A stretch of 43,678 nt of DNA, taken from contig NZ_LT797688.1 in assembly GCF_900009135.1 (NCBI RefSeq), positions 1 to 43,678 on the forward strand, written 5' to 3'. Origin of the DNA: Planktothrix sp. PCC 11201. GTDB taxonomy: Bacteria; Cyanobacteriota; Cyanobacteriia; Cyanobacteriales; Microcoleaceae. How positions within the stretch are numbered: position 1 is the first letter of the stretch; every line of letters starts with the position of its first letter. The position numbers were made by a program, and so were the translations under genes. The notes beneath the pieces were generated by a model that saw nothing but the letters and a program-made list of their open reading frames with translations, searched no databases and had not been told where the DNA came from. Below, in pieces: positions 1 to 43,678 of this stretch.

Positions 1-286
1 AATAGGTAAATACTTACTATAAGTAGCTTTTAGCTTTCAAGAATGTCCTAATAGATGTGGCAACTGCTATATCACCCCCAGCATGAGTAATTCCCCCTTT
101 TTAGGAATGGTTGAGAATTGTTAATTTTAATCCGGGACTATCCAATGATGCTAATTTACGCGATAATCAATAACGTCTGAAATTCTTCCATCAATTAAGA
201 GGTTGAACTTCAAACATCAAAATTCAGTTATTGCCATTATCGTTTATTTTTGTCAGACCCTAAAGTTATAGCATCTATTACTGAAT
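1..286. other. 5' intergenic region, nothing recognised
   Basis: AT-rich leader before the first gene. I see no convincing small reading frame, tRNA or terminator, and no clear Shine-Dalgarno in front of the ATG at 287. The gene upstream of the window is not visible here. Confidence 0.5.
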
Positions 287-1318
287 ATGAAATTACAAGA
301 CATTTTAGGAACCGAACAACGTTACGATGTGAATGCGATCGCATCGGATCAAGAATTAACTCGCCAAATTCAGGTGATTTTAATTAATTTGACCTTGCTT
401 GATCCCCCATCAGATGGCAGTTTTGGGCAGAAATCCACCGCCGCTCTGCATCGGTTTCAAACCTTAATGGAATGTGAGGAACCCGGATTTTTAGGGGTGA
501 AAACCGCCAAAAAATTAATTGAAACCAAACGGGAACAACTTCCTACCGATGTTCCGGTTCTTAAAATTACCCAAGAAACAATTTTAAAACTCAGACCCGT
601 GACATCTTCCCAATTAAGTGAAGCTGAGAAAAAAGGCGTAAAAGCCGGTCAAGAATTCAAACTTATCGCCTATGAACCCCTGCGCGGTCATATTAGAGTC
701 GCTTTTCGGGGAAATGAATTTGGAGAACAATCAATTTGGTATGTGTTTGACCAACACGCTGAAATTTATCAAGGGAAAAATTTAGTTTATCCTAAACCCC
801 GTCCTAAAAGTATCAAACTCGCTAATTTTCCCTATAAATCTCAACTGGATAACTTTTATAATCCCACCGGGTCTTGTAATGTCACTTCCATCGCCATGTG
901 TTTGCAATATTTAGGCATTCCTCGGCGTACCAGTGGCGGTCAATTTGAAGATGAACTCTATGAATATGCCTTAAAAAAAGGTTATAGTCGCTGGAGTCCC
1001 TATGATTTAGCCAAAATTGTTAAAGATTATGGAGCCAAAGATTTCTTTTCCGACCGAGCAACCCTAGAGGAATTACAAGACTGGTTAGCTGAGGGTAAAC
1101 CAGCGGTACTTCATGGTTATTTTACCGCCTTTGGTCATGTTATGCCCGTGGTGGGTTATGACGAAAAAAACTTACTGGTACATGACCCCTATGGAGAATG
1201 GTTTCCCTCGGGATATCGCACGGATTTGAATGGTGCTTATTTGCCCTATTCCTACAATTTAATCCGTCGAGTTTGTATGCCCGATGGGGATTTTTGGGTA
1301 CATTTTATTACCACGTGA
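287..1318 (+). CDS. C39-like cysteine peptidase with N-terminal peptidoglycan-binding-like domain
   Basis: A 343-residue protein. Residues about 15-80 resemble a peptidoglycan-binding-type helical domain (FGQKSTAALHRFQTLM). The C-terminal half, from about residue 180, is a papain-fold peptidase_C39_2-like domain. The presumed nucleophile is Cys197 (TGSCNVTSIAM), followed by His284 (FGHVMPVVGYDE) and Asp300 (VHDPYGEW), the expected C/H/D order. No signal peptide is visible, so how it would reach the wall is unclear. It could be a peptidase or a non-peptidolytic transglutaminase-like relative. It is convergent with the cyclase gene, with a perfect palindrome between them. The family assignment is fairly sure and the substrate unknown. 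Confidence 0.75.
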   Translation: MKLQDILGTEQRYDVNAIASDQELTRQIQVILINLTLLDPPSDGSFGQKSTAALHRFQTLMECEEPGFLGVKTAKKLIETKREQLPTDVPVLKITQETILKLRPVTSSQLSEAEKKGVKAGQEFKLIAYEPLRGHIRVAFRGNEFGEQSIWYVFDQHAEIYQGKNLVYPKPRPKSIKLANFPYKSQLDNFYNPTGSCNVTSIAMCLQYLGIPRRTSGGQFEDELYEYALKKGYSRWSPYDLAKIVKDYGAKDFFSDRATLEELQDWLAEGKPAVLHGYFTAFGHVMPVVGYDEKNLLVHDPYGEWFPSGYRTDLNGAYLPYSYNLIRRVCMPDGDFWVHFITT

Positions 1319-1365
1319 ACTACCCACACTTCTCTGTTCACAAGTCCAACTTCTAACATCAAGCG

Positions 1366-1393
1366 GTAGGGGCGAATGGCCATTCGCCCCTAC
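1366..1393. terminator. Perfect 28-bp palindrome between convergent genes
   Basis: Arms GTAGGGGCGAATGG and CCATTCGCCCCTAC are exact reverse complements with no loop. Flanking ATCAAG and TTGAT extend the pairing after a small bulge. It lies between the 3' ends of two convergent genes, so it may end transcription from both sides. It also has the look of a dispersed cyanobacterial palindrome, sharing GTAGGGG/CCCCTAC ends with the hairpin at 34976. Confidence 0.6.
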
Positions 1394-1435
1394 TTGATTT
1401 AGGCAGATATTACTTTTCCATTTGTTGATGGGTAG

Positions 1436-4405
1436 TTAAAATGAAACTTGATTACGGATGTGTTCTAAATAAAATTTAGCCACTCGGTCAATGGGATTTA
1501 GGGCTAAACAAGATTCAAAGGCTTTAATTGATTCCTGATAATTTTCAATATTATAAAGAGAAACTGCTTCTTCAAATAGAGTTTTAGTCGCCAATTTTCC
1601 TGCCTTAATTTTAGGTAAATCGGCATCAAAAACTTCAAAAACAGACACCATTTCCGATTTCCCTTTCACATTAACCCGACCCATTAACCGAATGCCATAA
1701 AGACTAGGATCTTGTAACGCCTTTAACGTATATTCAGAAATTAATAAAGGCACACCAAAATATTTGGTTAGTCCTTCAATTCGAGAGGCTAAATTCACCG
1801 CATCGCTAATGACCGTACTATCCATGCGATTTTCTCCGCCCACGGTTCCCAACATTAAAGATCCCGTATTAATTCCAATTCCAATAGATACGGTTGGTCG
1901 GTCGGGTCGCCCCCGGTAACTATTATATTCCACCAGTTCTTGTAACATGGTAATTCCAGCTTTAATGGCATCATCCGCACCCCCATTAAATAACGCCATA
2001 ATCGCATCACCAATATATTTATCAATAAACCCTTGATGTTGGGTAATTGCAGGTTCCATACGCGAAAGATAGGAGTTAATAAATTGGAAATTATCTTCCG
2101 GGGTCATCTTTTCTGAAAGGGCTGTAAAGTCTCGAATATCGGAAAATAAAATAGACATTTTATGTTGTACTCCTTCCCCTAATTTCACCTCGGCAATGCT
2201 GTTATAACCGAGGAGAGAGAGGAATTGTTGAGGCACAAAACGAGTGGCAGCTTCTGTTAATTCTAATTGAGTTTGCATGGCAACTTCTAAATTACTATTG
2301 ACTTCAAAGAGTTCCTCAATAAACTGTTGTCGCTCAACTTCAGCTTTTTTCCGTTCCGTAATATCGGCAATAAATCCTTGGTAATAGAGTAAATTGCCAT
2401 CGGGATTAAAGACAGGTTTAGCACTGGCAGAAATCCAAATTTTATGTCTATCCGCTCGATAAATTTGAAATTCAAAGTTAGAAACCGTTTCCTGTTCCTC
2501 CATTAAATTAATAAATTCTTGATGCCGTTCCGGTTGTACATATAAAGAATACCTAGAAGTATGTAGAATATCCATCAAGGCTTGGGGGGAATCATAACCA
2601 TAAATCCGAGCCATGGCCGGATTAACATTAATATAAGAATGTTCAGGACTATATTGAAAAATTCCTTCTAAGGCATTTTCATAAATACTGCGATAGTTCT
2701 CCTCCGCAATTCTTAGGGCTTCTTCCGCTTGCCGACGTTCGGTAATATCAATTCCCACGGCAACGGAAGCCGAACCTTGCTGATATTTCTGCACCACAAT
2801 TAAATAGTAACGCCGTTGATTATTTTGCATAATTGGCAGAATTTGGGAGGCTGAATGTTCAGGACTTGCCAGAAACTGATGCAGAAATTTAACATAGTCG
2901 GAACCCTGTTCAAAAAATCCGATTTTTTGACCTAAAATTTCTTCAGTTTCCAAACTTAAATTATCCGCTAGATGACGATTGACTCCTAAATAAATCCCCT
3001 CAGCATTCATCCAAGAAATGGAACCGGGTACGGCATTTAATACCGCTTCTAGCTGTTCCTTGGCGGCGGATAAAGCCTGTTTTGCCTGTTCTAAATCGGC
3101 ATTTTTTGCTTCTAATTTAGCAAAGGATTCTTGCAGTTGCTCGGTCATGGTATTAAAAGAACTGGCTAAAATTTCAAGCTCTGTAATCCCTTTGGTTTCA
3201 ATATGTTGATCTAGTTGACCTTGAGCAATTGCTTCCGATGCGCTGCTTAATTTCAAAATCGGTTGAGAAATCCAGCGGGAGGTAGCAATACCCGCTAAAA
3301 TTGCGATCGCTAATGCCACTAAACATAAAATAATAGTCAAGCGATTATTGGCATTAATTTCATCCATAAAATCGCTTTCTGGAATCACAACTACAATTAA
3401 CCAGTCCAGTCCCCGACCATCTTTAAAGGGTAAAACTTGAATAAATTTCCGTTGATTATTGAGTAGAAACTCCGTTTGTACAGGTTTATCTAAGCTGGCA
3501 AAACTGCCATATTGAGAGATAATTTGTTGAGTCGCGCCTCTAATTAAGGGATTTTGGCTATCGTTTGCCGGGAGGAGTTTGGCTTGCTTGCCTTCTCCGA
3601 CGGTGAGGATTTCATCGGTGGAACTCGAAAGTAACTGGCCAGTGTGATCGCTGACAAAGGCAATACCGGATTTTCCGATCGCTAACCTTGAAAGAAATTT
3701 GCGGAAATCATCGGGTAGTAAAACATCCGTGGCGCAAACCCCCAGCAGTTCGTCCGTCTCGGGATTATAAATCGGTTGACTGGCCGTAACCGTGGGTAAA
3801 CCAGTGGAAAAGGCCAAATAGATATCACTCCAGACCGGACGCCCGGTTTTTTGGGCTTTTTGATACCAAGGGCGTTGTCGCGGGTCATAAACAGTCCCGC
3901 TATCCTTGTGTAATGTGGTGGGCCGTCCTTGACCATCAATATTGTAGAGATATAAATGTTGTCCCGTTTCAATGTTCGCCGTCCACAACCCCAAGGTATT
4001 ATTTTCTAAAATCCTCACCGCCCCTAAAAATTCTCCTTGGGAGTTACCACAATAGATAGCGTACAGAAGGGGAGATATTTTCAATTGATCTAACAGGGGA
4101 AGCGCGCTGTCAACCGTTGTAACATCGAGTTCCCCGCGTGAAAATGCACGACTATTGAGTTGGTTAAGTCTGTAGGGGTTTTCAAAATAGCTTTTGAGTT
4201 CCTGTTCAATGCGGGCACTCAGTTCGCTACGCAGTTGAGAAGCCAGGGTATTGACGGCTTTTTGAGCATTTCTAAAGGAAAGATACCCGACCAATCCAAC
4301 GGCGGCAACAATTTGAACAACAAATGTAACAACTAGGGTAGTTCGCAGGCGCACTTTAGGTCTAATGGGGGGAACGGGATCGGGCGCAGGGGGAGTGGAT
4401 CTCAT
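1436..4405 (-). CDS. Membrane adenylate cyclase: dCACHE-HAMP-PAS-PAS-class III cyclase-TPR
   Basis: A 989-residue receptor-type class III nucleotide cyclase. Order: cytoplasmic Pro-rich N-terminus, TM1 (about 22-44), extracytoplasmic dCACHE-like sensor (about 45-350), TM2 (about 353-378), HAMP and a coiled coil, two PAS domains (about 450-560 and 570-690), cyclase domain (about 745-905), and a short TPR-like tail (NYQESIKAFESCLALNP). Metal-binding Asp residues are visible in LFSDIRDFT and IGDAIMALF. The Lys before IGDAIM and the Asp in VISDAVNLASR match adenine-selecting positions, and the Asn/Arg of VNLASR match the transition-state pair, so ATP to cAMP is expected. The architecture is common in filamentous cyanobacteria. 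The ligand cannot be read from sequence. Confidence 0.9.
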   Translation of the reverse strand: MRSTPPAPDPVPPIRPKVRLRTTLVVTFVVQIVAAVGLVGYLSFRNAQKAVNTLASQLRSELSARIEQELKSYFENPYRLNQLNSRAFSRGELDVTTVDSALPLLDQLKISPLLYAIYCGNSQGEFLGAVRILENNTLGLWTANIETGQHLYLYNIDGQGRPTTLHKDSGTVYDPRQRPWYQKAQKTGRPVWSDIYLAFSTGLPTVTASQPIYNPETDELLGVCATDVLLPDDFRKFLSRLAIGKSGIAFVSDHTGQLLSSSTDEILTVGEGKQAKLLPANDSQNPLIRGATQQIISQYGSFASLDKPVQTEFLLNNQRKFIQVLPFKDGRGLDWLIVVVIPESDFMDEINANNRLTIILCLVALAIAILAGIATSRWISQPILKLSSASEAIAQGQLDQHIETKGITELEILASSFNTMTEQLQESFAKLEAKNADLEQAKQALSAAKEQLEAVLNAVPGSISWMNAEGIYLGVNRHLADNLSLETEEILGQKIGFFEQGSDYVKFLHQFLASPEHSASQILPIMQNNQRRYYLIVVQKYQQGSASVAVGIDITERRQAEEALRIAEENYRSIYENALEGIFQYSPEHSYINVNPAMARIYGYDSPQALMDILHTSRYSLYVQPERHQEFINLMEEQETVSNFEFQIYRADRHKIWISASAKPVFNPDGNLLYYQGFIADITERKKAEVERQQFIEELFEVNSNLEVAMQTQLELTEAATRFVPQQFLSLLGYNSIAEVKLGEGVQHKMSILFSDIRDFTALSEKMTPEDNFQFINSYLSRMEPAITQHQGFIDKYIGDAIMALFNGGADDAIKAGITMLQELVEYNSYRGRPDRPTVSIGIGINTGSLMLGTVGGENRMDSTVISDAVNLASRIEGLTKYFGVPLLISEYTLKALQDPSLYGIRLMGRVNVKGKSEMVSVFEVFDADLPKIKAGKLATKTLFEEAVSLYNIENYQESIKAFESCLALNPIDRVAKFYLEHIRNQVSF

Positions 4406-4567
4406 GGGTGATTGTTAGAATAATTGATCAGGGATCATAGCTTTATTCTTAATCCTGGGCTTTCCAAGAGATATTTTAGGCATAGTACCCTTAAGTTTGA
4501 TTGACTATCTTTAATCATAACTGTCTGCAAGAGTTACAAATCATCATAATCCTGATCAAAAGTCAAA

Positions 4568-4594
4568 CCCGCCTTGAAACAAATTCAAGGCGGG
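4568..4594 (-). terminator. Intrinsic terminator of the BON lipoprotein gene
   Basis: A perfect 11-bp stem, CCCGCCTTGAA / TTCAAGGCGGG, with a 5-nt loop. On the minus strand it is followed by TTTGACTTTT. It lies about 47 nt beyond the stop codon at 4641. Confidence 0.75.
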
Positions 4595-4640
4595 CAGACG
4601 GTTTAATAGAATTTTTCCATTAATCCTATAATTTTTTTTC

Positions 4641-5186
4641 TTAATTGGGATTGGTTGGGGGCTGTTCCGAATTATTATTAGTCACTGGTTTAACCTTTTC
4701 ATCTTCGGTTTTAGATTGGGCTTCTTTCCCTGGTTGGGCTGGGGCGATCGCGACATTCACCACCACCTGCCCGACTCCTTTAATTTCTTTTGCTAAGGGA
4801 TCAATGCGGTCATATTGGGGTTGGTTTGGCACTGTTCCGGCCACCGTTACCACTCCATCTTTAGCTGTAACTGTAAGTTGACTCGCAGGTAAATTCGCCT
4901 CTAGTTTAGAGCGCACCTCATTCTCTAAATCACTATCGGCTCGAATTGCATCACCACCGGTCAAATTATTCCGTTGTTCCCGCGCCCGAATATCTTCATT
5001 AAGCTGACGTTGCCGCAGGTCACTTTTGGCATCTTTCTGAACGGCTTGGGCGGTTTCTACCGTGGGGGTTTCTGCGGTTTGGTTCGACCCACTTGGTGCA
5101 CCCGTACTGGTTTTAGCGACATTTCCGCAGGCTATAGTGCTCAGTAGTAAAGCACTACCGATGAGTAAAGCGGTTAATTTTTTCAT
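4641..5186 (-). CDS. BON-domain lipoprotein
   Basis: About 181 residues from the ATG at 5186. I prefer this start to an upstream in-frame ATG at 5234 because an AGGAG Shine-Dalgarno precedes it and it begins directly with a lipoprotein signal peptide (MKKLTALLIGSALLLSTIAC, lipobox TIAC). A low-complexity Gln/Thr/Arg-rich linker leads to one BON domain (SDLENEVRSKLEANL through VGQVVVNVAI), then a Lys/Glu/Asn-rich tail. BON domains bind phospholipid or envelope surfaces and are often induced by osmotic shock (OsmY family). Its neighbour is a YflT-like stress protein in the same orientation, about 95 nt upstream, which suggests a shared envelope or osmotic stress response. Confidence 0.85.
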   Translation of the reverse strand: MKKLTALLIGSALLLSTIACGNVAKTSTGAPSGSNQTAETPTVETAQAVQKDAKSDLRQRQLNEDIRAREQRNNLTGGDAIRADSDLENEVRSKLEANLPASQLTVTAKDGVVTVAGTVPNQPQYDRIDPLAKEIKGVGQVVVNVAIAPAQPGKEAQSKTEDEKVKPVTNNNSEQPPTNPN

Positions 5187-5281
5187 GATGGAAACTCCTA
5201 AACAAAAATATAAAGTAGGGAACACCGGAACCATAAGAGTTCACCCAGTTCTGCTGTTCCCAATTCGGCCATTAATCGCTT

Positions 5282-6355
5282 TTAAACAGGGAAATTAGTG
5301 CGATCGCGACCAAGGGACGTTAATGGTTTTGTTGGGCGAGTTTCTATTAGCGGAACTTCGGTTTGATCATAGACGTGCCATTGTTCAATTTTATGATTGC
5401 GGAAAATCGGCGCCGCCCGTTGAACTTCATCTTTTGTACCACTGACCAGCACAACGAAATCACCCCGATCTAGGCGATCGTTATAGATTTTGGTATGTTC
5501 AGTGGAGATACCGTCTCCCATGCCATCAAAGCGATCGCTCATTTCAATATCTGCAAACCCTTGGGATTTCGGTTGATGAGAGACTAAACGAATCTGACGT
5601 AAGGGGAAACCTGTACTTCTTAAATCGGTAATCGCCCGTTCGGTATCCTGTGGATTGGAGAATACACCCATCGCCAGTTTATTGCCGTTGGTATGCAGGG
5701 AATGATCTGGAGCAGAGAAAGTAATATCTCGGTTGAGGTGTTCCGGGGACATCGAAGCCAGACCGGGGGCATCATAAACCCTGTATTCCCGAATATTATG
5801 GGTTTGTAAAATTTGGTGGGCGCGGGCAAGATCCGCCTCGTTGCCATCAACAATAATTAAATATTCACCGCGACCGATGCAGTCGTTATAGATTTTGGCA
5901 TCTGCTTCGGGAATTCCCAGGCCAATCAATCCCCCTAATAACCCTCCGGTGGCAACCCCAATGGCTGTCCCGGCTAAGGTTGTTGCGATCGCTGTAGTAG
6001 CGGCTCCTGCTAACATAATCGGGCCAACTCCCGGGATGGCAATACTGCCTAAACCGACTAATAACCCCGTCAATCCACCCAAAACCCCCCCGGTGGTCAC
6101 TCCCAAGACTGCCCCTTCTTCGGCTTTATTATCAACTCGGTTGGCAACGTGATCCTTGGAAACGGAATCACTGACATCGGCCCCAGCAATTTCCTCGTCA
6201 TGAATCGCGTCTTTTGTCATCACGGAAACCTGATTCATCGGAAAACCAGAGTCTCTTAAGGCATAAAGAGCTTCTTCCGCCGTACTCCGGTTAGGAAACA
6301 CACCTACGGCACGCTGATTTTTAGTCGCTACAGAATTAGATTGACTAATGACCAT
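5282..6355 (-). CDS. YflT-like general stress protein with two repeats and a glycine-zipper core
   Basis: About 357 residues from the ATG at 6355, preceded by an AAGGAAGA ribosome-binding site; an in-frame ATG at 6403 is less likely. Two copies of a YflT/general-stress-17M-like unit are visible: VGVFPNRSTAEEALYALRDS near the start and MGVFSNPQDTERAITDLRST near residue 230. Between them is a Gly/Ala-rich stretch (about 75-155: GGVLGGLTGLLVGLGSIAIP, then AGTAIGVATGGLLGGLIGLG) that probably inserts in or lies on a membrane. Each unit ends with a motif of the type AKIYNDCIGRGEYLIIVDG or TKIYNDRLDRGDFVVLVSG. Function is unknown beyond a stress association in Bacillus relatives. Confidence 0.8.
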   Translation of the reverse strand: MVISQSNSVATKNQRAVGVFPNRSTAEEALYALRDSGFPMNQVSVMTKDAIHDEEIAGADVSDSVSKDHVANRVDNKAEEGAVLGVTTGGVLGGLTGLLVGLGSIAIPGVGPIMLAGAATTAIATTLAGTAIGVATGGLLGGLIGLGIPEADAKIYNDCIGRGEYLIIVDGNEADLARAHQILQTHNIREYRVYDAPGLASMSPEHLNRDITFSAPDHSLHTNGNKLAMGVFSNPQDTERAITDLRSTGFPLRQIRLVSHQPKSQGFADIEMSDRFDGMGDGISTEHTKIYNDRLDRGDFVVLVSGTKDEVQRAAPIFRNHKIEQWHVYDQTEVPLIETRPTKPLTSLGRDRTNFPV

Positions 6356-6749
6356 AATATTCTTCCTTGAAAATATCTTAATTTGTTTTTTTGGCTTCAA
6401 CAAGATCGACTCAAATTATTAAGTCTTATTGCGAAAGTAAGATGATAAATTTCGTCATCCTGATCAACACTATGATTTTTTAAGTTATCTCATCTCCTCA
6501 AGACGATCTGAGGTTTACAGATATTTACTCACGAGTTTTAACTTCCATAATCACTACGTTAACGAGGTCAAAAATATTTTTCCTCTGTCTTTAGAGACAA
6601 GTTTTTTTCAGTCATCAGTGATCACTGATGACTGATTATTAAGTTATATCTAAAGAACGATGATTTTCCTGATCATTTGTTTTAGAATGGGAAAGTGTGT
6701 ATTAACTCTATTCAAACAAAACACCGAAAATCTTAGGTAATTCAAGAAA
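6356..6749. other. 394-bp divergent intergenic region
   Basis: It separates the divergently transcribed YflT-like gene and treS. AT-rich, with a perfect palindrome at 6608-6635. The 5' ends of both genes face it, so both promoters should lie here. I could not pick out a clear -35/-10 pair or a small gene. Confidence 0.5.
6608..6635. repeat. Perfect 28-bp palindrome of the CAGTCATCAGT type
   Basis: Arms TCAGTCATCAGTGA and TCACTGATGACTGA are exact reverse complements. The words ATCAGT and ACTGAT recur at other gene borders here (13271-13286, 28680-28785, 40768-40812), so this belongs to a family of dispersed short repeats. It lies upstream of both flanking genes, so an operator role is also possible. 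Confidence 0.6.
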
Positions 6750-9700
6750 ATGCAACACAATAAACTCCCTAACGATTCCCTGTGGTTTAAAGATGCCATT
6801 ATTTATGAAGTTCCAGTTCGCGCCTTTGCTGATAGTAATGGGGATGGAATTGGAGACTTTATTGGATTAACCGAAAAATTAGATTATTTACAGGATTTAG
6901 GAGTAACAGCCCTCTGGATTCTGCCGTTTTTTCCTTCCCCCTTGCGAGATGATGGTTATGATATTGCCGACTATATTAATGTTAATGGAATTTATGGGAA
7001 TTTAGAAGATTTTAAAACCTTTTTAAATGCTGCCCACGAGCGCGGAATTCGCGTGATTGTCGAATTAGTGATTAATCATACCTCCGATCAACATCCCTGG
7101 TTTCAACGGGCAAGATTAGCCCCCAAAGGCAGTAAAGAACGGGATTTTTATGTCTGGAGTGATACCCCGGAAAAATATCCAGAAGTCAGAATTATTTTCC
7201 AAGATTTTGAAACCTCAAATTGGGCTTGGGATAGTGTGGCAAAATCCTATTATTGGCATCGGTTTTATGCCCATCAACCGGATTTGAATTATGAAAACCC
7301 AGAAGTGATCACCGCCATTTTAGAAGTCTTAGATTTCTGGATGGAAATGGGGGTGGATGGAATGCGACTCGATGCCATTCCCTATATTTTTGAACGGGAG
7401 GGTACCAACTGTGAAAACCTACCCGAAACCCATCAACTATTAAAACAATTACGCAGTTATTTAGATACTAACTATGCTAACCGAATTTTCCTAGCCGAAG
7501 CCAACCAATGGCCGGAGGATGCGGCGGCTTATTATGGTGAAGGGAATGAATGTCATCTGAATTTTCACTTCCCCTTAATGCCTCGATTATTTATGGCATT
7601 ACGGATGGAAGATAGCTTTCCAATTATTGATATTTTGAATCAAACCCCGGCAATTCCTGATAACTGTCAATGGGCATTATTTTTAAGGAATCATGATGAA
7701 TTAACCTTAGAAATGGTAACAGATGAAGATCGGGATTATATGTATAAAGTTTATGCCCAAGATCCCCAAGCTAGAATTAATTTAGGGATTCGGCGTCGCC
7801 TTGCACCCCTACTCGGAAATGATCGCCGTCAGATTGAATTAATGAATAGTTTATTACTCTCCTTACCTGGAACTCCCGTACTTTATTATGGGGATGAAAT
7901 TGGCATGGGGGATAATATTTATATCGGCGATCGCAATGGTGTCAGAACCCCCATGCAATGGAGTCCCGATCGCAATGCTGGGTTTAGTCGGGCGAATCCA
8001 CAAAAACTCTATTTACCCTTAATTTTTGATTCCGAATACGATTATAAAGCCGTTAACGTCGAATCCCAAAGTAGTAATCCTAATTCCTTTTTATCCTGGA
8101 TGAAACGGATTATTGCTATGAGAAAACGGTTTCAAGCCTTTGGACGGGGAACCTTTGAAATCTTACATTCAGAAAACCGGAAAGTTCTGGTTTTTACCCG
8201 CACTTATCAGGGAGAACATCTGTTAATTGTGGCTAATTTATCCCGCTTTGTACAATCGGTGAATTTAGATTTATCCGCCTTTAAAGGCATGGTTCCCGTG
8301 GAGATTTTTGGCCGAACAGAATTTCCTAAAATTAGCGATTCTTCCTATTTTATCAGTTTATCTCCCCATGGGTTTTACTGGTTTATGCTCCAGTTTGATC
8401 CAAAAGTCGCTTTATTACCGCGACCTCAAGCCCAATTACCCACTTTTATTGTTCAAAATAATTGGCAAGAAATCCTCACCCAACCCAACCTAAAAACCCG
8501 CCTAGAATCTATTTTACCCGCCTATATCTATCGCTGTCGCTGGTTTCTTTCTAAATCTCGTATTCTTCAATCTGTCAAGATTATAGAAGCCATTCCTATT
8601 CCCTATAAAGACAGTCAAGCAATTATTGTTTTATTGCAAGTAGAATATACAGAAGGATTCCCAGAAATCTATCTTGTTCCTTTAGCCTATGCGGGGGATA
8701 AATTAGCAGAAACTCTGAAAATAGAAACCCCTCAATTCATCTTAGCAACGGTACAACAGAATACAGAAACCGGAATTTTATTAGAAGTCGGACAGAATCT
8801 TGACTTTTTAAGTTTACCCTTAAAAATGATTATCAATTCTGACCGTTATGCGGGTCGGTCGGGTAATTTAATTGCCACCACAACGGAAGCTTTAAAACAA
8901 CAGGATTTAGAGCAAAAATTAGATCCTCATTTATTAAAAGAGGAGTATGATAATTCCTTTGTAATTTATGGCGATCGCTTCCTGTTTAAACTATTCCGTC
9001 GAGTAGAAGAAGGTATCCATCCCGAGTTAGAAGTCCGTAAATTTTTAGAACAAAAACAACAGTTAGGATATACAACGCCATTATTAGGGGGATTAGAATA
9101 TCGTCGTCATCGAGGAGAATCCCTCACTTTAGGGGTTCTGCAAGGGTATATTCCCAATGCCATTAATGGTTGGAATTATACCTTAGATAGTCTGCGAGAT
9201 TACTTTGATCGAGTCATCCTACAACCCAGTCAAGATTTAGAGATTTTATCTACATCCGGTTCATTCTTTGACCTCTATCAACAACCCATTCCTGAAGACG
9301 TTTTACTCCTGATTGGTTCCTATTTAACCAGTGCCGAACTGTTGGGAAAACGCACCGCCGAATTTCATATTGTTCTATCAAGTGATCCCCATAATTCTAA
9401 TTTTGCCCCGGAACCCTTTTCTACCTTTTATCAACGCTCAATTTATCAATATTCTCGCAATTTAACCGGGCAAGTCCTGTTAAAATTCAGGAAACAACTA
9501 CACACCTTACCCTCGGAACTTCAACCCCTTGCCCAACATATTTTGAACAATCAAAACTATATTTTAGGTCGGTTTCAAAGCCTATTAAATTTAAAAATTA
9601 CCGCCCTAAGAACCCGATGTCATGGCAACTATTCCTTATATGATGTTTTGTATACGGGTAAAGAGTTTCTGATCATTGATTTTGAGGGAGAATCCTATCG

Positions 9701-10070
9701 GTCACTCAGTGAAAGACGGATGAAACGTTCCCCCCTGCGAGATGTCGCGGGAATGTTACAATCCTTTGATTTTGCTACCCGTTTTGCCCTGCGAGAAGAA
9801 GTGAATAATGGGATGATTCGCCCGGAGAATTTAGCCCAGATGGAACAGTGGAGCAAATTATGGTCAAACTGGGTCAGTGCAGCTTTCTTAAATAGTTATT
9901 TAGAAACCGCATCCCCAGATCGATTTTTGCCCCAAGGAAAACAAGAACTTAACGTTTTATTAGATTGTTATTTGTTAGAAAGAACCATTCAAGAATTAGG
10001 CTACCATTTAGATTATCGTCCCGAATTATTAGATATTTCTCTCAAGCGATTAGTCTCCAGTCTTCACTAG
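6750..10070 (+). CDS. treS: Trehalose synthase (maltose alpha-glucosyltransferase) fused to a maltokinase-like domain
   Basis: A 1106-residue fusion. Residues about 10-560 are a GH13 TreS domain that interconverts maltose and trehalose. Catalytic motifs are visible: nucleophile Asp in DGMRLDAIPY (about 207), acid/base Glu in FLAEANQWPED (about 249) and the third Asp in FLRNHDEL (about 312). From about residue 600 a maltokinase-like (Pep2/Mak) domain follows, normally making maltose 1-phosphate from ATP. It keeps the nucleotide-binding Lys (FLFKLFRRVEEGIHPELEV) and IDFEGE, but the catalytic loop reads HGNYSLYDVL where the family has HGDxHLGQVL. The Asp-to-Asn and His-to-Ser changes suggest a weak or dead kinase. 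TreY and TreZ are encoded nearby. TreS identity is secure; kinase activity is doubtful. Confidence 0.92.
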   Translation: MQHNKLPNDSLWFKDAIIYEVPVRAFADSNGDGIGDFIGLTEKLDYLQDLGVTALWILPFFPSPLRDDGYDIADYINVNGIYGNLEDFKTFLNAAHERGIRVIVELVINHTSDQHPWFQRARLAPKGSKERDFYVWSDTPEKYPEVRIIFQDFETSNWAWDSVAKSYYWHRFYAHQPDLNYENPEVITAILEVLDFWMEMGVDGMRLDAIPYIFEREGTNCENLPETHQLLKQLRSYLDTNYANRIFLAEANQWPEDAAAYYGEGNECHLNFHFPLMPRLFMALRMEDSFPIIDILNQTPAIPDNCQWALFLRNHDELTLEMVTDEDRDYMYKVYAQDPQARINLGIRRRLAPLLGNDRRQIELMNSLLLSLPGTPVLYYGDEIGMGDNIYIGDRNGVRTPMQWSPDRNAGFSRANPQKLYLPLIFDSEYDYKAVNVESQSSNPNSFLSWMKRIIAMRKRFQAFGRGTFEILHSENRKVLVFTRTYQGEHLLIVANLSRFVQSVNLDLSAFKGMVPVEIFGRTEFPKISDSSYFISLSPHGFYWFMLQFDPKVALLPRPQAQLPTFIVQNNWQEILTQPNLKTRLESILPAYIYRCRWFLSKSRILQSVKIIEAIPIPYKDSQAIIVLLQVEYTEGFPEIYLVPLAYAGDKLAETLKIETPQFILATVQQNTETGILLEVGQNLDFLSLPLKMIINSDRYAGRSGNLIATTTEALKQQDLEQKLDPHLLKEEYDNSFVIYGDRFLFKLFRRVEEGIHPELEVRKFLEQKQQLGYTTPLLGGLEYRRHRGESLTLGVLQGYIPNAINGWNYTLDSLRDYFDRVILQPSQDLEILSTSGSFFDLYQQPIPEDVLLLIGSYLTSAELLGKRTAEFHIVLSSDPHNSNFAPEPFSTFYQRSIYQYSRNLTGQVLLKFRKQLHTLPSELQPLAQHILNNQNYILGRFQSLLNLKITALRTRCHGNYSLYDVLYTGKEFLIIDFEGESYRSLSERRMKRSPLRDVAGMLQSFDFATRFALREEVNNGMIRPENLAQMEQWSKLWSNWVSAAFLNSYLETASPDRFLPQGKQELNVLLDCYLLERTIQELGYHLDYRPELLDISLKRLVSSLH

Positions 10071-10097
10071 GTTATAGGAGGGAATGGGCAAAGCCAA

Positions 10098-10158
10098 AGA
10101 AACCGGGTTTCTAATCAGGGACTGTTGGTAAATAGATATTGATAGAAACCCGGTTTCT
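10098..10158. repeat. Inverted pair of AGAAACCGGGTTTCT elements
   Basis: AGAAACCGGGTTTCT at 10098-10112 and its exact reverse complement AGAAACCCGGTTTCT at 10144-10158, about 30 nt apart. Each copy is itself nearly palindromic. Being downstream of treS, the pair could act as a terminator-like hairpin, but there is no T tract. It looks like a dispersed repeat. Confidence 0.55.
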
Positions 10159-10192
10159 GACTTTTGGGGCGGTTCAGTTGTGGATAATGAGG

Positions 10193-10198
10193 TATAAT
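10193..10198 (+). promoter_or_regulatory. Candidate -10 box for the MazF-type toxin-antitoxin operon
   Basis: A perfect TATAAT 53 nt before the antitoxin ATG at 10251. The matching -35 is weak (GGTTCA at 10171-10176), so regulation by the toxin-antitoxin complex or an activator is possible. Confidence 0.4.
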
Positions 10199-10250
10199 AG
10201 AAGCCAAAGTCAGGCTGAAAATCAACTTTAACAAAAATAATAACTCACCC

Positions 10251-10466
10251 ATGGTAACTACCTATCGTTTAAAAGCTAGTGAACTCGATCAGAGCTTTTT
10301 AGAAAGATTAAAAGCCACTTATGGAGATCAAGAAATAGAAATCAGCGTTTCTAACTTAACAACACAACTAGAAGCGATGGCAAACGATCTATCTATTCAA
10401 GCTGAGATTCAGCAAATAGAACAGGAATTTAAAATAACTGAAATGGATGGTTTAACTGATTTATGA
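10251..10466 (+). CDS. Putative antitoxin of a MazF-type pair
   Basis: A 71-residue protein with an acidic C-terminus, placed immediately before a MazF/PemK-type toxin gene and overlapping it by 4 nt (ATGA), a standard translational coupling. I do not recognise an AbrB or ribbon-helix-helix fold with certainty: the N-terminus (MVTTYRLKASELDQSFLERL) could form a short strand and helix, and the rest is helical and Glu/Gln-rich, as expected for a toxin-wrapping tail. The antitoxin role is inferred from position and size. Confidence 0.7.
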   Translation: MVTTYRLKASELDQSFLERLKATYGDQEIEISVSNLTTQLEAMANDLSIQAEIQQIEQEFKITEMDGLTDL

Positions 10467-10810
10467 CTATTCAAAGAGGCGAGATTTATTTTGTTAATCT
10501 TAACCCTGTTCAGGGCAGAGAACAAGCAGGACAAAGACCTGTGTTAATTTTATCAATTGATTCTATTAACCAACTACCCTTAGTTATTACTGTAATTGTA
10601 GGAACAAAAGGTGAAAATATCACCCGTGACTTTCCCACTAATGTGCGTGTTTCTTCTTCTGAAAGTGGATTGCCCATGGAGACTGTTTTTTTATGTTTTC
10701 AAATCCGTTCTTTGGATAAAAATCGTTTTCCTGATTCTCCAGCAGGACGAATTTCTGAAACTAAAATGGCAGAACTTGAGACATCAATTCGTTATTGTTT
10801 AGGGTTATAG
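10463..10810 (+). CDS. MazF/PemK-family mRNA interferase toxin
   Basis: A 115-residue protein with the family hallmark at its N-terminus: RGEIYFVNLNPVQGREQAGQRPVLILS, split here as RGEIYFVNLNPVQG then REQAGQRPVLILS. Later it has the usual LPMETVFLCFQIRSLDKNRF segment and a C-terminal helix. These proteins are sequence-specific endoribonucleases neutralised by the adjacent antitoxin. The length is normal and no key segment is missing. The target sequence cannot be predicted by eye. Confidence 0.88.
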   Translation: MTIQRGEIYFVNLNPVQGREQAGQRPVLILSIDSINQLPLVITVIVGTKGENITRDFPTNVRVSSSESGLPMETVFLCFQIRSLDKNRFPDSPAGRISETKMAELETSIRYCLGL

Positions 10811-10944
10811 AAATTCACTTAACCATCTTGATACTGTCGTTCTATATTTTCTTACTAAAGATGCGTGCGATCTTTCCTGTATTTTCTACTTGCTTCGTCT
10901 TCAGCCAATATCATATCTGTATTCTTTCCATTACCCATTACCCA

Positions 10945-12120
10945 CTATTGATTGTTTTGAGTGGGTTGATGTTGGGGAAAACGAGGAATTTTAACCTGAC
11001 TCCAATCCACCATAAACGCTAAAATAATTGCTGTCGCCGTTACCATTCCTGCAATCATAGAAGCAGCAATTTTTAACCGACTATAGGGACGTGCTCCTTG
11101 CACTTCTCCCGTGCGAGCATTCACTAAAACTTGATATTTTTGATTTCGATAATCATAGGAACAGAGCCAAACTGGAAGCAAAATTGGTTTAAAAGCAATA
11201 TCTTCATATTCAGTTGAAATATGATCAACTTTTTGTTCATCGCCACCAATATGACAGCACACATCTTGATGAATTTGACCCGCCATAATCTGTTTGGCCT
11301 GTTCAAATCCATCTTTTAAACCTATTTGGGGACGTTGGGCTTCAAATCCCGCTAAATAAGAAGAATTATAGGGTTTCAAAGATTGTTTTAACTCCCAAGG
11401 TTCTAAGCCGTTTAAATAGGCAGTATCCACCGATTTTGTAGCCGCCACTAAAACATCATCAAACCAGCGATTGACCCGCCCCGATGCCCGACACCATCGG
11501 GTATGTCTGACCTCCCGGGTGCGTTCTTCCTCCTGTTGTTTTCCCTCGGAATCTGTGACCGTAACCCTGTAGGTTTCCGTGACATAATAATAGTCTCCCC
11601 GTTCCCCCCGATAGTCACTGGTGGTGTTAGTATCGTAAGTCCAAAAGGGTAAATAAATCCCATGAATTTTTTCCTGTTGTGCCAAATCTTTCAACGCAGA
11701 CGGAGCAAACCAGCGACTTTTAATCCACTTTTGAATTTCATTTCGCGCCTGTTTTCCTGTGATTTGAAAGGGAATAATTCCCTCGGGAATCACCGTAGGA
11801 TTAGCTGCTTGCGGTTGGGTAATTAAAGCGGTATTACAAAACGGACAATTTTTAGCTACCGAGGAGGGTTCAAACAAAATATTCGCCCCACATCCGGTAC
11901 ATTTGACCTCTAAGGCCGTTTCCGATAAGCCCGCAACCGGGGTAGAGTCCCATTGCAAAGAATCGGTATAGGAGCGTTCTTGCACCCCTGTGCCCGTCTC
12001 TGGAATTTCCTCCATCGACCCACAATAACTACATTTGAGTTTTCCCCCCGTCGGGTTAAACTCCATCGGCGCACCACAACTCGGACAGGGAAAATTTTGG
12101 ATTGATGCCGGGGTTTTCAT
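10945..12120 (-). CDS. Double zinc-ribbon membrane protein, partner of the SPFH protein
   Basis: About 391 residues from the ATG at 12120. A longer reading (to 12306) would run deep into the upstream gene and lacks family-like sequence before MKTPASIQNFPCPSCG. It carries two zinc ribbons (CPSCG...CSYCG, and CTGCG...CPFCN), a central domain with WIKSRWFAPSAL and PFWTYD, and one membrane helix near the C-terminus (about 352-372). It starts 8 nt after the SPFH gene stops, so the two are probably co-translated. In Bacillus, YdjG (zinc ribbon/TM) and YdjI (SPFH) form a comparable membrane-stress pair; equating the two is my inference. Biochemical function is unknown. Confidence 0.75.
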   Translation of the reverse strand: MKTPASIQNFPCPSCGAPMEFNPTGGKLKCSYCGSMEEIPETGTGVQERSYTDSLQWDSTPVAGLSETALEVKCTGCGANILFEPSSVAKNCPFCNTALITQPQAANPTVIPEGIIPFQITGKQARNEIQKWIKSRWFAPSALKDLAQQEKIHGIYLPFWTYDTNTTSDYRGERGDYYYVTETYRVTVTDSEGKQQEEERTREVRHTRWCRASGRVNRWFDDVLVAATKSVDTAYLNGLEPWELKQSLKPYNSSYLAGFEAQRPQIGLKDGFEQAKQIMAGQIHQDVCCHIGGDEQKVDHISTEYEDIAFKPILLPVWLCSYDYRNQKYQVLVNARTGEVQGARPYSRLKIAASMIAGMVTATAIILAFMVDWSQVKIPRFPQHQPTQNNQ

Positions 12121-12128
12121 AAACTGTT

Positions 12129-13190
12129 CTATAACGCTGGCGGGGGCGGAGGCGGCAAGATGGGGGCTAATTCTGGAATTTGAGCCGCGGCTGTCCAACC
12201 CGGGAGTCCCGAGTGCCAAACCAGGGTATCGGGTGTTAGTCCCTGCTGGCGCAGTTGGTCTGGGGTCAATGGCCCGACGGGTTGACCATTCTGGGCAATA
12301 AACCATTGAATGATGGGGGGAGGAGGGGCCGAAGCCGGGGAATTAAAGGTGTTATTTAACTTTTGTGCCATGGCCATTCCTACCCCAAATTCTAAACCCA
12401 TGTTACCCGAACCTGGATTTTTCGCCGATTCCTCAATGGCATTGGCGGCTTGATATTGGGCATAGTCTTGAAGATTGCCTAAAATTCCCATCGAAGACCG
12501 TTTATCGATGGCTTCTTCAACGCTCGGAGGAACCGAAACATTTTCAATATATAACCCGGTGAGTTCGACCCCGATTTCTTGCATTTGGGGTTGAATTCCT
12601 TGACGCACTTGTTCGCCAAAATCTGCATAATGGGAAGCAAAATTTAACAGGGGAATTTGAGCTTTTCCTAACCAAGAGGCAAACTCTGTGATGATAATAT
12701 TACGGAGATGATCTTGAACTTCATCGACTTGGAATAACCCATCTGTACTAACTAGGGTTTTTAATAAATTTCCCGGTTCATTAATCCGAATACTGTAGTT
12801 TCCATAGGCACGAATCCGCACGGCTCCAAAGTCTGCATCTCTCATGGGAATGGGGTTAGAGGTTCCCCATTTTAAGTTAGTAAAGGTTTTTGTATTGACA
12901 AAATAAACTTCCGCTTTATAGGGAGAATTAAATCCATAGGGCCAGGCTTTGAGGGTACTTAAAATGGGTAAATTTTTGGTATAAAGTTCGTAGGTTCCGG
13001 GTTGAAAAATATCAGCTATTTGCCCCTCATTCACAAAAATTGCTTGTTGTCCCGGTCGGACAATCAGTTTCGCTCCCTGTTTGATTTCGTTATTATGACG
13101 CTGAAAACGGTAAATTATTGTATCATTCGTAGAGTCAAGCCATTCGATAACGTCAATGAATTGACCTAAAATATTATCAAATAATCCCAT
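12129..13190 (-). CDS. SPFH/Band-7 protein with C-terminal GYF_2 domain (YdjI-like)
   Basis: A 353-residue protein. Residues about 1-270 form an SPFH (stomatin/flotillin-like) domain of the YdjI/virion-core-like type (MGLFDNILGQFIDVIEWLD start, IENVSVPPSVEEAIDKRSSM near the end). Residues about 295-340 (WFIAQNGQPVGPLTPDQLRQ through LVWHSGLPGW) are a GYF_2 (DUF4339) domain, a presumed protein-docking module, and the tail is Pro-rich. A GAGG ribosome-binding site precedes the ATG. It is followed at once by the zinc-ribbon membrane protein, which probably recruits it to the membrane. The likely role is a scaffold in envelope stress; no enzymatic residues are visible. Confidence 0.82.
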   Translation of the reverse strand: MGLFDNILGQFIDVIEWLDSTNDTIIYRFQRHNNEIKQGAKLIVRPGQQAIFVNEGQIADIFQPGTYELYTKNLPILSTLKAWPYGFNSPYKAEVYFVNTKTFTNLKWGTSNPIPMRDADFGAVRIRAYGNYSIRINEPGNLLKTLVSTDGLFQVDEVQDHLRNIIITEFASWLGKAQIPLLNFASHYADFGEQVRQGIQPQMQEIGVELTGLYIENVSVPPSVEEAIDKRSSMGILGNLQDYAQYQAANAIEESAKNPGSGNMGLEFGVGMAMAQKLNNTFNSPASAPPPPIIQWFIAQNGQPVGPLTPDQLRQQGLTPDTLVWHSGLPGWTAAAQIPELAPILPPPPPPAL

Positions 13191-13280
13191 GGATTTACCT
13201 CAATTTTGTCAGTACAAACTGCTGATTATTCTATTATAGCAATCCTATTTGAGTTCCAAGAACTATTACCCATCAGTCAT

Positions 13281-13351
13281 CAGTTGTAGGGGCGGGTTCA
13301 TCAAGATTTAAGTGATTAACAAAGATCTAAAAAAACCCGCCCGTACCAGTT
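13281..13351. repeat. Dispersed 71-bp palindromic repeat, copy 1
   Basis: The element has outer arms GTAGGGGCGGGTT and AACCCGCCCGTAC (one mismatch) around an AT-rich centre containing AAGATCT. A second copy at 28688-28757 differs at three positions. It lies between the 3' end of treY and the 5' end of the SPFH gene on the minus strand and may also terminate treY transcription. Confidence 0.75.
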
Positions 13352-13365
13352 TATTAACCATTCCC

Positions 13366-16170
13366 TTAATTCTCTAAAGATAAACTTCCCAATAAAGCCA
13401 CGGGAAATACTGTTAAAATATCTCCGATATTCAAGGAATGATTGCCTTTAATCCGTTGATTTGTAATTGTCTCTTTCCAATCATTTGTCCAATCTTCCGG
13501 TAATTTAATCGCCGTATCTTTCCAAATATTATTTCCTAAAGGAAACTGTTTGGGTTCAACTAAATTCGTTAAAAATCGGGGGACAATGGTAATTATAATC
13601 GTCTGACCATAGGTGCGACCAAAGGCTAAAATATGTTCTCCATAGTCTCCGGTTATTTCTAAGGGAATGTAAGTCCCCTGTTGATAAACTTCCAGATATT
13701 GTTGACGGATGGCTAACGCTTGAGTTGTTAAAAATAACTTAATCTTTCCATCTTCTGGTGTTTGTTTTAACTCCTCAATTAAAGATAAAATATTTTTCTG
13801 AGAACGGGTTTTAATTTCCTTGAGATATTCCATCCGTTTTTGATAATCAACGGGACGACGATTATCCGGGTCAACTAAACTAAAATCCCAAAGTTCTGTT
13901 CCTTGATAAAAGTCGGGTAAACCCGGGCTCGTGATTTTAATTAAGGTTTGGGAGAGAGAATTAAAGATTCCATAAAAGGCTATTTTTTGTTGAAAAGTTC
14001 TGAACTGTTGTAAAAAATTATTGTCCTGAGAAGGATTTAAAATTTTATCAATAAAAGCTAGATAACCTTCCTCATAAACTGAGTCAGGACGTAACCAAGC
14101 TGTATGAAATTTCGCTTCTCGGACGGCTTTAATCGCAAACTGTTTGACCCGTTCTACAAATTCGGGATATTCAATTTCATCAAAGGGGTAAGAACCGATT
14201 AAATTTTGATACAAGAAATACTCGTCATTTCCATCAGGAATAATCCGTCCATGGGTTTCGGTTTTCTGTTCTCGGTTTAACGCCATCCAAGTTCTAACTT
14301 GTGCTTCCCAATCATCCGGGATTTCAGAAATAACATTTAACCGGGCGCGTAAATCTTCACTGCGTTTTGTATCATGGGTGGAGGTGGTATTCAGGGTGTG
14401 GGGCCAACTTTTTGCCCGTTTTTTATTGAATTGATGCAGGGTATCGGCACTAATTCCAAACTCATTAGGTGCGCCACCCACTTCATTTAAAGAAACAAAA
14501 CGGTTATAAACATAAAATAGGGTATCTTCTACTCCTTTGGCAGTTAATGGCCCAGAAAATTGTTGAAATTTCATCACAAAATGCAACCATAACCGTTTGT
14601 TTTCTTCGCTTAAATAGGGGTCATATTCTAGTAATAGAAACTTCTCAATTAAATTGAGTTCGTTAATCAGTTCAGGATGTTTTCCTTTAGCTTCTTGAAT
14701 CGCAAATTGAACATAATGTCGATCAGCTTCGCTGATTTGTCCTTCATTAATATAGGTTCGATAGACGGGAAAGCGGACTAATACTTCTAAAATAGCGGTT
14801 TGTAATCCATGTAAGGTTAAGTCGCGTCCGTAACGATATTGACCTGCAATTTGCTTAAGTAATTGGGCTAAATTATCGGCATCTCCGGCTAAGTTACGAT
14901 TAGCAATTAAGCGTTTTTTGTTAATTAAGAGTTGTTTAAAGGATACAGCTAAACCCGTTGCATCTCGATAAATTTGGCTAAACCGATCTTCATTTTTGCT
15001 CTGACAAAATAAACTATTAACATAAATTAAAAATTCATAACCGGATGTTCCCTCAATCGGCCAAGGACTTGGTAAGTCTTCTTCAATTTCTAAAATTTTC
15101 TCGACGGTTAGATAAATATTTCCGGCTTTTTCTCGAATAGATTGTAAGTATTGCAGGGGGTTATAGAGTCCATCAATATGATCAATTCTAAGTCCGGTAA
15201 ATTTTCCCGACCTGACTAATTTAAAAATTAGATCATGGGTTTTATTAAATACTTTTTCATCTTCTACCTTGACACTAATTAACTCATTGACGGTAAAGAA
15301 GCGTCGATAGTTTAATTCTTCCGCACCCACTTTCCAATAGGATAATCTAAAAATTTGTTCAGATAATAGTTTATCTAAAAAGTTAAAACTTTCAGTATCT
15401 CCGGTTTCCCCATTCAAATATTGAATATTTTCATCAATAATTTTTTTGATATCGGCGTTTTCTTGATACAATCCCCAGAGTAATCCTTTAGCAAATAAGG
15501 CTTGCGATCGCCGATCTTGACTGGAGGTTTCATTGGGAATATTTTTGAGAACATAAAGCACCCCTAAAAGTTTAATGACATTCGGGTGTCTTCGTCCTAA
15601 TCTTTCTTCTAATTCTTTGAGGCGATGACTGACTAAATAAGTATAGGATTCAATTTTTAAGGGGAATTTTAGGTTATAATAATTTACACATAATTCTTCT
15701 TCATCATAGGAAATTGTTAATTCTCTATTCTCTAAACAATTACCATAAAAATCCCCTAATAAGGGAGCTAAAACACGACTTTTTAAATCGGAATCAGGAT
15801 GTTTCCAATCAATATCAAAAAAATCTAAATAATCGGAATCAGAACCATATTGAAAGATATCGGTTAAATATTTATTCTGACTATCATAGGCCATGTGGTT
15901 AGGAACAATATCCTGTAACCATCCCATCCCCTGATTTTTAATTTTTTCCATTAATTGATCAAAGTCTTCGGGGGTTCCTAGTTCGGGGTTCAGTTGATTT
16001 TGATCAACAATATCATAGCCATGGGTACTTCCAATTCTGGCTTTAAAAATGGGAGACGCATACAGGTCAGAAATTCCCAATTCATGCAAATAATTAATAA
16101 TTGCTTGAGCCTGATTAAATGGGAAATCGCTATTAAACTGAATGCGATAGGTAGCTACAGGAATTCTCAT
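13366..16170 (-). CDS. treY: Maltooligosyl trehalose synthase
   Basis: A 934-residue GH13_26 enzyme that isomerises the reducing-end glucose of maltodextrins to a trehalose linkage; TreZ then releases trehalose. The N-terminus (VATYRIQFNSDFPFNQAQ, then ASPIFKARIGSTHGYDIVD) is diagnostic. The nucleophile Asp lies in FTGLRIDHIDGLYNP (about residue 327), and STHDTKRSEDLRARL near residue 600 is another signature. C-terminal LPDFYQGTELWDFSLVDPDNRRPVDY is typical. Length is normal. Its usual partner treZ lies 8.7 kb away in the same orientation, separated by genes on the other strand. Confidence 0.95.
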   Translation of the reverse strand: MRIPVATYRIQFNSDFPFNQAQAIINYLHELGISDLYASPIFKARIGSTHGYDIVDQNQLNPELGTPEDFDQLMEKIKNQGMGWLQDIVPNHMAYDSQNKYLTDIFQYGSDSDYLDFFDIDWKHPDSDLKSRVLAPLLGDFYGNCLENRELTISYDEEELCVNYYNLKFPLKIESYTYLVSHRLKELEERLGRRHPNVIKLLGVLYVLKNIPNETSSQDRRSQALFAKGLLWGLYQENADIKKIIDENIQYLNGETGDTESFNFLDKLLSEQIFRLSYWKVGAEELNYRRFFTVNELISVKVEDEKVFNKTHDLIFKLVRSGKFTGLRIDHIDGLYNPLQYLQSIREKAGNIYLTVEKILEIEEDLPSPWPIEGTSGYEFLIYVNSLFCQSKNEDRFSQIYRDATGLAVSFKQLLINKKRLIANRNLAGDADNLAQLLKQIAGQYRYGRDLTLHGLQTAILEVLVRFPVYRTYINEGQISEADRHYVQFAIQEAKGKHPELINELNLIEKFLLLEYDPYLSEENKRLWLHFVMKFQQFSGPLTAKGVEDTLFYVYNRFVSLNEVGGAPNEFGISADTLHQFNKKRAKSWPHTLNTTSTHDTKRSEDLRARLNVISEIPDDWEAQVRTWMALNREQKTETHGRIIPDGNDEYFLYQNLIGSYPFDEIEYPEFVERVKQFAIKAVREAKFHTAWLRPDSVYEEGYLAFIDKILNPSQDNNFLQQFRTFQQKIAFYGIFNSLSQTLIKITSPGLPDFYQGTELWDFSLVDPDNRRPVDYQKRMEYLKEIKTRSQKNILSLIEELKQTPEDGKIKLFLTTQALAIRQQYLEVYQQGTYIPLEITGDYGEHILAFGRTYGQTIIITIVPRFLTNLVEPKQFPLGNNIWKDTAIKLPEDWTNDWKETITNQRIKGNHSLNIGDILTVFPVALLGSLSLEN

Positions 16171-16437
16171 AGTGATTTTGAGATAAAATTATAGAGAACA
16201 CTTTGATTTTAGCCTCGATTTTTCATTTTGGTTATCTATCTAAAGATTGAAAATGTTGTTTTAGCTTATAAATTTCAAATATGATTAGATTTTTTCACCC
16301 TTGCCATATTAGGGATAATCTTGGCTTTCTTAATTTTTTGCGCTAGTCAAGCAATATCTACATAGGTATAACTTGCAACTTGCATTAATTAATAAATTAA
16401 GTTACTAATGAAGTTATAGCCAGACAAGTGGAGTCAA
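16171..16437. other. Divergent intergenic region at the treY/island boundary
   Basis: 267 bp between the 5' ends of treY (minus) and the first island gene (plus). AT-rich, with TTAATTAATAAATTAAG at about 16384-16401. No transposase remnant, tRNA or clear boundary repeat is visible. A GGAG site precedes the ATG at 16438. Confidence 0.45.
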
Positions 16438-17670
16438 ATGTCATTAAAATCACAAAGTTGGTCTTCTTTGACGGGAATTCAGCATGAACTAGAAGTATTG
16501 CTAATTTGTGCGAACACCCAGATAAACGCAGAAAGCAGGCAAAGGTTGAAAACTTTACTGCAAGAAACTATAGATTGGGTAGAGTTGGTACAGATGGCGA
16601 ATCAGCATAAGGTGATGCCACTTTTGTACTCAAACCTGAACGCAATTTGTCCAGAACTTGTTCCCAAGCCAATTTTGACAAAGTTACGAATAGAGTTTCA
16701 GTTTAATACTCGCAAAAGCCTTTTATTGAGTGGTGAACTGGTCAGATTGTTGAATTTGTTTGAAACCCAAGGAATCCCACTTCTTCCGTTTAAAGGGCCT
16801 GTATTAGCGGCGACGGCTTATGGTAATTTGCTACTGCGACAGTTCAGCGATTTAGATATTCTAATTCATACTCCAGATATTGAACGGTCAAAAGCCCTGT
16901 TTTTATCTGAGGGATATCAAATGAAAATTGAGCGCGTCGAACTAACACCGGAACAGGAAAAAGTGTTTTTGCAATCGGATCAAATCTATCAATTTGTCCG
17001 CGAAGCTGCTTACCCATTTCTTCACCCCCAGAAAGAAATATTGGTAGAACTTCACTGGGGAATTATGCCCAAGTATTTTTCTTTTCCCATTGATGATCAG
17101 GGGTTATGGGAGAACTTAGATTCTGTTGTGATTGCGGGGAAAACGATACCCAATCTATCGCCAGAAAATGCAGTATTAGCAATTACAGGACACGGAACAA
17201 AAGAGTGTTGGACACAGCTTGCTCGGATCTGCGATTTAGCTGAATATATTCGCTCTCATCCCCAATTAGATTGGGCAAAATTAATCGAGAAAGCGACGGA
17301 AAAAGGCGGTCAACGAATGTTGTTTTTAGGTTTAACCCTTGCTGATCATCTGTTAGGAACAATTATACCCCAGGATATCCTACAAAAAATACAAGCCGAT
17401 CCAGAAGTAGAATCCCTAACTGATCAAGTATACAAACAGCTTTGTTATTCTGTTGATAGTTCGTTTAAAGATGGTTCAACCACCCGCTTTCATCTCAAGG
17501 TGAGAGAACGATTTCAAGATCGGGTACGATACTTTTTGAAGGTTGCAATTACACCAACAACGACCGATTGGTTGGTACTCCCCTTAGCAAAATTTCCCGC
17601 TTTTATTTACTATCTACTGCGACCCCTGCGATTAATAATAGAGCAGGTTGTCAAAAGGGTTAAGAAATAA
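16438..17670 (+). CDS. NTP_transf_5 family nucleotidyltransferase
   Basis: A 410-residue member of the uncharacterised nucleotidyltransferase family PF14907. The signature is intact: LLPFKGPVLAATAYGN followed by LLRQFSDLDILIHTPD, with the presumed metal-binding Asp138 and Asp140. Next come ELHWGI and a helical C-terminal half. The family often occurs beside PqqD- and HprK-like genes, including in some lasso-peptide clusters; its reaction is not established to my knowledge. A GGAG ribosome-binding site precedes the ATG. It opens the island between treY and treZ and is followed by a 254-bp gap with a strong promoter for the next gene, so it may be transcribed separately. Confidence 0.85.
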   Translation: MSLKSQSWSSLTGIQHELEVLLICANTQINAESRQRLKTLLQETIDWVELVQMANQHKVMPLLYSNLNAICPELVPKPILTKLRIEFQFNTRKSLLLSGELVRLLNLFETQGIPLLPFKGPVLAATAYGNLLLRQFSDLDILIHTPDIERSKALFLSEGYQMKIERVELTPEQEKVFLQSDQIYQFVREAAYPFLHPQKEILVELHWGIMPKYFSFPIDDQGLWENLDSVVIAGKTIPNLSPENAVLAITGHGTKECWTQLARICDLAEYIRSHPQLDWAKLIEKATEKGGQRMLFLGLTLADHLLGTIIPQDILQKIQADPEVESLTDQVYKQLCYSVDSSFKDGSTTRFHLKVRERFQDRVRYFLKVAITPTTTDWLVLPLAKFPAFIYYLLRPLRLIIEQVVKRVKK

Positions 17671-17741
17671 CTGAACATTGTTTCAATTTCCTAAAAGTTT
17701 TTTGGGGTGTCATCTACTCCCTTCTTACAATAGAGATTTTG

Positions 17742-17763
17742 ATCCTTTAACTCTTTAAAGGAT
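17742..17763. other. AT-rich hairpin in the gap before the PqqD-like gene
   Basis: ATCCTTTAA, loop CTCT, TTAAAGGAT: a perfect 9-bp stem. It lies 72 nt after the preceding stop codon. A T-rich GGCTTTTTAATT follows only 12 nt later, so termination is possible but weak. Confidence 0.4.
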
Positions 17764-17844
17764 AGTAACACTATGGCTTTTTAATTGAGTCAGAATAAAC
17801 AAGATTTTTTTGCGAATCGAATCTCAAATTCCCGGAAAATAAAC

Positions 17845-17873
17845 TTGACATATATCTAAGGATAGATTAAAAT
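17845..17873 (+). promoter_or_regulatory. Consensus sigma-70-type promoter of the PqqD-like gene
   Basis: A perfect -35 box TTGACA at 17845-17850, a 17-nt spacer, and TAAAAT at 17868-17873. The start codon is about 50 nt downstream. This is the best promoter match I found in the window. Confidence 0.75.
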
Positions 17874-17924
17874 CAATGGAAATCAAATATAAATAAGTTA
17901 ATCCACCCAAAAACTAGATCAGAA

Positions 17925-18389
17925 ATGATGAACCCAGACGAAAAATTTAATGCTAATACTCCCAAAGTTGTTCATGAAAGTATTGATGGTGAAGTCGTCG
18001 TTGTCAACTTGGAACAAGGAGATTATTTTAGTTTAGTTAAAGTCGGTGCAGATATTTGGGACGGTTTGATTAGAGGTCTTTCCAGAGGCGATATTATATC
18101 AGAAATCATTCAGCTCTATGAGGGTGAGCACACCGTTATTGAAAATGCGGTTAACAATTTTATCGAACAATTACGGCAAGAAGAACTGATTGTTGTCAAT
18201 ACAGGAGATGCGGTAGAAAGCCAAAACAAACCCAACGATAAAACCCAAACAATTACCAACGAAGAAAAATTAAAATTTGAACCTCCCAGCTTACAGAAAT
18301 ACACGGATATGGAAGAACTACTGGCTTTAGATCCTATCCATGAAGTTGACGAGCAAATTGGTTGGCCAACTGCTAAAGTTGAAGTTTAA
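17925..18389 (+). CDS. PqqD-like (RRE-fold) protein with a conserved-looking C-terminal tail
   Basis: A 154-residue protein. Residues about 15-92 match a PqqD domain: VVVNLEQGDYFSLVKVGADI, then a winged-helix region ending FIEQLRQEELIV. PqqD domains are RiPP recognition elements that hold leader peptides for modifying enzymes. A polar linker (93-116) leads to a tail, about 117-154, beginning KFEPPSLQKYTDMEELLALD and containing HEVDEQIGWP. The tail's F118-E-P-P121-S-L123 resembles the YxxPxL leader motif of lasso precursors, the sort of peptide an RRE binds. The gene has its own promoter and terminator. The fold call is good; the meaning of the tail is inference. Confidence 0.82.
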   Translation: MMNPDEKFNANTPKVVHESIDGEVVVVNLEQGDYFSLVKVGADIWDGLIRGLSRGDIISEIIQLYEGEHTVIENAVNNFIEQLRQEELIVVNTGDAVESQNKPNDKTQTITNEEKLKFEPPSLQKYTDMEELLALDPIHEVDEQIGWPTAKVEV

Positions 18390-18402
18390 TTCCTTCAAAC
18401 AA

Positions 18403-18430
18403 GGGAGGGGTTTTTCCTCCCAATTTTTTT
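18403..18430 (+). terminator. Intrinsic terminator or attenuator between the PqqD-like and HprK-like genes
   Basis: GGGAGG at 18403-18408, loop GGTTTTT, CCTCCC at 18416-18421, then AA and seven T residues. It begins 14 nt after the PqqD-like stop. Downstream island genes have no equally good promoter in the 28 nt that remain, so they may depend on read-through. Confidence 0.8.
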
Positions 18431-18458
18431 ATCATTATCGCTGAATCCCAAAAATCAG

Positions 18459-19547
18459 ATGATTACAAATACAGTTGAAAATCCTGATCATTCTGCTCAA
18501 AATGCTCAGAAAGACTCTTTAGATTTTTTCGATACTGTTTATGAATTATATGAAAAAGCTGAGGTTTCTGCTGGGGGTTGTATTGACCGTTTTTACTGCA
18601 TAGCAGGGTTAAAAATTCGGTTGCGGTTTGCAGGGGAAGCGTTAATTCCATACATGACTCCTGCCTTAGCACACTTAGAAACAGAACCTTTTTGCGATCA
18701 AGCACTTACAGTTTGTTTGTGGGATAGCACCTCGACAAATACCGTAATGCCGCCTCCACCTTGGCAGAAAAAGGATTATCTTTCCAAGCGCGGAGAAATT
18801 CACGGTTACAATAGCGATCGCATTCATACCAGTTTCCAATGGGGTGCTTATGCCCTTAGTCTGTTAGATCGCGATCGCAATCTAGGAATTTATTGGGTTG
18901 GAACAACCGAACACATTCCCTATTGGGAAAAAGGTTCGCCGCTACGGACAATTTTAAACGTTTGGATGAGTAAGTGGGGCATTCAGCTAGTTCATGCTGG
19001 TGCAGTGGGACTTCCATCGGGTGGCGTTTTGCTAGTCGGAAAGGGGGGATCTGGTAAATCTACGACCGCTTTAACTTGCCTGAATTCAGGGCTTTTTTAT
19101 GCCAGCGACGATTACAGTCTCATCGCCAGCGAACCAACCCCGACGGTTTTTAGCATCTACAACACGGGCAAGAAAAATGCCGATGATGTGGATAGATTAC
19201 CATTTCTGGCGCAGGCTATTAGTAATAGCGATCGCCTTTCAGATGAAAAAGCACTTTATTTCATTAACGAACATTTTCCCGAAAAAATCTTGACCAATTT
19301 CCCCATCCGTGCAGTTTTAGTGCCACGCATTACGGGAAAAACAGATACCTCCTTAACAGCTACCTCTGCTGCTGCTGCTTTAGCTTCACTCGTCCCCAGT
19401 ACCATGATTCAATTACCAGGTTCTGGTAAAGAAGCTTGCCAAATTATGATGCAAGTTTTGCAACAAGTTCCTGCTTATTATCTCGAACTCGGTACTGATT
19501 TAGAACAAATTCCTCAAGTCATTTTTAACCTTATTACAACCCAATAA
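18459..19547 (+). CDS. HprK-like serine kinase-family protein
   Basis: A 362-residue protein with a P-loop GKGGSGKS at residues 194-201, preceded by HAGAVGLPSGGVLLV and followed by FYASDDYSLIA, the arrangement of HPr-kinase-like C-terminal domains. In bacteria without a canonical PTS such proteins sit in RiPP or polysaccharide clusters; one class phosphorylates a Ser of a lasso precursor (paeninodin type). The N-terminal 170 residues are less conserved. It is the first of seven tightly packed genes (3 nt to the next). The substrate is unknown; the PqqD tail, a peptide encoded elsewhere or a sugar are all possible. Confidence 0.82.
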   Translation: MITNTVENPDHSAQNAQKDSLDFFDTVYELYEKAEVSAGGCIDRFYCIAGLKIRLRFAGEALIPYMTPALAHLETEPFCDQALTVCLWDSTSTNTVMPPPPWQKKDYLSKRGEIHGYNSDRIHTSFQWGAYALSLLDRDRNLGIYWVGTTEHIPYWEKGSPLRTILNVWMSKWGIQLVHAGAVGLPSGGVLLVGKGGSGKSTTALTCLNSGLFYASDDYSLIASEPTPTVFSIYNTGKKNADDVDRLPFLAQAISNSDRLSDEKALYFINEHFPEKILTNFPIRAVLVPRITGKTDTSLTATSAAAALASLVPSTMIQLPGSGKEACQIMMQVLQQVPAYYLELGTDLEQIPQVIFNLITTQ

Positions 19548-19550
19548 GCA

Positions 19551-20372
19551 ATGGAAAATCAGCCATTATTTGTTAGCGTTATCATTCCGGTTTATAACGG
19601 AGAAAAATATTTAGCAGAAGCCATTCAAAATGCCCAAAATCAGGATTATCACCCATTAGAAATCATTGTAATTGATGATGGTTCGACAGATAAAACTGCG
19701 GAAATAGCAGCCCAATTCAAAGACTGTATCCGCTATATTTATCAGCAAAATAGTGGGCCAGCATCGGCTCGCAATCACGGTATAAAAGTAGCCAATGGTG
19801 AAGTAATTGCCTTCTTAGATGTTGACGATCTCTGGTCGGATGACAAACTGAAACTGCAAGCAAATTACTTAGCAAATAATCCTTCAGTCGAAATTGTCCA
19901 GGGATTAATCCAACAAATTCAGCGTTTTGAGGATTCTGAAAATAGTCACTCAATCTTTAAAATAGTTTCTAATCCCTATCAATTTGTTAACTTAGGTAGC
20001 TCAATATATCGAAAGTCCCTGTTTGCCAAAATTGGCTTATTTGATGAAACACTCCGATATGCTGAAGATATGGATTTATTATTTAGAGCCTGGGAAAATA
20101 ATATATCTAAAGTGGTGCTAGATCGAGTAACTCTATTTTATAGAAAACACGATGACAACATGACTAAGGGGAAAAAGTTAGTTGAATTGGGGTTTGTAAG
20201 AATTTATAAAAAACATCTGGATCGATGCCGACAGAAAGGAGATTTTACGCGCTCGAATGAATTACCAAATATGAAAGACTACATTGGTGTAGCGCCTCCG
20301 CACAAAGAGCAAAAGAATGGATTATTAGTTACACAACCGCCAAAATTCTCTGATGCAAACGGTATACGATAA
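19551..20372 (+). CDS. GT2 family glycosyltransferase (1 of 3 tandem)
   Basis: A 273-residue single-domain GT-A enzyme. VSVIIPVYNGEKYLAEAI opens the Rossmann-like fold, IDDGSTDKT binds nucleotide, and FLDVDDLWSDDKL carries the DxD-type metal site. YAEDMDLLFRAWENN resembles the ED acceptor/catalytic region. No membrane segment is seen, so it probably acts on the cytoplasmic face. It starts 3 nt after the kinase gene and overlaps the next glycosyltransferase by 1 nt (TAATG). Donor and acceptor cannot be predicted. Confidence 0.9.
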   Translation: MENQPLFVSVIIPVYNGEKYLAEAIQNAQNQDYHPLEIIVIDDGSTDKTAEIAAQFKDCIRYIYQQNSGPASARNHGIKVANGEVIAFLDVDDLWSDDKLKLQANYLANNPSVEIVQGLIQQIQRFEDSENSHSIFKIVSNPYQFVNLGSSIYRKSLFAKIGLFDETLRYAEDMDLLFRAWENNISKVVLDRVTLFYRKHDDNMTKGKKLVELGFVRIYKKHLDRCRQKGDFTRSNELPNMKDYIGVAPPHKEQKNGLLVTQPPKFSDANGIR

Positions 20373-21076
20373 TGAGAGAAAATAACCCTCTAGTCAGCGT
20401 AATCATTCCAGTTTACAATGGCGATCGCCATCTGGCTGAAGCCATCGAAAGTGTTTTGGCACAAACCTATCGACCAATCGAGATTATCGTAGTTGATGAT
20501 GGTTCAACTGATAATACCGCTAATATAGCGCGATCTGATCAACAAATCCGCTACATTTATCAAAAAAATCAAGGTAACGGAACGGCAAAAAATACGGGAA
20601 TTTCAGTTGCTCAGGGGGAGTTAATTGCTTTTCTCGATGTTGACGATCTGTGGACATCTAATAAACTGAATTTGCAAGTTAATTATCTTCTTCAATATCC
20701 CCATATAGATGCTACAATTTGCCAAATGCGTAACATCTTGGAGTCTGGCAATGATTGGCCTTCTTGGTTAAAAAAAGAGCATATAGATGCAGATGTAGCA
20801 GGCTATATTCCCAGTGCTTTAGTTGTCCGTAAAACTGTGTTTGAAAAAATTGGTAATTTCGATCCAACTTACAGACGTACCAATGATGCTGACTGGTTTT
20901 TTCGCGCCAAAGATGGGGGTATTGTAATTGCGGTTATACCCGAAGTCCTTTTATATAAGCGTATTCATAACTCTAATTTATCCCATCAAACCCAAGAAAT
21001 GAACTCAGAACTGATGGGAATTTTAAGGTCATCAATTGAGCGAAAACGCAATCAGAAGCTATCTAAACCTGAGTAA
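20372..21076 (+). CDS. GT2 family glycosyltransferase (2 of 3 tandem)
   Basis: A 234-residue GT2 protein, close in sequence to its neighbours: VSVIIPVYNGDRHLAEAIES, VDDGSTDNT, FLDVDDLWTSNKL. The acceptor-side motif reads RRTNDADWFFRAKD, so ND/AD replaces the ED seen in copy 1. It has only the catalytic domain. The start codon overlaps the upstream stop (TAATG), implying coupled translation. Probably a tandem duplicate that has changed specificity. Confidence 0.9.
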   Translation: MRENNPLVSVIIPVYNGDRHLAEAIESVLAQTYRPIEIIVVDDGSTDNTANIARSDQQIRYIYQKNQGNGTAKNTGISVAQGELIAFLDVDDLWTSNKLNLQVNYLLQYPHIDATICQMRNILESGNDWPSWLKKEHIDADVAGYIPSALVVRKTVFEKIGNFDPTYRRTNDADWFFRAKDGGIVIAVIPEVLLYKRIHNSNLSHQTQEMNSELMGILRSSIERKRNQKLSKPE

Positions 21077-21092
21077 AAAAAAAGCAAGAAAA

Positions 21093-21782
21093 ATGAACTA
21101 TACCCCTTTGGTGAGCGTAATTATACCAGTCTACAATTGCGAAAAGTATTTAGCAGAAACGATTGAAAGCGTCCTAGCTCAAACTTATCAGCCCCTAGAA
21201 ATTATTGTTGTAGACGATGGTTCAACTGATGGTAGTGCAAAAATAGCAAAGCGCTTTGGTACTACAGTGCAATACTGTTTTCAAGTTAATAGCGGTACGG
21301 CGGCGGCTCGTAATCGAGGAATAGAATTAGCAAAAGGCGATTTTTTTGCCTTTCTCGATGCAGATGACCTTTGGGTAGAAGATAAATTAACTAACCAAAT
21401 GGCAGCATTTACAAATAATCCCAATCTTGATATCGTATACGGACAGGTTCAACAGTTTATTAGTCCAGAATTGGGGGAAAATCTGAAAGCTAAACTACAG
21501 GTTTCTCCTAAATTAGTACCAGGACATATTCCCTCAGCATTGCTAATCAAACGGGATTCTTTTTTTCAAGTTGGCTTATTTGAAACTCAGTGGAAAATAG
21601 CCGAATTTGCTAGTTGGCAGGTGCGTGTTACAGAGCTAGGACTCCAGACAATGATGTTACCCGAATTAGTAGCCAAGCGGCGACTGCATGAAACCAATAA
21701 GGGAATTAAACAACGCGAATACCAAGCTGAATATGTTCAGATTTTGAAAGCATCACTAGACCGCCGCCGTGCTAAAGGTTAG
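21093..21782 (+). CDS. GT2 family glycosyltransferase (3 of 3 tandem)
   Basis: 229 residues from the ATG at 21093 (MNYTPLVSVIIPVYNCEKYL). I prefer this to an ATG at 21036, which would overlap the previous gene by 41 nt and add a non-family extension. Motifs: VDDGSTDGS and FLDADDLWVEDKL. At the acceptor-site position the sequence is WKIAEFASWQVRVTELG, without the acidic pair of copy 1, so catalysis or specificity may differ. Confidence 0.87.
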   Translation: MNYTPLVSVIIPVYNCEKYLAETIESVLAQTYQPLEIIVVDDGSTDGSAKIAKRFGTTVQYCFQVNSGTAAARNRGIELAKGDFFAFLDADDLWVEDKLTNQMAAFTNNPNLDIVYGQVQQFISPELGENLKAKLQVSPKLVPGHIPSALLIKRDSFFQVGLFETQWKIAEFASWQVRVTELGLQTMMLPELVAKRRLHETNKGIKQREYQAEYVQILKASLDRRRAKG

Positions 21783-21815
21783 GATATTAAAATTGGTGGC
21801 TTATAATCGACGGAT

Positions 21816-22715
21816 ATGAACTTAAAGACTCGGCTAAACAACATTAAAACTCGTTTCAAAGCTGCATCCAAAGCCTTCCTTAATCCGATGCTTACGCTCA
21901 AACCAAAAGTTTTTATCAAAACAGTAGAGCCTTTGGTCGTTTTAGATAATCAGCTTTTAGCTGGAAAAAATGTCTTGATTACCGGAGCAGCAAGAAATAT
22001 TGGCAGAAGTATTGCTATTGAAATGGCAAAACAAGGCGCAAATATTTTTTTCACCGATATTGTTGAGGAAGAATGTTTAAACTTAGAAAAAGAATTAAAT
22101 ACTTATCCAGTGAAGGTGAAAAGTTTTGTTTCAGACATATCAAAGCCTGAAGATATTGATTATTTATATAGCATTTTAGAGGAAAATAAAATCATAATTG
22201 ATATTCTGGTCAATAATGTAGGCATTCAATTTGAAACAATTGGGATAAATCACTTGGATTTGGGAGAATGGCAGAAAACCTTTCAAACTAATATATTTGG
22301 GCCGATGTACCTTACCAAAATTATCGCCAAAATGATGGTCAGTAATTCTATTCAGGGTGCTATTATTTTTCTGACTTCTATACACCAAGAAATACTTGTT
22401 CGCTGGCCTAGTTATAGTTCTTCAAAAGCAGCATTAGGCATGATTATCAAAGAATTAGCGGTAGAATTTGCTCCCTACGGAATCAGAGTAAATGGAATTG
22501 CTCCAGGTTGGGTTGTAGAAGATGAGCAAGGAAATCCATTCAGCCACGAGTATACGCTCCTGAATAAAAGTTCTATTAATCCTTGTTATATCGGTAGAGC
22601 GGCTGTTTATCTAGCTTCTGATTATTTTTCCAGGTTTACTACTGGCAGTATCATTAAAATTGATGGGGGATTATCATTATTTAATTATCGTGTATTTCAG
22701 CAGCCAACTGAATAA
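21816..22715 (+). CDS. Short-chain dehydrogenase/reductase
   Basis: A 299-residue classical SDR. The cofactor motif TGAARNIG (about residues 55-62) follows a 45-residue basic N-terminal extension not usual for the family. NNVG, Ser in FLTSIHQE, and the catalytic Tyr/Lys in YSSSKAALG (about 199/203) are intact, followed by IRVNGIAPGWV. The C-terminal TGSIIKIDGGLSL is typical. It lies between the glycosyltransferases and a lactonase-like gene, so oxidation or reduction of a sugar is a reasonable guess. The extension could anchor it to a partner. Confidence 0.88.
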   Translation: MNLKTRLNNIKTRFKAASKAFLNPMLTLKPKVFIKTVEPLVVLDNQLLAGKNVLITGAARNIGRSIAIEMAKQGANIFFTDIVEEECLNLEKELNTYPVKVKSFVSDISKPEDIDYLYSILEENKIIIDILVNNVGIQFETIGINHLDLGEWQKTFQTNIFGPMYLTKIIAKMMVSNSIQGAIIFLTSIHQEILVRWPSYSSSKAALGMIIKELAVEFAPYGIRVNGIAPGWVVEDEQGNPFSHEYTLLNKSSINPCYIGRAAVYLASDYFSRFTTGSIIKIDGGLSLFNYRVFQQPTE

Positions 22716-22744
22716 AAAAGCACTGTTTATTTGGATGAAATATA

Positions 22745-23692
22745 ATGTTGCGTATCGCCAAATGGGTCAATAGACAGATAAAACAACTAGGTTCGACTTT
22801 TCCCCAAAAATTAGCATCGGGTCGATTAGAAGCTAAATCTCAAGGGTTTAGAAATCTCTTTCCTAAGAAAGTAAAGATTGATCGCGTAGCTACCGGATTT
22901 CAGTTTACTGAAGGGCCGATTTGGATAGCTGAAGAAAAGCATCTACTATTTAGCGATATTCCCGCTAACAAAATTTTACAGTTGACTCCTAATGGAGAGG
23001 TAAAAATATTTAGAAAACCTAGTAATCATTCTAATGGTTTAACCAGGGACAAACAAGTACGATTAATTGCGTGTGAACACGGGACTCGCCGAGTTACCCG
23101 CACCGAAAAAGACGGTACAATTACTATTTTAGCCGATCAATTTCAAGGCAAAAAACTCAATAGTCCCAATGATATTGTTGTTAAAAGTAACGGTGCAATT
23201 TATTTTACCGATCCTCCCTATGGAATTCAACCCGAAGAACAGGAACAACCCATCCAAGGGGTTTACTTAATTCCGCCCGATCATCAAGAACTAATTCTCC
23301 TCGCCGATGATTTTTATAAACCGAATGGTTTGGCATTTTCACCGGATGAAAAACAGCTTTATATTGACGATTCCCAATGTCGTCATATCCGAGTTTTTGA
23401 TGTCAAAATTGATGGTACACTGGCTAATAGTCGTGTTTTTCATGATATGAACATCAAGGAACCCGGTTCACCGGATGGGATGAAAATTGATGTGCAGGGA
23501 AACATCTATTGTACAGGAGCCGGAGGCGTGTGGGTATTTGATTGTCAAGGCAATCATTTAGGAACTATTGTCACTCCAGAACGCCCCGCAAATTGTGCTT
23601 GGGGAGACGAAGATGGGCAAAGTCTTTATATCACTGCTCAGACTTCAGTTTACAGAATTAGAGTTAATATTCCGGGTATTCAAGTGACTTAA
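22745..23692 (+). CDS. SMP-30/gluconolactonase-like beta-propeller protein
   Basis: A 315-residue protein. After a basic 45-residue N-terminus, the metal-site motifs of SMP-30/gluconolactonase appear in order: FTEGPIWIAEEKHLLFSDIP (Glu), SPNDIVVKSNGAIYFTDPPY (Asn), YKPNGLAFSPDEKQLYIDDS (Asn/Asp) and EPGSPDGMKID (Asp). Such enzymes open sugar lactones. Beside an SDR this suggests aldose oxidation to a lactone and then hydrolysis, but the pairing is inferred from position alone. It sits 29 nt after the SDR and 17 nt before the next gene. Confidence 0.88.
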   Translation: MLRIAKWVNRQIKQLGSTFPQKLASGRLEAKSQGFRNLFPKKVKIDRVATGFQFTEGPIWIAEEKHLLFSDIPANKILQLTPNGEVKIFRKPSNHSNGLTRDKQVRLIACEHGTRRVTRTEKDGTITILADQFQGKKLNSPNDIVVKSNGAIYFTDPPYGIQPEEQEQPIQGVYLIPPDHQELILLADDFYKPNGLAFSPDEKQLYIDDSQCRHIRVFDVKIDGTLANSRVFHDMNIKEPGSPDGMKIDVQGNIYCTGAGGVWVFDCQGNHLGTIVTPERPANCAWGDEDGQSLYITAQTSVYRIRVNIPGIQVT

Positions 23693-23709
23693 TTAATTAG
23701 AACTAAATT

Positions 23710-24810
23710 ATGAATTTTAATTTTAATCAAGAGCAACAATTAATTTTACAAGCCGCGCTTTTACAAGGTGAAGCAGCCATTAATTCTTGGCAAAGATGGA
23801 GAACATTGATCAATATTGACGATGTGGATCAAGACTCTTATCGGTTATTACCGTTACTCTATCGCAATTTATCAGCTAATAATGTCACAGATCCATATAT
23901 TGGTAGACTCAAGGGTGTTTATCGACGTATTTGGGTTGAAAACCAAGTTTGGTTTCAAAAAATTCGATCTATTTTAGGTTCTTTTCAAGAAGCTGATATT
24001 AAAATCATGCTGCTTAAAGATGCCGCTTTAAATTTGCATTATTATCAAGATCATGGTCTACGTTATATCAATCATCTTGATTTTTTGATTAACTCAAAAG
24101 ATGTTTTCAATGCCGTAAATTTATTACAAGAATTGGGTTGGACAGCCAAAGAAAAAATTCCTAATCCCACTGTTCCTTTTAGTCATTATATTGGGTTTGA
24201 AAATGAATCTAAGCAATATTTAAGCCTTCGTTGGCATCTTTTCGCGGATGGTTTTAATGAAAACGCAGAAACCGAGTTTTGGCAGAATGCAATATTAACT
24301 CAAGTCAACGATTTTCCCGTTTATCTTTTATCGGCGACTGACCAGTTATTTTACACCTGTGTATTTGGAGGATTAACGAATTCAATTTCACCCATTAGTC
24401 GGTTAGTAGATGCTGCAATCATTATTCAGTCATACCCCCTTGAAATCGATGCAAACCGATTGCTAACATTAGCAGAAAAATACCGTTTTATTATACTCTT
24501 AAAATCGAGAATAACGCAGTTACAAGAAATCCTCAATTTACCTATTTCATCCTTGATTTTACCCGAACTCCAAAAATTATCAATTTCTAAATTTGAACAT
24601 CAAGAATATCAGATGATAACGAGTAAAGAAAACACCACCTTAAATCGTTTAAAAAAAAGATATTTCCAATATTACAGAACAGTCAACACGGATGATTTTA
24701 ACGTCTTCAATTTTTTCAGTTATCTGCAATCTATTTGGGGTTTAGAAAATTTATGGCAAGTACCCATACAAGTTATAATCCGAGGAATTAAAAGACAGAT
24801 ATCTCGTTAG
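23710..24810 (+). CDS. Degenerate NTP_transf_5 family protein
   Basis: A 366-residue relative of the gene that opens the island. The region IKIMLLKDAALNLHYYQDHG, then LRYINHLDFLINSKD aligns with FKGPVL...RQFSDLDILI of the first protein. Here the first metal-binding Asp is His122, while Asp124 remains, and the usual KG is KD. SLRWHLFADG corresponds to ELHWGI. Nucleotidyl transfer is therefore doubtful; a binding or regulatory role, or a changed mechanism, is possible. It is the last island gene and ends 18 nt before the 3' end of treZ on the other strand. Confidence 0.75.
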   Translation: MNFNFNQEQQLILQAALLQGEAAINSWQRWRTLINIDDVDQDSYRLLPLLYRNLSANNVTDPYIGRLKGVYRRIWVENQVWFQKIRSILGSFQEADIKIMLLKDAALNLHYYQDHGLRYINHLDFLINSKDVFNAVNLLQELGWTAKEKIPNPTVPFSHYIGFENESKQYLSLRWHLFADGFNENAETEFWQNAILTQVNDFPVYLLSATDQLFYTCVFGGLTNSISPISRLVDAAIIIQSYPLEIDANRLLTLAEKYRFIILLKSRITQLQEILNLPISSLILPELQKLSISKFEHQEYQMITSKENTTLNRLKKRYFQYYRTVNTDDFNVFNFFSYLQSIWGLENLWQVPIQVIIRGIKRQISR

Positions 24811-24828
24811 AATTGCTCAAACTAACTA

Positions 24829-26649
24829 TTAAGTTTCATACAGGACAAAACTTTCAGGTATCAAGATCAACTCTGAAGTATCAGTTAAAATTTCAGGTGA
24901 ATTTGATCCCGAACCTAGCCATTTTTGATCATTGGAATCTAAGCGTTTATGCCAAGTTTTACCCCTCAAATCAGGACTATAGGAAACCGGATTTTTACTA
25001 TAATTAATCAGACAAAAAACTTGATTGTCTTCAAACCAACGTCGGAAGTATAATAATTTATTCTCCTCAATAGTGTTAACTTCTTGATGGGTGCGATCGC
25101 GTAATTTTAAAGCCGAAATATTCCGCCTTAATCGGATTAAAGTTTGATATAATTTCCATAATATTTGATGTTTCCCTTCCCGTTTTAATTGCCAATTTAA
25201 CTTGCATTGTTCAAACGTTTCTCGACTTTGAGGATCGGGGGCTTCCCCCTCCAGATGAAATGCTTCAAAATCTGCTTTTCGTCCTTTCCGTACCGCTTCA
25301 ATTAAATCCCGATCTGAGTGACTAATAAAATATTGAAAAGGTGCGGGTTCCCCATATTCTTCCCCCATAAATAATAGGGGAATATAGGGCGATAATAACA
25401 CCGTCGCGGCGGCCAACTTCAGAGCATCATAGGAGACTAAAGCTGTTAACCTTTCCCCTAATAAACGATTACCAATTTGGTCATGATTTTGACTAAAAAC
25501 CAAAAAATGATCGGGAGGACAATCTGCGGCTGACTGTCCATGTAAACGTTTACGGTTAGGGGAATAATCCCAGGTATAAATAAACCCTTCTCGGTAGGAT
25601 TTTGCTAACTGTTCGCAGCGACCATAATCTTGATAATACCCAATATTTTCACCCGTTAATATAGTATGAATAGCATGGTGAAAATCATCACACCACTGCA
25701 CATCTAAACCATAGCCTCCTACGGCTTTTGAACGGATTAATTTAGCATCGTTTAAATCCGTTTCTGCCATTAAATAAAACTTCCGCCCTTGCTGTTGAGA
25801 AAGTTGATTGACGTGCTCGGCTAATTCCTGTAAAATGTGTTTAGCACCCAGATCAAAAATATTATCCGCAGCATCTAATCTTAAGGCATCAATATGAAAC
25901 TCCCTTAACCAATAGAGAGCATTTTCAATAATAAAATTCCTGACTCCCTGACAATAAGCTTGGTCATAATTAATCGCTGAACCCCAAGGAGTTCGATAGA
26001 AGTCGGTAAAATAGGGGCTGAATTGTCCGATATAATTTCCTTCTGGGCCAAAGTGATTATAAACCACATCTAAAATCACCGCCATGCCCTGTTGATGGCA
26101 AGCATTGACTAACTGTTTTAACCCTTCTACTCCCCCATAGGAATTTTGAGGGGCATAGAGATAGGTGCCATCATAACCCCAATTGCGCTCGCCCGGAAAC
26201 TGACCAATAGGCATTAATTCAATGGCATTAATTCCTAATTCTAATAACTCCGAAATGCGGGGAATAATTGCGGTAAATGTGCCCTCTGTTGTAAACGTGC
26301 CAACGTGCATTTCATAAACAATTAATTCATCTAAGGAAATACTTTTCCAGTCCTGATCCTGCCAAATAAAACAACTTTGATCAATCACTTCTGAGGCTTG
26401 GTGAACTCCTTCCGGTTGAGAATAGGAAGCGGGATCAGGATGGGTAACATTGCCATCTAATTCATAAAAATAACGACTACCTGGAGGAATATTATCTACC
26501 CTCTTACTCCAGTATCCTTGTTTATCAGGTTCTAAATCAATTAACCGTTCTTCCCGGGATAGAATCTTAACAGCAACCCGTTTACGCAAGGGCGACCACA
26601 CTTTGAATTCACAGCAATTGTTGCCTAAATAATTTGCACCGATTTTCAT
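24829..26649 (-). CDS. treZ: Malto-oligosyltrehalose trehalohydrolase
   Basis: A 606-residue GH13_10 enzyme that releases free trehalose from the ends made by TreY. It has an N-terminal CBM48-like domain (EFKVWSPLRKRVAVKIL; PGSRYFYELDG), then ELHVGTF-like YEMHVGTFTTEG, DVVYNHFGPEGNY, nucleophile Asp in IDALRLDAADNIFD, Glu in YLMAETDLND and FSQNHDQIGNRLLGERL. All catalytic motifs are present and the length is normal. An EamA transporter gene lies 18 nt upstream on the same strand, probably in one operon. Confidence 0.95.
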   Translation of the reverse strand: MKIGANYLGNNCCEFKVWSPLRKRVAVKILSREERLIDLEPDKQGYWSKRVDNIPPGSRYFYELDGNVTHPDPASYSQPEGVHQASEVIDQSCFIWQDQDWKSISLDELIVYEMHVGTFTTEGTFTAIIPRISELLELGINAIELMPIGQFPGERNWGYDGTYLYAPQNSYGGVEGLKQLVNACHQQGMAVILDVVYNHFGPEGNYIGQFSPYFTDFYRTPWGSAINYDQAYCQGVRNFIIENALYWLREFHIDALRLDAADNIFDLGAKHILQELAEHVNQLSQQQGRKFYLMAETDLNDAKLIRSKAVGGYGLDVQWCDDFHHAIHTILTGENIGYYQDYGRCEQLAKSYREGFIYTWDYSPNRKRLHGQSAADCPPDHFLVFSQNHDQIGNRLLGERLTALVSYDALKLAAATVLLSPYIPLLFMGEEYGEPAPFQYFISHSDRDLIEAVRKGRKADFEAFHLEGEAPDPQSRETFEQCKLNWQLKREGKHQILWKLYQTLIRLRRNISALKLRDRTHQEVNTIEENKLLYFRRWFEDNQVFCLINYSKNPVSYSPDLRGKTWHKRLDSNDQKWLGSGSNSPEILTDTSELILIPESFVLYET

Positions 26650-26667
26650 GGGAAATTTTGGGGTAAA

Positions 26668-27771
26668 TTACAGTTTAGGATGTAGAGATGGGTTTGGGCT
26701 TGTCTCCACTTCGTGAATTTCTACGGGTATTTCTAGGGAATTTACCTCGGCGGGTTGTAATAAATTGGTTTCTGTTTGAGAGGGGGTAAAATCCTGAAAA
26801 CCTTTGATTTTAAACTTTCCGGCTAAAACTTCCCGTTGATTCACTAAATAGATACTCACTAATGTCAAACAAACACCCAATGATTGTAACGGACTGAGAA
26901 CTTCTTGTAAAAAGAAATTTCCAAATAAGAGGGCAAAAACCGGGGTGAGAAAGGTCAGAGAACTCAAGCTAGTCAGGCTTCCACTAGATGCAAAATAGAA
27001 AAATAATCCGTAGGATATGGCACTACCAAATACGGTAGAATAGCCCATGGCCGCCCAACCGGAAAGATCAATATTTTGCCATTGTTGAGTTTCCGAAATA
27101 GCTGATAACCCGAATAGGGGTAAACCCCCAATAATCATGTGCCATCCCGTTCCCACCACCGGATCAGCATAGCGACAAACCCACCGCACTAATACCGTTC
27201 CCACGGCCATGGATAGGGCAGCTAATAACATTAATAATTGCCCACTATTAAACAGTTGAGAAATATCAATAGAAGTGGTTAATAATTCCGAATTAAGTAA
27301 CCCTAAAATCCAATCATCGGGTAAACCAATAAAACTAATTCCAATAATCCCAATAGCCAACCCTAACCAGCCCCAAAATCCAATGGTTTCTTGAAATAAC
27401 CATAGGGATAAAATTGCCACGGCTAGGGGTTGGGAGTCGATCATCACCGATCCTAACCCGGCCCCAGTTCTCATTAACCCTTGGGCTAAAAATCCTTGAA
27501 ATAGGGTGGCGTCCACTAACCCAAATATTGAGATCCAGAGCCAGGCTTGCCAGCCTTTGGGTTGGGGACGTCCCGACAATATCCCCGCCAATATTACCAA
27601 AACCCCTGCGGGAACTAACCGGACTCCCGCCATAAAAAACGGTGTGGTTTGGGGGAGAAGTCCCTTCATCGCCACCATCGCCGTCCCCCAAAAGAAGAAG
27701 GGGGCAATTAACAATAATGGTTGAAAGGGTAATTTTGCTGGGGTTTGGGGTTGCTGCATTCGCTTCTCCAT
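26668..27771 (-). CDS. EamA/DMT-superfamily permease
   Basis: A 367-residue polytopic protein with about ten hydrophobic segments in two EamA repeats (LIAPFFFWGTAMVAMKGLLP start; a second repeat around LLMLLAALSMAVGTVLVRWV). The C-terminal 60 residues are hydrophilic and Glu/Pro-rich. The first ATG (27771) lacks a good ribosome-binding site; the ATG at 27759 has GGAG six bases before it and may be the true start. It precedes treZ by 18 nt in the same orientation. Family members export metabolites or amino acids; export of sugars is only a guess from context. Confidence 0.87.
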   Translation of the reverse strand: MEKRMQQPQTPAKLPFQPLLLIAPFFFWGTAMVAMKGLLPQTTPFFMAGVRLVPAGVLVILAGILSGRPQPKGWQAWLWISIFGLVDATLFQGFLAQGLMRTGAGLGSVMIDSQPLAVAILSLWLFQETIGFWGWLGLAIGIIGISFIGLPDDWILGLLNSELLTTSIDISQLFNSGQLLMLLAALSMAVGTVLVRWVCRYADPVVGTGWHMIIGGLPLFGLSAISETQQWQNIDLSGWAAMGYSTVFGSAISYGLFFYFASSGSLTSLSSLTFLTPVFALLFGNFFLQEVLSPLQSLGVCLTLVSIYLVNQREVLAGKFKIKGFQDFTPSQTETNLLQPAEVNSLEIPVEIHEVETSPNPSLHPKL

Positions 27772-27860
27772 TGGGGTTGAGTGAGGAGGGATGAAAATTA
27801 TGTACTTTTATTAAGCCGTTTATATCATATTATTAACCTAATACAGTTCTGTCATTACCC

Positions 27861-28679
27861 ATGATTTGGCCATTTAAACCGAGCTACCGCAAACAAATCG
27901 CCCGCATAGAAATTAATGGAGCCATTGGGTCAGAGACCCGCAAACGGGTGTTAGAAGACCTAAAAACCGTGGAAGAACGGAAATTTCCCGCCCTATTATT
28001 GAGAATTGATAGCCCCGGGGGAACCGTTGGCGACTCCCAAGAAATTTATAGCGCCCTGAAACGGTTACAGAAAAAAGTCAAAATTGTGGCGAGTTTTGGG
28101 AATATTTCTGCCTCCGGGGGTGTGTATATTGGCATGGGAGCCGAACATATTGTGGCTAACCCCGGTACAATTACCGGAAGTATTGGAGTAATTTTAAGAG
28201 GTAATAATATAGAGCGCTTATTAGAAAAAGTAGGTGTATCTTTTAAGGTGATTAAATCGGGGCCCTATAAAGATATTTTGTCTTTTGATCGAGAATTAAC
28301 TGAACCCGAACAACATATTTTACAGGAATTAATTGATACCAGTTATCAACAATTTGTACAAACCGTGGCTGAGTCTCGGAACTTGAGTCATGACACCGTG
28401 AGAACTTTCGCTGACGGTCGAATTTTTACCGGACAACAAGCGGTAGAATTGGGCATAGTAGACCGTTTAGGAACGGAAGAAGATGCCCGGTGTTGGGCGG
28501 CGGAATTAGTTAAACTTGATCCCAAGAAAACCGAGTGTTTCACCTTTGAAAAACCCAAACCTTTTCTAAGTAGATTAACCGGGAGTAATTTAGCCCCTAA
28601 TAGCATTATTGCGGCTAACCGTTGGTTAGAATTTGAGTTATCTACCAGTGGTTTACCCCTGTGGATGTATCGACCATAA
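27861..28679 (+). CDS. sppA: Signal peptide peptidase SppA-like S49 serine protease
   Basis: A 272-residue S49 peptidase of the short, single-domain type. The catalytic dyad is visible: Ser85 in NISASGGVYIGMG and Lys137 in SGPYKDI, 52 residues apart as in Bacillus SppA. LRIDSPGGTV and GSIGVI are conserved. Unlike many relatives it lacks an N-terminal membrane anchor, so it is probably soluble or peripherally bound. It would degrade signal peptide remnants or other small peptides. Convergent with the next gene; a dispersed palindromic repeat lies between them. Confidence 0.9.
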   Translation: MIWPFKPSYRKQIARIEINGAIGSETRKRVLEDLKTVEERKFPALLLRIDSPGGTVGDSQEIYSALKRLQKKVKIVASFGNISASGGVYIGMGAEHIVANPGTITGSIGVILRGNNIERLLEKVGVSFKVIKSGPYKDILSFDRELTEPEQHILQELIDTSYQQFVQTVAESRNLSHDTVRTFADGRIFTGQQAVELGIVDRLGTEEDARCWAAELVKLDPKKTECFTFEKPKPFLSRLTGSNLAPNSIIAANRWLEFELSTSGLPLWMYRP

Positions 28680-28687
28680 TCAGTTAT

Positions 28688-28757
28688 CAGTTGTAGGGGC
28701 GGGTTCATCAAGATTTAGGTGATTAAAAAGATCTAAAAGAACCCGCCCGTACCAGTT
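28688..28757. repeat. Dispersed 70-bp palindromic repeat, copy 2
   Basis: Same element as 13281-13351: arms GTAGGGGCGGGTTC and GAACCCGCCCGTAC with one mismatch. It sits between the convergent sppA and reductase genes and is flanked by CAGTTATCAGT words. Confidence 0.78.
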
Positions 28758-28762
28758 ATCAG

Positions 28763-29305
28763 TTAATAGTTGTCAGTTATTAGTGAACAGTTTTTTAAAT
28801 CATAAGATACCTGTAGTAAGCCAGAAGGATAGGTTTTTACCTGTTTTAATTCTAGGGAAATTTCTAAATTGGGATCGGAAGTTATTAACGGAATCCCACT
28901 GCCTAAAATGATGGGGTGAATGGACAAAATTAATTCATCAATCCAACCTTGTCGGAGAAATTCATGGATTAATTGACCTCCTCCTACAATCCAAATATCT
29001 TGACCTGGAGATTGACGGAGGGATTCAATAAAGTTTTTACAATCTCCGCCAATGAATTCTACATGATTAGTTTTTGTCCCTTGATCAGATTTGGAAAAGA
29101 CAAATCCCTTTTTTTTGGGATAGGGATATTCTCCAAAGGTTAGAACTTGCTGATATGTTTTACGCCCCATTAAAACCGTATCAATTTGATCATAAAATTC
29201 CGTGTAGCCATAATCCGCATCGGTGAATAACCAATCAATTTCGCCCGTTTTTCTGGCAATATATCCATCTAAACTTGAGGCAATAAACAACCGTATTTTT
29301 CTCAT
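28763..29305 (-). CDS. RibD C-terminal/dihydrofolate-reductase-like protein
   Basis: A 180-residue protein of the YyaP/YwjB type: MRKIRLFIASSLDGYIARKT start, DTVLMGRKTYQQVLTFGEYP, IWIVGGGQLIHEFLRQGWID and ELILSIHPIILGSGIPLI. These match the reductase fold with an NADPH site (VGGGQL). Many homologues are annotated as dihydrofolate reductases, but most are not the cell's folate enzyme. The ATG at 29305 begins with the conserved motif. Confidence 0.87.
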   Translation of the reverse strand: MRKIRLFIASSLDGYIARKTGEIDWLFTDADYGYTEFYDQIDTVLMGRKTYQQVLTFGEYPYPKKKGFVFSKSDQGTKTNHVEFIGGDCKNFIESLRQSPGQDIWIVGGGQLIHEFLRQGWIDELILSIHPIILGSGIPLITSDPNLEISLELKQVKTYPSGLLQVSYDLKNCSLITDNY

Positions 29306-29431
29306 GACAATGAGTTGCTTTTATCTAGGGTTAGGTGATATGGATATTTTAGTTGAGCTTAAGAGTTCATAGGCTATTATTGATATATAAAGACTTTAAC
29401 ACTTAAAATTGTTGTGATGGTAGGGTGAATT

Positions 29432-29722
29432 ATGAAGCGTGATGAGGTTCTCAGTATTCTGGCGCAGCATCGGATGGTATTAAAAGACTTGGGAGTCAAA
29501 TTGTTAGCAATATTCGGTTCTGTAGCCAGGGATGAAGCTAGACCTGATAGTGATGTCGATATTTTAGTAGAGTTTGAGGGTTCAGTTACATTTGACCGTT
29601 ATATGGATGTAAAATTTTACCTCGAAGATTTACTAGAAACGCGGGTAGACTTGGTAAGTCAGCGATCGCTTAAACCTCTGATTCGCTCTACTGTAGAACA
29701 GGAAGCCATTTATGTCGCGTAG
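29432..29722 (+). CDS. mntA: MNT-type nucleotidyltransferase antitoxin
   Basis: A 96-residue minimal nucleotidyltransferase. The motif GSx10DxD is intact: Gly29-Ser30 and Asp41/Asp43 (LLAIFGSVARDEARPDSDVD). In characterised HEPN/MNT systems such proteins inactivate the toxin by adding AMP near its active site. The gene overlaps the HEPN gene by 11 nt, which fixes the pair. Confidence 0.92.
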   Translation: MKRDEVLSILAQHRMVLKDLGVKLLAIFGSVARDEARPDSDVDILVEFEGSVTFDRYMDVKFYLEDLLETRVDLVSQRSLKPLIRSTVEQEAIYVA

Positions 29723-30062
29723 TATTCGTCTCTATTTGGAAGATATCCTCACTTCTGGAGTCAAAGTCAAACGGTACACACAAGGAATGAGCTTTGAGGA
29801 TTTCCAAGCTGATGAGCGTACTTATGATGCGGTTGTCCGTAATTTGCAGATTATTGGAGAAGCAGTTAAAAATATTCCCCAGGAAATTCGTTTAAAGTAT
29901 TCAGAGGTTGAATGGCGAAAAATTGCCGGATTGCGTGATATTTTGGCTCACGCTTATTTTAGCATTGAAGATGAGATTGTCTGGGATATTGTGGAAACTA
30001 AAATCCCCCCATTAATAATAGTAGTAGAGCGAATTTTAGAGGTAGAGTTTGGGGATGAATAA
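29712..30062 (+). CDS. hepT: HEPN-domain ribonuclease toxin
   Basis: A 116-residue DUF86/HepT-type protein. The catalytic R-x4-H-x-Y motif is present: Arg75, His80 and Tyr82 in GLRDILAHAYF. YDAVVRNLQIIGEAVKNIP is the typical central helix. HEPN toxins cleave RNA and are silenced by the MNT partner encoded just upstream. The ATG at 29712 lies inside the end of the antitoxin gene, implying coupled translation. Confidence 0.92.
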   Translation: MSRSIRLYLEDILTSGVKVKRYTQGMSFEDFQADERTYDAVVRNLQIIGEAVKNIPQEIRLKYSEVEWRKIAGLRDILAHAYFSIEDEIVWDIVETKIPPLIIVVERILEVEFGDE

Positions 30063-30122
30063 CATTATAAAAATAGGATCTAATTTTTTTATTGATTGAT
30101 AGAAGGGAGGACACTTACACTA

Positions 30123-30205
30123 CTTCTCCCCGTTCCAATGCTCTGCATGGGAATGATTGTTTTGAGGCTCCGCCTCCTCTTAGAATGGGAGCCAGAACCC
30201 CGTTT
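30123..30205. repeat. Dispersed repeat-like element with two small hairpins
   Basis: Hairpin 1: TTCCAATGC, loop TCT, GCATGGGAA (one mismatch) at 30133-30153. Hairpin 2: GAGGC, loop TCC, GCCTC at 30164-30176. This order (GTTCC...GCATGGGAAT...GAGGCTCCGCCTC) resembles elements repeated in many filamentous cyanobacterial genomes. It lies between the convergent hepT and radical SAM genes. Confidence 0.5.
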
Positions 30206-30219
30206 AATCAAATGTATAA

Positions 30220-31356
30220 CTAAGAGCTAATTGAAAGAACCTTTGCCAGTGCAATTTGTCTCTCACAATAAGCTGGATTAACTCTATAGTTTCCTTGTTC
30301 ATCACGGAGAGCCAATGCGGGACACATCTTACATATTGACTTAGCTGAACAATTTGGATTACATCCACTGATAACTAAACTTTCCTCTGCTTGTATATTA
30401 TTAACTAACTGTTCCCAAGCATCAGGAAAAGAAAGTTTCATTAGATTGAAGCGCCGATCTCGAATGCTTGAACAGGGAGAAAGAGTAGCATCGTAGTTAA
30501 TGTAAGCACCTACTTTACCAACTCCGCAGCTAAAAACATGAGATGGATCTCTATCCTTTCCATCTTTTAAATTCCTAGAGGGAATTAGTTTTTTTTCTAG
30601 CTGAAGTCCAAATTTTTCTGCTGAGTAATATTCTTTATTTTTTAGTAAAAAATATGATAAATCATCACCATCAAGACCATTCTTAATACTGGGATCTGCC
30701 AAATATTCTAGGTTTCGATTTTCACACCAGTTATGTATCCACTCAATAGAATTCTTGGTCAGAGTAGTTATTGGGGTTTTACAAAGAAGATTAAAACCAT
30801 AGTTGTGAAGAATCTCTATATTTTGGAGTACCTGTTTAAAAGCTCGCCGTCCAGTGACTCTTTCATAACTATCTTCATCATGACCATAAATGCTAATTTC
30901 AATTCTATAAGGTGGATAACGCTTAAAGATTTCGAGTTGATCGGCGGTTAACTTTTCTAAATTAGTGTAAACAGATACAATAATACCTGCCAAGCGTAGT
31001 TTTTCATAAATGGCTGTAAAATTTGGATGGATCAGGCACTCTCCGCCTGTTAAAATGACTTGAACAACCCCCGCATCAACAAATTCATCAATAAGTTCAA
31101 AAGCCCGTTCCGATGAGAATATCGTATTTTGCGTATGTCCTACTATATAACAAAAGCGACATTTAAAGTTGCACGCTGAAAGCAACTCCCATTGGAGAGT
31201 AGCAGGTATTCTTGTTCCGGCTAAAATCCAATCAATAAAAGCTTTAAGATTTGAAAAATTCAATTTATCATCTTCAATTTTTTTTAAGTAAATACCAAAA
31301 GACTGCGATGGATCAACTGCGAAATCTACATTACCAATGTGCCGATGAACTAACAT
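30220..31356 (-). CDS. Radical SAM/SPASM peptide maturase
   Basis: A 378-residue radical SAM enzyme. The cluster-binding CX3CX2C is Cys62/Cys66/Cys69 (SACNFKCRFCY); ILTGGECLIHP supplies the SAM-binding GGE. The N-terminal about 50 residues precede the barrel and may help bind a peptide. The C-terminal SPASM-like region holds many Cys (CGVGKVGAYINYDATLSPC; CNPNCSAKSICKMC; final PAYC), enough for two auxiliary Fe-S clusters, the pattern of enzymes that modify ribosomal peptides. A GTAGGAA ribosome-binding site precedes the ATG. Upstream on the same strand lies a 57-codon gene, a likely substrate. The reaction type (crosslink, thioether, epimerisation) cannot be told by eye. Confidence 0.88.
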   Translation of the reverse strand: MLVHRHIGNVDFAVDPSQSFGIYLKKIEDDKLNFSNLKAFIDWILAGTRIPATLQWELLSACNFKCRFCYIVGHTQNTIFSSERAFELIDEFVDAGVVQVILTGGECLIHPNFTAIYEKLRLAGIIVSVYTNLEKLTADQLEIFKRYPPYRIEISIYGHDEDSYERVTGRRAFKQVLQNIEILHNYGFNLLCKTPITTLTKNSIEWIHNWCENRNLEYLADPSIKNGLDGDDLSYFLLKNKEYYSAEKFGLQLEKKLIPSRNLKDGKDRDPSHVFSCGVGKVGAYINYDATLSPCSSIRDRRFNLMKLSFPDAWEQLVNNIQAEESLVISGCNPNCSAKSICKMCPALALRDEQGNYRVNPAYCERQIALAKVLSISS

Positions 31357-31372
31357 ATATGTTTCCTACCTT

Positions 31373-31399
31373 GAGGACGCGATACTATGTCGCGTCCTC
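31373..31399 (-). promoter_or_regulatory. Hairpin between candidate precursor and maturase genes
   Basis: A perfect 10-bp stem, GAGGACGCGA / TCGCGTCCTC, with a 7-nt loop, placed 17 nt before the maturase ATG. There is no T tract on the minus strand, so it is more likely a processing or mRNA-stability element, or an attenuator, than a full terminator. Confidence 0.65.
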
Positions 31400-31476
31400 T
31401 ATTAAAGTTACTGTTTAGTAATTGGCTTTTAGGTTTTTATCACCTTTTTAGATGATTTTACGATCTTAATCGTTGC

Positions 31477-31650
31477 CTAAAATAGTGCATTTTTGGGACA
31501 TTTCATGACATTTGCTCGTTCTGTTCCTACCTCAATTTGATACCATTCGCTGTGATTATCTGCTGGATTCTCAATATATTTAGACTGAGCGATTGCACTG
31601 TTCTTTTGCTGCTCAATGGCTGGAGTCTCTGCTATTTTGCTTTGTAACAT
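31477..31650 (-). CDS. Candidate RiPP precursor peptide, 57 residues
   Basis: Short gene on the minus strand, ATG at 31650, stop TAG at 31477-31479, in a stretch that otherwise looks empty. AGGA lies eight bases before the ATG. The first about 33 residues (MLQSKIAETPAIEQQKNSAI onward) are Gln/Ser/Ala/Lys-rich like a leader; the last third contains EWYQIEVGTERANVMKCPKN with Trp36, Tyr37 and a single Cys51. The next gene downstream is a radical SAM/SPASM maturase, 120 nt away. No known precursor family (Nif11, NHLP, SCIFF, cyanobactin) is recognisable. The coding call rests on the start signal, length and position; the role is inferred. Confidence 0.65.
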   Translation of the reverse strand: MLQSKIAETPAIEQQKNSAIAQSKYIENPADNHSEWYQIEVGTERANVMKCPKNALF

Positions 31651-31895
31651 AGTAATAATCCTACTTTATGAAAGTTTGAAAGAAAGTACACTCTAGTTAA
31701 CTAGAAATTCTTTCCTTGTATTTCTCCTGATTTTAATATGCAAGTTTATTTTTGCATAGTCATAAAAGTGTCATAAAGTAGCATTTTAATAAATTTTTAC
31801 ACAACTAATTTTGTAGGAAAAAGTAGGATTTTTTTGCTAAAGTGGGAAAAAGTATGATAGAGTTGGCTGATCGTTGAATAACGCCACTTTTTTCT
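31651..31895. promoter_or_regulatory. Divergent control region between precursor and HTH-NB-ARC gene
   Basis: Three repeat structures are packed here. Inverted repeat TATGCAA (31737-31743) / TTGCATA (31752-31758). Tandem GTCATAAAAGT (31759-31769) and GTCATAAAGT (31770-31779). Direct repeats GTAGGAAAAAGTAGGAT (31813-31829) and GTGGGAAAAAGTATGAT (31842-31858), 15 of 17 identical and 29 nt apart. Both flanking genes start outward from this region, so these are candidate operators. Confidence 0.55.
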
Positions 31896-33269
31896 ATGGA
31901 AATTCAAGATATTTTAAAATGGACTGATGAACAGGTACTTGCTAAAACCGGAAAACATCTTGATTCCCTCCAAAAAGCTATATTAGAAGGAGTTTGGGAG
32001 CATCATGATTATGAAGAAATTGCAGAGAATCATCAGCGCAGTTATGCTCATGTCAAAAAAGAGGCATGGAAATTATGGAAACTTCTATCTGATACTATGG
32101 GAGAAGATGTTAAAAAGTCTAATGTGTGTTCTTTACTAGAACAAGCAGAAATATCTCATATTTCAAATCGGGCTGATGTTCTCCAAATTGTTATCAGCAA
32201 TAGTCAAGTCAATATCTGTGGTGAAAATAAGCGATCGCCATCTCCCCCAGAAACATCCCAAACTCAAAACCAATCAACCATCATCAATTTAACAGAAGCA
32301 CCTGAATTAACAACCTTTTACAACCGCACTTCAGAACTATCTACCCTCAAACAATGGATATTAGAAGACCATACTCGCTTAATTACTATCTATGGATTAA
32401 GTGGAATGGGAAAAAGTGCGATCGCCCTTAAACTGATTGAAGAAATTAATACAGAATTTGATTATATTATCTGGAAAAGCCTTAATAACCTTCCTACCCT
32501 TTCAACGCTACAAACCGAACTCAAAGACTTTTTTTCTCCATCTCAACCTACTCCCTTATCGACAGTTATTGATTATTTTTGTAAGTTTCGTTGTTTAGTG
32601 ATTCTCGATGACGTGCAGGATATTTTTAAAACAGGTGAATTAGCAGGTCAATATTTAACAGAATCTAAAGACTACGGTACATTTTTTAAACAAATTGCTA
32701 GAACTTCTCATCACAGTTGTATAATCCTGATCAGTTGGGAAAAACCCAGAGAAATTGCCACCTTAGAAGCTGAAAACCGACCGATTAAAACATTACACCT
32801 CAAAGGGTTAGGAGAAGAAGCGACAGAAATCTTGAGAGAAAAAGGATTAACCGATGAGCAACAATGGCTTGATTTAATCACTCGCTATCAAGGTCATCCA
32901 GTCTGGTTAAATCTCATCGCCTCAACCATATTAGAACTATTTAACGGTAGGGTTTCCCAATTTTTAGAGGATAAAAATGATATATTTATTGGAGAGTTAT
33001 CTCCGATTTTAGAATCAAAATTAGAGCGATTATCAGACTTAGAAAAACAGGTCATTTCCCGGTTAGCACATCAACAGCAAGTGATCGATATTTCTCAACA
33101 ACTTGCTGATCGTCATTTCTCTAAAACAGACTTATTGCAAGCCATTCAATCCTTAGTCAGACGAGGATTAGTGGAAAAAGTCTCAGAGGGAGAGCGATCG
33201 CTATTTGAACTCAATCCCGTCTTTCAACAATACATCCCTAATTCTATTCCCTTATCAAACTCAAACTAG
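31896..33269 (+). CDS. vMAP-N-type HTH plus NB-ARC ATPase (short STAND protein)
   Basis: A 457-residue protein. The N-terminus (LDSLQKAILEGVWEHHDYEE, then RSYAHVKKEAWKLWKLLS) is the helix-turn-helix domain found at the start of many cyanobacterial vMAP/WD40-STAND proteins. An NB-ARC ATPase follows: P-loop GLSGMGKSA near residue 167, Walker B CLVILDDVQD near 234, and GHPVWLNL in the GLPL position. A winged-helix domain (about 375-450) ends the protein. The usual WD40 or TPR sensor and any effector are absent. The stop codon looks natural and I see no WD40 sequence in the 200 bp downstream. It may be a regulator or a partner of a sensor encoded elsewhere. Confidence 0.83.
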   Translation: MEIQDILKWTDEQVLAKTGKHLDSLQKAILEGVWEHHDYEEIAENHQRSYAHVKKEAWKLWKLLSDTMGEDVKKSNVCSLLEQAEISHISNRADVLQIVISNSQVNICGENKRSPSPPETSQTQNQSTIINLTEAPELTTFYNRTSELSTLKQWILEDHTRLITIYGLSGMGKSAIALKLIEEINTEFDYIIWKSLNNLPTLSTLQTELKDFFSPSQPTPLSTVIDYFCKFRCLVILDDVQDIFKTGELAGQYLTESKDYGTFFKQIARTSHHSCIILISWEKPREIATLEAENRPIKTLHLKGLGEEATEILREKGLTDEQQWLDLITRYQGHPVWLNLIASTILELFNGRVSQFLEDKNDIFIGELSPILESKLERLSDLEKQVISRLAHQQQVIDISQQLADRHFSKTDLLQAIQSLVRRGLVEKVSEGERSLFELNPVFQQYIPNSIPLSNSN

Positions 33270-33475
33270 GATATTATTGCTCTTGATTCTATCATATTCT
33301 TCCTGTCTTCGTGTCTTTGTGGTTCCTTCTACAGTTTCAAATTGGAATTTCATTGTTTCCATTTTTGCATCAGTTTCATCAGGGTTTCGGTAGAATAGAA
33401 TCACTTTAACGCTTGCATTTTAAAACAAAATGTGCTAATAAAACATCAATCAACTAGAGTTTTCACGCAGAAACC

Positions 33476-34909
33476 ATGCAAGCGCAAAACTTCAAACAAA
33501 AATTTAAGCAAACGGTACAAACCTGCGTCGCCTCGGACGTGACCGCGTTGTATGGGAGTATGCTGTTGAGAAGCTCTAGTGTTGTCGCCTGTCTAGCCTT
33601 AGCAACTGCCCACCCCTTAACCGCACAAGCCGCCGCCGTTGTAGATTGGAAAATTGATCCCAACACCGGAATTGTCGAGGTCGAACTGCCGCCAGGGAAT
33701 CAGCCCCAATTATCGGTTTATAACCTTCCCCCGCGCCTAATCCTAGACCTTCCGAATACAGAAGTTAAAGTAAATATTACCGAACGCTATGATACAGGCG
33801 TTGTTCGTCAAGTCAGTTTAATTCAGGCTAAACCCCAACAAGCTCAACTGGTGGTGGAATTTACCCAGGGTATCACCGTTGACCCCCAAACCCTCGATTT
33901 ACGGCAAATTGGGATTGATAACCTCTGGGTCTTGCGTCCCACCCTACAAACCTTACCCCCGGAACCCCCTGCAACTCCTCCGAATAGCGTTGCGACCGCC
34001 CAACCCCAAACGACTCCAACTCCTGCCCCCTCCCGAACTGCCACCGCCCCCCAAACCACCACCGTTAAGCCGACCGAACCCCCAAAACCTCCTCAATATT
34101 CTGTCCGTCAATACGACCCCCGACAAACGGTTTTACCCAACCCCCAACCGACCCGAGATTCGAGTTTAGATGTGGTGCGGTTTCCGGTGAGTCAGCCTAG
34201 CCAAGCCCAACTGTTCCCTACCGTTTCGTCACCCCCAAACCCGTCCCTGAAAACCCCGATTGTCCGTCCGGTGGCCACCATTCGCCCAGCCAATTTATAC
34301 CCATACCCACCTGATTATCAATACCAAGCATCATCCCTGCCCCAAGCGGTTCCCTTTGGTCAACCTTTGCCCCCAGGACAGCAGCAATCCTATCTTAATC
34401 CTCGTCCTCCGGCGATTCTGCTTCCGACCGGAACCGCTTTAACCTTACTGTATCCCACGGAAGATCAAGTGCGTTTAACTAATCGTTCTGAACGTCAGGA
34501 TGTGTTGTTATTGCAAGGGGGAATTGTTGATAGTTTAGGCAATTATATTGTGCCGCCGGATACGCCGATTGTCGGAGAGTTTGAAACCACAGCAAAAGGC
34601 AGTCGATTTATTGCTCAAGCGATTAATTTAGACGGTCGTAGTATCCCGATTCAAGGTCAATCTAACTGGATTCCAGGGTCATTAGAAGTTCGTCCTGAAC
34701 GGGTAGGAATTGGTACGGGTGCGGGAAGTTTAGCGGGGTTTTTAATTAGTGGTTTTACCGGAGTTGGGGCTTTAGTCGGCGCCATTGCTGGGGCGGGAAT
34801 TGGGATTGGGACTTCTCCCTCGCCCACGACTTTACAACCCGGTCAAATCATTTCTATTCAGTTAACCCAAGATTTGACAACTCCTAATTTCTTTATAGTT
34901 AATCAATAG
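33476..34909 (+). CDS. AMIN-domain protein with Pro-rich linker and glycine-zipper C-terminus
   Basis: A 477-residue envelope protein. A basic N-terminus and hydrophobic SSSVVACLALATAHPLTAQA form an export signal. Residues about 55-150 are an AMIN domain (VDWKIDPNTGIVEVELPPG; LPPRLILDLPN), which binds peptidoglycan or pilus/secretin components. About 155-315 is a Pro/Thr/Gln-rich linker. The C-terminal part has a beta-rich segment (GTALTLLYPTEDQVRLTN; VPPDTPIVGEFETTAKGSRF) and a Gly zipper (GTGAGSLAGFLISGFTGVGA). No amidase domain is present. The C-terminal part vaguely recalls TrbI/VirB10-type domains, but I would not rely on that. Role: probably cell wall or outer-membrane organisation. Confidence 0.82.
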   Translation: MQAQNFKQKFKQTVQTCVASDVTALYGSMLLRSSSVVACLALATAHPLTAQAAAVVDWKIDPNTGIVEVELPPGNQPQLSVYNLPPRLILDLPNTEVKVNITERYDTGVVRQVSLIQAKPQQAQLVVEFTQGITVDPQTLDLRQIGIDNLWVLRPTLQTLPPEPPATPPNSVATAQPQTTPTPAPSRTATAPQTTTVKPTEPPKPPQYSVRQYDPRQTVLPNPQPTRDSSLDVVRFPVSQPSQAQLFPTVSSPPNPSLKTPIVRPVATIRPANLYPYPPDYQYQASSLPQAVPFGQPLPPGQQQSYLNPRPPAILLPTGTALTLLYPTEDQVRLTNRSERQDVLLLQGGIVDSLGNYIVPPDTPIVGEFETTAKGSRFIAQAINLDGRSIPIQGQSNWIPGSLEVRPERVGIGTGAGSLAGFLISGFTGVGALVGAIAGAGIGIGTSPSPTTLQPGQIISIQLTQDLTTPNFFIVNQ

Positions 34910-34940
34910 GTTAATTTGGGATAGGGTTAATATTCAATTC

Positions 34941-35067
34941 TATAGCAATCCGCGCCGAGATTCTAACATTTTATCGTAGGGGTTGGGTCTCCCAACCCTC
35001 TTTGCGCCTGGGTTGGGAGACCCAACCCCTACAGGTTTTGATCACAAATCCTATACGGATTGCTATA
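34941..35067. mobile_element. 127-bp MITE-like element with TATAGCAATCCG terminal inverted repeats
   Basis: Perfect 12-bp terminal inverted repeats, TATAGCAATCCG (34941-34952) and CGGATTGCTATA (35056-35067). Inside is a perfect 23-bp stem (34976-34998 with 35010-35032, beginning GTAGGGGTTGGGTCTCCC) with an 11-nt loop. No coding capacity. Such TATAGCAATCC-ended elements are common in cyanobacteria. It sits just upstream of the restriction-modification gene and could affect its expression. A lone TATAGCAATCC also occurs near 13236. Confidence 0.85.
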
Positions 35068-35102
35068 TTTTGATCAATAGGTTTTGAGGATCGGGGCGAT
35101 TT

Positions 35103-38100
35103 ATGTCTAAACTTTTGATTCATCAATATTATAATACCGTTGATCAAATTATTCAATATGGGGGAAGTCGCAAAGAAACTTCGATCCGCGTGGCGTTTCA
35201 AAATCTGTTAAATGACTATTGTAGAAGCAAAGATTTTTTATTGATTCCTGAGTTAGAATACAAAACCAAAAAGGGAAAACCTGTATATCCCGATGGGACA
35301 ATTAAAGATACTCTCAGATTAGATTATGGTTATTGGGAAAGTAAGGATCAATATGATAATTTAGATTTAGAAATTGAGAAGAAACTGGCGAAAGGTTATC
35401 CCGATGATAATATTTTATTTGAAGATTCCCAAACGGCGGTTTTAATTCAAGGAGGAGGGGAAATTCTGCGGGTATCCATGGAAGATGCGGAAGCATTGGA
35501 TACCGCTATTAACGCTTTTATTAACTATTTACGTCCAGAAGTTCGGGATTTTCGAGACGCTATTAGCCATTTTCAAGAAGATTTACCGACCATTTTAACA
35601 ACGTTGCGATCGCTAATTGATCAACAGTCTATTAGTAATAAACCCTTTCAACAAGCGCGGGATAAATTTTTGCGGGTTTGTCAAGATTCTATTCACCCAG
35701 AAATTAGTTTAGAAGATATCCGAGAAATGATGATTCAGCATATCTTAACCGAAGATATCTTTATTAATATTTTCAATGAGTCCCAATTTCACCGAGAAAA
35801 TAATATTGCTAGTCAGTTACAAGCGGTGATTGAAACTTTTTTCACCGGGGCGACCAAACGCAATACTTTAAGCACTATTGAGCGTTATTATGCGGTTATT
35901 CGACGCATCGCAGCTAATATTTATAACCATCACGAAAAGCAAAAATTCCTGAAAGCAGTTTATGAGAATTTCTATAAAGCGTATAACCCAAAAGCGGCGG
36001 ATAAGTTAGGAATTGTTTATACTCCTAATGAAATTGTCCGGTTTATGATTGAGAGTACGGATTATTTATTGCATAAACATTTTGGTAAAATTTTAGCGGA
36101 TAAGGATGTGGAAATTTTAGATCCCGCCACGGGGACGGGAACATTTATTACTGAATTAATTGAATATTTACCTAAAGCTCAATTACCCTATAAATACGAG
36201 CATGAAATTCATTGTAATGAAGTGGCGATTTTACCCTATTATATCGCTAACTTAAATATTGAGTTCACCTATCTGCAAAAAATAGGGAATTATGCCGAAT
36301 TTCATAATATTTGTTTAATGGATACTTTAGATCATACGGTTTTTGCGGATAAACAGTTAGATTTATTCTCGATGACGGTGGAAAATACCGCTAGAATTAA
36401 ACGACAAAATGATCGCAAGATTTTAGTTATTATGGGAAATCCGCCTTATAATGCTAATCAACAAAACGAAAATGATAATAATAAAAATCGCGAATACCCC
36501 GCGATTGATAAACAGATTAAAGCTACTTATATTAAAGAAAGTACCGCGCAAAAAACTAAACTTTATGATATGTACTCCCGATTTTTTCGATGGGCTTCTG
36601 ATAGATTAGGAAAAAATGGTGCTTTGGCTTTTGTGACTAATTCATCTTTTATTGAAGCACGAAGTTTTGATGGTTTTAGAAAGGTAGTTAGTCAGGAGTT
36701 TAGTTATATCTATATAATTGATTTAGGTGGAGATATTAGAAAAAATCCCCAACTTTCGGGAACTAAACATAATGTTTTTGGCATTCAAACTGGGGTAGCT
36801 ATTAGTTTTATGGTCAAAAAATATTCAAACCAGAAAAATGTACCTTGTCAAATTTTTTATACTCGTCGAAATGAATTTGATACAGCCGAGGAAAAACTAA
36901 ATTTTTTAGCGTCTATCTCTTTTGAGCAGGTTGATTTTGCTCATGTTACTCCTGATGATAAAAGCAATTGGATTAATTTAACAGATAATGACTTTGATAG
37001 TTTATTACCTTTGGTTGCTCAAAAAAATCAAAATTCTATATTTAAGTTAAATAATCCAGGTATATCAACAAATAGAGATTTATGGGTTTATGATGTAGAA
37101 AAAAGCAATTTGATAAATAAAATCAATTACATGATTAAAACCTATAATAATCTTTTAGACGAAAAGAACAATAATTATCCAGAAATAATCAAATGGAGTC
37201 ATGTATTAAAAAAAAGATTTGCACGAGAAACAAATTTTAGTTTTTCTTTGGAAAAAATCACAAAAGCCTGTTACAGACCATTTTATAAAGTATTTTATTA
37301 TGGGGATTTAGATTTAAGTGACTTGCTAACTGAGTTACATTTTTTAACTTATGGAAAAAATTTAAAACAAAGTAATTTTGTAATTAATTTTACTGGCCCA
37401 AATTCTCAAAAACCCTTTATGGTATTAATAAATAATTGTGTTAGTGATTTACATTTTGTAGGTGCTGCTGCTGCAACCCAATGTTTAACTTTATATATTT
37501 ACACTGAAAATAACGAAAAAATCGATAACATTACCGACTGGGGGTTAACTCAATTTCAAACCCATTATAACGATAAAACTATAAAAAAAATTGATATCTT
37601 CCATTATACCTACGCTGTTTTACATCATCCCCTCTATCGACAAAAATACGAACAAAACCTAAAACGCGACTTTCCCCGTATTCCTTTTTTTGATAATTTT
37701 CCACAGTGGGTAACTTGGGGAAAACAACTGATGGAACTTCATATTAACTATGAAACCATCAACCCCTATCCCCTAACCCGGGTTAATAGTTCGGAAACCG
37801 AAATCACCAACCCCAAACCCAAATTAAAAGCCGATAAAATCAAAAATGAAATTATCCTTGATACCGTCACCAGCTTAACCGATATTCCTAAAACCGCCTG
37901 GGACTATCGCCTAGGAAATCGTTCGGCGTTAGAATGGATATTAGACCAATATAAAGAGAAAAAACCCAAAGATGAAACTATTGCCAAACAATTCAATAAT
38001 TATCGATTTGCGGACTATAAAGAACAGGTGATTAACTTATTAATGCGGGTTTGTACTGTTAGTATAGAAACCGTTAAAATTATTCAAGCCATGGAAACCC

Positions 38101-38111
38101 ATCAACATTAA
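35103..38111 (+). CDS. Single-chain restriction-modification enzyme (type IIG / ISP-like N6-adenine methylase)
   Basis: A 1002-residue protein. The N-terminus (about 1-120) contains LRLDYGYWESKD, a PD-(D/E)xK-type site with Asp74, Glu79 and Lys81 as candidates. A helical connector (about 130-290) follows. The methylase domain has motif I DPATGTGTF (about 340) and motif IV GNPPY (about 446), typical of N6-adenine gamma-class enzymes. The C-terminal about 400 residues resemble the specificity domain of LlaBIII-type enzymes (KKIDIFHYTYAVLHHPLYRQ; WDYRLGNRSALEWILDQY). No SNF2/RecA helicase motifs are present, unlike true type ISP enzymes, so the protein is closer to type IIG. The recognition site is unknown. 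Confidence 0.87.
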   Translation: MSKLLIHQYYNTVDQIIQYGGSRKETSIRVAFQNLLNDYCRSKDFLLIPELEYKTKKGKPVYPDGTIKDTLRLDYGYWESKDQYDNLDLEIEKKLAKGYPDDNILFEDSQTAVLIQGGGEILRVSMEDAEALDTAINAFINYLRPEVRDFRDAISHFQEDLPTILTTLRSLIDQQSISNKPFQQARDKFLRVCQDSIHPEISLEDIREMMIQHILTEDIFINIFNESQFHRENNIASQLQAVIETFFTGATKRNTLSTIERYYAVIRRIAANIYNHHEKQKFLKAVYENFYKAYNPKAADKLGIVYTPNEIVRFMIESTDYLLHKHFGKILADKDVEILDPATGTGTFITELIEYLPKAQLPYKYEHEIHCNEVAILPYYIANLNIEFTYLQKIGNYAEFHNICLMDTLDHTVFADKQLDLFSMTVENTARIKRQNDRKILVIMGNPPYNANQQNENDNNKNREYPAIDKQIKATYIKESTAQKTKLYDMYSRFFRWASDRLGKNGALAFVTNSSFIEARSFDGFRKVVSQEFSYIYIIDLGGDIRKNPQLSGTKHNVFGIQTGVAISFMVKKYSNQKNVPCQIFYTRRNEFDTAEEKLNFLASISFEQVDFAHVTPDDKSNWINLTDNDFDSLLPLVAQKNQNSIFKLNNPGISTNRDLWVYDVEKSNLINKINYMIKTYNNLLDEKNNNYPEIIKWSHVLKKRFARETNFSFSLEKITKACYRPFYKVFYYGDLDLSDLLTELHFLTYGKNLKQSNFVINFTGPNSQKPFMVLINNCVSDLHFVGAAAATQCLTLYIYTENNEKIDNITDWGLTQFQTHYNDKTIKKIDIFHYTYAVLHHPLYRQKYEQNLKRDFPRIPFFDNFPQWVTWGKQLMELHINYETINPYPLTRVNSSETEITNPKPKLKADKIKNEIILDTVTSLTDIPKTAWDYRLGNRSALEWILDQYKEKKPKDETIAKQFNNYRFADYKEQVINLLMRVCTVSIETVKIIQAMETHQH

Positions 38112-38264
38112 TATATAGTAATCCTCAATAGGTTGTAACATTTTAATACTGATATGAAACAGTCAAAAGTATTATCCCTATTCCCTGTTCCCAGATCCTT
38201 TAATTAATGTTACCTTACAAGGAACGGAGTCAAAAGATGATAGAATATATGCTATTATTAGCTT

Positions 38265-38687
38265 ATGTCTAGCAAACTTGTAATTGACACCAACGTTTTT
38301 GTCAGTGCCTTAATTAGCCCTTCTGGAGCAAGTCGCGCTGTACTTCGTGCCTGCTTACAAGGGAAGTATAAACCCCTGATGGGAACAGCACTATTGATGG
38401 AGTTTGAGTCAATCCTGGGGCGATCGGAGGTGATGGCACGCTGCCCAATATCGAAAGCTGATATTGAAGTATTGCTTGCTGCTTTGATGTCAGTAAGTCA
38501 ATGGGTTCAGGTTTATTATTTATGGCGACCGAACTTGAAAGATGAAGCGGATAATCATCTAATTGAATTGGCGATCGCGGGTAATGCAGAGGCAATTGTT
38601 ACCCAGAATATTAAAGATTTCCAAAGGGCTGAACTTCTCTTTCCCCAGCTTTCTATTATTTCCCCGGAAGCATTGATTACGGAGTAA
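38265..38687 (+). CDS. PIN-domain toxin (COG1569-like)
   Basis: A 140-residue PIN_3-type RNase. Acidic residues are visible in KLVIDTNVFVSALIS (Asp), a Glu near LLMEFESILGR, DEADNHLIELA (Asp) and VTQNIKDF (Asp), the usual four-acid centre. It is followed after 7 nt by a ribbon-helix-helix-like gene, so toxin precedes antitoxin, the reverse of the usual order. The target is probably RNA. Confidence 0.87.
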   Translation: MSSKLVIDTNVFVSALISPSGASRAVLRACLQGKYKPLMGTALLMEFESILGRSEVMARCPISKADIEVLLAALMSVSQWVQVYYLWRPNLKDEADNHLIELAIAGNAEAIVTQNIKDFQRAELLFPQLSIISPEALITE

Positions 38688-38694
38688 TTACAAT

Positions 38695-38913
38695 ATGGCA
38701 ACTTTAACGATTCGTTTACCTGATGACAAACATTTCCGCCTGAAGGCTTTAGCTGAATCTCGCGGCATTAGTATCAATAAGCTTATGGAAGAATTATCAA
38801 CGTTTGCGATCGCTGAGTTTGATGCTCAGACACGATTTCAAGCTTTAGCAATGCGGGGCGATGTGGCACAGGGTTTAGAAGTTTTGGATCGCTTGGATGC
38901 CTTAAATCAGTAG
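38695..38913 (+). CDS. Ribbon-helix-helix antitoxin
   Basis: A 72-residue protein. MATLTIRLPDDKHFRLKALA, followed by ESRGISINKLMEELSTFAI, is a ribbon-helix-helix DNA-binding fold. The remaining about 25 residues (QALAMRGDVAQGLEVLDRLD) probably wrap the toxin. It lies 7 nt after the PIN gene. Autoregulation of the operon is expected from the fold. Confidence 0.85.
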   Translation: MATLTIRLPDDKHFRLKALAESRGISINKLMEELSTFAIAEFDAQTRFQALAMRGDVAQGLEVLDRLDALNQ

Positions 38914-38997
38914 AGAGTCTGGTTAGCAGATGTTAGCTTGGCAACAGTTTTGTCAAGGGGCGGTAATTCGACATAATGGGGTTATAGTATTGTTTAA

Positions 38998-39035
38998 CTT
39001 CTCCCCCCCACCCCTCCACAGGTCAAGGGGAGAAG
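38998..39035. terminator. Possible bidirectional hairpin between antitoxin and flavin reductase genes
   Basis: CTTCTCCCC (38998-39006) and GGGGAGAAG (39027-39035), a perfect 9-bp stem with a 20-nt loop, between convergent genes. No strong T tract, so only a possible terminator. Confidence 0.4.
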
Positions 39036-39064
39036 AATTCTTAAATCTATCTGTGTTTCCCTAC

Positions 39065-39544
39065 CTATCCCCCATAATTCCATCCCGTGCTGGCGAGGTT
39101 AAGAATTTCCGCTTCTTGATGAACACCGGCGGCGATGACTTCCCCGACAAATACCGTATGGTCGCCATGTTCAACGCAACCGACAACTTGACATTCCACA
39201 TAACCCAAGGCGACGGAAATAATCGGACAACCGGTTTCTCCTAAGTAAAATTCGATGTCTTCAAATTTGTTTCCCACTCGATGTTGGGGTTTAAAGAATT
39301 TCTGGGCGATGTCTTTTTGGCCTTCTGCCAGGAAACTCAGGGCGAACACACCACTGGTTTTAATCATGGCATGGGATTTAGAATCATTTTTAACACAGTT
39401 GACCACTAAAGGTGGTTGAAAGGAGGCTTGTGTCACCCAACTGGCGGTAAAACCATTGACTTCCTCTCCCTCTTTGACTCCACAAATATAGAGGGCGTGG
39501 GGAATTTTACGCAGAATTGTTTTTTTAGCGGCTTCGTCTAACAC
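39065..39544 (-). CDS. Flavin reductase-like FMN-binding protein
   Basis: A 159-residue flavin-reductase-domain protein: LRKIPHALYICGVKEGEEVN, FTASWVTQASFQPPLVVNCV, SGVFALSFLAEG and the C-terminal HTVFVGEVIAAG. These residues form the split-barrel FMN site. The reading frame begins with GTG at 39544; the domain starts almost at once and no ATG lies upstream in frame. Similar domains also end cyanobacterial diflavin proteins, but this gene is free-standing. It would reduce FMN with NAD(P)H or bind it for another enzyme. Confidence 0.85.
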   Translation of the reverse strand: MLDEAAKKTILRKIPHALYICGVKEGEEVNGFTASWVTQASFQPPLVVNCVKNDSKSHAMIKTSGVFALSFLAEGQKDIAQKFFKPQHRVGNKFEDIEFYLGETGCPIISVALGYVECQVVGCVEHGDHTVFVGEVIAAGVHQEAEILNLASTGWNYGG

Positions 39545-39601
39545 AATGTTAATGGGATATTTAGTGGTTTTACAGAAATTAGTTTAACAAAAAACTAGGA
39601 T

Positions 39602-40735
39602 TTAAGACGGCATTACCCCCAAAACATAATCCCATTGATTTACGGAATGATTTTTGCTGATGTCGAAAATGAGTCCGTCCCCTTCGGCGCAAACCTCCCG
39701 AATTTGGGGTAATTCTCCAATTTTATTGAAACTCAAAATAGTATAGAGTTTCTGATTTTTATGAACGGTTTCCCCTAGTTTAACATAAAATTCAATCATG
39801 CCTCCGCCGGGGGAATAATAGCGTTGAATTGTGTTTTTAGGGGTAAGATTAATCCGATGATTTGGGGTGGAAGCTAAGGGGAAATCTTCGATGGATAACA
39901 GTCCTTTGGTCGCCAAATAATTTTTAATTCCCCTAATTCCTTTCTGCACAGATTCGGGATTCATTTCCAACCCCGAACCCAGTTCTAATGTCCAAGATTC
40001 AATCTCAAATCTGATATTTTTTCCCAGTTTATTTAATTCGTGTTCTAAGGCTAACCAGGGCTTCATAAAGGCTTCATCAAAGGCATCCCCATCATAATCA
40101 TTCATTAATATTCCTGTATCCAATAGAAAGGCATTAGCACTTGCTTCTCGACTATGAAAACAATATAAATAGTCGAGGGCGTTATGGGTTGAACTGTGTA
40201 AATCAATCACATAATCAGCATCTAGGGCTAGGTTTTGGAGTTGATAGCGATAATAATTATTGTAGGAAACTCCTGGGGAACTCCTGATGGATTTAGCCAG
40301 TTGATGGAATTTATTTAAAATAGTTTGACGATATTTTTCTTGAATTTCATCTGGTTCTAAATCCTGATAATCTTCTGCAAATTCGCCAATATCGGCTCCG
40401 GTTTTTTCATAATCCCAAAAAATTCGATTCCAGTCTTTGCCATCATAGAGATTATATCGACCGGAGGAAAAATAATGCGATCGCTGATTCACTCCCAAAG
40501 GATTACAAACAGGAACTAATAAAATTTCTCCCGTTAACTGAGTCTTATCCAAGGTGATTAAAAAATTAATTAAATCCCTAATCACCGCATTTCCACTAAT
40601 TTCAGCCCCGTGTAAATTAGATTGTAAATAAACCTTTTTTCCTGGATTTTCGCCTGTAAACTGATAACTTTGAATAAATAATTGATCGCCAGAAGCGAGT
40701 TGAATCAAGGGAATAGTTGAAATATTAGGAATCAT
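39602..40735 (-). CDS. Aspartoacylase/succinylglutamate desuccinylase-like zinc deacylase
   Basis: A 377-residue M14-like zinc enzyme. The HxxE zinc motif is in SNLHGAEISGNAVIRDLI, and a further metal His in VIDLHSSTHNALDYLYCF. LVPVCNPLGVNQRSHYF is a family signature. The C-terminal part (about 290-377) forms a beta/lipoyl-like domain with GGMIEFYVKLGETVHKNQKL. These enzymes remove acyl groups from N-acyl amino acids or related amides; the substrate is not predictable here. Confidence 0.85.
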   Translation of the reverse strand: MIPNISTIPLIQLASGDQLFIQSYQFTGENPGKKVYLQSNLHGAEISGNAVIRDLINFLITLDKTQLTGEILLVPVCNPLGVNQRSHYFSSGRYNLYDGKDWNRIFWDYEKTGADIGEFAEDYQDLEPDEIQEKYRQTILNKFHQLAKSIRSSPGVSYNNYYRYQLQNLALDADYVIDLHSSTHNALDYLYCFHSREASANAFLLDTGILMNDYDGDAFDEAFMKPWLALEHELNKLGKNIRFEIESWTLELGSGLEMNPESVQKGIRGIKNYLATKGLLSIEDFPLASTPNHRINLTPKNTIQRYYSPGGGMIEFYVKLGETVHKNQKLYTILSFNKIGELPQIREVCAEGDGLIFDISKNHSVNQWDYVLGVMPS

Positions 40736-40767
40736 AAAATCATTAAAAATTAGGGTAATTTAATTCA

Positions 40768-40812
40768 ATCATCAGTTAACTGATAACTGATGACTGATGA
40801 CTGATGACTGAT
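40768..40812. repeat. TGACTGA heptamer tandem repeat with adjoining palindrome
   Basis: Palindrome ATCAGTTAACTGAT at 40771-40784, then three perfect TGACTGA units at 40791-40811. Located between the divergent deacylase and helicase genes. Confidence 0.7.
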
Positions 40813-40889
40813 CCATTGTCTCTTTTGAAAAAAATCTATGCTATGATGGTGATTTTAACCTTAGAATTAGTCTTATTATTTATATTCCT

Positions 40890-43580
40890 GTGTCCTACTC
40901 TACCGAAAACAATCCCTCCCTGGATCTCAACGCCCTATTTCCATTTTCCCTGGATGAGTTTCAATGCAATGCCATTACAGCATTGGACGGGGGAAAGTCC
41001 GTTGTGGTTTGTGCGCCTACGGGTTCGGGAAAAACCTTGGTAGGAGAATATGCCATTCATCGGGCTTTAGCGGGTAATAGGCGGGTCTTTTACACTACAC
41101 CCCTAAAGGCGCTATCCAATCAAAAGTTTCGGGATTTTCGAGAACAGTTTGGGGCGGACAAGGTAGGGTTATTAACGGGGGATATTTCCGTTAACCGGGA
41201 TGCGGCCGTGGTGGTGATGACCACGGAGATTTTCCGCAATATGCTCTATGGTACACCGATTGGAGAAGTCGGAACTTCCATGGAAGCGGTAGAAGCGGTG
41301 GTTTTGGATGAGTGCCATTATATGAATGACCGCCAACGGGGGACGGTTTGGGAAGAATCGATTATTTATTGTCCCCGGGAAATTCAATTGGTGGCACTAT
41401 CGGCAACGGTGGCCAATAGTGAACAGTTAACCCACTGGATTTCCCAAGTCCATGGCCCCACAGAATTAATTTATTCTGACTTTCGGCCAGTACCGCTACA
41501 ATATCATTTTTGCAATAATAAAGGCTTTTTTCCCCTATTGGAAGACTCCCTGAAAAGAATTAATCCTCGCCTCAAAGAAAAAAAAGGTATCCCCCAACGG
41601 GGTAGACGCAATGATATTCCGAATTTAACCGCCGTCATCTCCCATCTACAAGAACGGGATATGCTGCCTGCTATTTATTTTATCTTTAGTCGGAAAGGTT
41701 GCGATCGCTCCGTTGGAGAAGTGCGTCATTTATCCTTAGTGAATGAAGCCGAAACCGCCCGCTTAAAAGAACGAATTGATGCGTTTTTAGCCTCAAGTCC
41801 TGAAGGCATTCGTCCCGAGCAGGTCGAAATTTTATATCGGGGAATTGCCGCCCACCACGCGGGACTTTTACCAACTTGGAAAGGGTTAGTTGAGGAGTTA
41901 TTTCAACAGGGATTAATTAAGGTGGTATTTGCCACGGAAACCCTTGCCGCCGGGATTAATATGCCCGCGAGAACCACCGTAATTTCTAGTTTATCAAAAC
42001 GCACCGATGACGGTCATCGCCTGTTAAAACCCTCGGAATTTCTGCAAATGTCGGGACGGGCGGGACGGCGGGGCATGGATACCGAAGGCTATGTGGTGAC
42101 GGTACAAACCCCCTTTGAAGGGGCAAAGGAAGCAGCCTATTTAGCGACATCTAAACCCGACCCCTTAGTCAGTCAATTCAGCCCCAGTTATGGCATGGTG
42201 TTGAACTTATTACAACGGCATAGTTTAGAAAAATCTAAGGAATTAGTTGAACGCAGTTTCGGACAATATCTGTCTACAATTAATTTAATTCCCACTCAAC
42301 AGGAAATAGAAATCCTGCAAGCAGAATTATCGTTAATTGAAGCCCAATTTGGCTTTAGTGGCGAACAAAATATGGCATTGTTGGAAGAAACCCTAGCCAG
42401 TTTTGAAAAAGTTTATGAGCGCCTGCGAGAAGAACGCCGTTTATTAAAACTCCTACAACAGCAAGCCGAAGATGGCCGAATGCACCGGATGGCCAACTTA
42501 ATGGATATTGCCCCATTAGGTACAACGGTTGGGTTACGGGGAAAAAATGTTCCTACGGCCCGCAAACTGGAGTCTGACCCCATTCCCGCTGTGTTAGTCG
42601 CCAAAACCCCCAGTTCGGGACAGGTGCCCTATTTCCTCTGTTTGGGACGGGATAATCGCTGGTATGTGGTGAGTGCCTCTGATATTGTGATTCTGCAACC
42701 TGATTCTAAACGGTTAAATGTAGATTATCTGGAGATTCCTAATATTCCGTTTAAATTAGGTCAATGTCGTAAAGGGGACGAGTTAACCGTAGCCATTACC
42801 CAACAAATTCCCGAATTAAATATACCCGAACCGCCTCCAGAAGTCATTGCTCAACAAGAACAAGTCGAACGATTAGAGTTAGAATTAGACTCCCATCCCA
42901 TCCATGAATGGGGTAAACCGAATAAACTGTTAAAACGGTGGCAACGCTGGGCAGAATTAAATGAAATGATTGAAGAAATGCGAGCGGAATTAGAAGAAGA
43001 TTTAGCCCGTCATTGGGATGAATTTATGGCTTTAATTTCAATTTTGCAATACTTCCAAGCCCTAGATGAGTTGAAACCAACGGACTTAGGACAGGCCACC
43101 GCCGCCCTGCGGGGAGATAACGAATTGTGGTTAGGGTTAGCCTTAAAGTCAGGGATTTTTGACCAACTCGACCCCCATCATTTAGCGGCGGCCTGTGCCG
43201 CTTTGGTTACGGAGGTTTCCCGTCCCGATAGTTGGACGCGCTATGACTTATCGGAGGAGGCGGAAAACGCCCTAGGACAGTTGCGCCATCTGCGTCAGGA
43301 ATTATTTAAACAGCAACGACGGTATCGGGTGGCTTTACCCATCTGGTTAGAACGGGATTTAACGGGTTTAATTGAGCAGTGGGCCTTAGAAACCGATTGG
43401 TTGGAGTTAGTGGCAAATACCAGTTTAGATGAAGGAGATATTGTCCGAATGTTCCGAAGAACTTTAGATTTTCTCTCTCAAATTCCTCATGTTCCTTATT
43501 TAAGTGAATCTCTTAAAAAGAATGCCCTGCGCGCCCGTCAGTTGATAGACCGATATCCAATTAATGAGGCAGTAGACTAG
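40890..43580 (+). CDS. Ski2/Mtr4-like DEAD/DEAH-box RNA helicase
   Basis: An 896-residue superfamily-2 helicase starting with GTG (no in-frame ATG before the Q-motif-like FSLDEFQCNAI). Motifs: P-loop APTGSGKT (about 41), DECHYMND (about 140), LSATVANSEQ, FATETLAAGINMPARTT and QMSGRAGRRGMD (about 385). After the helicase core come the winged-helix and helical regions and a C-terminal DSHCT-like domain (about 720-890). Cyanobacterial homologues are probably RNA helicases in RNA turnover or ribosome biogenesis. Length is normal for the bacterial type. Confidence 0.92.
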   Translation: MSYSTENNPSLDLNALFPFSLDEFQCNAITALDGGKSVVVCAPTGSGKTLVGEYAIHRALAGNRRVFYTTPLKALSNQKFRDFREQFGADKVGLLTGDISVNRDAAVVVMTTEIFRNMLYGTPIGEVGTSMEAVEAVVLDECHYMNDRQRGTVWEESIIYCPREIQLVALSATVANSEQLTHWISQVHGPTELIYSDFRPVPLQYHFCNNKGFFPLLEDSLKRINPRLKEKKGIPQRGRRNDIPNLTAVISHLQERDMLPAIYFIFSRKGCDRSVGEVRHLSLVNEAETARLKERIDAFLASSPEGIRPEQVEILYRGIAAHHAGLLPTWKGLVEELFQQGLIKVVFATETLAAGINMPARTTVISSLSKRTDDGHRLLKPSEFLQMSGRAGRRGMDTEGYVVTVQTPFEGAKEAAYLATSKPDPLVSQFSPSYGMVLNLLQRHSLEKSKELVERSFGQYLSTINLIPTQQEIEILQAELSLIEAQFGFSGEQNMALLEETLASFEKVYERLREERRLLKLLQQQAEDGRMHRMANLMDIAPLGTTVGLRGKNVPTARKLESDPIPAVLVAKTPSSGQVPYFLCLGRDNRWYVVSASDIVILQPDSKRLNVDYLEIPNIPFKLGQCRKGDELTVAITQQIPELNIPEPPPEVIAQQEQVERLELELDSHPIHEWGKPNKLLKRWQRWAELNEMIEEMRAELEEDLARHWDEFMALISILQYFQALDELKPTDLGQATAALRGDNELWLGLALKSGIFDQLDPHHLAAACAALVTEVSRPDSWTRYDLSEEAENALGQLRHLRQELFKQQRRYRVALPIWLERDLTGLIEQWALETDWLELVANTSLDEGDIVRMFRRTLDFLSQIPHVPYLSESLKKNALRARQLIDRYPINEAVD

Positions 43581-43591
43581 GTTTTGACATC

Positions 43592-43678
43592 CTCCTCTAC
43601 CTCCTCTACCTCCTCTACCTCCCCTGCCTCCCCTGCTCCCCCTGCCTCCCCTGCTCCCCCTGCCTCCCCTGCTCCCCC
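43592..43678. repeat. 9-nt tandem repeat array, pyrimidine-rich, running off the window
   Basis: Three CTCCTCTAC units, then six units alternating CTCCCCTGC and TCCCCCTGC, and a partial unit. It begins 12 nt after the helicase stop codon. One strand is almost all pyrimidine, so slippage and length variation are likely. Total length is unknown. Confidence 0.9.

Follow-up and report, generated by a model that had tools for sequence, protein, structure and literature searches.

The locus and its surroundings

The locus described here belongs to Planktothrix sp. PCC 11201, a filamentous cyanobacterium (GTDB lineage Cyanobacteriota; Cyanobacteriia; Cyanobacteriales; Microcoleaceae), and was studied within 43,678 nt of contig NZ_LT797688.1 of assembly GCF_900009135.1, referred to throughout as the window. 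On the minus strand, a gene for a 57-residue precursor-like peptide (31477-31650) precedes a gene for a 378-residue radical SAM enzyme (30220-31356), and divergent from the peptide gene, on the plus strand, is a gene for a 457-residue STAND ATPase with an NB-ARC domain and a weak sigma70-r4/HTH-like N-terminus (31896-33269). A sequence-only reading of this DNA had presented the peptide and enzyme as a small self-standing operon. Both genes lie where that reading placed them, the 57-codon one with an ATG start and an AGGA ribosome-binding site 8 nt upstream, but the pair belongs to a three-gene unit whose NB-ARC/STAND member had been missed.

The region between the divergent genes contains direct repeats spaced 10 bp apart (31809-31858, plus strand), a putative operator extending into the sequence TATGAT, presumably the -10 box of the NB-ARC gene. 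A second repeat pair, AAAAGTGTCAT AAAGTAGCAT (31764-31784, plus strand), lies closer to the peptide promoter and is also found in L004, the related locus described below. Upstream of the peptide gene is a perfect palindrome, TCTAGTTAACTAGA (31692-31705, no strand), whose TCTAG/CTAGA arms are retained in L004, and the gap between the peptide and enzyme genes holds a minus-strand hairpin (31373-31399; stem GGACGCGA/TCGCGTCC) with its stem likewise retained. Rfam searches over window 29000-33500 gave no match at gathering score.

The three-gene unit brings no RRE, protease or exporter with it. For the conserved unit, the earlier statement that no transporter or protease is adjacent is correct. 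Farther out, 1.5 kb and 2.4 kb past the enzyme end, are the genes for an S49 peptidase (27861-28679) and for an EamA transporter (26668-27771), respectively; the ORFs listed for the 11.1 kb of L004 include, by eye, no counterpart of either. An MNT/HepT toxin-antitoxin-like pair (29432-30062) directly follows the unit and is 94-100% identical in three of the eight relatives read, and a Type ISP restriction-modification enzyme is encoded nearby (35103-38111; PF18135, E 4.3e-89). Elsewhere in the window, a cluster at 16438-24810 that resembles lasso-type PqqD/kinase sets encodes a PqqD protein (17925-18389), a weakly HPr-kinase-like protein (18459-19547), an SDR and two nucleotidyltransferases of PF14907, along with ORFs that by eye are glycosyltransferase-like.

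The peptide and its adjoining enzyme

Scanning 84,980 species genomes with short exact peptide words, a method that reaches close relatives only, returned 36 stretches, one of which encodes a relative: L004, in the distant cyanobacterial MAG S07.Bin090. Similarity between the window and L004 covers the NB-ARC gene, the intergenic region, the peptide and the enzyme. Past the enzyme it breaks off, with DNA identity of 89% within that gene and 43% over the following 100 bases. The enzymes are 84% identical over their whole length, the peptides 68% and the NB-ARC proteins 65%.

The peptide frame occupies the same place in L004, with start, stop and frame kept and one 3-nt indel. The 38 substitutions between the two copies cause 18 amino acid changes, compared to a mean of 25.3 under random placement (P = 0.0009), which also creates a stop codon in 74% of shuffles. 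The sequence-only reading had expected a variable core at the C-terminus; instead, this is the conserved part, with 4 changes in the last 27 codons against 8.2 expected by shuffling (P = 0.0039), while the first 29 codons carry 14 changes and selection on them alone is not significant (P = 0.14). The peptide consists of an identical MLQSKIA head, a variable middle and a conserved 27-residue end, DNHSEWYxIEVGTERANxMxCPKxALF, which includes W36, Y37 and C51. Relative to L004, the peptide has a dN/dS of 0.36 and the enzyme one of 0.30. By this substitution pattern, which is that of coding DNA, the short frame at 31477-31650 is coding, with conservation resting on two loci (n = 2). The proposal that the frame would be conserved near homologous maturases is borne out by the one other intact enzyme found, so that both intact loci (2/2) pair a short conserved coding frame with a putative modifying enzyme, as expected of a RiPP pair.

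Intergenic and flanking non-coding DNA is 78-79% identical to L004, level with the peptide DNA, indicating that constraint acts at the DNA level there as well. This conservation, together with the folding of the 141-nt peptide-enzyme region (z -5.6; L004 counterpart -3.3), would suit a translated leader or attenuator of the enzyme gene, encoding a peptide without a function in itself. We regard this as very unlikely, as selection acts on the amino acid sequence both over the whole frame and in its last 27 codons, and the peptide has only one Trp and one His with, by eye, no run of regulatory codons. The hairpin may set the peptide:enzyme ratio and would fit an excess of peptide over enzyme.

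The peptide matched no NCBIfam or Pfam model at E <= 1, in agreement with the earlier view that it lies outside the precursor families known in cyanobacteria. It lacks an FxSxx motif, its C-terminus being CPKxALF, and also lacks the YG motif of spliceotides. Among plasmids, 33 records matched, none covering 80% of the peptide and the best at an E of about 1. A peptide profile run over 388 class genomes found, besides the gene itself, three weak places (E 0.005-0.05; all frames were read in L005 only) with internal stops, which were set aside as chance matches.

The enzyme is a member of the radical SAM superfamily by its match to PF04055 (E 2.3e-23) and its C62-X3-C66-X2-C69 motif, and it bears seven C-terminal cysteines (C277, C295, C332, C336, C342, C345 and C364), all seven invariant in L004. 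Both cysteine sets are as the sequence-only reading described them, and its assignment to the SPASM class is only approximate, since no SPASM Pfam model matched at E <= 1 and the spacing deviates. The motif is printed as CX9-15GX4C-gap-CX2CX5CX3C-gap-C (PMC6231123, available part), whereas the enzyme has CX17C with A290 in place of the Gly, followed by CX3CX5CX2C and a final C, keeping seven cysteines in order. Nor was any PqqD/RRE Pfam match found at E <= 1, the Radical_SAM match beginning at residue 60; the N-terminal RRE of SkfB-type sactipeptide maturases is thus not recognized here, although a divergent one could escape detection.

None of the maturase families fits the enzyme among the best 25 of its 67 NCBIfam matches, all 25 of which fall far below their cut-offs. 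Searches with tblastn matched 60 plasmid and 7 phage records, each below 60% identity, and among the best 30 of the 60 plasmid records and all 7 phage records identity was 20.7-31.8%. Viral contigs scanned with both alignments contained no relative. The PADLOC pVip model covers enzyme residues 54-184 at 54.9 bits, and the AhbD and archaeal MoaA models also match (67.2 and 61.6 bits), which could point to a viperin-like or MoaA-like protein acting on a small molecule. These matches are limited to the common radical SAM core, however, and lie far below the cut-offs (44 against the curated 180 bits for prokaryotic viperin, 67.2 against 500 for AhbD and 61.6 against 325 for MoaA), and the enzyme has its seven C-terminal cysteines, making a small-molecule enzyme very unlikely.

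A further alternative is that the peptide is an unmodified small regulatory protein, such as a ligand, an anti-activator or an antitoxin-like partner of the ATPase or enzyme, and that the enzyme acts elsewhere. The C-terminus is conserved like a binding surface rather than varying like a typical core, the enzyme lacks an RRE profile match, and by eye the unit lacks a protease or exporter. On the other hand, the arrangement seen here, in which a short gene immediately precedes that of a Cys-rich radical SAM enzyme on the same strand, is common for precursor-maturase pairs. Precursors with conserved C-termini have also been described for FxSxx-type systems (PMC7159879, available part), and on balance we judge the regulatory alternative unlikely.

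Spread of the unit and the NB-ARC family with its upstream repeats

The enzyme is rare and patchy in its distribution. With the source genome counted, whole-genome searches found it in 2 genomes each among 98 relatives and among 61 of the family (both at E 1e-20), in 2 among 388 of the class (1e-25) and in 3 among 388 of the order (1e-18); these sets overlap one another. The second genome, G017, holds a remnant of about 125-134 residues, and the third order-level match, G580, is presumably the MAG of L004 itself, as its contig number and offset coincide with those of G465. No enzyme match was found in nine other genomes of the genus, one of them 73% complete. In G017 the middle of the enzyme abuts NB-ARC residues 404-451, the C-terminus of that protein. 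The genome of L004 (G465) contains a further trace, C1, in which the last 59 enzyme residues remain, 98% identical to those of L004, about 1.5 kb from another NB-ARC gene; a different 186-codon ORF lies in between, which we read as replaced cargo. All four enzyme traces found, two intact (window and L004) and two decayed (G017 and G465 C1), lie beside this ATPase family, and the remnants suggest loss and replacement of cargo.

Synonymous divergence (dS) of the window from L004 rises from 0.27 in the enzyme through 0.58 in the peptide to 0.85 in the NB-ARC gene. In a helicase found in both genomes, synonymous change has reached saturation (0.75 of the sites differ; 64% protein identity), so the unit is more recent than the divergence of these genomes, and with this one housekeeping gene as the yardstick the comparison favors horizontal spread of the unit. 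The gap between the enzyme and NB-ARC values indicates that the parts need not always have moved together. A flanking AMIN gene identifies the site in nine relatives of the same genus, eight of which were read, omitting G004, whose gene is partial. Neither enzyme nor peptide was found within 12 kb in any of the eight (E 1e-4), and an NB-ARC tail of 16-25 residues precedes the AMIN gene in three (G001, G009 and G005). The DNA alignment with G001 halts at window position 30073 and resumes at 33187. The tails suggest that an NB-ARC unit was probably once present at this site and then deleted. The loci showing such a short NB-ARC C-terminal relic at the corresponding site, in relatives without the unit, are L103, L104 and L107.

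The NB-ARC protein is assigned to the STAND/NB-ARC class by its match to PF00931 (28.7 bits against a gathering cut-off of 23.5). It shows a weak HTH match (Sigma70_r4_2, E 0.13) and no recognized sensor repeats, TIR or TPR, and a search of solved structures with the NB-ARC alignment gave no match at 1e-3. In its own genome 28 places match this protein, 16 of which, the window included, span nearly all of it; in L055 and L056 the match is limited to the N-terminal 117-124 residues. No other radical SAM gene was found by a CX3CX2C search in the 16 loci with 6-kb flanks, or beside the 30 NB-ARC loci of the second genome, a weak test with flanks of at most 1.5 kb.

By eye, the genes facing members of the family are varied and include small exported or membrane proteins and a methylase-like ORF. 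At L055:4563-5782 (minus strand), an N-terminus-only member faces a 47-residue peptide that contains a CC pair and, after it, a 332-residue protein; neither of the two has a Pfam match, and they form a second candidate peptide/enzyme pair. The distance to the nearest divergent ORF, which looked constant by eye, was not used as a cassette signature because a mechanical count gave 18/38 compared to 28/115 in controls.

Direct repeats with 10-bp periodicity recur upstream of members of the family. They were tested by a motif-free autocorrelation of bases -110 to -20 with a threshold of lag-10 z >= 2, the controls being open frames rather than proven genes, some of which may share an intergenic region. 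The threshold was reached by 14 of 18 NB-ARC upstreams (13 of 18 on a locus-by-locus rerun, a difference due to shuffle noise) and by 7 of 120 control ORFs. Besides the window and L004, the 18 consist of 16 from among the other 27 places in the source genome (14 near full length plus L055 and L056). Autocorrelation peaks at lag 10, with a lesser peak at lag 20. In the second genome (G465, L059-L088), 18 of 25 upstreams compared to 7 of 40 controls reached the threshold, or 16 of 22 once L059 (the L004 unit) is dropped and any two rows with a common upstream are counted as one. Over 38 loci, mean lag-10 z peaks at 3.27, centered 60 bp upstream of the start, and lags 8 and 12 are flat; this set omits L045, the repeated L059, L086 and L088, and L062 (only 169 bp of upstream sequence, z -1.3). 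The window itself scores 1.8, just under the cut, and L045, which has a transposase-like ORF immediately upstream, scores -1.0. The high values of L055 and L056 (4.3 and 5.5), which match the NB-ARC protein in its N-terminal part only, suggest that DNA binding resides there.

The repeat units vary between family members (G000 L041-L056; G465 L059-L088), and those of L072, L087 and L088 look by eye to be spaced 9 bp apart. Four of five genome matches to a pattern derived from the window's repeats lie just upstream of family members, with two matches for the reversed control. Motif counts (mean 1.22 compared to 0.04) were kept out of the argument as the motif was drawn from the same sequences. 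The 10-bp periodicity suggests paralogue-specific operators, and the simplest reading of these upstream sequences is that each member has its own putative operator, in which a repeat recurs at every helical turn and to which an oligomer would bind. STAND regulators such as MalT have repeat sites near promoters, which the repeats here recall.

Proposed function and comparison with known systems

We consider it probable that a RiPP-type precursor/maturase pair is the cargo of a cassette controlled by the divergent NB-ARC/STAND ATPase. Judging from the pairing, the peptide would be the ribosomal substrate of the adjoining enzyme, which would reduce SAM at its CX3CX2C cluster and probably use auxiliary clusters in its Cys-rich C-terminus. 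On the basis of this pairing and of established radical SAM chemistry, the conserved end of the peptide would most likely acquire a crosslink or a similar modification, with W36, Y37 and C51 as candidates. By binding the 10-bp direct repeats that separate its gene from the peptide gene, the ATPase would govern its own promoter and probably that of the cargo. The modified peptide could serve as a signal or effector in conflict between cells; with no RRE, protease or exporter linked, the product may stay inside the cell or use housekeeping functions.

A wider reading, which we put forward tentatively as a somewhat unlikely extension, is that filamentous cyanobacterial genomes each contain more than a dozen NLR-like STAND cassettes with their own 10-bp operators and exchangeable divergent effectors, the effector here being a radical SAM-modified peptide that acts as a signal or toxin and may be the ligand of its STAND partner. 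Effectors would then be sought divergent from each NB-ARC gene, and the repeats would offer a direct and cheap handle on the role of the numerous NLR-like proteins in filamentous cyanobacteria.

Several known systems share parts of this arrangement. By sequence, the best solved-structure match of the enzyme is SkfB (E 1.1e-10, 44.4 bits), and as in the SkfA/SkfB sporulation killing factor, where the precursor is a 55-mer, a short peptide is paired with a radical SAM enzyme that has, or in the present case probably has, an auxiliary cluster (PMC6231123, available part). SkfB is described in the same text as having an N-terminal RRE and a Twitch domain; the enzyme here differs in having no RRE profile match and seven C-terminal cysteines, and scores 41.9 bits against the SkfB family model, whose cut-off is 300. 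The ATPase resembles the NB-ARC in sigma70-type cyanobacterial proteins in joining an HTH-like stretch to a STAND NTPase (PMC11119718, available part). It differs from that group in that sensor repeats were not recognized, and the available part of that source does not mention paralogue-specific 10-bp repeats or exchangeable divergent cargo.

As far as the available part of the source extends, the nearest known system is the actinobacterial FxSxx grouping, which combines variable precursors with more conserved C-termini, a radical SAM/SPASM enzyme and an AP-ATPase (Kaur et al. 2020, PMC7159879). The unit cannot be counted as a member, because the FxSxx end, the zincin peptidase (by eye the conserved unit has no peptidase) and the vWA part of those systems are absent; moreover, its ATPase has no recognized TIR or TPR, its NB-ARC gene is divergent with repeats upstream, and its host is cyanobacterial. 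As in the FxSxx systems, a small precursor, a radical SAM enzyme and an AP-ATPase (NB-ARC) gene are found in one locus, and by analogy the unit likely works in a similar way. If so, it would represent a precursor/maturase type without a Pfam or NCBIfam match, and would extend to cyanobacteria the link between radical SAM peptides and NB-ARC proteins that has been put forward for actinobacteria (PMC7159879).
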